Assembly: GCF_014230465.1 (NCBI RefSeq)
Contig: NZ_JAAXCY010000007.1
Coordinates: forward strand, 124,001-188,000
DNA: 64,000 nucleotides
Reading direction: 5' to 3'
DNA from: Pseudomonas cremoris
Lineage (GTDB): Bacteria > Pseudomonadota > Gammaproteobacteria > Pseudomonadales > Pseudomonadaceae
The notes under the pieces were generated by a model that did not search any database, was not told the DNA's origin, and worked only from the letters and a program-made list of their open reading frames with translations. Each line of letters begins with the position of its first letter. Positions within the stretch are counted from its first letter, which is position 1. The translations under genes and the position numbers were made by a program. Positions 1-64,000 of this stretch are shown here, one piece after another.

Positions 1-841
1 TGGCCTGGTTCAGCGGTGCGAACCTGACGGTCAATGGTTCGAGTGGCTGGGTCTTTTGTAGCGCTTCTTCCAGCAGCACGATTTGCTGTTCGGCATTGTC
101 GATGCCCAGCGTATCGGCATTGGCCAGTGCATCGTCAGCTTTGGCTGCCTGTATCGCGAGTGCGTTGAACACGTCAATTGCAGCGAGGTAGGCCGGCTTT
201 TTTTGCATGCGCACCAAGCGTTCGCGTGTGTTGAAGATTGCCAGGCTCTGGTTCAGGGCCTGTTCGCTTTGGCGCAGTAAGGGGTTTACCTGCGCCGGCT
301 CGGCGACAAGAGGCGCAGCCTGGTTCAGCCACTCGTCAGCACGGGTGAGCAATCGCTCTGCGCCGGGTTCGTGCCGTGCTGAAAGGAATTGTTGGGTCGA
401 CCTGAGGCGGGCTTTCAAGGCCCGCCACTCGGACTGGCGCTCTACAGTCTCGGCGTCAAGCACAAGGGCGGCCTGGCGCGTCTGACCATACGCGGTAAAC
501 ATCCGCGCGCCTTGTACCGCCAATGCTCCAACGATCACGCACAGCATTATCAGAAGGACCCAGCGCCGATTGAGCAGCGCTGTACTCACCCAGCCGTTGA
601 GCATTCCCTGGGGCGGCGCGTCGAAGGTCAAGCGCTTGTCGAAAAACTCGCGTACACCCTGGTCGATCTGGGCATCGGTGAACGCGATACCGTTGTTCTG
701 GTAATACTCGCGGATGCGCGCGGCGACGGCGGTGCGTCGCTGCGGCATGTTCAGGTGTTCTTCCACCTCCATCTGCTGGTGACGCAACTGGTCCACCAAG
801 GCCATGGCGCCTAGTTGTTCGGAGAGCAGCGATTTGCTCAT
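1..841 (-). CDS. DUF6384-type membrane protein, partial (3' end outside window)
   Basis: The minus-strand frame opens with ATG at 841 (MSKSLLSEQLGAM...) and stays open for 280 codons to the window edge, so the C-terminus is missing. An AGGA-type ribosome site lies just upstream. The first 100 or so residues closely match the small protein at 8180-8584: both share the LLSEQLGAMA start, a REYYQNNG motif and the TDAQIDQGVREFF motif. A single hydrophobic segment follows at about residues 110-130. Unlike the short paralogue, this copy continues into a roughly 150-residue soluble, Ala/Gln/Glu-rich helical region. It has its own promoter, almost identical to that of the operon at 9.7 kb. The function is unknown; the DUF6384 name is from memory of the family. 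Confidence 0.75.
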   Translation of the reverse strand, partial: MSKSLLSEQLGAMALVDQLRHQQMEVEEHLNMPQRRTAVAARIREYYQNNGIAFTDAQIDQGVREFFDKRLTFDAPPQGMLNGWVSTALLNRRWVLLIMLCVIVGALAVQGARMFTAYGQTRQAALVLDAETVERQSEWRALKARLRSTQQFLSARHEPGAERLLTRADEWLNQAAPLVAEPAQVNPLLRQSEQALNQSLAIFNTRERLVRMQKKPAYLAAIDVFNALAIQAAKADDALANADTLGIDNAEQQIVLLEEALQKTQPLEPLTVRFAPLNQA

Positions 842-878
842 CAAGCGTCCTTTCGTGATGGTTACGGCAAAGGACGCA

Positions 879-906
879 AGTATACCGATCAGTGAAGGCA
901 AACCAA
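879..906 (-). promoter_or_regulatory. sigma70-type promoter, one of a duplicated pair
   Basis: On the minus strand a TTGGTT -35 box (901-906), a 16-base spacer and a perfect-looking TATACT -10 box (879-884) end 37 bases before the ATG at 841. The 16-base spacer is identical, base for base, to that of the promoter at 9773-9800. This shows the two paralogous loci were duplicated with their promoter or are kept under common control. Confidence 0.65.
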
Positions 907-925
907 TGGCAGGTTGCTGTCTGGG

Positions 926-2344
926 TTACAGCGTCCACCCCAACCCCAGCGCCTTATGCAATGACGCAAAATCCTTCAGCAACTCCGCATCCCCTGAAAT
1001 CCGGCTTTCCTGTGCCTGATACCGCGTACGCTCAGCATCCAGCCAGTCCAGCGTGCTCGCGGTACCTGCGCGATAGCGTTGGCGTGTCAGGTCTGCGGCA
1101 CGCACGGCTGATGACTCGACGCTGCGCAACAACACGACGTTTTGTCGCTGGTGGCCGTATCGCGCCAAGGCCACGTCGGCATCACGCAGCGCCCCCAATA
1201 CCGTACTTTTATACTGGGCGAGTGCTTCGTCGCGTCCGGCTTCGGCACCTTTGACGCTGGCGGCCACGCGGCCGAAATCCAGCACGTTCCAGGTCAGGCG
1301 CGGCAGGATCAGCCAAGTGCCGTTGTCTTTGCGGGCGAGGTGGCCGGGGTCGCTGGCGGAAAATGAGAGGTCGCCCATCAGGCTCAGTTTGGGGAACCAG
1401 TCTGCGGTTTTTTCGCCGATCTGCGCGTTGCTGGAGGCGAGTTTGCGTTCGGCGATGCGGATGTCGGGCCGGGCTTTGAGGAGGGCGGCTGGGTCTGCGA
1501 TTGGCACCACGTCGGGAATCGTCGGCAAGGCTTTGGCTGTGGCGAGGCGGTTATCGAGCTCCCCCGGTTCCAGGCCGCAGAGTAGGCCCAGTTGATCCAG
1601 GGATTCGACGATGGACGCTTGCAAGGGCAAGCGTTGCGCTTGGGTGTTTTCAGCCTGGGTCAGTACCTGTTCAAGTTGCAGTTGGGATGCCACGCCACGT
1701 TCGCGTCGTTGTTGGGTAAGGTCCAGGGCCTGGTTTTCGATGTCGACGCTGGCGTCTACCAGCGCCAGTCGCGCCTGTTGGTCGCGCAGGTCAGTGTAGG
1801 TTTGCACCACCTCAGCGGCCAGTTGCACCTGGGCGTCCGCAAGCTGTGCCTGGGAGGCGTCGGCTTCGGCTTGCGCCGCTTCCACCGCACGGCGTGTGCC
1901 GCCGAACAAATCGGCCTCCCAACTTGCATCGAAGCCGGCAAGGTACAGGCTCAATGGGCCGCGACCGCCGCCGCTGCCGCCCAGGGCCGAGGTGTCGGGT
2001 GAGCGCAGTTTCAACATCGCCGCGTCGCCGGTTACCTTGGGCATGCTGTCGGCACGAGCGCCGCTGAGGCTGGCGCGGGACTGTTTCAAGCGCGCCTGGG
2101 CGGTGGCAATGTCCGGGCTGTTGTGCAGGGCCTGGTCGATCAATTCATTCAGTTGGCTGTCACCCAGCGTGCGCCACCATTGGGCGACCGCGGGCGCACT
2201 CGGTGCGGTGCTGTCGGCATGCGCCAACTGCCTGGCCGCCAGAGTTTTTGGGGCGACATCCGGTGCGCCTCGATAGTCCGGGCCCACCGTGCAGGCGGAC
2301 AACAAGCCGACCGTGAAAAACAGGGGAAGGGAGCGAAGAGTCAT
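926..2344 (-). CDS. NodT-family outer-membrane efflux lipoprotein
   Basis: This is the outer-membrane channel of the efflux operon (472 residues). It starts MTLRSLPLF and has a lipoprotein signal ending in the lipobox LLSAC, so Cys20 or so would be lipidated. The sequence CTVGPDY after the Cys is typical of NodT/OprM-like factors, as are the two repeated alpha-helical domains (SRASLSGARADSMPKV, then KLASSNAQIGEKTADWFPKLSL). I start it at 2344 rather than at the further upstream ATG, because 2344 gives a 4-base ATGA overlap with the stop of the MFS gene. With the next two genes it would make an EmrAB-TolC-like tripartite pump. The substrate is unknown. Confidence 0.9.
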   Translation of the reverse strand: MTLRSLPLFFTVGLLSACTVGPDYRGAPDVAPKTLAARQLAHADSTAPSAPAVAQWWRTLGDSQLNELIDQALHNSPDIATAQARLKQSRASLSGARADSMPKVTGDAAMLKLRSPDTSALGGSGGGRGPLSLYLAGFDASWEADLFGGTRRAVEAAQAEADASQAQLADAQVQLAAEVVQTYTDLRDQQARLALVDASVDIENQALDLTQQRRERGVASQLQLEQVLTQAENTQAQRLPLQASIVESLDQLGLLCGLEPGELDNRLATAKALPTIPDVVPIADPAALLKARPDIRIAERKLASSNAQIGEKTADWFPKLSLMGDLSFSASDPGHLARKDNGTWLILPRLTWNVLDFGRVAASVKGAEAGRDEALAQYKSTVLGALRDADVALARYGHQRQNVVLLRSVESSAVRAADLTRQRYRAGTASTLDWLDAERTRYQAQESRISGDAELLKDFASLHKALGLGWTL

Positions 2345-3909
2345 GACTGTACCGTGCGCTTTTTCAGGATGAAGATCAGGGGCAGGCACGCCAGCATTGC
2401 GAGTCCCAGTACGTAAAACGCGTCGTTGTAGGCCATGACCGAGGCCTGGCGCGCGATGTCGTTGGCCAGTTGGGCCATCGCTTGCAACGAGGCGGTGGTG
2501 GCATCGCCGGTTTGCGCGAGGTAGCTGGCGGTGTTACTCGCCATCTGGTCTTGAGCCAGTTGGCTGTTGGCCAGGATGCCCTCGCGCAGCCGGTCGTCAT
2601 GGAAATGACTGCGCCGGTCCATCAGCACGCCAAGCAATGCCAGGCCGATGGTGCCGCCGAGGTTGCGCGACATGTTGTAGAGCCCGGACGCATCGCCGGC
2701 GTCCTTGGTGTCGACCGAACGCATGGACAATTGGCTGAGGGGCATCATCACCAGGATCTGCCCGAAGCCGCGCAGCAACTGCGACCAGATAAAGTCATGG
2801 CCAACGCTGTCGGCAGTCAGCTGTGTGTCGACAAAGCAACTGGCCCAATACAGCAGCAGGCCCGCGCCGACCATCCACCGCAGGTCGTAACGGCCGAGCA
2901 TGCGGGGCAGGATCGGCATCAGCAGGAATGCCGGAATACCCGACAGCAACATGATCGACCCCGACTGTTGCGCGTTGTAGCCAGACAAGATCCCCAGGAA
3001 CTGCGGTACCAGATACGCCGTGCCATACAGGCCTGCGCCCACGGCCGTGCCGATCAGTAGCACGCTGCCAAAGCTTTTATTGAGCACTAACTGCAAGCGC
3101 AGGATCGGCGTGGCGGAGCGGAATTGCCCCACGGCAATCAGGAAAAATCCGACCACTGTGGCGATGCTCAGCCAGGTGATCAGCAGCGAGTCAAACCAAT
3201 GCTCACGCTGGCCTTCCTCCAGCACCACGGTGAGCGAACTCAAGCCCATCGCCAGGCCAAGGATGCCCAGCCAATCGGCGCTGATGAACCGTTGCAGGTT
3301 CATGCGCTCGCTGGGTAGGCCGGTGATCAGCAGGGTGATCAGGGCGATGCTGATGGGCAGGTTGAGAAAGAAACACCAGCGCCAGTTGATGTTTTCTGTA
3401 AGCCAGCCGCCAATCACTGGGCCCAGCAGCGGGCCGAGGATGACGGTCATGCCGAACATGGTCATGCCGATCGCCATCTGATGGGGCGGCAGGCGGGTGC
3501 GCACGATGGTTTGCGCGGTAGGAATCATCGCACCACCGGCAAACCCTTGGCCGATGCGCCCAGCGATCATCGCGCCGAGGCTGGCGGACAGGCCGCAGAA
3601 CATCGAAAAGAACGTGAACATCAACGCCGTGCCGATCAGGAACCGACGCAGGCCAAAGACTCGCGTCAGCCAGGCGGCGAGGGGGATCATCACGATTTCC
3701 GACATCAGGTAGCCGGTGGCAATCCAGGTGCCTTCGGTGCCGGTTGCGCCGATCTGGCCTTGAATCTGCGGCAATGCGGAGTTGGTGATCGACACGTCCA
3801 GGGTCGCCAACAGCGCACCCAAGGCGCCTGCGGCGACGGCGATCCAGTCGGTCAGCGAGGCGTTGCGCGGTTTGTCCGCTGCGACGCCGGTCATTGTCGC
3901 TTCAGCCAT
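2341..3909 (-). CDS. DHA2-family MFS drug/H+ antiporter (EmrB-type)
   Basis: This is the inner-membrane component of the pump (522 residues, about 14 membrane segments). The N-terminal half shows LATLDVSITNSALPQIQGQI, the usual EmrB/QacA motif D1 region, and the motif C sequence GPLLGPVIGGWL. Its length is normal for DHA2 exporters. It overlaps the adaptor gene upstream by 8 bases and the channel gene downstream by 4, so the three are probably co-translated. An alternative start at 3894 (MTGVAADK) is possible. The substrate is probably a hydrophobic or amphiphilic compound, but the sequence does not say which. Confidence 0.92.
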   Translation of the reverse strand: MAEATMTGVAADKPRNASLTDWIAVAAGALGALLATLDVSITNSALPQIQGQIGATGTEGTWIATGYLMSEIVMIPLAAWLTRVFGLRRFLIGTALMFTFFSMFCGLSASLGAMIAGRIGQGFAGGAMIPTAQTIVRTRLPPHQMAIGMTMFGMTVILGPLLGPVIGGWLTENINWRWCFFLNLPISIALITLLITGLPSERMNLQRFISADWLGILGLAMGLSSLTVVLEEGQREHWFDSLLITWLSIATVVGFFLIAVGQFRSATPILRLQLVLNKSFGSVLLIGTAVGAGLYGTAYLVPQFLGILSGYNAQQSGSIMLLSGIPAFLLMPILPRMLGRYDLRWMVGAGLLLYWASCFVDTQLTADSVGHDFIWSQLLRGFGQILVMMPLSQLSMRSVDTKDAGDASGLYNMSRNLGGTIGLALLGVLMDRRSHFHDDRLREGILANSQLAQDQMASNTASYLAQTGDATTASLQAMAQLANDIARQASVMAYNDAFYVLGLAMLACLPLIFILKKRTVQS

Positions 3910-5011
3910 GGTTGGCGTCCGCGCCGTGGGTGCGAGTGTCTACCTCCACCGTTGCCGATAGGCCAGGCATCAACGCCGCGCGCAGGTCGTCCGGCACGTC
4001 GAGGGCGATGCGCACCGTTACGCGCTGGACGATCTTGGTGAAGTTGCCGGTGGCATTCGATGGCGGCAACAAGGCGAACTGTGCGCCGGTGCCGGGGGCC
4101 AGGCTGTCGATATGGCCTTGCAGGTCGCGGCCGGGCAGGGCGTCGACATGCACGGTGACGGTCTGGCCAGGGCGCATGGCACCGATCTGGGTTTCCTTGT
4201 AGTTGGCGGTCAGGTAGATCGAGCTGATGGGCACCACGGTCAACAGACGTGTGCCGGGCTGCACGTATTGGCCGACACGCACGCCACGGTCGGCTACGCG
4301 GCCATCCAGCGGGCTGCGGATGACCGCGTCGTCCACATCCAGTTGGCTTTGCGCTTCGCTGGCCTTGGCCACGCCGAGCTGTGCCTGGGCTTGCTTAAGT
4401 TGGGCCTGCAGTGTGCCGTAGCGGGTTTGACTGGAACGCAGTGCAGCTTGCTTGGCCGCTACCGTGCTGCGGGCTTGGGCCAGTTGGTTGTTCAACTGCG
4501 CCAGGCGTTCTTCCGGCTCGGCACCGGAGCGGGCCAGTGGGGCGTAGCGTGCTACTTCGGTCTTGGCATGCTGGGCATCGGCTTCGGCACCCTGCAGTTG
4601 GGCGCGGGCTTCGGCGATGGTCGAATCCTGTTGCACCAGGTCGGCTTCGGCCTTGGCGAAGTCGGCATTGCGTGCGGCAATCGTCGCGGTGGCTTCGTCA
4701 CTCACGGCTTGGTATTTGCGCGCATCCAGGCGTACCAGCACGTCGCCGCGCTTGACCTGTTGATTGTCGGTCACCAGCACTTGCTCAACGTAGCCATTGA
4801 TCTTCGGCGCCACGCTGATGCTGTCGGCTTGCAGGTAGGCGTCATCGGTGGTCTCGATAAAACGCCCGGTAATCCACCACCAGGCGCCCCATGTAACGCC
4901 GATCACCGCCGCAATGGCCGCCAGGGTGAGCAGGATGCGTCGGGCCTTGCCGCGTTGGCCGTTGACGGTTTCTTCAGGAATGACCTGAGGGGAGGGCAGT
5001 GCAGCGGACAT
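3902..5011 (-). CDS. HlyD/EmrA-type membrane fusion protein
   Basis: This is the periplasmic adaptor linking the MFS pump to the outer-membrane channel. It is 369 residues long from the ATG at 5011, which has GGAG eight bases upstream; a GTG three codons earlier is poorer. One transmembrane helix lies at about residues 25-45 (ILLTLAAIAAVIGVTWGAWW), followed by the EmrA signature TDDAYLQADSISVAPKINGY. Next come a biotinyl-lipoyl-like half, a long Ala/Gln-rich coiled-coil hairpin (about residues 100-210), and the second half with SPLDGRVADRGVRVGQYVQPG. It is the first gene of the emrAB-nodT-like operon, transcribed away from the TetR gene. Confidence 0.92.
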   Translation of the reverse strand: MSAALPSPQVIPEETVNGQRGKARRILLTLAAIAAVIGVTWGAWWWITGRFIETTDDAYLQADSISVAPKINGYVEQVLVTDNQQVKRGDVLVRLDARKYQAVSDEATATIAARNADFAKAEADLVQQDSTIAEARAQLQGAEADAQHAKTEVARYAPLARSGAEPEERLAQLNNQLAQARSTVAAKQAALRSSQTRYGTLQAQLKQAQAQLGVAKASEAQSQLDVDDAVIRSPLDGRVADRGVRVGQYVQPGTRLLTVVPISSIYLTANYKETQIGAMRPGQTVTVHVDALPGRDLQGHIDSLAPGTGAQFALLPPSNATGNFTKIVQRVTVRIALDVPDDLRAALMPGLSATVEVDTRTHGADANHG

Positions 5012-5110
5012 CGAGGTCACTCCAGATTTATATCGGATGGAATAAATTCCTTTTTTCGCGAATTTTTGTCAACTGGTATATTTTGGTCCGAGATCTGAAA
5101 GGAGTTGCAC
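5012..5110. promoter_or_regulatory. divergent promoter/operator region between pump operon and TetR regulator
   Basis: About 100 AT-rich bases separate the divergent start codons, whereas the flanking genes are GC-rich. An 8-base palindrome TTCGCGAA (5055-5062) flanked by T and A runs sits near the centre, and a TATATT-like -10 box lies at about 5078. A TetR protein encoded next door would be expected to bind here. The exact operator is a guess from the palindrome. Confidence 0.4.
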
Positions 5111-5815
5111 ATGGCACGACATAAACCCGCTGCCGAGGGTGGATACCAACGCGGCGAAGAAACCCGCGCGAGAATCATCGAGGCCGCCGTTGTGGTCTTT
5201 GGCGAGCGTGGCTACGACGGCGCATCCACCCGCGATATCGCCACCGCCGCCGGGGTCAACGCGCCCGCGCTCCAGTATTACTTCGACGGCAAGGAAGGCG
5301 TGTACCTGGAATGTGTCGAGCACCTGATCACTTTGCTGTGGCGCAAGATGGCGCCTAGCGTTGAGGCGGCCGAACACGCGCTGGCCGATGACAACTGCCA
5401 GGACAACAGCCTGATCGAGGCGTCATTGGGCATTTTGGGTACGGTGGTGTCGACCATTCAGGACAGTCCGGAGGCGACGGCCTGGCGTGCGTTCCTCGAC
5501 CGCCATCAGGCCGGGTTATGCCCGGAAAGCGCGACGAAGGCGTTCGATGAGCGGTTCAAGGCGCGTATCAGCGGCGTGATCCGGTTGTTGATTGCGCGGT
5601 TGTCGGGCTTTGCCGTGCAAGATGAGCGCACCGTGATCCACTCGATGGCGCTGTTTACCCAAGGGTTGGCGTTCCGCGTGCAAAAGCCCAAGTTGCTTGC
5701 CGCACTGGACTGGGCGCAGATCGGCGAGAAAGAGATGGAATTGGTGCGCGAGGTGGTGCTGACGCAGGCGCGTTTCACGTTGGAAGGCCTGGTGCAATTA
5801 CGCAATCAGCGTTAG
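5111..5815 (+). CDS. TetR-family repressor of the divergent efflux operon
   Basis: The 234-residue protein has the TetR helix-turn-helix at about residues 15-60 (RARIIEAAVVVFGERGYDGAS, then TRDIATAAGVNAPALQYYF). The C-terminal ligand-binding region resembles the CerR/YbiH subgroup. I place the start at the ATG at 5111, which is preceded by AGGAG at a normal distance; an in-frame TTG two codons earlier is less likely. Its position back-to-back with the emrAB-like operon indicates local repression relieved by a pump substrate. That role is inference from layout. Confidence 0.88.
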   Translation: MARHKPAAEGGYQRGEETRARIIEAAVVVFGERGYDGASTRDIATAAGVNAPALQYYFDGKEGVYLECVEHLITLLWRKMAPSVEAAEHALADDNCQDNSLIEASLGILGTVVSTIQDSPEATAWRAFLDRHQAGLCPESATKAFDERFKARISGVIRLLIARLSGFAVQDERTVIHSMALFTQGLAFRVQKPKLLAALDWAQIGEKEMELVREVVLTQARFTLEGLVQLRNQR

Positions 5816-5965
5816 GGCACGGTCACTAACGCGGTTTTAAACGTTGCACGGTGTACCGTTATGCATACAAACCCTACCATCAAGTTACACGAAAGCCGTG
5901 ACGCACTTGAGTTTGTACTGTCTTACCCAGCGAGAAGTTAATCTCGTTGAGTAGAGAGTGTGGTC

Positions 5966-6127
5966 ATGAAGTTGAATTACCTAACTAAGGCGGCGGTTGT
6001 TGTCGCGTTGTTGTCGTCCTTGTCGGGCTGCTGGATGTTCATGCCACCACCGGGTGGTGGTGGTGGTGGTGGTGGCGGGCACGGACAAGGCGGTGGCCCT
6101 GGCGGCGGTGGCGGCCCGCGCTACTAA
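5966..6127 (+). CDS. small Gly-rich lipoprotein (53 aa)
   Basis: The short reading frame begins MKLNYLTKAAVVVALLSS and reaches a lipobox SLSGC at residues 18-22, so it should be an exported, lipidated peptide. The mature part is only about 32 residues: WMFMPPP, then nine glycines, then Gly/Pro/Gln/His-rich sequence ending PRY. The first seven glycines are all encoded by GGT (6053-6073), a perfect triplet repeat. The gene is flanked by a strong terminator a few bases after the TAA, which supports it as a real transcription unit. The function is unknown. Similar tiny Gly-rich lipoproteins occur in pseudomonads, but I cannot name this one. Confidence 0.7.
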   Translation: MKLNYLTKAAVVVALLSSLSGCWMFMPPPGGGGGGGGGHGQGGGPGGGGGPRY

Positions 6128-6133
6128 TTAGGG

Positions 6134-6173
6134 AAAAAAGAGGCAAGTCACGTGCAGTGGCTTGCCTCTTTTT
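6134..6173 (+). terminator. Rho-independent terminator after the small lipoprotein
   Basis: A perfect inverted repeat (AAAAAAGAGGCAAG against CTTGCCTCTTTTTT) with a short inner CAC/GTG pairing and a U-run begins 7 bases after the stop codon. The A-run on the left arm makes it potentially bidirectional. Confidence 0.85.
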
Positions 6174-6194
6174 TTGCCCGCGACAAATAGCGGG

Positions 6195-6226
6195 CAAAAG
6201 AAAGCCCGCAATGGGGAGTGCGGGCT
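6195..6226 (-). terminator. terminator of the nuclease-containing operon
   Basis: On the minus strand, downstream of the stop at 6303, the arms AGCCCGCA (6219-6226) and TGCGGGCT (6203-6210) form an 8-base stem followed by TTTCTTTT. This fits termination of the operon that runs from 9723 to 6303. Confidence 0.7.
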
Positions 6227-6302
6227 AAAGGGATGTTCATTAGGAGCTGGGCCCACCATAGGCCCGCGTCTGTGAAAGGTTTGTGAAAGCGTTCCGGTTA
6301 AA

Positions 6303-6833
6303 TTAACGCTTTATCACACTGTAGGGCACACCCAGATCCCAGCGCGATTGCCAATGCGCAACGTATTGGCTGGCGACTTCGGGCATGTCACGAATGACCA
6401 GCACATTCTCGGAGTTGGCGGTCTCGGCAGACGGAGCGTAATTGAACGAACCGGTTTGCACGGTATTGCCATCGACGATGATCAGCTTGTCATGCTGCAA
6501 GTGAAAATGGTCGCTGGTACGCAGTTGCACGCCATTGCGTGCCACGAAATCCATCGCCGACTTGCTGGCTTTGCCCAGGTTGCGCCTTTTGTCGATGACC
6601 ACTTTTACATCCACACCGCGCTGCCTGGCTTCCACCAACGCCTGAGTGATGTCACGCGCCTGAAACGCGTAGGCGAGCATTTGGATGCTGCTTTTGGCGC
6701 TGCCGATGGTGTCCAGTACCAGTTGGCGTGCCGACCCCTCGGGTGAAAAACCCACTTGTACCTTCGGCTCCGCGAGCACTGCGCAAGGCAGCCCGAGCAG
6801 GGCAGTCAAAGCGACGTATCGAAACAGCCTCAT
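6303..6833 (-). CDS. exported phospholipase D-family endonuclease (Nuc type)
   Basis: This 176-residue protein has a cleavable signal peptide (MRLFRYVALTALLGLPCAVLA, cut before EPK) and one PLD/HKD motif, HDKLIIVDG, followed by GSFNYAPSAETANSENVL. It therefore belongs with the small single-HKD nucleases such as pKM101 Nuc, which act as dimers on DNA. The start at 6833 is chosen because GGAGG stands about 10 bases before it and the signal peptide begins there. It lies 27 bases after the coiled-coil gene, so it is the last gene of the TelA-like operon. The predicted location is the periplasm. Its biochemical substrate in this operon is unknown. Confidence 0.85.
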   Translation of the reverse strand: MRLFRYVALTALLGLPCAVLAEPKVQVGFSPEGSARQLVLDTIGSAKSSIQMLAYAFQARDITQALVEARQRGVDVKVVIDKRRNLGKASKSAMDFVARNGVQLRTSDHFHLQHDKLIIVDGNTVQTGSFNYAPSAETANSENVLVIRDMPEVASQYVAHWQSRWDLGVPYSVIKR

Positions 6834-6860
6834 GGTTCTAGCCCTCCAATGGCACGGCAC

Positions 6861-8183
6861 TCAAAAGCCGTCAGATTTCCCGGCTGCGTTGCTAGCCGTT
6901 ACGGTGGTCGTGGTGAAGCTGTACGAGGTGGTGGTCGCGCTGACGAAACCACGCTGCGCCGCCGCCTGGCTGCGCCTTACGATCGTACGGGCCTGGTTCA
7001 GCGCATCGATCAACCGTCCCAGCGTCACGTCGCCTTCCATGTAGCGCGCCATCAACTCCTCGAAGTCCGTCGACAGGTCGAAGTAGACATCGCTGCCGGT
7101 AAACGCCTCGTTGCGCAGCTTGCGTTGCAGTTCTTTGGCGCGCTCGTAGCGGGTTTGCAGCGCTTGTTGATGCTGTTTCAATGCCGCCTGGTCCGCCTTC
7201 ATGCTCACCAGGCGAACATGCAGGGTTTGCAGTTGCTCGACGATTCGGTCATCGGCGGTATCCGGGGTCTGGCTGGCGAGGTCCACCAGCTCACCGAGGC
7301 TGCGGGTCTTCAACTGTTCGGTGAGCAGCTCGCGGGTACGCAGGTAATGCGGGTCTTGGTTGAGTGCATAGTCGGCCAATTGTTTTTGCAGGGTATTGGC
7401 ACGAGCCTTCGCCGTATCGATAGCCGCCTCGGTGGCACAAACGTCGCCGTGCAATGCGGTGAGGCCCAGCTGTTCGCGCGCTTGCTTTAGCTGCGCGTCG
7501 ATGCTGCTACTCAACTGTTCGATAAGCGTTTGGCGCTCCAATTGCAGCGATTCGTTGCGCTCGCCCATGGCGATCAGGCTCAGTTCATTCTTGCGGTTTG
7601 CCGCGTAGTTCACTTGCTTGGCCAACCAGCGGTCCATCGCCAAATGCAGGCGGTTGCGCTGGTAGTGCTCGGTGCCAAAACGATGGCTGCGCAGGTAGCA
7701 GTAGATCGGGTCAACGTCGAACGTCGGGCGTTTCTTCGCGTATTCCTCGCGCAACTCCAGGTAGCCGCTGATGTGTTCGCGGTGTTCGGCCTGCGTTTGG
7801 TCGAGCTGTGCGACTTGCCGCGCATATTCCGCGTCCTGCTCCAGCCGCTCACGGGCTTGCTGGTCGATACCCTCGTAGCGGGCCTGTGCAGCCTGCTTGG
7901 CGGACAAGGCATCGGCAACCTGTTGCTCGGCGGCTTGCAGTTGCTGGTCCAACTGTTCGCGGGCGTCTTTACGGGCTTGAAGGGCAACGCTGACCTGGCT
8001 GTCGGCAGCGTTGCCATGCTCCAGGTGCAGTGCCGCGATGCTGCCCAGGCGCGTGGAGATATCTTGCTCGAGCGCCAGTTGCTGCCAGGTCAGGTCGGAC
8101 AGCTCTTGTTCGGTGGTGCGTTTCATCAGTTCGACATTGCGCGAATTACGTTCGGCGAGGCCGATCAGGGTTTCGGGCGTCAT
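6861..8183 (-). CDS. coiled-coil protein of the TelA-like operon
   Basis: The frame is open further upstream, but the ATG at 8183 (MTPETLIGLAERNSRN) overlaps the stop of the preceding gene as ATGA and is the natural start, giving 440 residues. Long Gln/Glu/Ala/Leu heptad-like stretches at about residues 15-130 and 190-380 predict extended coiled coils. Between them is a more globular part with the sequence FDVDPIYCYLRSHRFGT. There is no signal peptide or membrane helix, and the C-terminus is Ser/Thr-rich (SATTTSYSFTTTTVTAS). I recognise no enzymatic motif. Its place between a DUF6384 membrane protein and an exported nuclease suggests a structural partner of the TelA-like protein, which is inference. 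Confidence 0.75.
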   Translation of the reverse strand: MTPETLIGLAERNSRNVELMKRTTEQELSDLTWQQLALEQDISTRLGSIAALHLEHGNAADSQVSVALQARKDAREQLDQQLQAAEQQVADALSAKQAAQARYEGIDQQARERLEQDAEYARQVAQLDQTQAEHREHISGYLELREEYAKKRPTFDVDPIYCYLRSHRFGTEHYQRNRLHLAMDRWLAKQVNYAANRKNELSLIAMGERNESLQLERQTLIEQLSSSIDAQLKQAREQLGLTALHGDVCATEAAIDTAKARANTLQKQLADYALNQDPHYLRTRELLTEQLKTRSLGELVDLASQTPDTADDRIVEQLQTLHVRLVSMKADQAALKQHQQALQTRYERAKELQRKLRNEAFTGSDVYFDLSTDFEELMARYMEGDVTLGRLIDALNQARTIVRRSQAAAQRGFVSATTTSYSFTTTTVTASNAAGKSDGF

Positions 8184-8584
8184 GGTTTCACCGCTTCGGA
8201 AACGCTTTGGGTCGCTTGCTTGTGTTGGCTGTCCTGCAACACCACGCGCGTGCATTGCACCGCCAGCGCGGCAATCGCCAGGTACTGCAGCAAGCGAATA
8301 CCCTTGCTGCGGTTGAGCAGCACCTTGCTCCACAACCGCGTAAGCGGCCCTAGTGGTGGTGCCTCGAACACCAGCCGACCGGCGAAAAACTCGCGCACAC
8401 CCTGGTCGATCTGCGCATCAGTGAACTGTACGCCGTTGTTTTGGTAGTACTCGCGGATACGCGCGGCGACTTCAGCGCGGCGCTGGGGCAGGCTCAGATA
8501 CTCGTCTACTTCGTTCTGGTGTTGGCGCAGTTCATCCACCCGCGCCATGGCACCGAGCTGTTCGCTAAGCAGCACTTTACTCAT
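8180..8584 (-). CDS. short DUF6384-type single-pass membrane protein
   Basis: This 134-residue protein starts MSKVLLSEQLGAMARVDEL. It has a soluble N-terminal region with REYYQNNGVQFTDAQIDQGV and then one hydrophobic stretch (LLQYLAIAALAVQCTRVVL) at about residues 98-116. It is clearly paralogous to the left-edge gene but stops soon after the membrane segment; the large C-terminal domain seen there is absent. Its start codon overlaps the stop of the TelA-like gene by one base, and its stop overlaps the next start by four, so the three are translationally coupled. Confidence 0.82.
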   Translation of the reverse strand: MSKVLLSEQLGAMARVDELRQHQNEVDEYLSLPQRRAEVAARIREYYQNNGVQFTDAQIDQGVREFFAGRLVFEAPPLGPLTRLWSKVLLNRSKGIRLLQYLAIAALAVQCTRVVLQDSQHKQATQSVSEAVKP

Positions 8585-9723
8585 CAGGCGGCCTTGCTCA
8601 GCAGGGCAGCAAACTTGCGTTTGGACTCCTCGACCGCGTCGGCGATGTCGCGTGAAGCGTTGCTCGATTCCACGCGGTAGGTCTCGGTCAGGCCATGCAT
8701 GTCGGTCTGGAAACTCAAGGTGGCGTCTGCCAGCGCGCGCACCGAATCGACCTTGATGGTCGAGCCATAACTGGCTTTTACAGCGGCTTCCAACTGTTGG
8801 TTGCCGGTGCTGCCCAGGGCTTCAAGGCCTTTGCTGATGCCGTCGGTGGTGGCGTTGAGCGTGTGGGTGGCTTCGGCCAGGCCACTGTTGCTGGTGAACG
8901 ACACGGCCAGGCCGGTGAGCACCACTTCATTGGTGGAGAAGAACGACACCATGCGCTGGTATTGGCGCTCCTTGATCACATGCACCTGGTTGATTCGTGC
9001 AAAGACCATTTCGGCAGTGTTGTAGCCCACCTTGAGGTCGTCGGCGATGTCCTTGACGATCTGGTAGCGCTTGTCCTCGTCTTGCAGCGCGCGCACGGCT
9101 TCGTCGCGACGCAGTTCCAGGGCCGAACGCTGCGCGGGTTGAAGCTGCTCGGCGGCAGTGACCTGAGCGTTGGCATCGTTCAGCGCCAGCGTGCGCTGCT
9201 CCAATGCCTGGGCTGCCACGCTGAGCACGTGCTGGGCGTCGACTTCAGCGGCTTTCATGGCCATGCGAAAGTCCATGTAGGACTCCAGGATCACGCTTTC
9301 CCGGGCGATCTGGTCGTTGGCCGATTTGCACACCTGCAGGTAGTTGTCGCGGATGTCATTGAACCGGCTGGGGATCGAGCCACGGCGCAGGTTCATCCAG
9401 CTCAGCTTGAGTTTTTCCAGGGTGTCGAGGCGGCCGTCGTCCATCCAGCCGGCCATCGCGGCGGCGTCTTCGCGGATCGACGTAAAGCGTTGGGTGATGT
9501 CCATGAAGCGTGCGGAAATATCCATGCCTTCAATCTGCTCGCGCACCATGCTGTTGAACGCGGTGGACTGTTGCAATACCGCTGCGATGGCGGTGACTTT
9601 GCTGGTGTCGTACTGGGCGACGCGGTCGAGCAGGACCAGCACCGGGGCGTCTTGGACAGGTTGCAGCAGGTTGATGCCAAGCGTGCGCAGGCCAGTGATT
9701 GCCCGTTCCAGGTAGTTGCTCAT
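8584..9723 (-). CDS. TelA-like helical protein, first gene of operon
   Basis: The 379-residue, almost wholly helical protein has no signal peptide (MSNYLERAITGLRTLG...). The overall pattern resembles divergent members of the TelA/toxic-anion-resistance group: an N-terminal helical part with many polar heptads, a stretch of LESYMDFRMAMKAAEVDAQ, and a C-terminal run VKASYGSTIKVDSVRALADA. In pseudomonads similar proteins are often labelled 'cell surface protein', which the absence of an export signal does not support. It is first in a four-gene operon (8584-9723, 8180-8584, 6861-8183, 6303-6833) driven by the promoter at 9773-9800. The TelA relationship is a moderate-confidence impression and needs a profile search. 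Confidence 0.6.
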   Translation of the reverse strand: MSNYLERAITGLRTLGINLLQPVQDAPVLVLLDRVAQYDTSKVTAIAAVLQQSTAFNSMVREQIEGMDISARFMDITQRFTSIREDAAAMAGWMDDGRLDTLEKLKLSWMNLRRGSIPSRFNDIRDNYLQVCKSANDQIARESVILESYMDFRMAMKAAEVDAQHVLSVAAQALEQRTLALNDANAQVTAAEQLQPAQRSALELRRDEAVRALQDEDKRYQIVKDIADDLKVGYNTAEMVFARINQVHVIKERQYQRMVSFFSTNEVVLTGLAVSFTSNSGLAEATHTLNATTDGISKGLEALGSTGNQQLEAAVKASYGSTIKVDSVRALADATLSFQTDMHGLTETYRVESSNASRDIADAVEESKRKFAALLSKAA

Positions 9724-9772
9724 CGTGCGTCCTTTCGTGATGTGTTCAGCACAGATTCAAGTTAAGTGGGCG

Positions 9773-9800
9773 AGTATACCGATCAGTGAAGGCAATCCAA
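9773..9800 (-). promoter_or_regulatory. sigma70-type promoter of the TelA-like operon
   Basis: On the minus strand there is a TTGGAT -35 box (9795-9800), a 16-base spacer and TATACT (9773-9778), about 50 bases before the ATG at 9723. The whole block, including spacer, repeats the promoter at 879-906 with one base difference in the -35 box. Confidence 0.65.
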
Positions 9801-9986
9801 TGGCTCTTGGCCTGAGACGCGCTGTTATAAGCCAAATCCGTCGTGCTTCGAACGCACCGCAGTGCTGTGCCGGGCGTTTCTGGACTGCGTAAAGTGTACG
9901 CCTCGATCCGCGCTTAGCTGTACGGGGCGGCGGGGGCGGCAACCCACTACTGTCACAGGCACTTCACCCTGTTTGGATGCCGCACC

Positions 9987-10595
9987 ATGTTCATGTCTAC
10001 CAGCCTGCTTTCGGCTTTTGTGCTGTTCGCCTTCGTGTCCTCGATCACGCCTGGCCCCAATAACACCATGTTGCTCGCATCGGGGGTGAACTTCGGGTTT
10101 CGCCGCTCGATGCCCCACGCCCTAGGCATCAGTGTGGGGTTCATGTTGTTGGTGATTTCGGTGGGGCTCGGCCTGGGCGAGGTGTTCAAGGTGTTTCCGT
10201 GGGCCTACACGGTCTTGCGCTACGTGGGCGCGGCGTACCTGCTGTACCTGGCGTGGAAGATTGCGACGGCGGGCGGAATGTCCGATAGCAATGATGAGCA
10301 TGGCAAACCCATGACCTTCCTTGGCGCGGCCGCGTTCCAGTGGGTCAATCCCAAGGCGTGGATCATGGCGCTGGGCGCCATCACCACCTACACGCCAGCC
10401 GAGGGTTACGTCACCAACGTGCTGGTGATCGCCTTGGTATTTGCAGTGGTGAACTTGCCCAGCGTGTGCGTATGGGTTGGCTGTGGCACGGGCTTGCGCA
10501 ATGTATTGCGCGAACCGCGCTGGCTGCGGCTGTTCAACTGGTCGATGGCCGGCTTGCTGGTGCTGTCGCTGTATCCGATGTTGTTTGCGAGCTAA
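9987..10595 (+). CDS. LysE/RhtB-family amino-acid exporter
   Basis: This 202-residue inner-membrane protein has about six hydrophobic segments and the family signature near the N-terminus (FVSSITPGPNNTMLLASG). A second conserved patch is FQWVNPKAWIMALGA in the middle. These features define the LysE/RhtB translocators, which export amino acids or related small molecules. It is monocistronic and converges with the tiny gene at 10599-10682, leaving only 3 bases between stops. The substrate cannot be read from sequence. Confidence 0.9.
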   Translation: MFMSTSLLSAFVLFAFVSSITPGPNNTMLLASGVNFGFRRSMPHALGISVGFMLLVISVGLGLGEVFKVFPWAYTVLRYVGAAYLLYLAWKIATAGGMSDSNDEHGKPMTFLGAAAFQWVNPKAWIMALGAITTYTPAEGYVTNVLVIALVFAVVNLPSVCVWVGCGTGLRNVLREPRWLRLFNWSMAGLLVLSLYPMLFAS

Positions 10596-10598
10596 GTG

Positions 10599-10682
10599 TC
10601 AGACCGGCGAAATGGTTGCCAGCAGGCCGATGCCGATGGTCAATACCAAAAAGCCGAACAGGAAAAGTGCCATCTTGGTCAT
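10599..10682 (-). CDS. 27-residue single-pass membrane peptide
   Basis: The minus-strand ATG at 10682 is preceded by a strong GGAGG at normal spacing and opens a 27-codon frame, MTKMALFLFGFLVLTIGIGL and seven more residues ending in Val. Nearly the whole peptide is one hydrophobic helix with a short positive N-terminus, so it should sit in the inner membrane with its N-terminus in the cytoplasm. A longer in-frame version from 10838 lacks a good ribosome site. The function is unknown. Confidence 0.55.
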   Translation of the reverse strand: MTKMALFLFGFLVLTIGIGLLATISPV

Positions 10683-10983
10683 AAGGCCTCCGAAGGGAAG
10701 GGGAGCGACAGGGACATTCCTGTCGCACTCGACAAGCGTGTCGGGCATGACGCTATTGTCCGCGCAGTGCAGATTTCGGTACAGGCGCAGATAACACTCA
10801 AAAAACCGTATCAGATGTAGCTGTGACTGCTGTACCAAGGGTTGCGCGTTGGACCGGGTTTCTAAAGATCAGCCAGGTGGGCGGTGTTTTAGTCGTTGTA
10901 TGGCGCCCGACAACCTGTAATCTTCCTACGCAACAGTGAGAAATAGCATCAGGCTTCAGGCCGCTTTCGTCGTGCGAGGACAT

Positions 10984-11652
10984 ATGCAACGTTGGTTGAG
11001 CAAATACCGTTACGTCATTATCTTCTGGCTGTGCTTCGGCATGTTCCGAACGTCCCTGGCCGACTGGAACCCTATTCCGTCCGGCTCCATGCGCCCGACC
11101 CTGGTCGAGGGGGATGTGGTGTTGGTGAACCGCGTGGCCTATGACCTCAAGCTACCCCTCACCGATATTTCGCTGGTCAAGCTGGATAACCCGCAACGCG
11201 GCGATGTGGTGACCTTTACCTCGCCCAAGGACGGTGTGCGCCTGATCAAGCGCATCGTCGGCATCCCAGGTGACACGCTGCAAATGAAGGACGAGGTGTT
11301 GTGGGTCAACGGCGTGCCGGCCAGCTACGCCGACGCGCAATCCTTCAGCGAGCGCGTGGCGCCAGGCCAATTCATCCCCGCGATCAAGCTGACCGAGCAG
11401 GCCGCGTCCAGCCAGCGCACGGTGCAAATCATGCCGCAGGTACGTGCAATGCGCGACTTCGGCCCAGTGGTGGTGCCTGCCGACAATTACTTCATGCTGG
11501 GGGACAACCGCGACAACAGCGCTGATTCGCGGTACATCGGCTTTGTGCCGCGCCGGTTGCTGATCGGGCACGCGCACCATATCCTCGCCTCCGCGCAGAT
11601 CCTGGATCACTGGATGCCACGATTTCGCCGATTCGGGGCGCCAATCCTCTAA
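10984..11652 (+). CDS. lepB: signal peptidase I (second, short LepB-type paralogue)
   Basis: This serine protease removes signal peptides at the outer face of the inner membrane. From the ATG at 10984 (AGGA seven bases upstream) it has 222 residues. One N-terminal membrane anchor lies at residues 10-26. The catalytic Ser35 is in PSGSMRPTL and the general-base Lys89 is in RLIKRIVGIPGD. The late family box LGDNRDNSADSRYIGFVPR is also present. The canonical Pseudomonas LepB is longer (about 284 residues, two anchors) and follows lepA; neither lepA nor rnc is here. This is therefore probably the accessory copy and may process a subset of substrates. Confidence 0.88.
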   Translation: MQRWLSKYRYVIIFWLCFGMFRTSLADWNPIPSGSMRPTLVEGDVVLVNRVAYDLKLPLTDISLVKLDNPQRGDVVTFTSPKDGVRLIKRIVGIPGDTLQMKDEVLWVNGVPASYADAQSFSERVAPGQFIPAIKLTEQAASSQRTVQIMPQVRAMRDFGPVVVPADNYFMLGDNRDNSADSRYIGFVPRRLLIGHAHHILASAQILDHWMPRFRRFGAPIL

Positions 11653-11695
11653 GATGGCGCCCACTGCATCAACAATAAAAGTGGGCTGACCCTCG

Positions 11696-12703
11696 ATGGA
11701 AAGACGTCAATTCAGCGGTGGCATGAAGGGTAAGAACCTGCGCTACCTCAACGAAACCCAGCAGCCGACGTCAGTTACCCGCGTCGGCTTCTTGCTGCTC
11801 GAACACTTTTCCCTGCCGGCATTCACCCAGACCCTCGACACCCTCATTACCGCCAACCTGTTGCGCCCCGACCTGTTTGCCACACGCACCTTCGGTTGTG
11901 GCGACGGTGAAGTGATCAGCGACCTGGGCCTGGTCATCCGGCCCGATGCGCGCCTCGACATCACGGCGCTGCAAGACCTTGACCTGCTGGTGATCTGCGG
12001 TGGTTTCCGTACCGAACTCAAGGCCGGCGAAGACTTCATCCACTTGCTGCGCAGCGCTGCCGAACACGGCATCAGCCTGGCCGGCTTGTGGAACGGCTCA
12101 TGGTTCCTCGGCCGCGCCGGCCTGCTGCAAGACTACCGCTGCGCCATCCATCCCGAACATCGCCCGGCGTTGGCGGAAGTGTCCAAGGCCGCCCAGGTCA
12201 CCAGCGAACCTTACGTTATCGATCGCGACCGGCTGACCGCCTCAAGCCCTTCGGGCGCGTTCCACATGGCCCTGGACTGGATCAAGAGCCTGCACGGCAA
12301 AGCCCTGGTCGAGGGCATCGAAGATATTTTGGCGTTTGAAGAGTCGCGCTACCGGCGCATCAAGCCCACCGAAAACGTCAGCGTCAGCGCGCCCTTGCGT
12401 GAAGTGGTCAAGCTGATGGACGCCAACCTTGAAGAGCCCCTGGAACTGGACCAACTTGCGGTCTACGCCGGCCGCTCGCGCCGCCAACTCGAACGGCTGT
12501 TCAAGGAACAACTGGGCACCACGCCGCAGCGCTACTACATGGAACTGCGCGTCACCGAGGCCCGGCGGTTGCTGCAGCACACGGAGTTGTCCCAGGTGGA
12601 AGTGTTGGTGGCATGCGGTTTTGTGTCGCCGAGTCATTTCAGCAAGTGCTACAGCTCATATTTCGGATATCGCCCCTCGAAGGAGAAGCGGTTGGTGAAG
12701 TAG
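11696..12703 (+). CDS. GlxA/ArgR-type AraC-family regulator with DJ-1/GATase-like domain
   Basis: This 335-residue transcription factor has an N-terminal class-I glutamine-amidotransferase-like sensor domain (about residues 28-190; VGFLLLEHFSLPAFTQTLD, then VICGGFRTE, then LAGLWNGSWFLG). A C-terminal AraC helix-turn-helix pair follows (about 235-330; LDQLAVYAGRSRRQLERLFK, then FVSPSHFSKCYSSYFGYRPS). In pseudomonads this architecture senses amines, betaines or amino acids (ArgR, GbdR, CdhR, SouR), but I cannot assign it to one of these. It follows lepB by 43 bases with no obvious functional link. A start at 11723 (MKGKNL) is also possible. Confidence 0.85.
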   Translation: MERRQFSGGMKGKNLRYLNETQQPTSVTRVGFLLLEHFSLPAFTQTLDTLITANLLRPDLFATRTFGCGDGEVISDLGLVIRPDARLDITALQDLDLLVICGGFRTELKAGEDFIHLLRSAAEHGISLAGLWNGSWFLGRAGLLQDYRCAIHPEHRPALAEVSKAAQVTSEPYVIDRDRLTASSPSGAFHMALDWIKSLHGKALVEGIEDILAFEESRYRRIKPTENVSVSAPLREVVKLMDANLEEPLELDQLAVYAGRSRRQLERLFKEQLGTTPQRYYMELRVTEARRLLQHTELSQVEVLVACGFVSPSHFSKCYSSYFGYRPSKEKRLVK

Positions 12704-12756
12704 CCAATCACAGGGGATCGGTGTTTATACCCGTACCGCGCCCGGTGAAGTTCCAA

Positions 12757-12786
12757 TGTGTGAGCTGGCTTGCTTGCGATGGCCAT
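12757..12786 (+). repeat. solitary REP-like half element
   Basis: The sequence GTGTGAGCTGGCTTGCTTGC matches the left arm of the pseudomonad REP family seen elsewhere in the window (for example the complement at 51118-51143), but no facing arm is present close by. Confidence 0.5.
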
Positions 12787-12823
12787 AGGCATCTACACAT
12801 CTATCGGAGGCACAAGTGCAATC

Positions 12824-12943
12824 TGTAGTGAGCGGGCTTGTCCCGCGCTGGGTGGCGAAGCCGCCCCAATAATGTGCCTGGTTTCTGGGCGGCTTCGATA
12901 CCCGGCTGGGCGGTGCGATAATTTAACAAGCCCGCTCACTACA
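12824..12943. repeat. long palindromic intergenic repeat, copy 1
   Basis: Perfect 17-base outer arms TGTAGTGAGCGGGCTTG (12824-12840) and their complement (12927-12943) enclose imperfect inner arms around GGCGAAGCCGCCCC and GGGCGGCTTCG. The same element, better preserved, occurs at 42556-42687. The remaining sequence of this 340-base gap (12704-13046) shows no gene. Confidence 0.75.
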
Positions 12944-13046
12944 CAATGGTGTGGCAAGTCTTGCTGCAATGGCGGAGGGTCAGGTACGAAACTCATCACC
13001 TTTACCGCCTCCATCGCCAGCGCTACGACCGAGAGCACAGGACTGG

Positions 13047-14975
13047 TCATTCAGCCCGGTTGAAACTCAGTGATGAAACCTGTGTTGCCAAGTAGGCATG
13101 TGCAGGCGCAACGGCAGAGCTGGCGAGTACCAGCAGGCTAAGCGTGTCACCCATCAAATCCAATACGCCACACAATGTGCTCACGGTTGCTTTAGCCGTA
13201 TCGGCAAAGACGAGGCTTACGGATTGACGTGTGAGCTTGCTGCCTACCGCATTGATATCCGTGAATCCCGTTAACTCGCAGCGCGTGCCAACGCAGGTGA
13301 AAGTACCTCGCACACTACCCACTTGCCGTTTGCTATCGCTGTACACATTCAAGACTAAAGAGTGCCCATCGCTTGTGACCCATCTGCCCGCGAGTGCGCT
13401 CTCAATTGGCAGAGGTTGGTTGTCGACGCTGGGCGTCAGTAGTGATTGTTTTTTAATCCGTCGATACACCAACTTGTCGATATAGCTCCCTCGGTTGGCG
13501 AGTTCAGGGAAGTCGCTGGTTGCAACCAGCAGGTGGGACAGTGTCAGCGCATCGCCTTGGTCTGTGATGCTTAGCTGTCCGCTCAAGCCGGAGACCCAAT
13601 TCCAACTGGGGTCTTGTTTTGAGTCGCCAAGGTCATGCCAATTAATAGCCAGCGCCAGTGGTTGGTTCCTTGTGCGGGAAGCCCCTGCGCCCATCAGGCA
13701 ACCTGTGATCAAGTAATGGCCGGTTGATCCGGTAGAGGATTGATAGCGGCCGTTGACCTGCTGCCCGGTCACTTCCAACGTCATCACCGAACCGTAGTCA
13801 TTCGTCCAGGTGCCCGCGACACACGCGCTTTGAACATTAGGGCCTGGCAGGCTGACGCTTCCACTCAGTACTGCTCTTGTGCCCGGCACAAACAGTTTTG
13901 ACGATGATCGAGTGATGATCTGTGGTCCATCAGGGCGATTGAATAGCCAGATACCCACGGGTGCCAACGAATACACCTCGCTGTTGCACTTCACCACTTG
14001 GTATTCATACACGGTGTAGCAATGCTCCATCACCAATGACCCCACCAGCGCCAGGTCCTTTAGGCCCAGCGGTGCGAATTGAGGCAGCGTCTGGCCTTTT
14101 TGAGGGCCTTCCTCTATCAGGGTGTTGTAGAGGTCAGCACCCAGAGTGAGTTCACCGTCCGAAAAACCCAACACGATATCGGGTCGTCCGCCCGCCGCAA
14201 TCCGGGCCAGGGTTTGGCGCATCAACGTGTCGTCACCCTTGAACTGCGATGAGCCCGAGTCGAGAGCAAACTTGATATCGGTCGCCAGTGTTTCTTCGCC
14301 TATCGAATAGGACTTTAAGTCGGTCGACCAGATGTACTCCACACCGGGCAGCGTGCTGTAGACAGACCAGGGCAAGAAGAGGTGGGAGCCCTGGGTTTTT
14401 GATGGGTCGACAGCGCCCATTTGGCAAGTGCCGTTGCGTTTGCCGGCATCCCAGTCAAACGCTACAAACGGATGAGCAGGGTCCAGTTGCCCGTCACGCA
14501 TCAACGTCTGGAGCACGAAGGAACTGCGACCCTCCACATAAGCACTGCTGCATGGCAGGCCAAGGCCTCCATCCCAATCCAACTGCCTGAATTGCTCGCC
14601 AGCGTACGCTGCCGCTAGGAATAGTTGGGTATCTAGGCGCGCACCAGCAGGTGTCGTCAGGACGTCCGAGGCTGACTCGACTTGCATTGTGCCCCAGGGT
14701 CCAAAGCTGTAGGGCCGACGCAGGCAGTCGGTATAGGTAAAGGTACTGGACGCCTCGATATCAAAACGTCCACCGGCGAAGTGTGTGCATTCATCGGCGG
14801 TGCAAAGTGTCGAAGTGATCCAGCTCATGTTCGTACCCGAATCGAGTGAGAACTTGAGCGATTGGGCAGGGGTTCCAAGCGCTATCGTGCAATACCAGGG
14901 CGAAGCACCATTGTTTTGGAAAGGTCCGCGCTGCATGGGGAACACCAAAGTGGCGGGTAACGATTTACTGTTCAT
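13047..14975 (-). CDS. pepsin-like aspartic protease fused to two avidin-like domains
   Basis: This is a 642-residue protein with start ATG 14975 behind GGAG. Residues 1-345 look like a family A1 aspartic protease. The first catalytic loop is FSLDSGTNMSW (Asp45-Ser-Gly) and the second is FALDSGSSQF (Asp239-Ser-Gly), with paired Cys residues between; the usual DTG is DSG in both lobes. Residues 384-505 read as an avidin/streptavidin domain: AGTWTNDYGS (Asn392, Ser396), NGRYQSSTG (Tyr411, Ser413), ALAINW (Trp446), WNWVSGLSGQL and a late Asp500. Biotin-contacting Asn, Tyr, Ser, Trp and Asp positions appear kept, but the streptavidin Trp108 position looks like His481. Residues 527-620 (ALAGRWVTSDGHSLVL...) look like a second, more degenerate avidin-like barrel. 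There is no signal peptide. The function is unknown; whether it binds biotin or is a protease is untested. Confidence 0.72.
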   Translation of the reverse strand: MNSKSLPATLVFPMQRGPFQNNGASPWYCTIALGTPAQSLKFSLDSGTNMSWITSTLCTADECTHFAGGRFDIEASSTFTYTDCLRRPYSFGPWGTMQVESASDVLTTPAGARLDTQLFLAAAYAGEQFRQLDWDGGLGLPCSSAYVEGRSSFVLQTLMRDGQLDPAHPFVAFDWDAGKRNGTCQMGAVDPSKTQGSHLFLPWSVYSTLPGVEYIWSTDLKSYSIGEETLATDIKFALDSGSSQFKGDDTLMRQTLARIAAGGRPDIVLGFSDGELTLGADLYNTLIEEGPQKGQTLPQFAPLGLKDLALVGSLVMEHCYTVYEYQVVKCNSEVYSLAPVGIWLFNRPDGPQIITRSSSKLFVPGTRAVLSGSVSLPGPNVQSACVAGTWTNDYGSVMTLEVTGQQVNGRYQSSTGSTGHYLITGCLMGAGASRTRNQPLALAINWHDLGDSKQDPSWNWVSGLSGQLSITDQGDALTLSHLLVATSDFPELANRGSYIDKLVYRRIKKQSLLTPSVDNQPLPIESALAGRWVTSDGHSLVLNVYSDSKRQVGSVRGTFTCVGTRCELTGFTDINAVGSKLTRQSVSLVFADTAKATVSTLCGVLDLMGDTLSLLVLASSAVAPAHAYLATQVSSLSFNRAE

Positions 14976-14999
14976 GAAAACTCCATTTTCGTAGAGAAC

Positions 15000-15031
15000 G
15001 CAGGGCTCGCGACAGACATCGCGTGCCCTGC
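15000..15031. repeat. imperfect inverted repeat upstream of the protease-avidin gene
   Basis: Arms GCAGGGCTCGCG and CGCGTGCCCTGC pair with a single mismatch around an 8-base loop. The repeat lies 25 bases upstream of the start of the protease-avidin gene and 108 bases after the end of the MFS gene. It could be a terminator without a U-run, an operator, or a leader hairpin. Confidence 0.4.
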
Positions 15032-15138
15032 ACGGAGCGCTTGAGTACGCCGCGTCCCATTCGGCCTGGGTTTTCGGTCTGCGACTGCCAGGGGTGTACG
15101 CTGGAAACGGTTGGATTTGTCGCGCAAGCGGGCCAGTC

Positions 15139-16497
15139 TCAGCGCAATGCCTTGCCCTCCGTTTCAGGAATGAACACCACTACAATCACCGTCACGAGCA
15201 AAAACACGTTGATGATGGTGGTCGTCAGGTTAAACGACGAACCATAAGCAATCAGGGCGCCAATGAGCGACGGAGCGAGTACGTTCGCGATGCGCTGGGC
15301 AAAAATCGCCCAGCCGTAACCGACGGTGCGTAGCGGGGTAGGGTAGAGCTCTCCAATCCAGGCACCCCATACGCCCCAAGCGCCAAGACTGAAAAACGCC
15401 AAGGCGAAGTTGCTCAGATAGAGCATTTCCAGCGTGTGGGCATTGGCAAACCCATAGCCAGCCAGTACAGAGGCGCTGATAAAGCCCACGACGACTTTTT
15501 TGCGTCCAAAGCGTCCCGTCAAATACGACGCAGCCATGTAGCCCGGGATCATGCACAGGGCTGACAGCGCGATAAAACCATAGCTTTGGGGCAGGCTCAA
15601 ACCGCGCTGTTGCAACAGCGTCGGTAACCAAGTCTGCAAACCCCAATAACCCCAGGAGAAAGTGAAATTGACGGTGATTTGCAGCGCACTGATCTTGAGC
15701 CATGCACAGCTGAATAGCTCACGCTGACGGCCCGACACACTGCGATCCACCGTCAACGTGCATTCATCAGACACGTGCACCGCGCCATCGCTCAACGTGC
15801 AGATCGTTCGCCTGGCTTCTGCCTGGCGCCCTACTGAGGCGAGCCAATAGGGCGACTCCGGCACCCAACGCGCCACGGCTATCGCCCATAACCCGCCGAG
15901 TGAGCTCAACACAATGATTGCGCGCCAACCGTAGGGCAGCAGCCATACCGTGGCGCCCAAGGCGAGCAGCATGCCTATAGGCCAGCCAGCGGCTAGATAG
16001 ACCGTCAACGCGCCCCGTTGACTGACCGGTAACAGCTCCTGAAAGTGTGCGAACGTCACCACCATCATGCCCACCGCCGCAATTCCGGAAAGCAGCCGCA
16101 ACGCATAAAGGGTCGAGTAGTCAGGTGCAAACGCGCTGGCCATGGAAATCAGTCCGTAAGCGCCTAGGCTCCAGACAATCGCCCGCTTGCGGCCAAATCG
16201 TTCGGCAAGTCTGCCCCAGCCCAATGCCCCCAAGAGCATGCCGATAAACATTGCGCTGATCAGGTGACCCACGGCCAGTGCATCCAGGGCAAACTCAGCG
16301 GCAATCAATGGCGCGGTGTAGACGATGATCATCATCTCCCACGCTTCAATCGCAAAGACAAAGAACAACACCAGGCAGCACTGTAAATGGGCGCGGGTAA
16401 GGGGGACGTCTCTGAAGAGATCACCCACCTTGCGGGTGCGCCCCTCGGCATCCGGTTCCGAGTGGGCAGGGTGGAGCATTGGAGGTGTATCACTCAT
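15139..16497 (-). CDS. MFS transporter of the hydantoin-type cluster
   Basis: This is a 452-residue inner-membrane transporter with about 12 membrane segments. It shows the MFS motif A (GWGRLAERFGRKRAIV) after segment 2, its repeat ASYLTGRFGRKKVVV in the second half, and a central cytoplasmic loop. It resembles the sugar/aromatic-acid symporter branches (AAHS-like). The ATG at 16497, with AAGGA upstream, is preferred over the longer in-frame start at 16629. It lies 19 bases after the racemase gene and is last in the catabolic operon, so it probably imports the substrate. The substrate is not determinable here. Confidence 0.88.
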   Translation of the reverse strand: MSDTPPMLHPAHSEPDAEGRTRKVGDLFRDVPLTRAHLQCCLVLFFVFAIEAWEMMIIVYTAPLIAAEFALDALAVGHLISAMFIGMLLGALGWGRLAERFGRKRAIVWSLGAYGLISMASAFAPDYSTLYALRLLSGIAAVGMMVVTFAHFQELLPVSQRGALTVYLAAGWPIGMLLALGATVWLLPYGWRAIIVLSSLGGLWAIAVARWVPESPYWLASVGRQAEARRTICTLSDGAVHVSDECTLTVDRSVSGRQRELFSCAWLKISALQITVNFTFSWGYWGLQTWLPTLLQQRGLSLPQSYGFIALSALCMIPGYMAASYLTGRFGRKKVVVGFISASVLAGYGFANAHTLEMLYLSNFALAFFSLGAWGVWGAWIGELYPTPLRTVGYGWAIFAQRIANVLAPSLIGALIAYGSSFNLTTTIINVFLLVTVIVVVFIPETEGKALR

Positions 16498-16516
16498 GAT
16501 CGCAATCCTTTCAAAG

Positions 16517-17338
16517 TCAGGCTGTGACACGATTGCCAATTGGCACCGGGCTTTGGAACAAACCGAATCGCTCGATTTCGGCTTCCGGTGGCGGTTCACA
16601 GCTGCCGACTCTGCTAGGGCGCCAACCAAACCTGCGCTTCATGCCAGCCATGGATTCTGCGACTTTGAACGCGGCCACCACTGGGTCAATCACTGGCACT
16701 CCGACTTCTCGCTGTACCTCCTCGAAAAAGCCGAATTCGATGGTGCAGCCGAGGATGATGGCTTCGGCACCGTCATCCTCCACGGCGCGATGGGCCTGCT
16801 CGATGATCCTGCGACGGGTGACGGCATGGTCCAACTGAAACTCGTCCACGCCCATGCCCAGCGGCCTTAGTGACGCCAATCTGTCAGCTGCGCCGTAGCC
16901 TTGAACACGTGCGCGCATCTGCTCCATCCACTTGGTACGCCCGACGATGATTGAAAAACGGTTGGCCAACTGCTCCACCACCTGCAGGCTTGCCTGGCAC
17001 GGTCCTACTACCAGGGTCTCCCCGGAAATTTCCCGGGCGTCCTCAAGCGTTGGATCGTAAAAACAGCCAATCACCAAGGCATCGACACCTGCGCGTGCGC
17101 TGTCTCGCGCAATGTGCACGGTACGTTCATGGGTGAGCGCCTCGTAGGCACGGTATTCCAGGTGCGAGGGACTGTGGGGCATGTCAAACGACACCACTTC
17201 AACCTGGGTCGAAGGTAGTTTGATGCTATGCAACAGATGGGCAATGGGTTCGTCGAACGTCGGGCAGCCAATGGGGTTGAGCCAGCGCACGGTGACCGAG
17301 ATGTCTTGTGGTGCGATGTTGAAAGGTGAAGGGTTCAT
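16517..17338 (-). CDS. Asp/Glu/hydantoin racemase family protein
   Basis: The 273-residue protein carries the two widely spaced cysteine motifs of this cofactor-independent racemase family, ALVIGCFYDP (Cys92) and AIILGCTIEF in the second half. The two Cys act as paired proton donor and acceptor. Members include hydantoin racemase HyuE, Asp/Glu racemases and arylmalonate decarboxylase. Beside HyuA/HyuB homologues, racemisation of a 5-substituted hydantoin or a related cyclic amide is the likeliest role. The C-terminal tail of about 35 residues is rich in Pro and Arg and looks unconserved. Confidence 0.8.
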   Translation of the reverse strand: MNPSPFNIAPQDISVTVRWLNPIGCPTFDEPIAHLLHSIKLPSTQVEVVSFDMPHSPSHLEYRAYEALTHERTVHIARDSARAGVDALVIGCFYDPTLEDAREISGETLVVGPCQASLQVVEQLANRFSIIVGRTKWMEQMRARVQGYGAADRLASLRPLGMGVDEFQLDHAVTRRRIIEQAHRAVEDDGAEAIILGCTIEFGFFEEVQREVGVPVIDPVVAAFKVAESMAGMKRRFGWRPSRVGSCEPPPEAEIERFGLFQSPVPIGNRVTA

Positions 17339-17369
17339 GCATATTCCTCGACAGATGAAGTGAACGGCC

Positions 17370-18260
17370 TTAGAAAAACTTCACCAGGGCCATGGTCAAG
17401 CTATTGGAATAGGGCAGGTTGTCGCTGTGGTAGTAATCGAAGTTCAGGTTTGCCGACACGTAGAACTTCTGTTTGGCGAACCCGGTGTAGGTCATCGCCG
17501 GGCCGAGCTTGCCTTGACGCGATTCTTTGAAGTCCGAGGCCGAGCGATTGTTGATGTGGTAGGAGTGATGCACGCCGAGCCATAGGTCGTCGGTTACCAG
17601 GTAGCCTGCGGCAATGTCCGCGAGCCAAAAACTGATACCGCCGCGAAGTTTTACCGGGTCCCCATTGCCCAGGTCGGTTGAATGGCGATTGCGAGAGGCG
17701 TAGTGGATGCCCGCCGGTGTAAAGGTGGCGGCAAAACGCCCTACCCGCAGATAGTTGGCGACGCTGAAACTGGCGCCGTAACGATTGGCAAATGCGCCAT
17801 AACCGGTGCCCTCATCGTTTCCGTTGGGAAACTCCAGGGATAGCGTGGGGTTGACCCAAAACGTGGTGAAATCGTCAGCACCGTAGGCGCTGGTGGGTTC
17901 GACCACGTTGTAGTAATAAGCCAGGCCCAAATTAGGCGAAGCCACATCCCAGTCGCCGTTGTTGCGCGACCCATTGCTGGCGGTGTAGCCGGCGTCTGCA
18001 CCGACCCAGAATTGCACCTGGTCGCGCTGCGTTCCGGTGATACCGGTTTCGGAGAAGTACGCGAGCACCGTGTTGCTACCGGCCCGCACGTCGCCATTGC
18101 TGGTGCGATTGAATACAGGGAAGGATTCCAGGGCCCACTTGCCGGGTTCCCCTGGCTGGGCAAAACCGATGAATTGATCGCCATGCGCTGTGGGGGCAAC
18201 CCCCAAAATCAAGGCAAACGCGGGCCCTACCCATAAACGAGATGAGTGCTGAAGTTTCAT
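17370..18260 (-). CDS. outer-membrane channel, SphA/MetA-pathway-of-phenol family
   Basis: This is a 296-residue protein with a signal peptide (MKLQHSSRLWVGPAFALILG, cleaved after AHG). Alternating aromatic/polar beta strands end in FF, a typical terminal strand of outer-membrane barrels. The pattern DQFIGFAQPGEPGKWALES, then LGLAYYYNVVEP, matches the transporter family linked with phenol and cyclic-compound degradation. It sits between hyuB and the racemase gene in the same orientation. It is therefore probably a dedicated porin for the cluster's substrate. Confidence 0.75.
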   Translation of the reverse strand: MKLQHSSRLWVGPAFALILGVAPTAHGDQFIGFAQPGEPGKWALESFPVFNRTSNGDVRAGSNTVLAYFSETGITGTQRDQVQFWVGADAGYTASNGSRNNGDWDVASPNLGLAYYYNVVEPTSAYGADDFTTFWVNPTLSLEFPNGNDEGTGYGAFANRYGASFSVANYLRVGRFAATFTPAGIHYASRNRHSTDLGNGDPVKLRGGISFWLADIAAGYLVTDDLWLGVHHSYHINNRSASDFKESRQGKLGPAMTYTGFAKQKFYVSANLNFDYYHSDNLPYSNSLTMALVKFF

Positions 18261-18308
18261 GGTGATGCTCTCTTTTTTGTTGTTCTTCTTAAAGGTGTTG
18301 CGGCGAGG

Positions 18309-19967
18309 TCAGAACGTCAGGCCATACACCGTACGTGCGGTCGTGGCGTCCACGTAGCCGTTCTTCACGTCTTCACGTACCGCAGCGGGATCGCGTTGGC
18401 TTGCCGGGCCGTAACCCCCGCCAGCCCCTGTGCGCACCCGAACCAGGTCACCGGCATTCAGCGGGACGCCGCTGGCCATGCTGTAGCGTTGGCGTTCGCC
18501 ATCATTTCGGATGACTTCCACATAATTGGGCGTGCCTTCGGCGCCTTGTTCCAGGCCCCAAGGTGGAATGACTGATCGGGTGTAGCCGCACGTCATGAAG
18601 CTGCCGTCAGCGCGAATGCGATAGTCGATACAGACACCGCGGCCGCCCCGATACTGGCCATGGCCACCGGGTTCGTCATTGAGCGTCAGTTGTTCGACAT
18701 ACAGCCCGTAGCGGGCCTCGCAGACCTCAACGGGGCAGTTGTAGGTCTCGCCATGTAGCCCGGAATAAACAGCATTGTTGCCGTCGCGTCCGGGCTCTGC
18801 ACCCCAGCCACCGATTTCCGGCTCCACTAGGGTGAACATGCGCCCGGTATCCGGGTGAATACCGCCAATGATCGTTGCGCACACCGAGGCAAAATTGCCG
18901 GCAGGCAAACGTTCTGGAAATTGCTGTGCGAGGCAGCACAGGATCAGGTCCTGCACCCGAATCAGGTTCTCGAAGTAGAAACCTTCAGCGGCGGGCAGTT
19001 GGGCGTCAAACAGTGAGCCTGGACGCGTTAGCACACGCAGTGGGCGAAACGTGCCGCCATTGGTGATGCCTTGTGGTGCAGTCAGTGCCTTGAACGCCAT
19101 TTGCGCGGCGACCACCGCACCGTCACGGCTCAGGTTGGTGGGCCCGAGGCATTGGTCCGGGTTGTCTCGCAGGTCGATCAGCAATTCGGTATTGCGTATG
19201 TCGATCCGTACCTTGAACAGGCTGCCATCATCTTGCAGTTCTTCCAGGTTGAACTGCCCGGTGGGCAACCCGGCTAGCGCTTTGAGCGAGACTTTTTCGC
19301 CCAGGTCCATGAAGTCATTCATCGCTTGCAAAAACACACTGCTTCCGTATTTTTCCGTCAGCTCACGCAAGCGCGTTGCGCCACCCCGTACTGCCGCTAC
19401 ACCGGCCCACAAGTCACCTTCCATAAAGTCCGGCATACGTGTGTTGGTGCGCAGAATTTGCAACACCGAGCGGATCGGATGGCCCCTGCTGATCAGCTTC
19501 ACCGAGGCCAGGCGCAAACCTTCCTGGAAAATATCCGTGGCATCCGTCGATAACGAACCGGGTACTCTGCCGCCAACATCGTTCCAGTGCGCGATATTGG
19601 CGGTCCAGGCGACCAGTTTGCCGCTGGCGAACACGGGCATGGCCAGCACCACATCGTTAAGGTGGGTCACGGCTCCATCATGGGGGTCGTTGCTGATGAA
19701 CACGTCGCCGTCTTCAATGTCCTGCGGCAACGGATGGTGCAGCAGAATTTTCTTCACCGCTTTGTCCAGCACGCCGACAAAGGCCGGAATACCAGCACCC
19801 GAACTGGCGATCTCGCCCTGGGCGTCGGTAATCCCCGTACCCATGTCCAGCACTTCATAAATCACCGGGCTCATTGCGGCATTGCGCATTGCGGTGAACA
19901 TTTCGTCGGCAATCGCCTGGAGCGAGTTCTGGATGATGTCGCGGGTAAAGATATCGAGGGTAGTCAT
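18309..19967 (-). CDS. hyuB: hydantoinase B/oxoprolinase family subunit
   Basis: This is the B subunit of an ATP-dependent N-methylhydantoinase/5-oxoprolinase-type enzyme (552 residues). The N-terminus (FTRDIIQNSLQAIADEMF, then AMRNAAMSPVIYEVLDMGTG) and the later block NDPHDGAVTHLNDVVLAMP are characteristic of HyuB. Near the C-terminus is TGAGGGYGPASQRDP, the family's Gly-rich end. It follows hyuA by 12 bases, so the pair is translated together. The true substrate may be hydantoin, N-methylhydantoin, 5-oxoproline, acetophenone-like or another cyclic amide. Confidence 0.9.
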   Translation of the reverse strand: MTTLDIFTRDIIQNSLQAIADEMFTAMRNAAMSPVIYEVLDMGTGITDAQGEIASSGAGIPAFVGVLDKAVKKILLHHPLPQDIEDGDVFISNDPHDGAVTHLNDVVLAMPVFASGKLVAWTANIAHWNDVGGRVPGSLSTDATDIFQEGLRLASVKLISRGHPIRSVLQILRTNTRMPDFMEGDLWAGVAAVRGGATRLRELTEKYGSSVFLQAMNDFMDLGEKVSLKALAGLPTGQFNLEELQDDGSLFKVRIDIRNTELLIDLRDNPDQCLGPTNLSRDGAVVAAQMAFKALTAPQGITNGGTFRPLRVLTRPGSLFDAQLPAAEGFYFENLIRVQDLILCCLAQQFPERLPAGNFASVCATIIGGIHPDTGRMFTLVEPEIGGWGAEPGRDGNNAVYSGLHGETYNCPVEVCEARYGLYVEQLTLNDEPGGHGQYRGGRGVCIDYRIRADGSFMTCGYTRSVIPPWGLEQGAEGTPNYVEVIRNDGERQRYSMASGVPLNAGDLVRVRTGAGGGYGPASQRDPAAVREDVKNGYVDATTARTVYGLTF

Positions 19968-19979
19968 GGCAGCGCTCCT

Positions 19980-22067
19980 TTATCCGTTGATCATGATGTG
20001 CAGGTTGCCAAGGCGGTCCACGTGTACGCGGTTACCGGGGTGAACCACTACTGTGGTACCGGTATCTTCAACGATGGCCGGGCCAAAAAACGTCATCAGT
20101 GGCTCAAGCAAGTCGTAGTCATAAAGGCTCGCCTCGTGGATGCCGTCCTGGGCGTAATCCACGCGTCGCGTCCCCTTACAGGCCTCATTAACTCGTCGAC
20201 CGCTAATCGGGAGTGCCTGGGGCGTCAACTTGCCGATTTGGGCAACCGCCACCAGGTGAAAACCAATGATTTCCAACGGCGCTTGCAGGCGGTAGGTGTA
20301 GTGCTGTTCGTAGAGACTCTGGAAGCGTTGTTCGATTGCAGCCCAGTCCGCGTCCAGGCGCTCGCCTGGGTTGAGCAGTACTTCCACCGAGTGTTCCTGA
20401 TTCTGGTAGCGCAGCTTGCAATGCACCTGCAGCTCAACCTGCTGTGGGGGGACTGCCTCCGCCACAAATTGTTCGCGGGCGGAACACATCAGTTCTGCAA
20501 GGAACAACTGGGTTTGTTCAAGGTTGTGTGAATGCGACGTTTCCACGAAGCGGTTGATGAACAGGTCGCGGCGCAGGTCTGAAAGGGTCATGCCCCAAGC
20601 TGAAAACACCGAAGCGTTGCGTGGCACGATGACTTTTTTCACACCCAGTTCCTGGGCCAGGGCCACGGCATGCATCGCGCCACCACCGCCAAACGCCATC
20701 AAGGTCAGCTCCCGTGGGTCGTGACCACGGCTCAACGACACCAGCTTCAATGCGTTGACCATGCTGTCGTTGGCCAGGCGCACGATGCCCCGTGCGACCT
20801 CATCCGCAGTCAAGTGCAGGCGCTGGCCAAGGGCGTCCAGCCCCACGGAAACGCTAGCTAAGTCAGCCACCACGTTACCGCCGCAAAAATAGTCCGGGTT
20901 GATACGCCCAAGCCTGAGATTGGCGTCGGTGGTGGTGATCTGCGTCCCACCATTGCCATAGGCTGCGGGCCCGGGCACGGCGCCAGCGGACCGAGGGCCG
21001 ACATGTAGTTTTTCGAAGTCGTCGACCCAGGCGATGGAACCACCGCCGTTGCCGATTTCGACCAAGTCCACTACCGGCACCATGATCGGATAACCCGCGT
21101 TGATCCGGTTACGCTCAATCCAGTAATCGGTCTTGATCGACACCTGCCCATTTCGGATCAGTGCACATTTGGCCGTCGTGCCACCAATGTCGAGGCCCAA
21201 CACGTTGGGCTCGTCTATCAGGCGCCCCAGTTCAGCCGCGGCCCAGAAGCCGCTGGCGGGCCCGGATTCGACCATGGTGATCGGGATTTCTCGCGCATGC
21301 TCCACGCTGTCCACACCGCAGTTAGACTGCATGATGTACAAGGGGGCCTTGTAACCAGCGTCGCGCAAACCGCTGGCCAAGTCGTCCAGGTAACGTGCGG
21401 CAATGGGTTGTACATAGGCCGACAGTACAGTGGTACTCGACCGTTCGTACTCTCGCCATTCTCGAGTGATCTGATGGGAAGCCACCGCTGAAACGTCTGG
21501 CCAGAGCCTGCGTACTTCAGCCAATACCGCTTGCTCATGGGCCGGGTTGGCGTAGGCGTGCAGTAAACAAATGGCGATAGCTTGTACGTTGTCAGCACGG
21601 AAGGCCTCGATGATCTCGGCAACGTGCGCAAGCTCCAGCGGTTGGCGCTCCTGGCCATTGGTATGGAGGCGGCCTGCTACTTCGCGACGCAAATAGCGCG
21701 GTACAAATGGGACAGGCTTGACCCATTTCAGATTGAAGTAATCCGGGCGATTGGCGCGGGCAATTTCCAGTACATCGCGAAAGCCCTGGGTCGTGATCAG
21801 CCCGGTTTTTACGCCCCTACGCTCGGTCAAGGCATTGATCACTACGGTGGTGCCATGAGCCAGGAAATCGACGGTTTCCAGGCTGACGTCGGCTTTGCGG
21901 ATGACGTTCAGTACGCCTTGGGCAAAGTGTAGGGGAGTGGTATCCACTTTGGCGGTGCGAATCGTCTGCTCGCCAGTGGCTGGATCGCTTTCGAAGTACA
22001 CCAGGTCGGTGAAGGTTCCACCGACGTCGGTGGCCACACGTACTGTTTTTTTGCCGTGCATACCCAC
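19980..22067 (-). CDS. hyuA: hydantoinase A/oxoprolinase family subunit (ATP-binding)
   Basis: This is the A subunit of the same ATP-dependent amidohydrolase (695 residues). It opens with the ASKHA-fold phosphate-binding motif RVATDVGGTFTDLVYFES. It also has LGLDIGGTTAKCAL (second phosphate loop) and a Gly-rich LMAFGGGGAMHAVALA block. I keep a GTG at 22067 as start because AGGAG lies seven bases before it; the ATG at 22061 is the alternative. It is the first structural gene after the regulator gene. ATP hydrolysis drives opening of the cyclic amide in characterised members. Confidence 0.9.
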   Translation of the reverse strand: MGMHGKKTVRVATDVGGTFTDLVYFESDPATGEQTIRTAKVDTTPLHFAQGVLNVIRKADVSLETVDFLAHGTTVVINALTERRGVKTGLITTQGFRDVLEIARANRPDYFNLKWVKPVPFVPRYLRREVAGRLHTNGQERQPLELAHVAEIIEAFRADNVQAIAICLLHAYANPAHEQAVLAEVRRLWPDVSAVASHQITREWREYERSSTTVLSAYVQPIAARYLDDLASGLRDAGYKAPLYIMQSNCGVDSVEHAREIPITMVESGPASGFWAAAELGRLIDEPNVLGLDIGGTTAKCALIRNGQVSIKTDYWIERNRINAGYPIMVPVVDLVEIGNGGGSIAWVDDFEKLHVGPRSAGAVPGPAAYGNGGTQITTTDANLRLGRINPDYFCGGNVVADLASVSVGLDALGQRLHLTADEVARGIVRLANDSMVNALKLVSLSRGHDPRELTLMAFGGGGAMHAVALAQELGVKKVIVPRNASVFSAWGMTLSDLRRDLFINRFVETSHSHNLEQTQLFLAELMCSAREQFVAEAVPPQQVELQVHCKLRYQNQEHSVEVLLNPGERLDADWAAIEQRFQSLYEQHYTYRLQAPLEIIGFHLVAVAQIGKLTPQALPISGRRVNEACKGTRRVDYAQDGIHEASLYDYDLLEPLMTFFGPAIVEDTGTTVVVHPGNRVHVDRLGNLHIMING

Positions 22068-22200
22068 TGGACATCTCCTGCTTTTATCGTTGTCGGAGCC
22101 AGCGGAGCACCTCTCGCTGGGGTGGGAGCAATCCTAGAAGGCGTTGCCCGGCGGTAGCCATCGGCAGCGCGGGTAGGTCGGGATGATCAGGGGTTATCCG

Positions 22201-24852
22201 CTACCCACACGGGTAGGTTGATGGGTCGGGGGAGGGGGTCCACAAACCAAGGCGCAAGGTGGCCGCGATTGCCGCAGTGCGGTTATCCACGCAGAGCTTG
22301 GCAAAGATGTGCTTGAGGTGGAATTTCACGGTGTTTTCCGAAATGTCCATGCCTTGGGCAATGGCCTTGTTCGATTGACCTTCGGCCAGCAGGGTGAGGA
22401 TCTGCATTTCCTTAGGGCTGAAGGGCAAGCGCGGGCGAACCGGATGAGCACGCCATCCGCGCAGACGTGTGATGATCGCAGGTAGGCTGCCGTTGCTTTC
22501 GGCGCAGGACTCCAGCGCGGGCAGCACACCGGGCCCAGCCTCCAACAGCAGGCCGGGTAATACCTGTGCAGGAACCGAGACCAGGATGACGTCTTGCGTC
22601 AGTGGAAAGCCTTTGCCAAAAGCAGTGAGGGTCAGGATCTGAAGGCGCCATGCCGGGAACTGTAAGCCACGTTCCTGCAGTGCGCGCGCGCCCTGCAGCA
22701 GGCGGTTGAGCGCAGCGCCTGAGGCTCCCGTGGCGAACTGCAGCCGCGCCAACGCCACTATTGCGGCCTCCTGGTTGCGCCAGTCGTCGGGGTTGTCCGC
22801 GGCACGTTCAAGGTTCGCTGCGAGCGCTGCCTGGCGGGCTTGGCTCAATGAGCCAGCTTGCACCAACAGGTCGACGCGCCAGGCGCTGACCAAGCGTGCC
22901 AGCCGCTCCCAATGACGTGCGTCGGCCAGTTGGGTGACGTGCTCAAGCTCAAGCAACGCCGGCTGTAGGCCGAGGGTACGCAGGGACGTTCGCCACGCCA
23001 CCTCGGCGGTGACGGCAGCGATGTCCAGCCAGCCATCGGTGTGTTTGAGCGAGGCCCAGCCGTCGCGAAACCAAGGTGTGGCCTCGGCCCAGGCACCTTG
23101 CCAATACAGATGCTGCGCTTTGAGGCATCCCACCAGTGCCCGCACTGAGCTTTCAGTGCCAAAATCGCGATCGGCAACGGCCAACGCGCTCTTAACCAGA
23201 TGAGCGAAGGCGGGTATATCGCCCGTCAGCGCAACAATTTGCGCTTCATGGACCCGGCAATAATTTTCGCCACGTGGGCTGGCAACCAGGCGCATCTTGA
23301 TATGGGCCGAACGAATAATCCGCAACGCAGATGTCAGTTGGCCCTGAGTCAGCGCCTGCAGGGCATGGACACACTCCAGCGTGCCCTCGGCGAGCAAGTT
23401 ACTGCCTGTCGCGCCAGATGAGGTAGGGACATCGAAGCAATCAACATAGGCACAGGCCAAGGTCTGGATGATATGAAAGTCTCGCGACAGGCGCGGATCC
23501 TCTTGCACACGATCCTGGACCAGGTTGAGCAGTTGGCTGGCGAGGGCATGTTCGCCGAGCTTGGCATGCAAGTAGGCCTGGAGCAGCAGCAGGTCCGGTT
23601 CTGTACCGAGGGTCTTCTCATCAAACAGTTGCAGCAGGCTTTGGGCATAGCGAATGCCGTTATACAGCACCACTTCCCAACTGCCGGCGCGCACCACCAG
23701 CGTTACTGCCAGCCGAGTGTCGCGGGCGCGCAAGGCATAAGCGATTGCTTGCGCCCAGTCCTTCTCATCTGCCAGCCACAGGGCTGCCGCGCAGTAGATA
23801 TCCCGTGCTGCGCTGGCATCGATGCCTTGGTTGAGAAAATCCTGCAGCAGCCGATGATGGCGGAACCAATGGCGGCCTGCGTCCAAAGGCACCAGAAGGG
23901 CGTCAAGATGAGCCAACTGCACCAGTAATTGCGCACTGTCGTTACGCCCGCGCACTGCATCGGCCAATTCAGCGTTGAAGCGCTCCAGCAGCGCCATGTC
24001 GCGCAGGAACGCCTGGCATTCCTGAGGCAAGCGCTGAACCACTTGCCCGGTGAGGTAGTCGGCAATATCGGTGACCCGGCCGGAAAACGCAGTGAGCCCG
24101 TACAGCGAAGCGTCGCCGCTGGCCCGCCACAAACGAGCCAGCTGTACAGCTACCGGCCAGCCTTCAGTGGTTTGGTGCAGGTGTTCGAGCTCGGCCGGCA
24201 GGACATCAGGCCCCAGGATGGCAGCGGTTTGCGCCTCCGAGAATATCAGTGCCTGTGCAGACACCTCGTTTACCCAGCCATTGGCTTTCCACAGCGCGAG
24301 TGGCCAGCTCGGACGCACGCGTGTGGACACCACCCATTCAAGCCACGGTGCCGCCTGTTCCAACAGCGCCTGCACGAGTGCATCGAGTTGTGGGTTGGCC
24401 GCGCAGTGGTAGTCGTCAAGAAATAGCGTGACCCGACGATTATCCCGGGCAAGTGCATGGAGCAGGGCGGTGAGTGTGCGTTGCGGTTGTGCGTCCAACG
24501 CCTGGGATTGTGCGAGTCGCGACAGATGCCCCAGGTCCAGGCCGGCCCGTTCTAACGTTAGGATCAAGTAAGACAGGAAGCGGTTGGGGTCGCTGTCGGC
24601 TTCATCCAGTGACAGCCAGGCAACGATGCCTGGGCTCGTCGTCGAGAGCAGGGTTTGCCGCCACTGCATCATCAATGTGGTTTTCCCGAAACCCGCAGGT
24701 GCAACCACCAGGATCAACGGGCCTTTGAGACGCCGTTGAAGGGATTCGAGCAGCGACTCTCGAGGTAGCGAAGTTAACAAGGTCAACGGTGGCGTGAGCT
24801 TGCCGACCCAGAACCAGGTGCCAGCGGTGGCAGTAGAAGGCAGTTTATTCAC
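22201..24852 (-). CDS. MalT-type LuxR-family ATP-dependent transcription activator
   Basis: This is an 883-residue LAL/MalT-like regulator. It has a Walker A motif APAGFGKTT at residues 51-59 and Walker B VTLFLDDYH at 141-149. A long helical-repeat region (about 330-780) would bind the inducer. The C-terminal LuxR helix-turn-helix is at about 809-868 (FSPKEMQILTLLAEGQSNKA, then ISENTVKFHLKHIFAKL). It is upstream of and co-directional with hyuA, 133 bases away, so it is the likely activator of the hydantoin-type cluster. MalT-type proteins multimerise on ATP plus inducer. The inducer here is unknown. Confidence 0.88.
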   Translation of the reverse strand: MNKLPSTATAGTWFWVGKLTPPLTLLTSLPRESLLESLQRRLKGPLILVVAPAGFGKTTLMMQWRQTLLSTTSPGIVAWLSLDEADSDPNRFLSYLILTLERAGLDLGHLSRLAQSQALDAQPQRTLTALLHALARDNRRVTLFLDDYHCAANPQLDALVQALLEQAAPWLEWVVSTRVRPSWPLALWKANGWVNEVSAQALIFSEAQTAAILGPDVLPAELEHLHQTTEGWPVAVQLARLWRASGDASLYGLTAFSGRVTDIADYLTGQVVQRLPQECQAFLRDMALLERFNAELADAVRGRNDSAQLLVQLAHLDALLVPLDAGRHWFRHHRLLQDFLNQGIDASAARDIYCAAALWLADEKDWAQAIAYALRARDTRLAVTLVVRAGSWEVVLYNGIRYAQSLLQLFDEKTLGTEPDLLLLQAYLHAKLGEHALASQLLNLVQDRVQEDPRLSRDFHIIQTLACAYVDCFDVPTSSGATGSNLLAEGTLECVHALQALTQGQLTSALRIIRSAHIKMRLVASPRGENYCRVHEAQIVALTGDIPAFAHLVKSALAVADRDFGTESSVRALVGCLKAQHLYWQGAWAEATPWFRDGWASLKHTDGWLDIAAVTAEVAWRTSLRTLGLQPALLELEHVTQLADARHWERLARLVSAWRVDLLVQAGSLSQARQAALAANLERAADNPDDWRNQEAAIVALARLQFATGASGAALNRLLQGARALQERGLQFPAWRLQILTLTAFGKGFPLTQDVILVSVPAQVLPGLLLEAGPGVLPALESCAESNGSLPAIITRLRGWRAHPVRPRLPFSPKEMQILTLLAEGQSNKAIAQGMDISENTVKFHLKHIFAKLCVDNRTAAIAATLRLGLWTPSPDPSTYPCG

Positions 24853-24990
24853 GGTAGCGGTCTCGTGCAGGAGGGGCCGCTTCTGGTTTTATCAGCTCGG
24901 TTTTGCGTAGCGCCGGGATGAATCGTCACGCGATGTTTATGAGACTTACTGCATGCCGCGTCGACCGTTGTTGCAGCGGGTACGCAGAGG

Positions 24991-25015
24991 GAGTCCTACG
25001 AGTTTCGTAGGACTC
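24991..25015. terminator. perfect 11-bp stem hairpin after the dehydrogenase gene
   Basis: GAGTCCTACGA and its exact complement surround a 3-base loop, 8 bases beyond the stop of the 25024-26265 gene on the minus strand. There is no U-run, so it may act as an mRNA 3' stabiliser or a weak terminator between that gene and the LuxR gene further on. Confidence 0.5.
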
Positions 25016-25023
25016 GTCTGATT

Positions 25024-26265
25024 CTATTTGAATCGGCTCAAGCGATAGGGCACGTACGTTGGATGGTTCACGGATGATGCCAACTGCCCCACCATCTCCG
25101 CCGTCACCGCCGCCTGCGTCAACCCCAGATGCTGATGCCCAAACGCAAGCAACACCTTGCCCTCACACACCCGATCAATAATCGGCAACGAGTCTGGCAA
25201 TGAGGGCCGGAACCCCATCCATGGCGTCGCGTCTTGCGCACTCAATTCCTCGCGAAATAACCCGCTGCTCAACCGGTGCAACTGCCAGGCACGCTTCATA
25301 TTCGCCGGGCGCTCCAGGCCCGCGAACTCCACGGTGCCTGCCAGGCGCAGGCCGCCGGACATCGGCGTCATGATGAACTTGCGCTCCAGTGAGGTGACCG
25401 CAAACGGCAGGCGATTGTGTTCGTGGGGCAGCATCAGGTGGTAGCCGCGCTCAGTGTCCAGTGGCACGTTTTTGCCGGTCAGCGCAGCGGTGAGCTTGGC
25501 CGAATGGGCGCCGCAGGCGATCAGCACCTGGCCTGCCGTCACACGGCCTTGATCTGTGTTCAGCGATACACCGTGCGCTTCTACCCGGCCATCAAGTACG
25601 CGACGTTTAAGAAATTGCACGCCGTGCGCCTTGGCCGCTTGCACCAGCTCGCACACCACGTGGTACGGATCGAGAAAATGCCCGGTAGCGGGAAAAAACA
25701 GTCCACCTTGAATGTTGTTGCTCAGTTGCGGTGCAGCTTGGCGAATAGTTTCACCTGACCAAAAATCCACAGGCACTTGCTGCTGGCGCATGCGTTGTTG
25801 CAAGGCATCGAGCGCCGCTCGCGAGTCGGGGCGTTCAAACACCAGCAGTGAGCCGTCCTCGCGCAGCAACTGCGGGCGTTCGATGCTGTGCAGCAGGCGT
25901 TGCCAGGCACCCAGGCTGCCTTCGTTGAGCGCGCGAATGCCCGCCACCGTGCGCTGATAATGCGTCGGACGCAGGTTCAACAGCAGGCGGATAAACCAGG
26001 GCAGGGCGCGGGGCATGTATTTCCAGTCCAGGCGCAGCGGGCCCATCGGGTCCAGAAGCATGGCGGGCAGGCGCTTGAGGATCGACGCGTCGGCGATGGG
26101 AAACACTTGCTCGGTCGCCAGGTGACCAGCGTTGCCATAGGACGCACCCATGCCCGGTGCTTGAGCATCCATTACCACCACCTGCTTGCCTTGGCGAGCC
26201 AACTGTAGGGCGCAGGCGACACCGACAATACCGGCACCGACCACTACAATTTCGGGATCGGACAT
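25024..26265 (-). CDS. lhpB: D-hydroxyproline (D-amino-acid-type) dehydrogenase, FAD-dependent
   Basis: This 413-residue DadA-like flavoprotein has an N-terminal Rossmann dinucleotide motif (VVVGAGIVGVACALQLARQG) and the late GMxP-type region (MGFRPSLPDSLPIIDR, then LAFGHQHLGLTQAAVTAEMV). In the hydroxyproline pathway this step oxidises cis-4-hydroxy-D-proline to 1-pyrroline-4-hydroxy-2-carboxylate. The cluster supports the role: epimerase, deaminase, semialdehyde dehydrogenase and permease lie just upstream on the same strand. It is a single-chain enzyme; no extra subunits of the multi-component type are present. Assignment to hydroxyproline rather than another D-amino acid rests on context. 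Confidence 0.82.
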   Translation of the reverse strand: MSDPEIVVVGAGIVGVACALQLARQGKQVVVMDAQAPGMGASYGNAGHLATEQVFPIADASILKRLPAMLLDPMGPLRLDWKYMPRALPWFIRLLLNLRPTHYQRTVAGIRALNEGSLGAWQRLLHSIERPQLLREDGSLLVFERPDSRAALDALQQRMRQQQVPVDFWSGETIRQAAPQLSNNIQGGLFFPATGHFLDPYHVVCELVQAAKAHGVQFLKRRVLDGRVEAHGVSLNTDQGRVTAGQVLIACGAHSAKLTAALTGKNVPLDTERGYHLMLPHEHNRLPFAVTSLERKFIMTPMSGGLRLAGTVEFAGLERPANMKRAWQLHRLSSGLFREELSAQDATPWMGFRPSLPDSLPIIDRVCEGKVLLAFGHQHLGLTQAAVTAEMVGQLASSVNHPTYVPYRLSRFK

Positions 26266-26268
26266 GGC

Positions 26269-27840
26269 CTAGGCCTCTCTCTGGCCATCGAGCAAACGCC
26301 GCAGCAGCAAGGGATTGCCGTGTTGCAGCGCACTGGGCAGCAGCGCATCCGGAAAGTCCTGATAGCACACTGGCCGCAGGAAACGGTGGATGGCGGCCGT
26401 GCCCACCGACGTGCTGCGTGAGTCGGAAGTGGCAGGGAAAGGCCCACCGTGAACCATCGCGTCACTGACTTCAACACCCGTAGGCCAGCCGTTGACCAGC
26501 AGCCGACCGGCCTTGCGTTCCAACACCGGTAGCAGGGCCTTGGCGCTTGCCAGATCGGCGTCGTCGAGATGCAAGGTGGCGGTGAGTTGGCCTTCCAGGT
26601 GTTCGCTGACTTGGCGAACTTCATCCGCGTCGGCACACACCACAATCAACGACGCCGAACCAAATACTTCGGCGTGCAGGTGCTCGTTGGTCAAAAAGTC
26701 TTGGCCTCGGGTGATGAACACATGCGCCTGGCCCTGGTTCGGAGCGTCTGCCGCCTGACCTTTTGCCGCGACATGCGCGTGCTGGCTCAAGGCGCTGACG
26801 CCAGACGCGTATGCACTGTAAATGCCAGCGGTAAGCATGGTTTGCGCTGCGCAGCCCGGCAGGTGCTCACTGACTGTGCTGATAAAACGATCAAGCGCCG
26901 GCCCTTTAACCGCAATCACCAAACCGGGGTTGGTGCAGAACTGCCCGGCACCTTGGGTCAACGAGGCTACAAAACCCTGGGCCAGTGCCTCGGCTCGTGC
27001 TTCGAGCGCTGCCGCAAACAGATACACCGGGTTGATCGAACTCATTTCCGCATACACCGGAATGGGCTCGGGCCGCGCCTGTGCGGCGTGAGTCAGTGCA
27101 ACACCACCGCTGCGCGAACCGGTAAACCCCACCGCCTTGATACGTGGATCGGTGACCAACGCAATGCCTACTTCGCGGCCCGAGCCATACAACAGAGAAA
27201 ACACGCCCTCCGGCAGGCCGCAGGCCTTGATCGCCTGTGCAACCGCACGGCCCACCAGTTCACTGGTGCCGGGATGGGCGCTGTGGGCCTTGACCACCAC
27301 CGGGCAACCAGCGGCCAGCGCCGACGCGGTATCACCGCCCGCCACCGAGAACGCCAGCGGGAAATTACTCGCGCCAAACACGGCCACTGGGCCCAACGCA
27401 ATATGGCGCTGGCGCAGATCCGGGCGCGGTAGGGGCTGGCGCTCCGGCAGCGCCGGGTCCACGCGCACATCCAGCCATTCGCCGGCACGTACGGTGCGGG
27501 CGAAGGTGCGTAACTGTCCGCAGGTACGGCCGCGTTCGCCCTGGATGCGCGCACGTGGCAGGCCGGTTTCGGCAACAGCGCGGTCGATCAGTTCATCGCC
27601 CAGCGCTTCGATCTGTACCGCGATGGTTTCAAGAAAGGCAGCACGTGCCTCAAAGGGGGTTTCGCGGTAACCATCAAAGGCGGCCCACGCCAATGTGCAA
27701 GCCTGTGCAACGTGCTCGCCGTTGCCGCCCAGGTAGGCCGGCTCCAGAGCGGCATCCGTGGCGGGATTGATCGCCCGAATCGCCTCGCGATTGCCGGTAA
27801 GGGGGTGCTGACCGATCAGCATCTTGCCCGTCAGAGTCAT
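26269..27840 (-). CDS. alpha-ketoglutaric semialdehyde dehydrogenase (hydroxyproline pathway)
   Basis: This 523-residue NADP-type aldehyde dehydrogenase starts at ATG 27840 (AGGA upstream). The catalytic Cys302 is in [11 protein letters not shown], the general-base Glu265 in [11 protein letters not shown], and the cofactor loop is [10 protein letters not shown]. Such enzymes (AraE/KGSADH type III) oxidise 2-oxoglutarate semialdehyde to 2-oxoglutarate, the last step of hydroxyproline breakdown. The stop is 3 bases upstream of the dehydrogenase start at 26265, so the two are coupled. The length suits this class. Confidence 0.87.
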
Positions 27841-27899
27841 GGGATCGTCCTGGAAAAAAAGGGTTGGCCGCTGTGGAAGCCACAGCGGCGCGCAGTGCA

Positions 27900-28847
27900 T
27901 CAGTCGACGTTCTGCTCGGCCGACCAGTTGGCGTACCACTGGCGGAACAGTGCGTATTGGTTTTCGGCGTAACGACGCTGGGCATCGCTGAGTACGTCGG
28001 TCTCGTTGAAGTGCAGGGCGTATTCCTGGTCGCCGTTGAGCACCATCAGGTGTTTGTAGTACAGCACCAGGTCACAGCCTTCATCGAATGACGACAGCAC
28101 GGCCAGTGCGGCTTCGAGTTCACGGGCCAGGCGGCGCGCTTTGGCATCGCCCTTGGCGGCTTTTTTGCTCAGAGCCACCAGTTGCAGCACTTCGCGAGGC
28201 AGGGCGTTGCCGATACCGGTGATCGCGCCGGTGGCGTTGCAGTTGACGAAGCCGTGCACCACTTGGGTGTCCACGCCGACCATCAAGGTCACGCTATCGT
28301 CCTGGGAGGTGATGTGTTCAGCGGCGTAGCGCAGATCGGCACCACCGCCGAATTCCTTGAAACCGATGAGGTTCGGGTGTGCGCGACGCAGTTCGAAGAA
28401 CAGGTCGGCGCGGGTGGCGAAGCCGTAGTAGGGGCTGTTGTAGATCACCGCCGGCAGGTTCGGTGCGGCGTCGAGAATCGCGGAAAAGTGCGCCTTTTGC
28501 GCGGTAGCCGAAGCGCCACGTGACAGCACGCGCGGGATTACCATCAAGCCATGGGCACCGACTTGGGCGGCGTGCGCTGCATGGGCCACCGCCTCACGGC
28601 TGTTCACCGCACCGGTACCGACGATGGTGGGCACGCCGGCCGCCACCAGGCGTGCCACGCCTTCCTGGCGCTCGGCTTCGGTGAGCAACGGCCAGTCGCC
28701 CATGGACCCGCAATACACCACGGCGCTCATGCCTGCATCGATCAGCTGGCGGCCCTTGGCAACCAGCGCGTCAAAGTCCGGCGTGCGCTGCGGGGTGCAC
28801 GGGGTCATCAGGGCCGGGATGCAACCGGTGAAGATGTTATCGCTCAT
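27900..28847 (-). CDS. lhpC: DapA-family deaminase/dehydratase of the hydroxyproline pathway
   Basis: This is a 315-residue Schiff-base aldolase-fold enzyme. The active-site Lys164 is in [10 protein letters not shown] and Tyr136 in [10 protein letters not shown]. It is homologous to dihydrodipicolinate synthase, but in this cluster it corresponds to 1-pyrroline-4-hydroxy-2-carboxylate deaminase, which makes 2-oxoglutarate semialdehyde. It lies between the epimerase gene and the semialdehyde dehydrogenase gene, each within about 60 bases. The substrate assignment follows from genomic context. Confidence 0.87.
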
Positions 28848-28888
28848 TGTTCTAACTCCTTGGAACGTTCAGTCAAATTGAGAGGGGC

Positions 28889-29815
28889 TCAGATGCCCCA
28901 GGCGAAGGGGTCTTGCTCGTCGATCAGCAAGGTGCTGTCGGCGGTCATGTAGGCGCGGCCAGTGATAAAGGGGCGTACGTGCTCGCCGTCCCATTCATAG
29001 CGGCCTTCGAACTGGCTGCCGGTGATGCTGGCTTGAACCCAGGTTTCACCGGGTGCGAGTTTTCCGTCGGCCGCCAGGCATGCCAGCTTGGCGCTGGTGC
29101 CGGTGCCGCATGGCGAACGGTCGTAGGCTTTGCCGGGGCACATCACGAAGTTGCGGCTGTGGGCGTGGGCGTCGTCGGCGAACAATTCGATATGGTCGAT
29201 CAGTGCACCGTCGGCACCGCGAATCCCTTGATCTTCCAGGGCCTTGAGCATCGCCCAGGTGTAGTCGGTGAGGGCGTCGACGTCTTCCATCTGCAGGCGT
29301 TTACCGTGGTCGGACACCAGGAAAAACCAGTTGCCGCCCCACGCGACGTCGCCCAGCACCGCACCGTGGCCTGGCACGTCGACGGACACTTGTTGGCGAT
29401 GACGGTACGCAGGCACGTTGCGCAGCGTGACTGAGCCGTCTGCATGCAGTGTCGCGGCAACCGGCCCCACGGGTGTGTCGATGGTGTGCACGCCGGGCGC
29501 GATGCGGCCCAGGTGGTGCAGCGATGCCACCAGGCCGATGGTGCCGTGGCCGCACATGCCCAGGTAGCCAGCGTTGTTGAAGAAGATCACGCCGCACGTC
29601 GCGCCAGGGGTCACCGCCGCGCAGTACAGCGCGCCCACCAGTACATCGTTGCCACGGGGCTCCAGCAGGCAGGCGCGGCGCCATTGGTCGTGGTCGGTGC
29701 GCAGGCTGTGCAACTGGTCGGCGATGGTGTTGCCGGTCAGCTCAGGAAAGCCGTTGAGTACCAAGCGCGTCGGTTCGCCGCCGGTGTGGGAGTCGATCAC
29801 ATGCAGTCGCTTCAT
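28889..29815 (-). CDS. lhpA: 4-hydroxyproline 2-epimerase
   Basis: This is a 308-residue proline racemase-fold enzyme. Both catalytic cysteines are present, Cys88 in MCGHGTIG and Cys236 in [11 protein letters not shown]. That distinguishes epimerases and racemases from trans-3-hydroxyproline dehydratases, where one is Thr. It interconverts trans-4-hydroxy-L-proline and cis-4-hydroxy-D-proline, the first step of the pathway. The start is the ATG at 29815 with GGAG upstream; an upstream TTG is a poorer choice. It lies 12 bases after the permease stop. Confidence 0.92.
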
Positions 29816-29827
29816 AAAACGCTCCAA

Positions 29828-31453
29828 TCAGTGGGTGGCGGGGGACAGCGGGACGCTGTAATGCGCGTCGCTGACGGCTTCGCTTTCGTCGTCTTCGGTT
29901 TCCAGTCGCACCAGGTGCGCCGGTACGCCAGTGGCCGCGCCCCAGTAGTAGATGCCCAGTGCGCAGACGGCGACGACAACGGTGTCGAAGGGGTGGCTGA
30001 TAGCGCCGATGCCGCCAAAACTGCCGAGCTTGGACAGCAGGATCGTTACGGCGTAGAAGCCGATCAGCCAGGCTGACGAGCGCACCTGTTGCTTGAGGTT
30101 GAGGTGTGCCGTGGGCACCCAGCGGGCGCACAGCAGGTACACCACAAACATCAGGATTTGCAGGCCGAGCAGCCAGGACACGGTGCTCCAGCCCGACCAA
30201 TACACAATCAGCGCTGCGATGATGAACGACAGCGGGCCCAGCACTGCCATGCCCTTGACCCGGAACGGGCGCACCATGTCGGGGGCGTTGCGGCGCAGCG
30301 CAGCAACAGTGACCGGGGCCACGGCGTAGCTGAGGATCAGCGCGGCGGACACCACATTGATCAGCGCTTCCCAGGACGGAAACGGCAGGGTCCAGAACAC
30401 CGACAAACCAAAGGTCAGCCACAGCGCCGGGCGCGGGATACCAGACTTCTCGTCGATCCGCGTGAAGATCTTGAAGAACGTGCCGGTCTGCGCCCAGCCG
30501 TAGACCACACGCGGCGTGGCATTCATGTAGATATTGCCGCAGCCGCTGGGTGAGATCACCGCATCGGCCACCACCAGGTAAGCCAGCCAACCCACGCCCA
30601 GCGCCAGGGCGATATCGCGATAGGGCAGCGCCAACTCCTTGCTGATTCCAGCCCAGCCATTGGCGAGCATTTCCGTAGGCACACCGCCGAGGAATGCGGT
30701 TTGCAGCAGCACGTAGATTGCCGTGGACAGCAGCACTGAAAGGATCAACGCGATGGGAATCGTGCGCTGCGGGTTCTTCACTTCACTGGCCACCGAAATG
30801 ATCGGGGTCAGGCCCAAGTAGGCAAAAATCACCCCACCGGCCGATACCGCCATTTCGATGCCTGAGAGGCCGAACGGCGCGAAACCATGCACCTGGAAGT
30901 TCGCCGGTTTGAAGAAGGTGAACAGCACGCCAATCACCAGCAACGGCACGATGAACTTGAACACGCTCACCAGGTTGTTGGCGATGGCGAAGGTCTTCAC
31001 GCTGCGGTAGTTGAGGATGAAGAACAGGCACAGCAGGGCGAATTGCACCAGCCAGCCCAGGGTGGTCGGGTCGCTGGAGCCGGCCTTGGTCAACTCGGGA
31101 AACCACGCCGCCGCGTATTGGCGCGAGGCGACCACTTCAATCGCGACCAGGCTGGAAAATGCGATCAGCGTGATAAAGCCCATCAGGTAGCCCAGCAGCG
31201 GGCCGTGGGAGTACACCGGGTAACGCACCACGCCACCGGCGCGGGGCAATGCAGCGCCCAATTCGCAGTAGACGATGCCCAGCAGCAGCACCGCGAAACC
31301 GCCGAGCAACCACGAGAAAATCCCGGCCGGACCGGCGATGGCCGACACGTGGCTGGCCGCGAATAACCAGCCTGAACCAAAGATGGCACCCAGGCCGATA
31401 AAGGTGAGGTCCATCAATGACAGCTGTTTCTTAAATTTGCCTTGACCTGACAT
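29828..31453 (-). CDS. APC-family amino-acid permease, probably hydroxyproline importer
   Basis: This is a 541-residue inner-membrane transporter with about 12 hydrophobic segments. It opens with MSGQGKFKKQLSLMDLTFIG and FGSGWLFAASHVSAIAGPAG, the APC substrate-binding helix 1 motif. The first gene of the lhp operon, it is transcribed divergently from the PAS-AraC regulator. The ATG at 31453 is preceded by AAGG; the frame also has an ATG at 31498 with less support. The hydroxyproline substrate is inferred from position. Confidence 0.85.
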   Translation of the reverse strand: MSGQGKFKKQLSLMDLTFIGLGAIFGSGWLFAASHVSAIAGPAGIFSWLLGGFAVLLLGIVYCELGAALPRAGGVVRYPVYSHGPLLGYLMGFITLIAFSSLVAIEVVASRQYAAAWFPELTKAGSSDPTTLGWLVQFALLCLFFILNYRSVKTFAIANNLVSVFKFIVPLLVIGVLFTFFKPANFQVHGFAPFGLSGIEMAVSAGGVIFAYLGLTPIISVASEVKNPQRTIPIALILSVLLSTAIYVLLQTAFLGGVPTEMLANGWAGISKELALPYRDIALALGVGWLAYLVVADAVISPSGCGNIYMNATPRVVYGWAQTGTFFKIFTRIDEKSGIPRPALWLTFGLSVFWTLPFPSWEALINVVSAALILSYAVAPVTVAALRRNAPDMVRPFRVKGMAVLGPLSFIIAALIVYWSGWSTVSWLLGLQILMFVVYLLCARWVPTAHLNLKQQVRSSAWLIGFYAVTILLSKLGSFGGIGAISHPFDTVVVAVCALGIYYWGAATGVPAHLVRLETEDDESEAVSDAHYSVPLSPATH

Positions 31454-31642
31454 AGCGTCGCCTTCTTGTGAGTTATTGGATAGGCATGCAGTGGCCATAG
31501 AGTGAACGTGCGGAAGGCGCCGCGATTGATGTTTTTTGCCGGCAGTGATGACGAAATCAGCACAGTTTGCTCTGCTCGACAGCGGTTATGGCATGGTGCA
31601 ATCTGCTACGCGTCGAGGGTTCAGCGAAGGGGATAAACCGTC

Positions 31643-32392
31643 ATGATGCAAAGCGCGTTTGCGACCCTTTGCTGTGGGTGCGAAAGCATCGAGCAACTGA
31701 TGACCGGCGTGGCGCAGTTGTTGCCGATGCTGGATGTGATCCCCAATGCAGCGATCTTTATCAAAGACACCCAGGCGCGCTATCTGCTAGCCAACCGCAC
31801 GCTGGTGCAGCGTTGTGGGTTGAAACAGCTGCAACCACTGCTGGGCAAGACCAGCGCCGAGGTGTTTCCTGCGCAGTTGGGCCCTGGCTACACCGAACAG
31901 GACCGGCGCGTGCTGGAACAAGGTTTCGTCCTGGAAGACCAACTTGAACTGCACCTCTACGGCACCCGCGAACCGGGCTGGTGCCTGACCCACAAATGGC
32001 CGCTGTACGACCACAACGGCGCGATCATCGGGCTGGCGGGCATTTCGGTGGATCTGCAAACCGCCAGCGAAACCCATCCTGCGTACCAACGCCTTGCCGC
32101 CGTAGACGCGCACATCCGTAGCCACTTCAACCGCCGCGTCACCCTGGGTGAACTGACGAAAATCGCCGGCATTTCAGTGGCGCAGCTGGAACGCTACTGC
32201 AAGCGCGTGTTCCATCTGACACCCCGGCAAATGATCCAGAAAGTGCGGCTAGAACATGCCCACCGGTTGCTGCACACCGACATGCCGATTACCGAAGTGG
32301 CGTTGCAATGCGGGTATACCGACCACAGCGCGTTTACACGGCAGTTCAAGGCCTCAACAGGGTTTACACCAAGGCAATACCGCGAAACGTAG
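31643..32392 (+). CDS. lhpR: PAS-AraC regulator of hydroxyproline catabolism
   Basis: The 249-residue protein has an N-terminal PAS-like domain (about residues 28-140; VIPNAAIFIKDTQARYLLAN, then LYDHNGAIIGLAGISVDL) and a C-terminal AraC helix-turn-helix pair (about 150-245; GELTKIAGISVAQLERYCKR, then VALQCGYTDHSAFTRQFKAS). It faces away from the permease gene across a 190-base gap, the usual layout for an activator of the divergent lhp operon. The PAS domain would be the sensor; the ligand is presumably a pathway intermediate. Confidence 0.85.
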   Translation: MMQSAFATLCCGCESIEQLMTGVAQLLPMLDVIPNAAIFIKDTQARYLLANRTLVQRCGLKQLQPLLGKTSAEVFPAQLGPGYTEQDRRVLEQGFVLEDQLELHLYGTREPGWCLTHKWPLYDHNGAIIGLAGISVDLQTASETHPAYQRLAAVDAHIRSHFNRRVTLGELTKIAGISVAQLERYCKRVFHLTPRQMIQKVRLEHAHRLLHTDMPITEVALQCGYTDHSAFTRQFKASTGFTPRQYRET

Positions 32393-32409
32393 CAATGGAG
32401 AGCTAAATG

Positions 32410-32500
32410 GGTGGAACGGGCTTGCCCGCAAACGCGGAGTGCCAGGCAAAGCTGCTCCAGCCGAACCACCGCCTTCGCAGGCAAGCCAGCTCCCACAGTT
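32410..32500. repeat. degenerate REP pair
   Basis: A left arm resembling GGAACGGGCTTGCCCGC and a right arm TTCGCAGGCAAGCCAGCTCC face each other about 60 bases apart, between lhpR and the trehalose synthase gene. The arms match the REP family of the window imperfectly. Confidence 0.6.
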
Positions 32501-32578
32501 ACATTGCGATGCAACGAATGGCCCCCATGCCCCTCATATGTCTACAAGCAACTTTTCACGACCACGGGGACAGGGCTT

Positions 32579-34645
32579 ATGACGGCGGCTGAAAACAACC
32601 ATGTGAACTGGCTGGTAGAACAATCGATGCTTTACGCGGCACGCCAGCGCGCCAAGCTCTACTCGGGCCAGGGCCGGCTGTGGCAGCAGCCCTACGCGCA
32701 AACCCGGCCACGGGATGCCACGGCGTTGTCGTCGGTGTGGTTCACCGCGTATCCGGCGTCGATTGTGACCCGCGAGGGTGGGACTGTATTGGAAGCCCTG
32801 GGGGATGAAAGCCTCTGGCACGCGCTGTCGAAGATCGGTATTCAGGGCATTCATAACGGCCCGTTGAAGAAGTCTGGTGGCCTGAACGGCACGCGTCATA
32901 CCCCCACCATCGACGGCAACTTCGACCGCATTAGCTTCGAGATCGACCCTGAACTAGGCACCGAAGCGCAGTTGCAGGCCATGACGCGCATGGCCGCTGC
33001 GCACAATGCGGTGATCATCGACGACGTGATTCCGTCCCACACCGGCAAGGGCGCGGATTTCCGCCTGGCCGAGATGGCGTACGAGGATTACCCGGGCCTT
33101 TACCACATGGTGGAAATCCGCGAGGAAGACTGGCCATTGTTGCCGGACGTCGCCGCAGGTCGCGATGCGCAGAACCTCAGCCCGCTGCAGGTGGATGCAC
33201 TGCGTGACAAGCACTACATCGTCGGCCAGCTGCAACGGGTGATCTTCTTCGAGCCGGGCGTGAAGGAAACCGACTGGAGCACTACGCCGATTGTGATCGG
33301 CGTGGACGGCAAGCCACGACGCTGGGTGTACCTGCATTATTTCAAGGAAGGCCAGCCGTCTTTGAACTGGCTGGACCCAACCTTCGCCGCGCAGCAGATG
33401 ATTATCGGCGATGCGCTACACGCCATTGATGTGATGGGCGCGAAGATCCTGCGTCTGGACGCCAATGGTTTTCTCGGTGTGGAGCGCAAGGTCGATGGCA
33501 CGGCGTGGTCGGAGAGCCATCCGCTGTCGATCACCGGCAACCAGTTGATCGGCGGGGCGATCCGCAAGGCTGGCGGGTTCAGCTTCCAGGAGTTGAACCT
33601 CACGGTGGACGATATCGCTGCCATGTCCCACGGCGGCGCCGATTTGTCCTATGACTTCATCACCCGTCCGGCCTACCAGCACGCGCTGCTGATGGGTGAT
33701 ACCGAATTCCTGCGGCTGATGCTGCGCCAGATGCATAACCTGGGCATCGACCCTGGATCGCTGATCCACGCGTTGCAAAATCACGATGAACTCACCCTGG
33801 AGTTGGTGCATTTCTGGACGCTGCACGCCAATGACACGTTCCTGTATCAGGGCCAGACCTTTCCCGGCAACATTTTGCGCGAGCACATCCGCGAGCAGAT
33901 GTACGAGCGCCTGGCCGGCGAGCATGCGCCGTATAACCTCAAGTTCGTGACCAATGGGGTGTCCTGCACCACCGCCAGCATCATCACGGCGGCCTTGGGG
34001 ATTCGCGACCTGGAGGCGATTACCCCGGCGGATATCCAGCAGATTCGCCAGATTCACCTGTTGCTGGTGATGTACAACGCCATGCAACCGGGTGTGTTCG
34101 CGCTGTCTGGCTGGGACCTGGTGGGTGCGCTACCACTGGCTGCCGATGAGGTCTCGCACCTGATGGGGGATGGCGATACGCGCTGGATCCATCGTGGTGC
34201 CTATGACCTGGTGGACTTGAACCCCGACGCCGAACTGTCGGCAGGGATGATGCCGCGTGCCAGAACGTTATACGGCAGCCTGAACAGCCAACTACAAGAC
34301 CCGGACTCCTTCGCCTCACAACTGCAAAAAATCCTCGCCGTACGCCGCGCCTACGACATTGCCGCCAGCCGCCAGATTTTGGTGCCGGACGTGCAACATC
34401 CGGGGTTGTTGGTCATGGTTCACGAATTGCCGGCCGGCAAAGGCACGCAGATCACCGCACTGAATTTCGGTGCCACGCCGATTACCGAAACCTTGCACCT
34501 GCCGGATGTGGCCGCTGGGTTGGTGGTGGACATTATCAATGAACGGGTCGAGGGGGATTTGACGGCAGAGGGAGCATTCACGATTACGCTGGATGCGTAT
34601 GAAGGCCTGGCCTTGCGAGTGGTCAGCAGTACACCAATGGCGTGA
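32579..34645 (+). CDS. treS: trehalose synthase / maltose alpha-D-glucosyltransferase (GH13)
   Basis: This is a 688-residue GH13-family enzyme that interconverts maltose and trehalose or handles related alpha-glucosides. The catalytic-barrel motifs I can see are [16 protein letters not shown] (barrel strand 3 region), [15 protein letters not shown] (nucleophile Asp region), FSFQELNLT (Glu region) and [14 protein letters not shown] (NHD motif). The frame is open upstream through the REP, but the ATG at 32579 ([11 protein letters not shown]) is the natural start, with a weak AGGG site. There is no fused maltokinase and no glgE or malto-oligosyltrehalose genes nearby, so it stands alone. It converges with baeR-like 34681. 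Confidence 0.82.
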
Positions 34646-34680
34646 TCGAACATGGTCAACAGTGTAGGGGTAGGTTGACT

Positions 34681-35355
34681 TCACAATTGGAAGCGGTAAC
34701 CCACCCCATACAACGATTCAATCGGCGTCTCCCCAGGACACGCCTGTTCCAGCTTGCGCCGCAGGTTGCGGATATGGCTGTCCACCGTTCGGTCGGTGAC
34801 CACACGGTGGTCGGAGTAGAGGTTGTCCAGCAACTGGTCACGTGAGAACACCCGGCCAGGGCTGCGGGCGAAGGTGTTGAGCAGGCGCAGTTCCAGGGGG
34901 GTGAGGTCCAGGGTGATGCCGTCGAGCGTGGCCAGATACTGTGCCTCGTCGATCACCAGGCGCGACGCAGCGCTATTGAGCAGTTGCGGGCCGCGGCGCA
35001 GGATGGCCTTGACCCTGGCCACTACTTCGCGCGGGCTGAAGGGCTTGCAGATATAGTCGTCGGCGCCCAGTTCCAGGCCCAGCAGGCGGTCCACTTCTTC
35101 GACGCGGGCGGTGATCATGATGATCGGCACGGCGCTGAAACCCCGCAGGTCCTCGCACACTTGCATACCGTCGCGACCCGGCAGCATCAGGTCCAGCAGG
35201 ATCAGCTTGGGGTCATGGGCGCGCACCGCCGGCACCACTTGCAGGCCGTTGTCCAGGCACAGCGTGCGGTAGCCCGCCGCAGTAAGGTAGTCGTGCATCA
35301 GTGCAGCGAGCTTGGGTTCGTCTTCAACGATCAGAATCGGGCGTTCATCGCTCAT
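34681..35355 (-). CDS. OmpR-family response regulator (BaeR-like)
   Basis: This is a 224-residue regulator. The receiver domain at residues 1-120 has acidic pocket residues Glu11 and Asp12, phosphoacceptor Asp55 in [13 protein letters not shown], and Lys104-Pro in [13 protein letters not shown] winged-helix DNA-binding domain follows at about 130-224 ([20 protein letters not shown], ending GVGYRFQL). It is 3 bases from the sensor kinase gene. Together they sit beside an RND pump in the layout of E. coli BaeSR and MdtABC. Regulation of the pump is inferred. Confidence 0.92.
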
Positions 35356-35358
35356 GGC

Positions 35359-36744
35359 TTACAAGCTCCTTGGCAAACGCAGGGTCAGCTGCAAACCGCC
35401 CAGCGGCGAGTGGGCCGCTTCCAGGCTACCGTCGTGGGCGAGGGCGATGCTACGGCAGATCGCCAAGCCCAGCCCCGCACCGCCACTTTCACGGTTGCGC
35501 GAGGCTTCGCCACGGTAGAACCGCTCAAACAACTTCGGCAGTTGGTTCGCTGAAACCCCAGGCCCGGAGTCGAGAAAGTCGATGCGCACCAAGTCCCGCT
35601 CCACCCCGAGGGTGATGCGCAGCGTTCCGTTGACGTCGGTGTAGCGCACGGTATTTTCCAGCAGGTTGGAGAACAATTGCTGCAGGCGGTTTTCATCCGC
35701 CAACAGCTCTACAGGCTGACTCGGCAGGTCCAGTTCGACCTGCAACTGCCGCGCGTTGAAGCGTTCCTGGTACATCGCCACAGTGTTTTCCAGCAGTTGA
35801 TTGAGCACGCAAGGAGCCTTGCGATAGGTGAGGGCGCCGATATCTGCCAGGGACAACTCATACAGGTCGTCTACCAGCTTGCTGAGCATGCCGACTTCAC
35901 CTTGCAGCGACTTCATTGAGGCCTGGTCCAGGGTGCGCACGCCGTCCTCTATCGCCTCCAGCTCACCCCGCAGCACCGACAGCGGTGTGCGCAGTTCATG
36001 AGACACATCGGCCATGAATTCGCGGCGCATCTTCTCGTTGCGCTCCAGGGTGTAGGCCAACTGGTTGAAGTCCCGGGCCAACTGGCCCACTTCGTCATTG
36101 GACGCCACCGCGACGCGGCTGCTGTAGTCACCGCTGGCCAAGCGGTGGGTGGCAGCGGCCACGCGCTTGACCGGCTCCAGCAACGTGCGGGCGATCCACC
36201 AGGCAATCAGCATCGCCATCAGCAACGAGAACACACCCATCACCAGGCTGGTGCGCAACTGATATTGCTGAAAACGTTCACCGCCGGCTTCGGTCACGCT
36301 CTGGAAGGGGGTGACGGCCAGCCAGCCGACGGTCTCACCGGCCACGACGATGGGCAGCGCCAGGGCGTCATCGCCAATGGCGGGGTAGCCGGTGACACGT
36401 TTCTTGTCTTTATCGAGCAGCGCGATACGAAACAGTGCACCGGTCAGGTCGGAGATCTGCGGTGTCTTCAAGTCCCGTATCAACGGCTTTTCTCCCGGTT
36501 CCGGGCGCATCACCTCGAACCAGCGATCCGGTTGGTTGCGAAAATACTCCCAGCTGCCTTCGCGCTCATAGGTGGCGACCAGGCGTGGCAATACCGGGGC
36601 CATGCGTTCCAGCGCCTGTTCATTGATATAGCCCAGGAACCCACGGCCAAAACTCCAACTGGTGGCGATGCCCATGCTGAGGATCACCAGCAACACGCCC
36701 GCCAGTACCGCAACAAACAACTTGGTGGAAATACTCAGCTTCAT
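35359..36744 (-). CDS. BaeS-like sensor histidine kinase
   Basis: The 461-residue kinase has a membrane segment at about residues 9-31, a periplasmic sensor region of roughly 135 residues, a second membrane segment at about 168-188 and a HAMP linker to about 236. The phosphorylated His249 is in [20 protein letters not shown]. The catalytic ATPase motifs ([14 protein letters not shown], then [12 protein letters not shown] and GGAGLGLAI) follow. The wording around the HAMP and His box closely matches E. coli BaeS. Start ATG 36744. It is the second gene of the baeRS-like pair, transcribed away from the RND pump genes. Confidence 0.92.
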
Positions 36745-36890
36745 GAACTGGGGCCGTAAAAAAGAGACCTGACCATTTAGGCCCCCAGGCGCAAAACATT
36801 CAACCCAGGCGGGCAATCTTCAATTTTCCTGCACATTTGCCTTGCAGCATTGGGATAAGGCTTGCGCCATCCCGTCTTGCAGAGGCAGAT
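36745..36890. promoter_or_regulatory. divergent control region between BaeS-like kinase and RND pump
   Basis: The two transcription units start back-to-back across 146 bases, so both promoters and any BaeR-like box must lie here. I see two near-direct copies of CCCAGGCG (about 36784 and 36805) spaced by about two helical turns, but no clear consensus. The pump gene has GAGG before its ATG at 36891. Confidence 0.35.
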
Positions 36891-38060
36891 ATGTCGACCA
36901 AATACTTCGCCAAATACCTGGTAACCGCCGCGGTGTTGCTTTGCGTGATCATCCTCGCCGTGCTCGGTGGCTGCTCGGCCGGTGACCCGGCTCCGCAGGC
37001 CGTCGCGCCCACCGTGACGGTGCTGACAGTGCAACCGAAAAGCCAGGTGCTGACCACCGAACTGGCCGGACGCACTCAGGCGTTCATGGTCGCCGAGATT
37101 CGCCCTCAGGTCGGCGGCATCGTGCAGCAGCGCCTGTTCGTCGAAGGTGCCGAGGTCAAGGTCGGCCAGGCGCTGTACCAACTGGATGCCGCGCCCTACA
37201 AGGCAGCGCTGGCCCAGGCCGAGGCCACGTTGAGCAAGTCCCGCGCCACCCTGAAATCGGCGCAAACCACCGCCAAGCGTAACGCGCAACTGGTGAAGAT
37301 CGACGCCATCAGCCAGCAAACCTTTGAGGATTCCGAGGCCACGTTGTTGACCGCCAGCGCAGACGTGCAGGTCGCCCAGGCCGACGTTGACACCGCACGC
37401 ATCAACCTGGCCTATACGCGCATCAGCTCACCCGTCGCCGGGCGTATCGAAACCTCCACTGTCACCCCCGGCGCCCTGGTGGTGGCCAACCAGGACACGG
37501 CGCTGACCACCGTGCAGCAACTCGACCCGCTCTACGTCGACGTGACTCAATCCACCAGCGAACTGCTCGGCCTCAAGCGCGACCTGGCCAGCGGCGTGTT
37601 GCAGGCCAATGACGACGGCGAAGCGCGCATCAGCCTCAAACTGGACGATGGCAGCACCTACAACCACGAAGGTCGTCTCACATTCAGCGGTGTCAGCGTC
37701 AACCAGAGCACCGGTACCGTGACCTTGCGCGCGGTATTTCCCAACCCCGAACACCTGTTGCTGCCGGGTATGTACGTACGCGGCGAGCTGGAGCAGGCCC
37801 GCGATGAACAGGCAATCCTCGTCCCGCAAAAAGCCGTCACCCGCAGCGCCAGCGGCGTGACGTCGGTGTTGGTGGTGGTCCACGGCAAGGTCGAGCAGCG
37901 TGTGCTTACCGTCGACCGTACTGTGGGCAACCAGTGGTGGGTGACCGCCGGTTTGCAGGCCGGGGAGCAGGTGATCGTCGAAGGCGGGCAGAAGGTGCGC
38001 GTCGGCGCAGAGGTGCAAACCCAGACCGTGGATAGCAGCGCACTGGCGAAGGAGGGTTGA
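36891..38060 (+). CDS. RND efflux periplasmic adaptor lipoprotein (MexA-type)
   Basis: This is a 389-residue adaptor with a lipoprotein signal ([10 protein letters not shown], lipobox LGGC). After it come [20 protein letters not shown], the MexA/AcrA signature, and a coiled-coil hairpin at about residues 100-160. [18 protein letters not shown] and the C-terminal membrane-proximal domain complete it. It is the first gene of a three-gene pump operon and overlaps the RND gene's ribosome site. The longer frame from 36837 lacks a good start. Confidence 0.92.
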
Positions 38061-38062
38061 GC

Positions 38063-41000
38063 ATGGCGCGTTTCTTTATCGATCGACCGATTTTTGCCTG
38101 GGTGATTGCCATCGTGATCATGCTTGGCGGCGCGCTGTCGATCAGCCAATTGCCGCTTGAGCAGTACCCGGACATCGCACCCCCCACAGTGCGCATCTCG
38201 GCCACCTACACCGGCGCCTCGGCCAAGACCGTCGAAGACTCGGTGACCCAGGTCATCGAGCAAGCACTCACTGGCCTGGACAACCTGACCTACATGTCGT
38301 CGTCCAGCAGCTCGGCGGGCAGCGCCAGTATCAACCTGACCTTTGGCGCCGGCACCGACCCGGACGTCGCGCAAATGCAGGTGCAGAACAAGCTGCAACA
38401 GGCCGAATCACGCTTGCCGCAGTCGGTACAAAGCGAAGGCTTGACGGTGACCAAGGGCGGTTCGGACTTCCTGATGATCGCCGCGTTGGCCTCGGATAAT
38501 CCCAGCGTCACTGGCACCCAGATTGGTGACTACATCTCCAGCACCTTGCTCGACTCCATCAGCCGTATTGACGGGGTGGGCGAGGTGAGGACCCTGGGCT
38601 CAGGTTATGCCATGCGTATCTGGCTCGACCCGGCCTTGCTGGAAAAGTATGCACTGATGCCTTCGGACGTCAGTACTGCCCTGGAAGCGCAAAACACTGA
38701 GGTGTCCGCCGGCCAACTCGGCGCGTTGCCGGCTGCCAAGGGCCAGCAGCTCAACGCAACCATCACTGCGCGCAGCAAACTGCAGACCGTCGAAGAGTTT
38801 CGCCAAGTGGTGGTCAAGTCCAGTAGTGACGGTGCTGTTGTGCTGCTGGGGGATGTGGCCACGGTCGAACTGGGCAGCGAGAGCTACGACGTAAATTCGG
38901 CCCTTAACGGCAAGCCCGCTGCCGCCATGGGCGTGCAGCTGGCAGCGGGCGCGAATGCGCTCAAAGTCGGCGAGGCAGTCAAGGCCAAGCTCAAGGAGAT
39001 GGAACCGTACTACCCGACCGAAATGCAGCTCAACAATGTGATTGCCTACGACACCACCCCGTTCGTGAGCCTGTCCATCGAGGAAGTGGTCAAGTCGCTC
39101 GGCGAGGCCATCGTGCTGGTGGTGCTGATCATGTTCCTGTTCCTGCAGAACCTGCGGGCCACGCTGATCCCGGCGATCACCGTGCCGGTGGTGTTGCTCG
39201 GTACCTTTGGCGTGCTGGCGTTGTTCGGGTACTCCATCAACACACTGACCATGTTCGCCATGGTGCTCGCCATCGGCTTGCTGGTGGACGATGCCATCGT
39301 GGTGGTTGAGAACGTTGAGCGGGTGATGAGCGAAGAGGGGCTGTCTGCCCTCGAGGCCACACGCAAGTCCATGGCGGAAATCACCAGCGCGCTGGTGGGT
39401 ATCGCGCTGGTGCTGAGTGCAGTGTTTATCCCGATGGCGTTTTTTGGCGGTTCCACCGGCATCATCTACCGGCAGTTTTCCGTGACCATCGTTTCGGCCA
39501 TGGTGCTTTCGGTGCTGGTGGCGATGACTCTCACACCCGCGCTCTGCGCGACGATGCTTAAAGCCACGGATGCCCATGGCACGCAGCGCGGCTTCTTTGG
39601 CTGGTTCAACCGTGGTTTCGAACGTTGCTCGGCACGCTACGAAGGCCTGGTCGGGGCCGTATTGAAGCGTGGCAAACGCAGCCTGGTGGTGTACGCCTTG
39701 GTGGTCTTGGCCATGGCGGGCGGTTACGCCAGCTTGCCGACTTCGTTTCTGCCGGATGAAGACCAGGGCATCCTCATGGCGCAAATCCAATTGCCGGTCG
39801 GCGCCACCGACAGCCGCACGCAAGCGGTCATGGCGCAGTTTGAGGCGTACATGCTCAAGCAGCCGGAAGTCGAGGCGATGATCAGCATCAGCGGCCTGGG
39901 CATCGTGGGTAACAGCCAGAACACCGGACGTGCGTTCATCCGCCTCAAGGACTGGAGTGAGCGTACGGCCAGCGGCCAGGATTCGGCCTCGATTGCCCAG
40001 CGTGCCACCTTGGCGCTGTCGAGTATTGGCGATGCCAATGTGTTCGTCATGCTACCGCCAGCGGTGCGTGGCCTGGGGCAGAGCTCGGGGTTTGACCTGC
40101 AGCTCAAGGACCTGGGTGGGCTGGGCCATGACGCCTTGGTGGCGGCACGCGAACAGTTTATCGAGCTGGCAAAAAACGACCCGCGCCTGCTTGGCGTGCG
40201 CAGTAACGGCCTCGATGATTCGCCGCAGCTGAAAGTCACCATCGACGACCGCAAGGCCGGTGCCTTGAGCCTCAGCACCAGCGACATCAACAGCACCTTG
40301 TCCACCGCCCTCGGCGGCAGCTATGTGAATGACTTCCTCAACCAGGGCCGTGTGAAGAAGGTGTACGTACAGGGCGCAGCCGACTCGCGCATGCAGGCGG
40401 CGGACCTGGACCATTGGTTCGTGCGCAACAGCAACGACGAGATGGTGCCGTTTTCATCCTTCGCCAGCAGTTCGTGGAGCTACGGTTCGCCGTTGCTGGA
40501 ACGCTACAACGGCAGCGCGTCATTGGAAGTGGTGGGCGACCCTGCGCCAGGGGTGAGCTCTGGCGTTGCAATGGATGTGGTTGAAGCGATTGCCAAGCAA
40601 CTGCCCCAGGGCATTGGTTATGAGTGGACCGGGCAATCCTACCAATTGCGGCTGTCCGGCTCGCAGGCGCCGCTGTTGTACGCGGTGTCGGTGCTGTTCG
40701 TATTCCTGTGCCTGGCGGCGTTGTACGAGAGTTGGTCGGTGCCGTTTTCGGTGATCCTGGTGGTGCCGCTGGGTGTGATTGGGGCGGTGTTGGCCACACG
40801 CTTTACTGGCCTGAGCAATGACGTGTATTTCCAGGTGGGGCTGCTGACCACCGTGGGGCTGGCGGCGAAAAACGCGATCCTGATCGTCGAGTTTGCCAAG
40901 CACTTGCAGGAACAGGGCAATAGCCTTCGCGAAGCCACACTGATTGCCGTGCGCCAACGCCTGCGGCCGATCCTGATGACCTCCCTGGCGTTCATGTTTG

Positions 41001-41194
41001 GCGTATTGCCGCTGGCCCTCAGCAGTGGCGCAGGTTCCGCAGGGCGCCGCGCCATCGGTACGGGCGTGCTGGGCGGCATGTTCAGCGCCACGGTGTTGGG
41101 GATCTTCTTTGTACCGTTGTTCTTTGTGCTGATCCGCCGCCGTTTCGGGCGCACCAGTACAGCGACCCAAACCGCGCAGAAAGGTGACGCATGA
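38063..41194 (+). CDS. RND multidrug efflux permease (HAE1/AcrB-type)
   Basis: This is a 1043-residue inner-membrane proton/drug antiporter with the expected 12 helices and two large periplasmic loops. It starts [17 protein letters not shown], the standard AcrB/MexB opening, with GGAGGG upstream of ATG 38063. The proton-relay Asp pair is in [19 protein letters not shown] second conserved helix region is [19 protein letters not shown]. The gene begins 3 bases after the adaptor stop and overlaps the outer-membrane gene by four. The substrate is unknown. Confidence 0.95.
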
Positions 41195-42555
41195 TTAGGT
41201 TTTATTGGCCGATCCTGGCCACACTGGCCCTGAGTGGCTGCATCAACCTGGCGCCGGATTACCAGCAGCCCGAGGCCCCCGTACCGACCGAATGGCAAGC
41301 AACGGTCAGCGGTGACGTCGCGGCGGATATCCAGTGGCAGCAGTTCTTCACCGACAGCCGCCTGGCCAAACTGCAAACCCTGGCCCTGGCGAACAACCGC
41401 GACCTGCGCCTGGCTAGCCTGAACATCGAGAAAGCCCAGGCCCAATACCGCATCCAGCGCGCGGCGGCGTTTCCAACGATTGATGCAGGTGTCAGCGGCA
41501 CCCATGCGCGTACCGCCAGCAGCGGCACCACGCACGACTACACTGCGCAGCTGGGGTTGAGCAGTTACGAAGTGGACGTGTTTGGTCGTGTGCAGAACCT
41601 GCAGGACGAGGCGCTGGAAGCCTACCTTGCACTGACCGAAACCCGGCGCAGCACGCAAATCAGCCTGGTGGCCGAGGTGGGCACCGCCTGGCTGACCCTG
41701 GCCGCTGACAATGAGCGCCTGCAATTGGCCGAGGACACCCTGGCCAGCCAGCAGGCCACCTACGAACTGACCCAGCGCAGCCATGCACTGGGCGGCTCAG
41801 CGGCGTTGGCCGTTGCCCAGGCGCAAACCACCGTGGAATCGGCACGGGGCGACGTAGCGGAGTACCAGAGCCAGATCCTCCAGGACCGTAACGCCTTGCG
41901 CCTGTTGGTGGGCAGTGACATTCCCGACGCCTTGTTGCCAGGCAGCCGCCTGCAATCGGCGGCTGCGCTGGTGCAAGTCCCGGCTGAGTTGCCGTCGAGC
42001 CTGCTGCAGCGACGCCCCGACGTGCTGGCGGCGGAACACAACCTCAAGTCGGCCAATATCGATATCGGCGCGGCCCGTGCGGCGTTTTTTCCCAGCATCA
42101 GTTTGACGGCGAACGCCGGTTCGGCGAGTTCTGCGTTGTCCAGTCTGTTCAAGGCCGGTAGCGGTGCATGGACCTTTACGCCAAGCATCAGCGTGCCGAT
42201 CTTCGACGCCGGCAGTCACCGCGCCACGCTGGATGCGGCCAAGGTGGAGAAGGAAATCCAGGTGCAGACCTATCAGCAGACCCTGCAAACCGCGTTCAAG
42301 GAAGTGGCGGATGCCTTGGCCGTACGCAGCACCCTGGACCAGCGGCTGGCTGCGCAGCAAGCGCTGACCGACGCCAGTCAAAAGAGCTTCGAGCTGTCTG
42401 ATGCGCTCTACCGCGCAGGCTCCCAGAGCTATCTTGAAGCCCTAGATTCGCAGCGCTCGCTGTACAGCGCCGAGCAGGACCTGATCACACTGCGCCTGGC
42501 GGAGCAGAGTAACCGAGTAACCCTGTACAAAGTGATGGGCGGCGGCTGGCAATAA
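41191..42555 (+). CDS. OprM-type outer-membrane efflux lipoprotein
   Basis: The 454-residue channel completes the RND pump. A lipoprotein signal ends in LALSGC, followed by [18 protein letters not shown], the OprM-family start. Two homologous halves are visible ([20 protein letters not shown], then [17 protein letters not shown]). It is the last gene of the operon, and transcription runs into the long palindrome at 42556-42687, which probably serves as terminator. Confidence 0.93.
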
Positions 42556-42687
42556 GTAGTGAGCGGGCTTGTCCCGCGCTGGGGGGCGAAGCCGCCCCAA
42601 AAACAGACACCGCGGTTTGCCTGAAACACCGCGGCGTCCTATTTAGGGCGGCTTCGCCCCCCAGCGCGGGGCAAGCCCGCTCACTAC
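42556..42687. repeat. long palindromic intergenic repeat, copy 2
   Basis: Outer arms GTAGTGAGCGGGCTTG and CAAGCCCGCTCACTAC, with long inner arms around GGGGGGCGAAGCCGCCCC, form a nearly perfect cruciform of about 130 bases. A CCGCGG-containing mini-hairpin lies in the loop. It is the same element as 12824-12943. The stop codon of the dipeptidase gene (42684-42686) lies inside the right arm. It separates two convergent operons and may act as a bidirectional terminator. Confidence 0.8.
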
Positions 42688-43883
42688 AAAGCTGCCGACT
42701 GTGCGGCCTGTAGCACCCGCAGCAAATTCCCGCTCCAGATATTCCCCACCTGCTGCTCGGTATACCCAGCATCCAACAACCGTTGGGTGATCACCGGCAA
42801 TTGGCTCACATCCTCCAGGTCGCTAAGGCCCCCTCCGCCATCCCAGTCCGCCCCGATCCCCACATGCTCCGGCCCGGCCACGTCAAGCAAATGCAACAGG
42901 TGCTTCATGAACACATCAAGGTCCGCCTTGGGTTGGGCGAAGCGCTCGTTGATCGTGTCGCGCTCCTGGTACAGGTCCTTGACCTGCTCCGGGCTCAGCG
43001 CGGCCAGGTTGTGGAAGTGTGCACCCAGGGCGGCCATGGCTTTGTTGCGTTCCGGGTTTTGCTTGAGCGGGATCAGGTAGTCGCTGTAGGCGTTGACCTG
43101 GATCACGCCGCCCTTGGCTGCCAATTGGCGTACGCGGTTGTCGTCCAGGTTGCGCGGGTGCGGGTTGACTGCACGGCTGCTGGAGTGGGACGCGATAATC
43201 GGTGCGGTGGACAACGCCAGCATCTGGTCGAACACCGCGTCGCTGGCGTGGGACACGTCCAGCAGGATGCCCAGGCGGTTGGCCCGTTGCACCAGGTCAC
43301 GGCCCTTGGGGCTAAGGCCTTTCCATTCCGGCAGGGCGGTGGCGGAATCCGCCAGGTCGTTGTTCATGAAGTGCACCAGGCCGAGCATCCGCAACCCTTG
43401 GCGGTAGTAGGTGTTCAGCAGTTCCGGGTCGGAACTCAGCGGGTCAGCGTTTTCCATGCTGATAAACACCACGCGCTTGCCCTGGGCTGCGATGCGCCGG
43501 GCGTCGTCGGCGGTAAGGGCGAGGGCGAAGCTGTCGGGGTTGCGGTCGATCACATCACGGATGCGCGTGAGCGTGGCCAACCCATAAGCGCTGGCGTAGG
43601 CGCGGCCTTCTTCGGTGCGTGGGCCTTGTGGGGTGTAGACCGCGAAGAAGCCGCCATCCAGGCCGCCTTCGCGCATACGCGGCAGGTCGACCTGGCTACC
43701 GTCCTGGCGATAGTCGTGGCGCTCGGTAATGTTCCAGCTGGGGCGGGTCAACGTGAGGGGTGTGTCGAGGTGACTGTCCAGCACCAATAGGCGTTGGTGC
43801 AGGGCCAGGGTGTTGGGGCTGACGGTGGTTTGGGCGTTGGCCAGCAGTGGCAGCAGGGCGAGTAACAGCAGGCGCTTGGTCAT
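42684..43883 (-). CDS. exported M19 (renal-type) dipeptidase
   Basis: This is a 399-residue zinc dipeptidase with a signal peptide (MTKRLLLLALLPLLANAQ). The metal-binding start motif is DSHLDTPLT, the bridging Glu is in FISMENADPL, and HASDAVF and SHSSSRA give the later His ligands. M19 enzymes cleave dipeptides and cysteinyl-glycine conjugates, and some open beta-lactam or homoserine-lactone-like rings. Two bases separate it from the TonB receptor gene, so it is the last gene of the organosulfur operon. A periplasmic cysteinyl-dipeptide cleavage role is inference. Confidence 0.9.
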   Translation of the reverse strand: MTKRLLLLALLPLLANAQTTVSPNTLALHQRLLVLDSHLDTPLTLTRPSWNITERHDYRQDGSQVDLPRMREGGLDGGFFAVYTPQGPRTEEGRAYASAYGLATLTRIRDVIDRNPDSFALALTADDARRIAAQGKRVVFISMENADPLSSDPELLNTYYRQGLRMLGLVHFMNNDLADSATALPEWKGLSPKGRDLVQRANRLGILLDVSHASDAVFDQMLALSTAPIIASHSSSRAVNPHPRNLDDNRVRQLAAKGGVIQVNAYSDYLIPLKQNPERNKAMAALGAHFHNLAALSPEQVKDLYQERDTINERFAQPKADLDVFMKHLLHLLDVAGPEHVGIGADWDGGGGLSDLEDVSQLPVITQRLLDAGYTEQQVGNIWSGNLLRVLQAAQSAAL

Positions 43884-43885
43884 GT

Positions 43886-46174
43886 TCAGAACTCCATGCT
43901 CAAGGTGCTTTGGAAGGTGCGCGGCGAGCCCGGGCGGAACACGGCGGGGCCGCTGGTGCTGGTGAGGATGTAGCCCAGGTAGTCCTTGTCGAAGATATTG
44001 TCGAGGTTGAAGCGCAGCTTCACGTTTTTCAGCGGGCCGTAATGCAGCTGCTCGCCGCCCAGGTCCAGGTAGGCGTTGTACAGGGTGTAGCCGGGCACCG
44101 ATTCGCTGTTGGTGAAGTTGCTGTAGCGCTCGCCGATGTAGCGTGCCGAAAAATTCAGCAGCGCCCACGGCGCCAACTCGTAGGTGACCCCGGCCTGGGC
44201 CAGCCAGCGCGGGCTGTCGGGCACGTCGTTGTCGCGGATCGACAGGCCGGCGGCATCGTTCTGGAACGTGGACTTGTTATAGGTCAGGTTGCCGTTAAGC
44301 ACGATCTTGTCTGCTAGCACCGGCGGCTTCCACTGTCCGCTCAACTCGGTGCCATAGGCCTGCACCTTGCCAACGTTCTGGTAGTAGGTTTCCACTTGGC
44401 TGCTGCCCGGCACCGGTGAGGCGAAGGCTTGCAGGCGGTTGTCGAAGTCAGTGCGGTAGATCGCCCACGAGGCGTTGAAGGTCGGGCGATTGATGCGGTA
44501 GCCCACCTCATAGTTCTTCGCCCGTTCGGCATCCGGTGGCGGCGCGCTGGGGCTGGCGGCGCGGAAGATATCGTCGGCGCCACGGGGCAGGGCCATATTC
44601 TCCGAATAGGAGGCAAACACTTGGGTGTCGTCGGTCAGGTTGTAGACCAGCCCGGCCTGGGGTAGGAACGCGTCGTTCCACTGGGTGCTGATGCGCGGCT
44701 CGCGGTTGTTGATGTAGTCGCCCGCGTTGCGGTAACCCTCGATACGGTACTTGAGGTTCAGGCTCTTGAACCCGAACTGCAGGCGCAGGCGATCATCGAG
44801 CAGGGTCCAGGTGTCCTTGAGGTGGTATTGCAGCGAATTGCGCGTGGAGCTGAAATCCCCTTGCAGGTGCACTGGCTCGTTGAACAACGGCGTGCCGTCC
44901 GGGCTGCCATCGGTGAGGTTGTAGCGACCTTGCTGGCGGTTGAACACATCGGTTTCGGCCCACAGGCCGGTGTCTATCTGGTGCTGGCCGATGTCCCATT
45001 GCAGCCCGGTACGCCCGCCGAAGCGATGCCCGCTGAGGGATGACAGCCCGTACTGCACGCCCTTGGGCGCGAACAATCCATCCACATTGCTCTCGGCGTT
45101 GTGCAGCGCCAGCGAGGTGGCGTAGGCCTCGGGGGACACACCAAAGCCTTTCTTGGCCTCGTAGTACAGGGTGGTGTAGTTGAGCAGGTCCGGACGGATT
45201 TCGAATTGGCCGCCCAGGCTGTAAAGAGTGTCGCGCCGCTGGTTCACCGCCTGTTTGTAGTACTGGTTGTAATTGGTGTTGCTGTAGCGCACGCCGGGCA
45301 CGGTTTCGGGCAGGTCCGGCAGGCTGCCGAGGTAGGCGAAGTAACGACCCGAGCGGCCAAACGGGTCATTGGCGGTGCCCTCGTACTGGGCGATGCTGAC
45401 GTAGGGCGAGTCGTAGTCATAGAACGAGTTGTGTACCGCGCGCAGCCACACCTCATCGCGATCGCCGAAGCGGTAGCGCACCTTGGCTTCCAGGTGCTCG
45501 CGGTCGATGGTGCCGGGGCCGCGCCACAGGTCGCCATCGATTTTTGAACGGCTGAAATACGCCGACAGGCCCTGGTACTCGCCACTTTGCAACTTGACGA
45601 AACTGCGCCGCAGACTGTCACTGCCCAGGGTGTAGGACAGGCTCACGCCGGGCTCCACCGTGGGGTTGCTGGTTTGGTAATCCACGTACGGGCCCAACGA
45701 TGCATAACCCGATTGCGACACATCGCCGGCCCCCGTCGAGGCGGTGACGCGCTCGGTGTTTTCGTTGTCGACATAGCGATAGATCGGGCTGCCACCGAAC
45801 TGGTCGGTGCGGCCCAACGGTACACCGTCGATGGAAAACCCGATCTGTTGCAGGTTGAACGCGCGCACAAACACCGAGTTGCCGAACTCGTACAAGCCCA
45901 ACGCATCGTTGACCTGTACGTTGAAACCCGGCAGCGCTTCGAGCATTTTCAGCCCGGATGTGCCGGCCGGGGCCGATTGCAATGCCTGGTGCGAGATCGC
46001 CAGGGTATTGCTGATCTTGTCTTCGCCGATGGCGGCGCTGGCTTCGGTCACGCGAGCGCCGACCACCTCGACTTTGCTCAGTTGCGGTTCGGTGGAACTG
46101 GCGGCCTGTGCCGCCCAACTTGTATCGGCCACCAGCAGGCTGGCGAGCAGGGTCTTGCGGTACTGAGCAATCAT
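43886..46174 (-). CDS. TonB-dependent receptor of the organosulfur operon
   Basis: This 762-residue outer-membrane receptor starts at ATG 46174 (MIAQYRKTLLASLLVADTSW) with a signal peptide ending in AAQA. It has a TonB-box-like LSKVEVVGARV and a plug domain with MLEALPGFNVQV, then a 22-strand barrel finishing in STLSMEF with terminal Phe. There is no STN signalling domain. It lies 26 bases after the DszB-like gene and 2 bases before the dipeptidase gene. The ligand is unknown; its operon suggests an organosulfur or peptide compound rather than an iron chelate. Confidence 0.9.
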   Translation of the reverse strand: MIAQYRKTLLASLLVADTSWAAQAASSTEPQLSKVEVVGARVTEASAAIGEDKISNTLAISHQALQSAPAGTSGLKMLEALPGFNVQVNDALGLYEFGNSVFVRAFNLQQIGFSIDGVPLGRTDQFGGSPIYRYVDNENTERVTASTGAGDVSQSGYASLGPYVDYQTSNPTVEPGVSLSYTLGSDSLRRSFVKLQSGEYQGLSAYFSRSKIDGDLWRGPGTIDREHLEAKVRYRFGDRDEVWLRAVHNSFYDYDSPYVSIAQYEGTANDPFGRSGRYFAYLGSLPDLPETVPGVRYSNTNYNQYYKQAVNQRRDTLYSLGGQFEIRPDLLNYTTLYYEAKKGFGVSPEAYATSLALHNAESNVDGLFAPKGVQYGLSSLSGHRFGGRTGLQWDIGQHQIDTGLWAETDVFNRQQGRYNLTDGSPDGTPLFNEPVHLQGDFSSTRNSLQYHLKDTWTLLDDRLRLQFGFKSLNLKYRIEGYRNAGDYINNREPRISTQWNDAFLPQAGLVYNLTDDTQVFASYSENMALPRGADDIFRAASPSAPPPDAERAKNYEVGYRINRPTFNASWAIYRTDFDNRLQAFASPVPGSSQVETYYQNVGKVQAYGTELSGQWKPPVLADKIVLNGNLTYNKSTFQNDAAGLSIRDNDVPDSPRWLAQAGVTYELAPWALLNFSARYIGERYSNFTNSESVPGYTLYNAYLDLGGEQLHYGPLKNVKLRFNLDNIFDKDYLGYILTSTSGPAVFRPGSPRTFQSTLSMEF

Positions 46175-46200
46175 TGTCTGTCCTTGGCAAAAGTGCGGCT

Positions 46201-47235
46201 TCAGAGCCCGGCGTGGGCTCTGGCGAGAAAGTCGGGTTGGGCCCATTCGTGCACGCTGAAATCGTTCTGCAGGAAGCCGCGTTGCACCAGAAAGTCCTTC
46301 TTCAACTCCAGGGCCGCAAGGTTCTGCGGGCCCAGCTGCGGCACAAAATCCAGCTCGCCGATGGCGCTGCGGATAAACGCGGCATCCGGCAAGAAGGTGA
46401 CCCGGGTGAAGAGTTCGGCCGCCGCGTCACGGTGGCTGTTGATCCAGCGTCCGGCACGGATGGCGGCGCGCAGGAAGGCCACCACCACGTCCGGGTGTTC
46501 TTCGGCGAAGGCGCGGTTGACCGTGGTGGCGTAGGGGCCGTTGTGGTTCTTGAGGGTCCAGTCCGGGTAGCGTTCCAGGTCCTCGATCACGGTGAATTCA
46601 CCGCTGGCGAGCAGCGCGGGTACATGCCCGGCGGCGATATGCACTGCGTCCACGCGGCCTTCGGCCAGGGCGCGTACCTCATGCCCCGGCTTGCCGTGCA
46701 GGCCATGCAGCTGCGACCAGAACGCCGAAGGCCGCACAGCAGGTTGCAAGGAGTGGGGGTCGCCTTCGTCCTCAAGCTCGATCAACCGCACTTGCGACGG
46801 CTCAAGCCCCGCCAGTTGCAGCGCGTTGAACAGGCCGTGTTCGGCCAGGGCCTTGAGCACATCCACCCGCGCTTTGTTGCGGCTCACCGGCACGCCGATG
46901 CGCTTGCCGAACAAGTCCGGGACCTGGCGGATACGTCCATCGGCACGCACCAGTACCTGGCCGGCACGCTGGGTGGCGGTGGTGGCCACCAGCAGCGTAT
47001 CGGCCTGGTCGGCACGGGCCCACAACGCCGGTACTGCACCGCCGTCGCGGACCAGGCGTGATTCGCCGTGGGTGAAGTGGGGCAGCCAGCCCTGGTTGTC
47101 GGGCAGCGAGCGCAGGTAGATCGCCTCGGCGCCGACGCGTTGGTATTCCTCTTCCAGCCAGCCGAGTTCCACGGCGAGATTGGATGCGACCAGCAGCGGG
47201 CAAATGCTGTAGTGGGTGGGCAGGGCTTGGCTCAT
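46201..47235 (-). CDS. DszB-like sulfinate desulfinase homologue (NMT1/SsuA fold)
   Basis: The 344-residue protein has the periplasmic-binding-protein fold of NMT1/SsuA but no signal peptide, so it should be cytoplasmic. It parallels Rhodococcus DszB, the C-S cleaving 2-hydroxybiphenyl-2-sulfinate desulfinase. Cys12 in YSICPLL, His53 in PHFTHGE and Arg63-Asp-Gly-Gly in LVRDGGAVPAL match DszB's Cys27, His60 and Arg70-x-Gly-Gly. The spacing from His to Arg is 10 in both. The C-terminal block LQNDFSVHEWAQPDFL also resembles LQEPVALDQWAAPEFL. The start overlaps the lyase stop by 4 bases. It could instead be a solute-binding protein that has lost its signal. Confidence 0.72.
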   Translation of the reverse strand: MSQALPTHYSICPLLVASNLAVELGWLEEEYQRVGAEAIYLRSLPDNQGWLPHFTHGESRLVRDGGAVPALWARADQADTLLVATTATQRAGQVLVRADGRIRQVPDLFGKRIGVPVSRNKARVDVLKALAEHGLFNALQLAGLEPSQVRLIELEDEGDPHSLQPAVRPSAFWSQLHGLHGKPGHEVRALAEGRVDAVHIAAGHVPALLASGEFTVIEDLERYPDWTLKNHNGPYATTVNRAFAEEHPDVVVAFLRAAIRAGRWINSHRDAAAELFTRVTFLPDAAFIRSAIGELDFVPQLGPQNLAALELKKDFLVQRGFLQNDFSVHEWAQPDFLARAHAGL

Positions 47236-48434
47236 GGCAGACTCCTTGACGATGGTTGGGTGACACTCAGGTGTTCCAGACCTTGTTGCAGGTCGGCGAT
47301 CAAGTCCTCGACTGCCTCAAGGCCGACATGCAGGCGCAGCAACACGCCGTCGGCGATCTGTGCCGAGGGATGGCGTTGCTGTGTGCGGATCAGGCTTTCG
47401 AAACCGCCCCAACTGGCGCCCATGGCAAACAGGCGCAGGCTTTCGAGGAAGGTGCTGATCAGTGGCTCGGGGGCGGGCTTGAGCACTACGCCGAACAAGC
47501 CGGTGGAACCGAGAAAATCGCGTTGGAAGATCGCGTGCCCCGTGGCTCCAGGCAGTGCGGGATGCAGCACCTGGGCGACCTCCGGGCGCTGTTGCAACCA
47601 GCGCGCAACGGTCAACGCGCTGCTTTCGTGCTGACGCAAACGCACGCCGAGGGTGCGCAGGCCGCGCAAGCCGAGATAGGCGTCATCGGCACTGGCGATG
47701 TAGCCCAATTGGCGCACGGTTTCGCGCACACCGGCGTACAACGGCTCAGTGGTCACGATCACGCCAAGCATGGCGTCGCTGTGGCCCACCAGGTACTTGG
47801 TGGCGGCGTGGATCGAGATGTCCACGCCGTGTGCGAACGCCTTGAAAAACAGCGGCGTGGCCCAGGTGTTGTCCAGCATCAGCAGCGCACCGTGGGCGTG
47901 GGCAGCACGGGCGAGGGCGGGAATGTCCTGCACTTCAAACGTGCTGGAACCGGGGGCTTCGGCATACACCAGGCGGGTATTGGGTTGGATCAATCCGGCG
48001 ATGTCCTCGCCCAGCATCGGCGCAAAATACGTGGCCTGGATGCCGTAGCGCGGCAGGATCTGGTCGAACACCTGGCGCGCATGCCAGTAGCAATTGTCGG
48101 TCACCAGGATGTGGTCGCCGGCCCGTGCCACCGCCAACACCGCGCCGACAATCGCCGCCAGCCCGCTGGGCATGATCAGCCCACGAAAACCTCCCTCCAA
48201 CTGCGCCACCGCGTCTTCGAACGCGGCGGTGGTGGGGTTGCCGTTGCGCCCGTAGATATGGCCGCGGTAATGCGGGTCATCGGCGTTGTGCAGGTGGTTT
48301 GGCAAAGTGCTGGTGTCGGGCCAGATGAAGGTGGAACTGCGATACACCGGCGTGTTCACGCTGCCTTCGTGGCTGGCGGGATCGCGTCCCAGGTGGGTCA
48401 GAAGAGTGTCGTCACGCATGCGTTGGGTGCTCAT
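47232..48434 (-). CDS. MetC-like cystathionine lyase family PLP enzyme
   Basis: This is a 400-residue fold-type I PLP enzyme of the Cys/Met-metabolism family. The pyridoxal-binding Lys213 is in SIHAATKYLVGHSD, with LMLDNTWATPLFFK (Asp188 to the PLP nitrogen) and YGRNGNPTTAAFEDAVAQLE. It is close to cystathionine beta-lyase, which also cleaves other cysteine S-conjugates to thiol, pyruvate and ammonia. The start ATG 48434 overlaps the permease stop. Located between an ABC transporter and a DszB-like gene, it probably acts on an imported S-substituted cysteine. Confidence 0.88.
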   Translation of the reverse strand: MSTQRMRDDTLLTHLGRDPASHEGSVNTPVYRSSTFIWPDTSTLPNHLHNADDPHYRGHIYGRNGNPTTAAFEDAVAQLEGGFRGLIMPSGLAAIVGAVLAVARAGDHILVTDNCYWHARQVFDQILPRYGIQATYFAPMLGEDIAGLIQPNTRLVYAEAPGSSTFEVQDIPALARAAHAHGALLMLDNTWATPLFFKAFAHGVDISIHAATKYLVGHSDAMLGVIVTTEPLYAGVRETVRQLGYIASADDAYLGLRGLRTLGVRLRQHESSALTVARWLQQRPEVAQVLHPALPGATGHAIFQRDFLGSTGLFGVVLKPAPEPLISTFLESLRLFAMGASWGGFESLIRTQQRHPSAQIADGVLLRLHVGLEAVEDLIADLQQGLEHLSVTQPSSRSLP

Positions 48435-49102
48435 GAGCGCTCCAGCCGTTTGGCCAGGCGGGAGAGGGGGTAGATGTAAAGAAAGAACGCGATGAAGACC
48501 AAACCGTAGGCAGGCAACAGCAGGTCGCTGCGCAGTTGGGTGGAGAGGTGCGATTGCACGGTGGTCATCAGCTCTTCCACCCCGAGCAGATTGGCCAGGG
48601 AAGTGGACATGGTCACCGCGCAATACAGGTTCACCCACGGCGCGACCAGGTTCGGCAGGGTCTGCGGGATGATCACGTAGCGCAGCGCCTGGCCGTGGCT
48701 CAACCCCAAGGCGTGGGCGGCTTCCCACTGGCCTGTGGGCACTGCACGCACAGCGCCGCGCACGATCTCCGAGACATAGCCGATGGCGGGCAACGCCAGT
48801 CCCAGGGCGACCTTGAGCCAGTCCGGCAACTGCCACCAACGCCCGGCCCAATGCACTTCATAGGGCAACAAGTAGGCCACGTAGAACATCACCACCAGCC
48901 ACGGCAGGTTGCGCAGTAGACGGCTCAGGTAGCCGGCGCTGCGGCGCAGGTTTGGCTGGGCGCTGACCTGCAAGCTGCCGAGCAACACACCGGCCAGCGT
49001 CGCCACCAGCATCGCCGTGACGCCCATCAAGATATTCAGGCCAAAGCCTTGCAACAGCGCCGGCGCCCACTGCCACAGCAACAGCAACGGTTCAGGCAGC
49101 AT
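48431..49102 (-). CDS. polar amino-acid ABC transporter permease (second)
   Basis: This 223-residue permease of the His/Glu/Gln/Arg/opine family has about five membrane segments. The cytoplasmic coupling loop is EAAHALGLSHGQALRYVIIP, the EAA motif. It overlaps the first permease by 11 bases and the lyase gene by 4. Together the two permeases would form the heterodimeric membrane domain. No ATPase gene is found with them. Confidence 0.9.
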   Translation of the reverse strand: MLPEPLLLLWQWAPALLQGFGLNILMGVTAMLVATLAGVLLGSLQVSAQPNLRRSAGYLSRLLRNLPWLVVMFYVAYLLPYEVHWAGRWWQLPDWLKVALGLALPAIGYVSEIVRGAVRAVPTGQWEAAHALGLSHGQALRYVIIPQTLPNLVAPWVNLYCAVTMSTSLANLLGVEELMTTVQSHLSTQLRSDLLLPAYGLVFIAFFLYIYPLSRLAKRLERS

Positions 49103-49829
49103 CGGGCAACTCCTGGCCGGGCAAGCGCAGGTGCGCTTCCAGGCGGCGCAGCAACCAACTGCTGACGCCGATCAACACCAGCCAGACCACCAGCAGCACC
49201 TGCATCATCTCGGCGACGTTGAAGTTGTCGGACCAGATCCGGTTGCTCGCATAGAGCAGTTCCGGTACCGCAATCGCGTAGGCAATCGAGGTGGACTTGA
49301 TGGTCTGCACCACCGTATTGCCCATCGCCGGCAGGCTGTTGCGCAGGGCCAGCGGCAGCACGATATGCACTAACACCGTACGGCCCTGCAGCCCGAGGGC
49401 GGCCGCCGCTTGCAGTGTTGAGTGCGGGACGGCGTCGATCCCGGCGCGCAGGTTCTGCGCCTGGAACGCGCCGTTGTGCAGGCCGATCACGATGATCGCC
49501 CACTGCGTGCCATTGAGCAGGCGCACGCCGTCCACCAAAGGCAGTAGCGCACCGACGCCGAAGTAGAAAAAGAACAACTGAACCAGCAGTGGCGTATTGC
49601 GAAACAACGCGACGTAAGCGCTGCTGATGCCGCGCCACAGCGGGCGACGCGAGCCAAGGCCAGCCGCGCCGAATACCCCGAGGATCAGCGACAGCCCAAT
49701 GCTTGCCACCGACAACCCCAAGGTCAGGCCCAGGCCCAGCAGGAAGCGCTGACGGTCCATCGGGTCCCACACAATGCTCAGCAGCAAGCCATGCTGCTCC
49801 AGCCACAGACGCAGACTGATCTCACTCAT
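49092..49829 (-). CDS. polar amino-acid ABC transporter permease (first)
   Basis: This 245-residue permease starts at ATG 49829 (MSEISLRLWLEQHG), which sits 3 bases from the stop of the binding-protein gene. It has about five membrane segments and the EAA loop QAAAALGLQGRTVLVHIVLP. It is homologous to the permease at 48431-49102 and translationally coupled to it. The longer frame from 49865 runs into the binding-protein gene. Confidence 0.9.
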   Translation of the reverse strand: MSEISLRLWLEQHGLLLSIVWDPMDRQRFLLGLGLTLGLSVASIGLSLILGVFGAAGLGSRRPLWRGISSAYVALFRNTPLLVQLFFFYFGVGALLPLVDGVRLLNGTQWAIIVIGLHNGAFQAQNLRAGIDAVPHSTLQAAAALGLQGRTVLVHIVLPLALRNSLPAMGNTVVQTIKSTSIAYAIAVPELLYASNRIWSDNFNVAEMMQVLLVVWLVLIGVSSWLLRRLEAHLRLPGQELPDAA

Positions 49830-50628
49830 GCCGTGCCTGCGAATGCTGCTGCGCCACCCAGGCATTTGGCGCCAGGCCGTAACGCTGTTCCAGTTGGATG
49901 ATCAACCCGTTGGCGTGCCAGCCTTCGACAATTTCCGACACCGCCGCCAGCAACTCAGGCTGACCCTTGCGCAAGGCAATACCCCACTGTGCGGGATCTT
50001 GTCCTGGAAGCTTCACCTCGTAATCGGCCCACTCGGGCTGGCGAGCGAGCGCGCTGTACAACGCATCGTCGCCCATCGCGCCCAGGCATCGGCTGTCGGC
50101 CACAGCCTTGCGCACCTCGGCGGTACCGTTGAACGAAGCGAACTGCACCCCGTAGCGGTTTTCGAACGGGCGTACCCACACACTGGTGGCGGGCGCGCAA
50201 AGGGTCTTGCCTCTCAGGCTCTCCCAATCGGGTACAGCCGTGGACTTAGGCGCGAAGACCGTGGCCGCCGAGCTGTAGAAACCGGGGCTGGCAAAATCCA
50301 CTTCGCGGCGGCGTGCGGGGGTGTCGAGCAAGGACGTGACCAGGACTTCGCAGCGGCCTTGGTTGAGGAACAGCAAGCGGTTTAGCGGATTGACCTGCAC
50401 CAGTGACAGCTTCAGCGGCTGGCCGACACGGGCGGAGAGCTGCTGTTGCAAGTCGACGATCAAATCCATGATCAGGCCGGAGGGTTTGCCTTGGGCGTCC
50501 AGCGTTTTGAAGGGTGGGAATTCATCGCTGGTGCAAACGTTCAAGGTGCCGCGCGATTGCGCACGTTCCAGAAGCGGCTCCGCAAAAGCGGGGAGTGTGC
50601 TAAAGGCAAACAAAGCAACCAGCGCCAA
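49822..50628 (-). CDS. polar amino-acid ABC transporter substrate-binding protein (start uncertain)
   Basis: This is a family-3 solute-binding protein: GTLNVCTSDEFPPFKTLDAQ, IMDLIVDLQQQLS, and LRGKTLCAPATSVW with the usual two-lobe layout. It shows a signal-like LALVALFAFSTLPAFAEP. The frame continues upstream to 51165 only through repeat DNA. No good start codon precedes the signal sequence in frame. The best ribosome site (AAGGA) serves the ATG at 50636, which is one base out of frame. The TTG at 50628 is a fallback start without a good ribosome site. A one-base indel near the start would explain this, so the gene may be sequenced wrongly or slightly broken. Confidence 0.72.
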   Translation of the reverse strand: MALVALFAFSTLPAFAEPLLERAQSRGTLNVCTSDEFPPFKTLDAQGKPSGLIMDLIVDLQQQLSARVGQPLKLSLVQVNPLNRLLFLNQGRCEVLVTSLLDTPARRREVDFASPGFYSSAATVFAPKSTAVPDWESLRGKTLCAPATSVWVRPFENRYGVQFASFNGTAEVRKAVADSRCLGAMGDDALYSALARQPEWADYEVKLPGQDPAQWGIALRKGQPELLAAVSEIVEGWHANGLIIQLEQRYGLAPNAWVAQQHSQARHE

Positions 50629-50685
50629 GGAGGCATGGATATGTCCTTGGGCTGATCCAACAGACGCGGCGGCTTGAAGGCCGTC

Positions 50686-50709
50686 TTCGCGAGCAAGCCC
50701 GCTCCCACA
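50686..50709. repeat. REP arm
   Basis: TTCGCGAGCAAGCCCGCTCC is identical to the right arm of the REP pair at 61087-61176. It borders the structured element on its left and is followed by GGTGGATCGCGG, which recurs after the arm at 51118. Confidence 0.8.
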
Positions 50710-50789
50710 GGTGGATCGCGGGGCGGCAATCAGGTTGCATCCCATCCCTACAACCTGCAAACGCGCACGCTTGAAAACACCGGTCGGCT

Positions 50790-51060
50790 CTAAGGCCGCC
50801 GCGCTTTGCTTTTGATCTAGGCGCCCCGTTAAACCACGCTGGCCGAACGAAGGTTTGAATCCGTGGGTAACCCGGCAGGACGCCGGGTTAGCCGCACTGG
50901 GCCATGGATGGCCCATTGCGGCGGCCCACGGATTCAAGCCTTCGTTCGGGCACACCGAGCCTAGGCGAGGTGCCGAGTGGTGGGGCAAGAGCCCTTTGGT
51001 TACTTTGGGGCTTTTCCAAAGTGACCCGCCGTAAGGGCGGAACCCATAGTGGCCCTGACC
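50790..51060. repeat. structured intergenic element with nested hairpins
   Basis: A 25-base inverted repeat with one mismatch (50843-50867 and 50925-50949; CCGAACGAAGG at its outer edge) encloses two further hairpins. These are AACCCGGC/GCCGGGTT (50869-50889) and GGGCCAT/ATGGCCC (50899-50914), giving a branched three-way-junction fold. A third hairpin, GGTTACTTTGG with CCAAAGTGACC, lies at about 50998-51025. The block is bounded by REP arms. From memory, very similar sequence is common between genes in P. fluorescens-group genomes and creates false reading frames, as it does here. Confidence 0.65.
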
Positions 51061-51117
51061 AAAAAAATGGATATGAGCGCGGTCTGATCCAGCAATCCGG
51101 CCGGCTCCAAGACCGCC

Positions 51118-51143
51118 ATCGCAGGCAAGCCAGCTCCCACAGT
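51118..51143. repeat. variant REP arm
   Basis: ATCGCAGGCAAGCCAGCTCC is the REP variant also seen at 32474-32498 in the same orientation, 19 bases before the end of the aldolase gene. Confidence 0.7.
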
Positions 51144-51161
51144 AGGATCGCGGAGCCGCCA

Positions 51162-51821
51162 TCATGGGGCGCTCCAGCCCAGGCGCGAACGCTGTGCTGC
51201 GCCTGCGGGAAACGGCTGCGGCGTGCCGAGCTGGGCCGCCAGGAACGTCAGGTACGCGGCTTCTTCCAGATTGATCAGCAGCCGCGTCGCCGCCAACACA
51301 TCGCGTTCCGACCAGGCAAAGGGTCCGTGGTTTGCCAGCAGCGCCGCCGGCGCACGCGGGTGTTCATGCAAGGCCGCCACAACGGGCTCCGGTGCGTAAC
51401 GTGGGCCCCATGCGGTCAACGGGATCTCCTGGTCCTCATCAAGCACGCCCAACAGTTGCGAGGCGTGCGCCCGCAATGGCCGCCCGGCAATCGCAAACGC
51501 TGTCAGGTACGGCGAGTGCGTATGAATCACCGCATTCACTTGTGGCCGTTCGCGGTAGATCGCTACATGCAGCGCCGCCACTTCCTTGAGGTTGTCGGTC
51601 AGGCTGCCCTGGCTGTGCTGCAAGTCGAAATCCACGATCGCCGACACGCCACTGTCCGCACCGCTCAGCGAGGCAATCACCAGCCGCTGCTCGCCGGGAA
51701 TGCGCAGGCTGATATTCCCCGCCTCATTGGCCGACAACACCTGGTGCTTGATCAATAACTGCTTGGCTTGGGCAAAGTCATGTTCGAACACTTGGATAAA
51801 ACGCACAGGATCAAAACTCAT
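51162..51821 (-). CDS. class II aldolase/adducin-family protein
   Basis: The 219-residue protein shows the family's zinc-binding motif VIHTHSPYLTAFAIAG, an N-terminal EAGNISLRIPGE loop and a third His in LLANHGPFAWSE. It fits the size of L-fuculose/ribulose-phosphate aldolases, methylthioribulose-phosphate dehydratase-like enzymes and the short decarboxylases of this fold. It is 9 bases behind the STN-domain TonB receptor gene, so the two are co-transcribed. The real substrate is unknown; a sugar-phosphate aldol or dehydration reaction is the family norm. Confidence 0.85.
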   Translation of the reverse strand: MSFDPVRFIQVFEHDFAQAKQLLIKHQVLSANEAGNISLRIPGEQRLVIASLSGADSGVSAIVDFDLQHSQGSLTDNLKEVAALHVAIYRERPQVNAVIHTHSPYLTAFAIAGRPLRAHASQLLGVLDEDQEIPLTAWGPRYAPEPVVAALHEHPRAPAALLANHGPFAWSERDVLAATRLLINLEEAAYLTFLAAQLGTPQPFPAGAAQRSRLGWSAP

Positions 51822-51830
51822 GGGAAGTCC

Positions 51831-54524
51831 TCAGAAGCGGTAGTCGGCTTTCACGTAGTAGAAGGCGCCTTCGGCACCCGCCGGGGAGATGCTTTGGTAC
51901 GCCACGCGCCCGCCGACAAAGCGGTTCGCCACGTCGATCTTGTCCGGGTAGCTGTCAAAGATGTTGTTGCCGCCCAGGGTCAGGGTCAGTGCCTGGTTGA
52001 TGTCGTAGGACACGCTGGCGTTGCTCACCCATTGCGCGGAAAAGGTCTGGTCGCGGGCTTCGCCGAGGTTGGAGTCAAGGGTGTAGGTGCCGTAGCGAAT
52101 GGTGTTCCAGCTGGCCTGCCACGCACCTTTGCGCCAGTCGGCTCCGAGGATCAGCTTGCTGTTGGGCGATGCGCTTTCCACATAGCTGAGGGCTTCGCGG
52201 TTGATCAGGGTGATGCCGGTACCTGCCAACGGGCCGGGGTTGTCCTTGATATCGGTGACCTGGGTCTTGCTGTAGTTGAAGGCGCCGTTGAGCGTCAGTT
52301 GGCTGGCGTCCGCCAGGTCCAGGCGATAGTGGGCGGCCACGTCGACGCCGCTGGTCTTGGTGTCCAGGGCATTGGTGAAAAAGCTCACGCCGGAGTAGTT
52401 GCCATAGCCTTCATTGGCCAGGATCTGGCTGACCTGGGTGCCGCTGAGGGTTTCCGACAGGGCGATACGGTCCTTGATGCGAATGTGGTACGCATCCACG
52501 CTGACGCTGCCCCGCTCAGTCGGCTGCCACACCACGCCGAGGGACAGGCTGGTGGACTTCTCCGGTTTCAGGTCGCTGGCGCCGAGCGCACGCGCAACGG
52601 GTGTGTTCACGCTGACGGTGCCCACTTGATACGCGGTGGGGTCGCCGGCCTTGAACTCGGTCTGGGTCGCCGAGGTGCCGATCTGGCCGAGCGTCGGGGC
52701 GCGATAGCCGCTGCTCAGGGTCGAACGCAGACCCCACTGCGGCGTGAAGTCATAGCGTGCGGAAAATTTGCCGGTGGTGGTGGTGCCGAAGTCATCGTAG
52801 TGCTCGCTGCGCCCGGCCAGACCCAGTTGCAGTTTCTCGGTGACTTGCTGTTCCAGGCCCAGGTAGCCGCCGAACACATGGCGCGCATACCGGCCTTCGT
52901 CACTGTCCTGGGTGCCGGGGAAGCCCTGGGCGCCGCCGGCGCGGGTGGGCAGGGCGGTGCCGTGGGTCCAGGAGGCGAGGTCGCCGGCAATCACTTCATA
53001 CGATTCGTTGCGCCATGCCAGGCCGCTTGAAAATACCAGCGGGCCCGCCCCCCAACCCACTTTGAATTCCTTTACGTGATCGAGACCGACGTTGGTTTGC
53101 TCATTGACCAGCGCACCGGCATTGAAGCTGGTTGGGCTGGTTGGCCCGAGGCTAGCGTTGAGCGAGTCACTGAGGTGATAGTCGATGCGGTTGCGCCCAT
53201 AGTTGGCGCTGAGGTCGAAGGTGCCGAGGCTGTCATCGCGGATCTTCACGCCGCCGGTAACCGAGGCGTCTCGCGAGCGTACGTCCAGCAGCGGCAGAAA
53301 GCCGTTGGGGTACACAGCGGTCAAGTTGTTGGGGTCGATAGGGCGCCGAAAGGTGGCTTGGGATTCGCCGGTACGGTCCTGGTAGGTGGCGAAGCCGTAG
53401 AGGTCGACGCTGTCGTTCAATGACAGGCCGGTATTAAGCGCCAGATTCCAATCCTCAAGGCCCGGCGAACCGTAGCGCCAGTGCCGGTCGGCGTCTGCTT
53501 CGCGGGCATCGCCAGTGGGGTAGAACTGGCGGCCATCGGTGCCGCCGGTGGACGTGCGTTCGCTGCGCAGGCCTTCGCCGCTGAGGGTGAGGAAGCCATC
53601 GCCGGGCAAGGTAAAGCCGGTCCAACCGCCTACCGAACGGCGAAAACCGTCGCCCTTGGTGTACTTGCCAAAGGTGCTTTGCACTGCGCCGCCGTGGTCC
53701 TCCTCCTTGAGCACGATGTTGATCACCCCGGCAATCGCGTCCGAGCCGTATTGGGCCGAGGCGCCATCGCGCAACACTTCGATATGGTCAACGGCGCTCA
53801 CGGGAATGGTCGACAGGTCAACCGACTGCGAGCCACGGCCGATGGTGGCCTTGGTATTGACGAAGGCCGAGGCATGCCGACGCTTGCCGTTGACCAGCAC
53901 CAGTACCTGATCGGCCGCCAACCCGCGCAACGACACCGGCCGCTGCGATGACACGCCGTCGGTGCCGTTGACCTGCGGGTAGTTCACCGAAGGCACCAGG
54001 GTTTCCAGGGCCTTGGCCAGGTTGTCGGTGCCGGCGCGTTCCAGCTGTTCGCTGCTGATCACATCCACCGGGGCCGAGCTTTGCAGGGCGGTCACGTCAC
54101 TGCGCCGGGTACCGATGACCTCGACAGATTTAAGCCTTGGCGCCTGGGGCTCGCTGCTGATTGCCGCCGCCGGTGCGGTGCTGTTGGCCAGCCGGTGAAT
54201 CAACACTGCGCCGCTGGCAGTCTGGCTGAAACCCAACTGCGAGCCGCTCAAGGCAATCCCCAATGCCTGTTCCTGGCTCAAGCGCCCCTGGATCGAACGA
54301 CTCGCGTGGCCTTCTACCAAGGGTGGGTCGAACGCAATCGGATGGCCGCTTTGTTGCGAAATGCTCAGCAGCACTTCGTCCAGAGGGCCTGCGGGGATAT
54401 TGAAGTCGATGACGCTTTGCACCGACGCCGCATCCGTCTGGGCCAACGCCAGTGTCGGCAGCGCCAGGCCGCCCAAGGCCAAAGCGCAGGCCAGCGGCGC
54501 CAGGGTGAATCCTGTTTTCAACAT
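51831..54524 (-). CDS. TonB-dependent receptor with STN signalling domain
   Basis: This is an 897-residue outer-membrane receptor. The signal peptide is residues 1-29 (ends ALAQ) and the STN domain is about residues 38-110 (VIDFNIPAGPLDEVLLSISQ, then ALGIALSGSQLGF). The TonB box region is SVEVIGTRR, followed by the plug (LAKALETLVPSVNYPQVNG) and a barrel ending in VKADYRF. STN domains signal through an anti-sigma factor to an ECF sigma factor, and such a pair lies about 5 kb away at 59.6-61.1 kb. Plug features (GTDGVSSQRPVSLRGLAADQ, RHASAFVN) resemble sugar or small-molecule receptors more than siderophore ones. The ligand is unknown. Confidence 0.88.
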   Translation of the reverse strand: MLKTGFTLAPLACALALGGLALPTLALAQTDAASVQSVIDFNIPAGPLDEVLLSISQQSGHPIAFDPPLVEGHASRSIQGRLSQEQALGIALSGSQLGFSQTASGAVLIHRLANSTAPAAAISSEPQAPRLKSVEVIGTRRSDVTALQSSAPVDVISSEQLERAGTDNLAKALETLVPSVNYPQVNGTDGVSSQRPVSLRGLAADQVLVLVNGKRRHASAFVNTKATIGRGSQSVDLSTIPVSAVDHIEVLRDGASAQYGSDAIAGVINIVLKEEDHGGAVQSTFGKYTKGDGFRRSVGGWTGFTLPGDGFLTLSGEGLRSERTSTGGTDGRQFYPTGDAREADADRHWRYGSPGLEDWNLALNTGLSLNDSVDLYGFATYQDRTGESQATFRRPIDPNNLTAVYPNGFLPLLDVRSRDASVTGGVKIRDDSLGTFDLSANYGRNRIDYHLSDSLNASLGPTSPTSFNAGALVNEQTNVGLDHVKEFKVGWGAGPLVFSSGLAWRNESYEVIAGDLASWTHGTALPTRAGGAQGFPGTQDSDEGRYARHVFGGYLGLEQQVTEKLQLGLAGRSEHYDDFGTTTTGKFSARYDFTPQWGLRSTLSSGYRAPTLGQIGTSATQTEFKAGDPTAYQVGTVSVNTPVARALGASDLKPEKSTSLSLGVVWQPTERGSVSVDAYHIRIKDRIALSETLSGTQVSQILANEGYGNYSGVSFFTNALDTKTSGVDVAAHYRLDLADASQLTLNGAFNYSKTQVTDIKDNPGPLAGTGITLINREALSYVESASPNSKLILGADWRKGAWQASWNTIRYGTYTLDSNLGEARDQTFSAQWVSNASVSYDINQALTLTLGGNNIFDSYPDKIDVANRFVGGRVAYQSISPAGAEGAFYYVKADYRF

Positions 54525-54924
54525 GCAAATCTGCTCCGGGTCGTGATGTTCTTTACGACCTTGAGCAACTTCGCCGGCAGATTTTCAGTACTAAGTTAGA
54601 ACACTTAGTTCGGTGGCTAGATGATTTTGTTGCGCGCATAAGCTTCGATCAAACTGATCTAAGTGCGCAGTGAAAATATAAGGGACTATCTGCACAAGGG
54701 TACTGACAGCCAGCACCGGTTGTCCGCGCAAAGCCTGCAAAGTTCGAAGCATCGAACTTGTTGAGCGGTCTGCACGCTTACGGAAAAGCTCATCAGGAGA
54801 CAGATACCCATGTCTATAGTGCCAGTTCGACGGGGTCATGCCCGCTTACCTAGCCGTTCGGTCAGTAGCGGAAAAAGGAAACCTCTGCGTAGTCTTTATT
54901 CCCTGGTCATTGTTGGAGACTGCT
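54525..54924. promoter_or_regulatory. divergent control region of the receptor and the AfsA-like operon
   Basis: Four hundred bases separate the divergent starts. The strongest feature is a perfect 20-base inverted repeat AAGTTCGA-AGCA-TCGAACTT at 54740-54759, the size of a dimeric-regulator operator (LuxR-type boxes are also 20 bases). The region also holds AT-rich stretches near 54600-54690. The AfsA-like gene has GGAG at 54916. The open frames on either strand here look spurious. Confidence 0.5.
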
Positions 54925-55935
54925 ATGTCTGAAGCCTTGGCTATTCGTTGTGAAAACACCGTACCCCGCAGCATGGTGCACCGTGCTGCGGTCAGCGAGG
55001 TGTTCCTGACCGCTGCTGAATTTGTGAAAGAAGGACACTTTCGCTGCACTGCACAACTACCACGAACCCACAGTTACTTCAGTGAACATACTCACCGTGC
55101 CGCGCACTACGACATGTTGTTGTTGCTCGAAGTATTCCGCCAAGCGTCGATCTATATTTCCCATGCGTTCCTGGATGTCAGTGCCCAAGACAAGTTCATC
55201 TACTTGGACAGCGTCACCCGCGTTATCGAGCGTCGTCTGCTGGTAGTGGGTGACCGTCCGGCGTCGGCGGAAATCGATGTGTATGTGGTCGATGAGTACT
55301 TGCGCCACGGCGAACGGAGTGGCGTCACGCTGAACATGTCGCTGAGCATCAATGGCGAAGTCGCGGCACGCCATGAGCGCATGAGCATCCGCTGGATGAG
55401 TACGGCTGCGTGGAACAAGATGCGCGCCCGTGGCCTGGCGGCCATACCGGCCGACGCCGACCCGTTGGCACAGCTGCCAGCGCCGTTGAGTCCCGCTGCC
55501 GTGGGCCGTCACTGGTTGAACAATGTGGTGCTGGGCCACGACTTGGAGCAGGGCGCCGAAAGCCTGGTGGCCCCGCTGATTGTCGACCTGAACAACCCGG
55601 CGATCTTCGACCACCCGCTGGACCATATCCCCGGCATGTTGCTGCTCGAAGGCTTCCGCCAGGTCGCCCTGGTGGTGGCTGACCGGCAGCTGCAGACCGG
55701 CCCCGAGCAATTGCTGTTGTCCAGTTGCCACGTGGTATTCACCCGGTTTGGCGAGTTTGGTTTGCCGACGCGCGTGCGCGCCGATCTCAACCGCCTGGCC
55801 CGTGACGAACACGGTCGTATCACCCTGGCATTGGATGTGGAGCAGGGCGGGGCCGTGATCGCCACCGCCGAGCTGGAGTTGCTGCCCGTGGTTGCCAACC
55901 CGCCATTGGCGCTGGTAGCAGGGGGTGTGCGATGA
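54925..55935 (+). CDS. AfsA-like gamma-butyrolactone/butenolide synthase
   Basis: This is a 336-residue protein with two hot-dog-like AfsA repeats. The first repeat is VHRAAVSEVFLTA, then HYDMLLLLEVFRQASIYISH (residues 61-80). The second is GRHWLNNVVLGHD and LNNPAIFDHPLDHIPGMLLL (residues 222-241), with the hallmark DHPLDHIPGM. In Streptomyces AfsA condenses a beta-ketoacyl donor with dihydroxyacetone phosphate, the first step to A-factor-type lactones. ATG 54925 has GGAG upstream. It overlaps the HAD gene by four bases (ATGA). The actual lactone is unknown. Confidence 0.82.
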   Translation: MSEALAIRCENTVPRSMVHRAAVSEVFLTAAEFVKEGHFRCTAQLPRTHSYFSEHTHRAAHYDMLLLLEVFRQASIYISHAFLDVSAQDKFIYLDSVTRVIERRLLVVGDRPASAEIDVYVVDEYLRHGERSGVTLNMSLSINGEVAARHERMSIRWMSTAAWNKMRARGLAAIPADADPLAQLPAPLSPAAVGRHWLNNVVLGHDLEQGAESLVAPLIVDLNNPAIFDHPLDHIPGMLLLEGFRQVALVVADRQLQTGPEQLLLSSCHVVFTRFGEFGLPTRVRADLNRLARDEHGRITLALDVEQGGAVIATAELELLPVVANPPLALVAGGVR

Positions 55936-56609
55936 GTGACTTGCAGTTTGTCTGGTTTGATTTTGGCGGCGTGCTGTCGCCACCGATTCCGGCGTTGTTT
56001 GAGCAGTACCAGGTCAAGACCGGTCTTGCGCCACGGGTGTTGCAACAGGCCATGAGCGATGTGGCCGATGACCTTGGCGTGCCGATGCTGGCGCCGGTGG
56101 AGAGTGCCTTGCTGACCGAGCAGGACTGGGGGCAGCGGCTGGAGCTGGCGCTGCGGCGCCGTGATCCAAACATCGACCTGAGCCGCGCCCGCTTGCAGTC
56201 TTTCGGCGAACAATGGTTTGCAGGCGTGCCACCCAATGCGCCCCTGATTGCCGCCGTACGGGCACTCAAACGCGCCGGTTTTCGTGTCGGCATCCTCACC
56301 AATAACGTGGTGGAGTGGGAGCAGCACTGGCGTGCCATGGTGGGCCTGGACGCGGTGGTCGACCTGATTGTCGACTCCAGCAGGGAACGCACCCGCAAGC
56401 CGGAGGCGGCATTCTTCCAGGTGGCCATCGAACGCTCCGGCGTCGCCGCCAGGCACAGCCTGTTGATCGACGACGTGGCCGAGAACATCGAAGCCGCCGC
56501 CGCTTTGGGTTGGCAAGTATTGCACTTCACCGACAACCACCAGGCCCTTTCCCAGTTGCAGCGCCTCACCGGCGTCAGCCTGTTGCAACCCGCCGTGGAG
56601 ACTGCTTGA
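55932..56609 (+). CDS. HAD-superfamily phosphatase of the AfsA-like operon
   Basis: The 225-residue HAD hydrolase has motif I FDFGGVLSPP with nucleophile Asp10, motif II ILTNN, motif III Lys in RTRKPEAAFF and motif IV IDDVAEN. It resembles YihX/haloacid-dehalogenase-like phosphatases. After AfsA the phosphorylated intermediate must be dephosphorylated, so this gene fits that step. It overlaps both neighbours (ATGA upstream, TGATG downstream), so translation is coupled. Confidence 0.85.
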   Translation: MSDLQFVWFDFGGVLSPPIPALFEQYQVKTGLAPRVLQQAMSDVADDLGVPMLAPVESALLTEQDWGQRLELALRRRDPNIDLSRARLQSFGEQWFAGVPPNAPLIAAVRALKRAGFRVGILTNNVVEWEQHWRAMVGLDAVVDLIVDSSRERTRKPEAAFFQVAIERSGVAARHSLLIDDVAENIEAAAALGWQVLHFTDNHQALSQLQRLTGVSLLQPAVETA

Positions 56610-57826
56610 TGAATATTGCCGTGAGTGCCGAACCCCAGGTCACCGTTGCGCGCATTCCCAACCTGGATGCGCCGCCGGCTTATCAACTCGCCAGCCCGGC
56701 CAATGGCTTGCCGAGGATACTGCTGCCCAGCGGTCACCTGGCCTTTCACTTGACCCGCTACGAACATGTGCAGGCCTTGTTGCTGGACAACCGCGCGATC
56801 CGCGCCCCGTGCAACGAAGAGGACGGCGCGAGTTTCCTGCCCACCATCACGCCACCGGAATTGCTGCTGAACAACGACATTCCCGATCACGGTCGCCTGC
56901 GTAAGGTAGTCGCCCGGGATTTCAGCCCCAGTGGCGTCGCGGTGCTGCGGGAAAAAACTGAGCAAGCCACGCACGAGCGCCTCGACGTACTGCAACGCCA
57001 GGCCCCTGGCGCGGACCTGTTTGCGCAGGTACTCGACCATATCCCGGCGACCGTCGACTGCCAGTTGCTTGGCATTCCCTTGAGTGACCGCGAGTACTAC
57101 CGGCCCTTGAGCCACACCGTGCAGGTGGCGTCGGATGCCGATGTGCCGGAGCTGTTGAACCAGTTCTGGGGCGTATACAACTACCTGACCGACCTGGTCA
57201 CTGGCGCACGGCCCACGGACCCGGATGGCCTTATCCAGCGGTTTGTTGCCACCCGTGCCGACAGCGAACCGCCGCTCGATGACAAGGAACTGGTGGGCAT
57301 TCTGCTCGGGGTGTTGATCGGCGGTGACCAGAACATCCTCACCGTGCTGACCAAGGCGGTGTACACCCTGTTGGCCGCGCCGCAGTTGTGGCAGCAATTG
57401 GTCGACGATCCGGCGCTGATACCCAGCGCGGTGGAAGAACTGCTGCGGGTAATCCCGTTGGGCACCATCTCGACCTTCCCGCGCCTGGCCAGCGTCGACC
57501 TGGAAGGGCCGTGGGGGCTGATCCCCGAGGGCAGTATCATCTATGCCGATGCATTTGCCGCCAACCGTGACCCGTCGGTATTCCCGGACCCTTTGGTGAT
57601 ACGCCTGGACCGCAACGATGCGCGGCATTTGCAGTTCGGCTACGGCATGCACAACTGCATGGGCGCGGCGCTGGCTCGGCTGGAAATCACCACGGTGTTG
57701 CAGATTTTGCTGCAGCGCTTTCCCAACCTGCGCCTGGCGGTGCCGGCGGACCAGGTGCCCTGGGTCGACGGCATCATCTTGCGCCGTCCTGCCCGTTTGC
57801 CGGTGCACGGCTTCACCTCAACTTGA
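56609..57826 (+). CDS. cytochrome P450 of the AfsA-like operon
   Basis: This is a 405-residue soluble class I bacterial P450. The heme-thiolate Cys350 is in QFGYGMHNCMGAALARLE and the ExxR pair in EELLR (Glu277, Arg280). The oxygen-activation helix reads LIGGDQN at 236-242, so the usual acid-Thr-Thr is Asp-Gln-Asn; the conserved Thr is missing. ATG 56609 overlaps the HAD stop, so the frame open upstream is irrelevant. No ferredoxin or reductase gene is adjacent. It probably oxidises the lactone or its chain. Confidence 0.9.
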   Translation: MNIAVSAEPQVTVARIPNLDAPPAYQLASPANGLPRILLPSGHLAFHLTRYEHVQALLLDNRAIRAPCNEEDGASFLPTITPPELLLNNDIPDHGRLRKVVARDFSPSGVAVLREKTEQATHERLDVLQRQAPGADLFAQVLDHIPATVDCQLLGIPLSDREYYRPLSHTVQVASDADVPELLNQFWGVYNYLTDLVTGARPTDPDGLIQRFVATRADSEPPLDDKELVGILLGVLIGGDQNILTVLTKAVYTLLAAPQLWQQLVDDPALIPSAVEELLRVIPLGTISTFPRLASVDLEGPWGLIPEGSIIYADAFAANRDPSVFPDPLVIRLDRNDARHLQFGYGMHNCMGAALARLEITTVLQILLQRFPNLRLAVPADQVPWVDGIILRRPARLPVHGFTST

Positions 57827-57840
57827 CCCTGGAAGGACCC

Positions 57841-59388
57841 ATGAAAAACTCGTTTGCCGATACGGCTCTACTCAGCATCATCCTGCTGGCGATCTTCGTC
57901 GTGCCCAGTTCCATCTCCGGCACGGCCCTGGCGCTGCCGGCGATTGGCGCGGATATCCAGGCGCCGCTGACCAGCCTGCAATGGGTGGTCAACGCCTTCA
58001 ACCTGGCGTTTGCCTGCTTCACCCTGGCGTGGGGTGCGCTGGCGGATCGGCTCGGGCGCAAGCGCTGCTTCGTGGCCGGCGCGTCGCTGTATGTGGTGGC
58101 GTCGGTGCTGTCGGCAGTGGCCGAGAACGCCTGGTTGCTGGACGTGGCGCGGGGGCTGGCGGGCATTGGGGCGGCGGCGATTTTCTCGTGCGGCATCGCC
58201 ATTTTGTCCACCCACTTTGACGGCCCGGCGCGGCTGCGGGCGTTCGCGTTGTTCGGCACGGTGGCAGGGCTGGGGGTGAGCCTGGGCCCGACCTTGTCCG
58301 GGCTGCTGCTCGACAGCGTCGGTTGGCGCGCGATTTTCTGGGCGCATGCGGTAACCCTGGTGATTGTGTTGCTGGGTAGCCCATTGATCACCCGAGACGG
58401 GCAACTGGCTGAGCGCACCGCACGGTTCGACGTGCCGGGCGCGACGCTGTTTGTACTGGCGTTGTTGGCGTTGATGGTCGCTATCGTGCAGGGCTCGCAA
58501 TGGGGTTGGACCAGCCCGGGCGTGCTCGGCCTAGTGGCTGTGTCGGCGGTGTTGCTGGCGGTGTTCACCTGGCAGGAGCGGCGTCACTTGCAGCCAATGC
58601 TCGACCTGTCGCTGCTGTCGAGTGGCCCGTTCGTGGGGCTGGCGCTGGTCACCGTGGCGGCGTCGTTTGGCTTTGTGACGTTGCTGACGTACCTGCCGAG
58701 CTACATGTTCGGTGTACTGCAATTGAGCGCGACCCATGCGGGCCTGGCGATGCTGCTGCTGACGGTGCCGATGCTGTTTTGCCCGATCCTGGCGGGCAAG
58801 TGGGCGGCGCGTGGGGTGTCGGCGATCGGCATTCTCAAGGCCAGCCTGATTGCGTTGCTGGTGGGCGTGGTGGCGTTGGCGTTGGTCAGCCAGGTCGGCG
58901 TGACCCTGTGGCAATTGGCGTTGCCATTGTTGCTGGTGGGCATCGGCATGGGGCTGTCGGCGGGGCTGGTGGATGGCCTGGCGTTGAAGACGGTGCCGGA
59001 GCAGAAGGCCGGGATGGCCGCCGGTTTGCTCAACACCTTCCGTCTGGGCAGTGAGGCGATTGCGGTGGCGTTGTATGGCTCGTTGTTGGCGACCTTGCTC
59101 GATAGCCAACTGCGCGGCACGTTGAGCCGCCTGGCACCGGATCCAACCACCTTGCAACGCTGGATCGATGAAGTGGCTGCCGGCAATCTCACCGGTTCGT
59201 TGCAAGCCTTGGGCACTGAACAGGCCGGCACTGTGCACAGCCTGTTTATCGGCGGCTACGACAGCGCCTTCCACGGCGTGCTGTGGGCGTTGGCATTGAT
59301 CCTGCTGGTGCTGACCGCGGTGGTGACCTGGTTGGTGCGACCGCTGCGCCAGCAGGAACGCGTCGAGGCGCAATTGGCCACACGCTGA
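57841..59388 (+). CDS. DHA2-family MFS exporter of the AfsA-like operon
   Basis: This is a 515-residue, about 14-helix inner-membrane protein. It has the DHA2 opening IFVVPSSISGTALALPAIGA, motif A LGRKRCFVAG and motif C GVSLGPTLSGLLLD. It begins 14 bases after the P450 stop and is the last gene of the operon, so it probably exports the product. There is no adjacent adaptor or outer-membrane channel. A weak stem (ACCGCCTGC/GCAGGCGGT, about 59400-59426) follows the stop and may terminate the operon. Confidence 0.88.
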   Translation: MKNSFADTALLSIILLAIFVVPSSISGTALALPAIGADIQAPLTSLQWVVNAFNLAFACFTLAWGALADRLGRKRCFVAGASLYVVASVLSAVAENAWLLDVARGLAGIGAAAIFSCGIAILSTHFDGPARLRAFALFGTVAGLGVSLGPTLSGLLLDSVGWRAIFWAHAVTLVIVLLGSPLITRDGQLAERTARFDVPGATLFVLALLALMVAIVQGSQWGWTSPGVLGLVAVSAVLLAVFTWQERRHLQPMLDLSLLSSGPFVGLALVTVAASFGFVTLLTYLPSYMFGVLQLSATHAGLAMLLLTVPMLFCPILAGKWAARGVSAIGILKASLIALLVGVVALALVSQVGVTLWQLALPLLLVGIGMGLSAGLVDGLALKTVPEQKAGMAAGLLNTFRLGSEAIAVALYGSLLATLLDSQLRGTLSRLAPDPTTLQRWIDEVAAGNLTGSLQALGTEQAGTVHSLFIGGYDSAFHGVLWALALILLVLTAVVTWLVRPLRQQERVEAQLATR

Positions 59389-59615
59389 CCGCGTTTCGTC
59401 ACCGCCTGCGACGGCTGCAGGCGGTGCTTCGTCGTGCCCGTAAGCCCGATGAAGGTTATGCAAAAAATGCAGTTTGTTAACTTTTTTATTCTTTTATCTG
59501 GTGATGCCCACTGGGGCAAACTGGATTCACCTGCCTGGATGCAGGTCTACCTCAACCCGACAGGCCCACCACCACTTGTCCGCTGGCGTGTGCAGTCCAT
59601 GAAGATTATGGACCT
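59389..59615. other. intergenic region before the ECF sigma gene
   Basis: The 227 bases hold the weak stem just after the MFS gene. They also hold an AT-rich patch at 59470-59500 with TTGTTA, a plausible -35 element, upstream of the sigma gene. No Fur-like palindrome and no gene were recognised. Confidence 0.4.
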
Positions 59616-60125
59616 ATGGACCCGAATGCCTTGCTCAAGACCCGACTTATCGGGCAGATCTTCCAGCAGCACTACAGCTGGCTGTGCGCGCGCTTGTCCT
59701 ACCGCACCGGTTGCAGCCACAGCGCAGAAGACATCGCCGCCGAGACCTTCCTCAAGGTCTGGATGCTGCCCGACCCGACGGCTATCCGCGAACCGCGCGC
59801 GCTGTTGACCACCATCGCCCAGCGCCTGATGTACGAGAGTTGGCGTCGGCGTGATTTGGAGCGGGCCTACTTGCAGATTCTTGCCGAAGTGCCCGAGCAC
59901 GTGCATCCGTCACCCCAGGAACAGTTGATCCTGATCGAGAGCCTGCTGGCCATCGACCGCCTGTTGGATGGGTTGTCGGGGCAGGCCAAGGCCGTGTTCG
60001 TGCACAGCCAGTTGGATGGCATGACGTACACGCAGATCAGCGAACGTTTGGGCCTGTCGCTGGGGCGTATCCACCAGTTGATGACCCAGGCGTTGCGCGC
60101 CTGTTACCTGGGGTTGAGCGAGTGA
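59616..60125 (+). CDS. FecI-type ECF sigma factor
   Basis: This is a 169-residue sigma-70 family protein of the extracytoplasmic class. Region 2 covers residues 15-80 (FQQHYSWLCARLSYRTGC, then AEDIAAETFLKVW, RALLTTIAQRLMYESWRRRD). Region 4 covers about 110-165 (LSGQAKAVFVHSQLDGMTY, then ISERLGLSLGRIHQLMTQAL). FecI-type factors are released by STN-receptor/FecR signalling. It overlaps the fecR-like gene by GTGA. Which promoter it reads is unknown; the receptor at 51.8-54.5 kb is the nearest candidate target. Confidence 0.9.
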   Translation: MDPNALLKTRLIGQIFQQHYSWLCARLSYRTGCSHSAEDIAAETFLKVWMLPDPTAIREPRALLTTIAQRLMYESWRRRDLERAYLQILAEVPEHVHPSPQEQLILIESLLAIDRLLDGLSGQAKAVFVHSQLDGMTYTQISERLGLSLGRIHQLMTQALRACYLGLSE

Positions 60126-61057
60126 GCAAACACCCGTTGAACGACCCGGTGGCCGAGGAGGCCATCGGCTGGCTGGTGCAGATCCAATCCGGCGAGTTCA
60201 CGCCCGCGCAGCAGGAGGCGCTGGATGAATGGCGCAGCACCTCGGCCCATCACCGCCAGGTGTACCAGCAGCTTATTGCCGGCCTTGACCAGTTGAAGGC
60301 CTCGCCATGGCGCGGGCGTTCCAGCGCGCAGTTGTTGCGCAGCCTGGAGCAACCCAGCAGCCGGCGTGCGTTCTTGCGCACCAGCCTGTGTGCGGTGGGG
60401 TTGGCGGCGGGAGTGGGTTGGGTGTCACGCTTTGAAGAGGCGGGGCAGACCTACGCCACGGGCACCGCCGAACGCCGCACCTGGCAACTGGCGGACGGCA
60501 GCACGCTCAAGCTCAATGCCCGTAGCCAGGTAGTTTCCAAACTCTCAGCCGACCCACGCAGCCTTGAGTTGCGTGCAGGTGAAATGCTGGTGGACGTGCT
60601 GCGCCCGTTGCAGGTCAACACCCGCGCCGGTCGCGTCAGTGCTACCAGCGGCCGGCTGATGCTGAGCGAGCAGGGCAGTGCTATGCGCCTGGTTACCCTC
60701 GACGCCGACGCGGTGCTGCACTTTGAGGGTGGCGCCCAGCAACGGATCGGCATGCACCAGAGCACGTTGTTCGACCACCAACGAGTCCTTACCCAAGTGC
60801 CCATGGCGGCAACGGAGACCGCTTGGCTGGACGGCTGGCTGGTGGTGCGCAACCAGACGTTGGCCACGGTGGTGGACGCGATCCGGCCGTATCGCAGTGG
60901 CATCGTGCGGCTGGATGCCAAGGTGGCGGGCTTGCGGGTGACGGGGCGGTTTCCGTTGGATGATGCGCGCCAGACCCTGGAGGCGCTGGAGCAAAGCCTG
61001 CCGATCCGAGTGACGCAATGGGGCGGGGTGCTGGTGCTGATCGGTGCGCGCGCCTGA
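60122..61057 (+). CDS. FecR-type anti-sigma/sigma regulator
   Basis: The 311-residue protein has an N-terminal DUF4880-type cytoplasmic domain (EEAIGWLVQIQSGEFTPAQQ), then one membrane segment at about residues 85-105 (FLRTSLCAVGLAAGVGW). A periplasmic FecR domain (TWQLADGSTLKLNARSQVVS, then RSLELRAGEMLVDV) and a C-terminal STN-like end follow. A GTG start at 60122 overlaps the sigma stop. Normally a receptor gene follows; here a REP and ppk2 follow instead. Confidence 0.9.
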   Translation: MSKHPLNDPVAEEAIGWLVQIQSGEFTPAQQEALDEWRSTSAHHRQVYQQLIAGLDQLKASPWRGRSSAQLLRSLEQPSSRRAFLRTSLCAVGLAAGVGWVSRFEEAGQTYATGTAERRTWQLADGSTLKLNARSQVVSKLSADPRSLELRAGEMLVDVLRPLQVNTRAGRVSATSGRLMLSEQGSAMRLVTLDADAVLHFEGGAQQRIGMHQSTLFDHQRVLTQVPMAATETAWLDGWLVVRNQTLATVVDAIRPYRSGIVRLDAKVAGLRVTGRFPLDDARQTLEALEQSLPIRVTQWGGVLVLIGARA

Positions 61058-61086
61058 CCGAGTTTCTCCCCTGAAATGCAATCAAC

Positions 61087-61176
61087 TGTGGGAGCGGGCT
61101 TGCTCGCGAAAGCGTTGGATCAGTCACCTCATGCGGTGGCTGACACTCCGTATTCGCGAGCAAGCCCGCTCCCACA
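61087..61176. repeat. classical Pseudomonas REP pair (REPIN-like)
   Basis: Perfect 24-base arms, TGTGGGAGCGGGCTTGCTCG (extending to 61110) and their reverse complement (61153-61176), enclose a 42-base spacer. This is the canonical paired arrangement of the species' REP family, between the FecR-like gene and ppk2. Confidence 0.9.
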
Positions 61177-61219
61177 GGGATTAGCGGTGTGTTCCCCTCA
61201 GTCCCACAGCGTGTTCGGA

Positions 61220-62137
61220 TCAGTACAGCTGCGGCACGATCAGTTCAGGCGGTGTGGGGCTGCGCGAATATTCCTCATGCCGCACGCGTTGCGGCAGCTC
61301 AATCACTGGCAGTTCCACTTCTTCGTAGGGCATCTGGTTCAACAGGTGGTTGATGCAGTTGAGCCGGGCCTTCTTCTTGTCATCGGCCTGCACCACCCAC
61401 CACGGTGCTTCGGCGATATGGGTACGTTCCAGCATGACTTCCTTGGCCTTGGTATAGGCCTCCCAGCGTCGACGGGACTCAAGGTCCATGGGGCTGAGTT
61501 TCCACTGCTTGAGCGGGTCGTGAATGCGGCTTAGAAAGCGCAGGTGCTGTTCCTGGTCGGAGATGGAGAACCAGTACTTGATCAGTTGGATACCGGAGCG
61601 GGCCAGCATGCGCTCGAATTCCGGCACGGTGCGGAAGAATTCCTCGTACTGGTCGTCGTTGCAAAAGCCCATCACCTGCTCGACACCGGCGCGGTTGTAC
61701 CAACTGCGGTCGAACAGCACGATTTCGCCGGCGGCCGGCAGGTGCGAGACGTAGCGCTGGAAGTACCACTGGGTCTGTTCACGGTCATTCGGCGCGGGCA
61801 GGGCGGCCACGCGGCACACTCGGGGGTTGAGGCGTTGGGTAATACGCTTGATCACGCCGCCTTTACCGGCGGCATCGCGGCCTTCGAACAAAATCACGAC
61901 TTTGTGGCCGGTCTTGACCACCCAACTCTGCAATTTCACCAGTTCGCCCTGCAGGCGGAACAGTTCGCTGAAATAAATCCTGCGGGCGGCTTTTTCGCTG
62001 CTTTCACCGACGTGTTCATCGAACAGCGCGTTGAGGTCATGCCCGTCTTCGGACAGTTCCAGTTCCAGCTCTTCGTCGCTGTGATCCAGCAATTCGCGGT
62101 GGATGCGCTGCATCAAGGCGTCTTCTACTGAGGACAT
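61220..62137 (-). CDS. ppk2: polyphosphate kinase 2
   Basis: This is a 305-residue PPK2-family enzyme that transfers phosphate between polyphosphate and nucleoside diphosphates. Walker A is FEGRDAAGKGG (84-94), Walker B DRSWYNRAG (143-151), and the lid module includes KYWFSISDQEQHLRFLSR. The acidic N-terminal extension (DEELELELSEDGHD) is normal for the one-domain class. It is divergent from pstS, which makes sense as both handle phosphate. A later start at Met9 is possible. Confidence 0.93.
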   Translation of the reverse strand: MSSVEDALMQRIHRELLDHSDEELELELSEDGHDLNALFDEHVGESSEKAARRIYFSELFRLQGELVKLQSWVVKTGHKVVILFEGRDAAGKGGVIKRITQRLNPRVCRVAALPAPNDREQTQWYFQRYVSHLPAAGEIVLFDRSWYNRAGVEQVMGFCNDDQYEEFFRTVPEFERMLARSGIQLIKYWFSISDQEQHLRFLSRIHDPLKQWKLSPMDLESRRRWEAYTKAKEVMLERTHIAEAPWWVVQADDKKKARLNCINHLLNQMPYEEVELPVIELPQRVRHEEYSRSPTPPELIVPQLY

Positions 62138-62256
62138 GGGCGTAGCTCACGTGGGGGGAGATGGCAAAGTCTTAGTCGCATTCTGTTACCAACCAATGAC
62201 ATCAAAATGCCTTTTTGCGGGGGTAGAAGGGGACAAGACGGCGTTTTGCCATTCCA

Positions 62257-62274
62257 CGTTCATAAAAGCGTAAC
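62257..62274 (+). promoter_or_regulatory. possible Pho box upstream of pstS
   Basis: CGTTCAT-AAAA-GCGTAAC has the 11-base repeat period of PhoB sites (CTGTCAT-N4-CTGTCAC) and matches 9 of 14 half-site bases. It lies 49 bases before the pstS ATG, inside the 185-base gap between ppk2 and pstS. The match is degenerate, so this is only a candidate. Confidence 0.4.
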
Positions 62275-62322
62275 AAGAATGTTGCAGAGTGCCCGAGCCC
62301 GAAATCACAAGGATTTTCCTGA

Positions 62323-63351
62323 ATGAAACGTCTGATGAAGTCTGCTGCACTCGCCGTCGCGGTTTCTCTTAGTGCCTCCTCGGTGTTTGCTGCCGAAAGC
62401 ATCCGCCTGACCGGCTCTGGCGCAAGTTTTCCTGCCCCGATCTACCTCACCTGGTTCAAGGATTTCAGCAAGAAGACCCCAGGTGTGACCGTTGACTACC
62501 AATCCAAGGGTAGTGGCGCGGGTGTGCAGGACTTCCTGAACAAGACCGTTGATTTCGCGGCCAGCGACTCGGCCATGAAAGACGAAGACATCGCCAAGGT
62601 TGCTGAAGGCGCGCAGTTGCTGCCGATGACCGCCGGTGAAATCGTATTGGCCTACAACCTGCCGGGTAACCCTAAAGGTCTGAAGCTGCCGCGCGATGTG
62701 TACTCCAACATCTTCCTGGGCAAGATCACCAAGTGGAACGATCCGCAGATCGTCGCCGCCAACCCAGGCATCAAGCTGACTGACACGCCGATCACCGTTG
62801 TCGTACGTGCTGACTCCAGCGGTACCACTGCGGTATTCACCAAGCACTTGGCAGCCATCAACGCCGAGTTCAAGACTGAATTGGGCGAAGGCAACACCGT
62901 CAACTGGCCTGCCACTGACAAATTCATTAAATCGCCGAAAAACGACGGCGTCACCGCCACCGTTCGCCAGACCCCAGGCGCCATCGGTTACATCGAGTAC
63001 GGTTTTGCCAAGCTGGCCAAGGTCGACTTCGCCGAACTGCAGAACAAGGCTGGCCACTACGTAGTGCCTAACGCTGAAAGCGGTGCCGAAGCACTGGCTG
63101 CAGTGACCATGCCGGAAAACTTGATCGCCTGGCTGCCGGACCCGGCCGGTGCCAAGTCCTACCCGATCACCACCTACACCTGGATGATCTTCCGCAAGGA
63201 CAATGGCAACCCAGCCAAAGCCAAGGCCATGCGTGAAATGGTCGAGTACAGCCTGACCGAAGGTCAGAAGATCGCTGACTCGATGGGCTACATCCCGCTG
63301 CCACAGTCGGTAGTCGATCAGGTTCGCAAAGCGTCAGCCAACATCAAGTAA
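62323..63351 (+). CDS. pstS: phosphate ABC transporter substrate-binding protein
   Basis: The 342-residue periplasmic binding protein has a signal peptide (MKRLMKSAALAVAVSLSASS, cleaved after FA). It contains the phosphate-binding loops TGSGASFPAPIYLTW, SDSAMK and RADSSGTTAVFTKHL. AAGGA stands upstream of ATG 62323. It is the first gene of the pst operon; a hairpin at 63364-63399 separates it from pstC. Induction by phosphate limitation through PhoB is the family norm. Confidence 0.95.
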   Translation: MKRLMKSAALAVAVSLSASSVFAAESIRLTGSGASFPAPIYLTWFKDFSKKTPGVTVDYQSKGSGAGVQDFLNKTVDFAASDSAMKDEDIAKVAEGAQLLPMTAGEIVLAYNLPGNPKGLKLPRDVYSNIFLGKITKWNDPQIVAANPGIKLTDTPITVVVRADSSGTTAVFTKHLAAINAEFKTELGEGNTVNWPATDKFIKSPKNDGVTATVRQTPGAIGYIEYGFAKLAKVDFAELQNKAGHYVVPNAESGAEALAAVTMPENLIAWLPDPAGAKSYPITTYTWMIFRKDNGNPAKAKAMREMVEYSLTEGQKIADSMGYIPLPQSVVDQVRKASANIK

Positions 63352-63363
63352 GGCTCGCGAGAC

Positions 63364-63399
63364 CTCCATCGGCGTGTGCTGACCGCCACGCCGATGGAG
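63364..63399 (+). terminator. intercistronic hairpin between pstS and pstC
   Basis: A perfect 13-base stem (CTCCATCGGCGTG with its complement) and 10-base loop is followed by TTTCCCCCC. It starts 12 bases after the pstS stop. Such attenuating or stabilising hairpins keep binding-protein mRNA in excess over the permease mRNA. Confidence 0.7.
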
Positions 63400-63425
63400 T
63401 TTCCCCCCTGTTTCGGAACTAGCCA

Positions 63426-64000
63426 ATGAACACACCTTTTGTCGTACCGGTTAACCCGGACTCTGCTTGCCAGCCACCGTCTACCAAAGACTTCCTGGTT
63501 GATCGCACCTTCCGTGCGCTTGCACGCATAGGCGTAGTGCTGGTGTTGGCACTGGTCTTCGCACTGGTGTTCGAAGTAGGTCGCAAGGCGCTTCCAGGTA
63601 TGGAAAAGCACGGCCTGGACGTTATTTTCGGTAGCGTTTGGGACGTTAACCAAGGCAAGTACGGCATTTTGCCGGCCATTTGGGGCACGCTGTACAGTGC
63701 CTTTATCGCGTTGTTGATCGCGGGTTTCTTCGGCGTCAGCATGGCGATTTTTCTCACCCAGGATTTCCTGCCGGCAAAACTGGCGGCGGTGTTTCGCACC
63801 ATCGTCGAACTGCTTGCAGCCATCCCCAGCGTCGTCTACGGCCTGTGGGGTATTTACGTAGTGATCCCGGCCATCCGCCCGCTGACCGCGTGGCTGAACT
63901 CCGAACTCGGCTGGATCCCCTTTTTCGGCACGTCCCTGAGCGGGCCCGGTTTGCTGCCGGCCGCGCTGGTACTGGCCATCATGATTTTGCCGACCATCGC
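63426..64000 (+). CDS. pstC: phosphate ABC transporter permease, partial
   Basis: The frame opens at ATG 63426 (MNTPFVVPVNPDSACQPPS) and runs to the window edge, 191 codons. It has an N-terminal cytoplasmic tail, a first membrane helix (ARIGVVLVLALVFALVFEVG) and the block LPAIWGTLYSAFIALLIAGF. ELLAAIPSVVYGLWGIYVV then matches PstC permeases. The C-terminal half lies outside the window. Confidence 0.9.
   Translation, partial: MNTPFVVPVNPDSACQPPSTKDFLVDRTFRALARIGVVLVLALVFALVFEVGRKALPGMEKHGLDVIFGSVWDVNQGKYGILPAIWGTLYSAFIALLIAGFFGVSMAIFLTQDFLPAKLAAVFRTIVELLAAIPSVVYGLWGIYVVIPAIRPLTAWLNSELGWIPFFGTSLSGPGLLPAALVLAIMILPTI

Follow-up and report, generated by a model that had tools for sequence, protein, structure and literature searches.

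A pepsin-like peptidase fused to tandem avidin-like barrels beside a hydantoinase-type operon in Pseudomonas

Fusions between pepsin-like (A1) aspartic peptidases and avidins have been described before. Laitinen et al. (2021) reported A1 domains fused to avidins of their "Extended clade" in P. fluorescens and P. veronii, and A1-avidin proteins in Oleiagrimonas, Nitrincola, and a Cytophagales, as well as a C-terminal arrangement in Flexibacter, in another clade (PMC8033661). They found no domain in the C-terminal extensions of about 150 residues, and judged from sequence that the extended-clade avidins look like potent biotin binders. They studied gene vicinity by GO terms, within 500 bp and in nine genomes, and proposed a link to defense (PMC8033661). 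On the peptidase side, the bacterial A1 proteins surveyed in 2009 and the shewasins have no signal peptide (PMC2761423, PMC4814920), and shewasin D is mostly cytoplasmic (PMC4814920).

Here, we analyzed a stretch of 64,000 nucleotides of Pseudomonas cremoris (the window; contig NZ_JAAXCY010000007.1, positions 124,001 to 188,000), which encodes a fusion of the same architecture and belonging to the group of Laitinen et al. (PMC8033661). The first-pass annotation of this DNA knew of no described protease-avidin fusion. That claim was overtaken by the 2021 paper, while both folds, as modeled, and both sets of site residues stood. A previously undescribed fusion is thus ruled out, and the fusion as such is already known (PMC8033661). 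In contrast with that study, our models give the extension the fold of a second avidin barrel, and we name the partners of the gene in its operon. Four points are new in so far as they were not found in open PMC papers, among the matches listed: the tandem arrangement of the barrels, the operon, the clade of associated HyuB, and the recurrent change from fused to separate genes or back. PMC8033661 was the only paper on point for avidin-protease fusions among the matches listed from open PMC papers, and the word "hydantoinase" is absent from its main text. A search of open PMC papers for a link between avidin and hydantoinase gave nothing on point.

Peptidase and avidin domains of the fusion

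The central observation of the first-pass annotation, a protease fused to tandem avidin-like domains, is confirmed. Pfam places an A1 domain at residues 28-263 and an avidin domain at residues 387-475, both above cut-off (E-values in Table 1), and the models contain a bilobal pepsin fold and two eight-stranded barrels. The NCBIfam streptavidin profile scored 15.5 bits against the fusion, for a cut-off of 300. The full-length model has a pLDDT of 92.1 and a pTM of 0.72. A database search returned 239 homologs at E <= 0.001; among the matches listed (best 120 of 239), 83 of the first 87 align over 98-100% of its length; where the source organism of these 83 is given, it is Pseudomonas. A chance resemblance to A1 peptidases and avidins is ruled out by the Pfam matches, the full-length homologs, and the model.

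Table 1. Features of the fusion gene and its operon in the window.
Feature	Position	Strand	Evidence
A1 aspartic peptidase-tandem avidin fusion, 642 aa	13047..14975	-	Pfam Asp 1.6e-18, Avidin 2.7e-7
A1 (pepsin-like) domain, aa 1-350	13926..14975	-	D45, D239, Phe91 in flap
Avidin barrel 1, aa 386-506	13458..13820	-	Pfam Avidin; N392, S396, Y411, S413, W446, D500
Avidin-like barrel 2, aa 526-641, eight strands	13053..13400	-	Model
MFS transporter	15139..16629	-	Pfam MFS_1 4.1e-41
Asp/Glu/hydantoin racemase family protein	16517..17338	-	Pfam PF01177 2e-32
Probable outer-membrane channel	17370..18260	-	Leader and kind judged by eye
HyuB, metal-site subunit, ATP-dependent hydantoinase/oxoprolinase type	18309..19967	-	Pfam 7.2e-145
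HyuA, ATP-site subunit	19980..22067	-	Pfam 7.1e-89
MalT-like LuxR-family ATP-binding regulator	22201..24852	-	Pfam GerE 6.8e-19; NCBIfam MalT 5.1e-74

The two DSG loops noted in the first pass are present as D45SG and D239SG (codons at 14841-14843 and 14259-14261, minus strand). Both positions are Asp in 54 of 56 A1 rows, the two gaps being pieces of the broken gene of locus L055. The flap position, Tyr75 in pepsin, is occupied by Phe91, and the pepsin-type Tyr is absent. Across the 56 rows this residue is Phe in 52, Tyr in L057 and L058, Trp in L071, and a gap in one. Phe is a common replacement of the flap Tyr in A1 proteins, and a Tyr75Phe mutant of rhizopuspepsin had weakened but retained activity; as of 2009, no natural Phe75 homolog had been characterized or proven active according to the same source (PMC2761423). 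Membership in the A1 family stands, as judged from sequence and modeled fold, but the replacement of the flap Tyr by Phe91 lowers the claim that this is an active pepsin-type enzyme.

The lack of a signal peptide had seemed odd. For the A1 part it is not, since the same is reported for the bacterial A1 enzymes of the 2009 survey (PMC2761423, PMC4814920). Shewasins A and D share with the fusion an A1 fold devoid of signal peptide and prosegment, but they have the flap Tyr where Phe is found here, and the portions of the two papers used here mention no avidin part (PMC2761423, PMC4814920). No signal peptide was seen in the Pseudomonas and sphingomonad forms inspected, nor, by eye, a clear leader in 11 other non-Pseudomonas A1 N-termini. 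Leader-like A1 N-termini were recognized by eye in six divergent loci (L066-L071), that of L069 being lipobox-like, and in five of these six proteins NYGA or DYGA precedes PW. The avidin of L071 also starts with a leader-like stretch (by eye). Hence, the compartment is not constant across the group. As a separate observation, the A1 gene at L055:10112-10922 seems broken into two frames, with both catalytic-Asp columns missing, and adjoins an uninterrupted tandem avidin gene and a Hyu cluster.

The barrels were modeled and searched separately from the A1 domain, because the VIA matches listed for the full model were all of pepsin type. Two avidin barrels were obtained, and these models match streptavidin structures. 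The biotin-contact-like residues named in the first pass are all present and near-invariant in relatives: N392, S396, Y411, S413, and W446 are identical in 54 of 54 avidin rows, and position 500 is D in 49, E in L066 and L071, N in L048, and a gap in L063 and L064, whose avidins are single-barrel. Of the four-tryptophan biotin cage, W446 occupies the position of streptavidin Trp79. N392, S396, Y411, S413, and D500 form a ureido-type set, the streptavidin ureido-binding residues being Asn23, Ser27, Tyr43, Ser45, and Asp128; the match of D500 to Asp128 was made by eye, the streptavidin alignments ending little beyond Trp79. Position 481, read in our alignment as the Trp108 position, is H in 30, N in 22, and Y in 2 of the 54 rows (H481 here). 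The suspected second, degenerate barrel has eight strands in the model and, in our reading of the alignment, lacks the contact residues of barrel 1. The extension of about 150 residues in the extended-clade avidins is thus explained by the model as a second avidin barrel. The closest designed counterpart is the engineered single-chain dimeric streptavidin (6s50, 6s4q), about 19% identical, which is a designed protein whereas the present one is natural, and from which it differs by the absence of the ligand set in barrel 2 (our reading).

The operon and its HyuA and HyuB enzymes

Upstream of the fusion gene and on the same strand lie, in order, the genes for the MFS transporter, the racemase, the channel, HyuB, HyuA, and the MalT-like regulator (Table 1). 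The MFS ORF, which has a TTG start, overlaps the racemase gene, and its true start is probably internal. The product of the probable channel gene has no Pfam or NCBIfam match; the gene keeps the same slot in the Pseudomonas loci. The regulator scored 249.8 bits against the NCBIfam MalT profile, below the cut-off of 537. No gene for an N-carbamoyl amidohydrolase or for side-chain degradation was seen in the cluster.

The closest solved protein to both Hyu subunits is the N-methylhydantoinase 7hk5 (6.8e-111 for HyuA and 1.6e-66 for HyuB). Among solved proteins they are nearest to this enzyme and to caprolactamase, with carboxylases ranking behind. In alignments, D41, H102, D105, and H127 of HyuB fall on the Asp-His-Asp-His metal site of the caprolactamase subunit CapB, and D14 and D293 of HyuA on the ATP-site residues Asp11 and Asp295 of CapA. 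Mutation of those CapAB residues inactivated or impaired caprolactamase (PMC8453981). The window proteins share the family of 7hk5 and CapAB (6yra) and keep the metal and ATP residues, but unlike them their HyuB belongs to a clade associated with A1 and avidin genes. Caprolactamase proper is ruled out, with scores of 201 and 486 bits against an equivalog cut-off of 1000 (NF050156/NF050157).

In a HyuB tree built from ORFs of at least 400 aa, the avidin/A1-associated HyuB fall in one clade (support 100/99), and 17 further HyuB encoded by ten of these genomes lie outside it. This clade has 31 rows, 26 associated and five labeled as other; three of the latter are associated genes entered twice (L087, L103, and L104) and two come from L109. 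Because these five rows lie inside the clade, the associated label needs six changes on the tree, for which the program warned of long branches meeting. L109 is a second Hyu cluster in the genome of L068, devoid of A1 and avidin, with two HyuB, a MalT-like regulator, a racemase, a TonB receptor, and NCS1 matches.

Directly upstream of the operon, at 25024-31498 (minus strand), are genes of what we read as the hydroxyproline-catabolism type: an FAD oxidoreductase, an aldehyde dehydrogenase, a DHDPS family protein, a proline racemase family protein, and an amino-acid permease. The proline racemase, DHDPS, and FAD oxidoreductase genes also occur beside the operon in five of five related Pseudomonas loci (L116-L120), and may merely mark the chromosomal site. 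On the other side, an AraC/DJ-1-type regulator at 11696-12703 (plus strand) is convergent with the fusion gene, and one lies beside the fusion in six Pseudomonas loci (L023, L025, L027, L031, L033, and L037).

Distribution and genomic contexts across bacteria

We scanned the genomes of 84,980 species with two peptide patterns from an A1 alignment and obtained 53 A1 loci, a set that does not comprise every A1 gene. Because both patterns match within A1, the scan did not favor loci with avidin. The pattern alignment (A2) pooled 24 of the 87 full-length fusions and 29 standalone A1 proteins, four of them fusions, with the query; alignment A1 comprised 111 of 200 proteins, and alignment A3 the window protein and 68 of 79 tandem avidins. 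Loci were sorted with profiles for A1 and tandem avidin. As ORFs were called from stop to stop, gaps and N-termini are approximate, and leaders were judged by eye in part of the loci.

Avidin is fused to A1 or adjacent on the same strand in 47 of the 53 loci: 20 are fused, 27 have a separate adjacent avidin gene, and six have none. Pseudomonas accounts for 14 of the 20 fused loci, and other fused forms occur in Vibrio, Oleiagrimonas, and Mariprofundus. In the 27 loci with separate genes, the avidin gene shares the strand of A1 and lies no more than 55 nt from it (stop-to-stop ORFs); A1 comes first in 26, avidin being first in L069. The whole genomes of L049, L054, L065, L067, L068, and L070, several of them MAGs and maybe incomplete, contain no tandem avidin relative. 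In a sphingomonad MAG (L030:9024-11963), tandem avidin genes flank A1 on both sides. The avidin tree needs five changes between fused and separate states, four of them forced by well-supported branches; some rows are long branches. Genes that are neighbors in some bacteria and encode a single chain in several separate lineages strongly suggest that A1 and avidin act jointly. Further surveys were positive in 4 of 298 genomes for the sphingomonad family (three already in the locus set) and in 4 of 398 for the phylum, and a PF01382 family search over 57 genomes matched in three.

Within Pseudomonas, we surveyed 398 genomes, a set apart from the window's own assembly, and 15 were positive: 11 with the fusion and four with tandem avidin alone. 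At least 6 of these 15 are loci of the 53-locus scan (identical avidin parts), so the counts are not independent. A HyuB at 78-94% identity is present in 13 of the 398 genomes, all 13 of which have the fusion or tandem avidin; conversely, 13 of the 15 positive genomes have a close HyuB. The associated P of 1.3e-22 is overstated, as genomes were treated as independent. Four further genomes have a HyuB at 41-43% identity, and none is among the 15. The four avidin-only genomes have no A1, their tandem avidin lying in the same slot behind MFS. Two genomes (G220 and G266) have the fusion with no operon genes in the 20 kb read. The nearest genome among the 398, G001, has neither fusion or avidin nor a close HyuB. 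In P. weihenstephanensis, a short ORF (L028:9186-9806) resembles a piece of the regulator joined to the MFS tail. The A1-avidin gene next to it is uninterrupted, so that this operon seems to have collapsed while its fusion gene was retained.

From the 53-locus scan and the Pseudomonas and sphingomonad surveys we picked by hand, after viewing contexts, 29 Hyu-type loci from Pseudomonas, sphingomonads, and other bacteria, a type in which A1/avidin is accompanied by HyuA/HyuB and a MalT-like regulator. HyuA and HyuB are near A1 and/or avidin in 28 of the 29, the exception being L028. A MalT-like match is present in 26, including the remnant in L028; L020 begins at HyuA, and any regulator would fall outside the sequence covered. 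Partners outside Pseudomonas include a TonB receptor, in some loci with an NCS1 permease or racemase, and gene order varies by lineage. In seven Pseudomonas loci an M24 peptidase gene follows HyuB, aminopeptidase P-like by Pfam in two.

Another 26 loci of the scan, from Marinomonas, Vibrio, and related bacteria, were hand-picked in the same way as signaling-type. They have no Hyu match within the stretch covered. In 23 of the 26, a histidine kinase/GGDEF gene lies at most 150 nt from the A1/avidin block, compared with 17 of 324 among the remaining genes of these loci. Since many of the loci are closely related, the 23 do not count as independent cases. One of the loci (L041) is cut by a contig end. 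L057 and L058 gave no match to the signaling queries; upstream of L058, on the opposite strand, Pfam identifies a histidine kinase. A STAND-type ATPase adjoins the block in L036, L060, and L066.

Possible functions of the peptidase-avidin pair

We tentatively propose that the fusion is an accessory part of an operon that breaks down a cyclic ureide or lactam, a reading that we favor over the others but hold to be somewhat less likely than not. The outer-membrane channel and the MFS transporter would import a ureide- or lactam-bearing conjugate, possibly biotin-like, and barrel 1, braced by pseudo-barrel 2, would capture it in the cytosol via its cyclic NH-CO group. The linked A1 domain would then hydrolyze a peptide or amide attached to the captured conjugate, after which the racemase would epimerize the freed ring and HyuAB would open it with ATP; the inducer would be sensed by the MalT-like regulator. 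In favor of this reading we observe the modeled folds, the conserved site residues, the adjacency of the genes, several passages between fused and separate forms, and the co-occurrence of the fusion or tandem avidin with HyuB; ligand, proteolysis, transport, and the order of steps are what we infer here. The streptavidin counterparts of the avidin contact set bind a cyclic NH-CO-NH group. We favor capture, cleavage, and ring opening because the ureido contact set is near-invariant and the enzymes inherited along with the fusion belong to a type that opens cyclic ureides and lactams. Caution is warranted by the Phe in the flap, the different residue at the Trp108 position, and the clusters that have lost one or other part. 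Against the catabolic reading are also the related Hyu cluster devoid of A1 and avidin (L109), three MAGs with A1 and Hyu where no tandem avidin was found (L067, L068, and L070), the fusions with no HyuA/HyuB nearby (G220, G266, and L028), the Marinomonas/Vibrio-type loci with no Hyu in the stretch covered, the varying compartment, the six changes of the associated label on the HyuB tree, and the failure to see an N-carbamoyl amidohydrolase or side-chain degradation gene in the cluster. As suggested in the first pass, the protein may also be a biotin-gated protease or a protease for biotinylated carriers. A more specific version of the catabolic reading is improbable in our view: the operon would serve bacteria to degrade biotin or biotinyl peptides, in that a cytosolic, natural single-chain avidin captures the vitamin, the aspartic protease frees biotin from the peptide, and the ureido ring is opened by a HyuAB dedicated to this task, while the marine gammaproteobacterial pair beside kinase/GGDEF genes would report the same ligand to c-di-GMP signaling. 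Older biochemical work describes growth of pseudomonads on biotin. Searches of open PMC papers gave nothing on point for bacterial biotin catabolism, among the matches listed, or for hydantoinase with biotin ring opening.

The chief rival, prompted by the second large group, in which A1/avidin is paired with signaling genes, is that A1-avidin is a ligand-sensing module that controls a neighboring signaling protein (the MalT-like regulator, a hybrid kinase with GGDEF, or a STAND ATPase) by ligand-dependent proteolysis or sequestration, outside substrate processing. We consider it rather unlikely. The close kinase/GGDEF genes of the Marinomonas/Vibrio-type loci, the adjoining STAND-type ATPases, the frequent MalT-like match in Hyu-type loci, and the persistence of fusions where Hyu is missing all speak for it, but in Pseudomonas the regulator is at the far end of the operon and the co-occurrence is with metabolic genes, and L057 and L058 gave no match to the signaling queries. 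That the protein is a scaffold keeping both folds with both activities gone, the A1 part presenting peptides and the barrels binding a non-biotin ligand, is unlikely too. The Phe flap, the H or N at position 481, and the lost site of barrel 2 (our reading) speak for such a scaffold; however, both catalytic Asp are kept in all 54 rows having those columns, across deep divergence, and the ureido-contact set is invariant save for D500 in 5 of 54.

A weapon against competitors or predators, in which avidin starves others of biotin and a protease is added, was proposed by Laitinen et al., who found two defense-pathway GO terms enriched near avidin genes in nine genomes (PMC8033661), and the leaders seen by eye in some members would suit it. 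We regard it as very improbable: the Pseudomonas and sphingomonad forms inspected lack a visible signal peptide, the fusion has no match in PADLOC, and the operon holds metabolic enzymes and transporters. Anti-phage defense was likewise rejected, as neither the fusion nor HyuA has a PADLOC match and the regulator and the L060 STAND protein gave weak local matches only.

To our knowledge, bacterial avidins have no agreed natural role, and few roles of bacterial pepsins are known. The adjacency of the two genes and their repeated passage between fused and separate states say that A1 and avidin work together. As modeled, the tandem avidin is a natural counterpart of the designed single-chain streptavidin dimer. 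Under the catabolic reading that we favor, the hydantoinase-type operon directs attention to cyclic ureides or lactams, and thereby suggests a job for a bacterial avidin.
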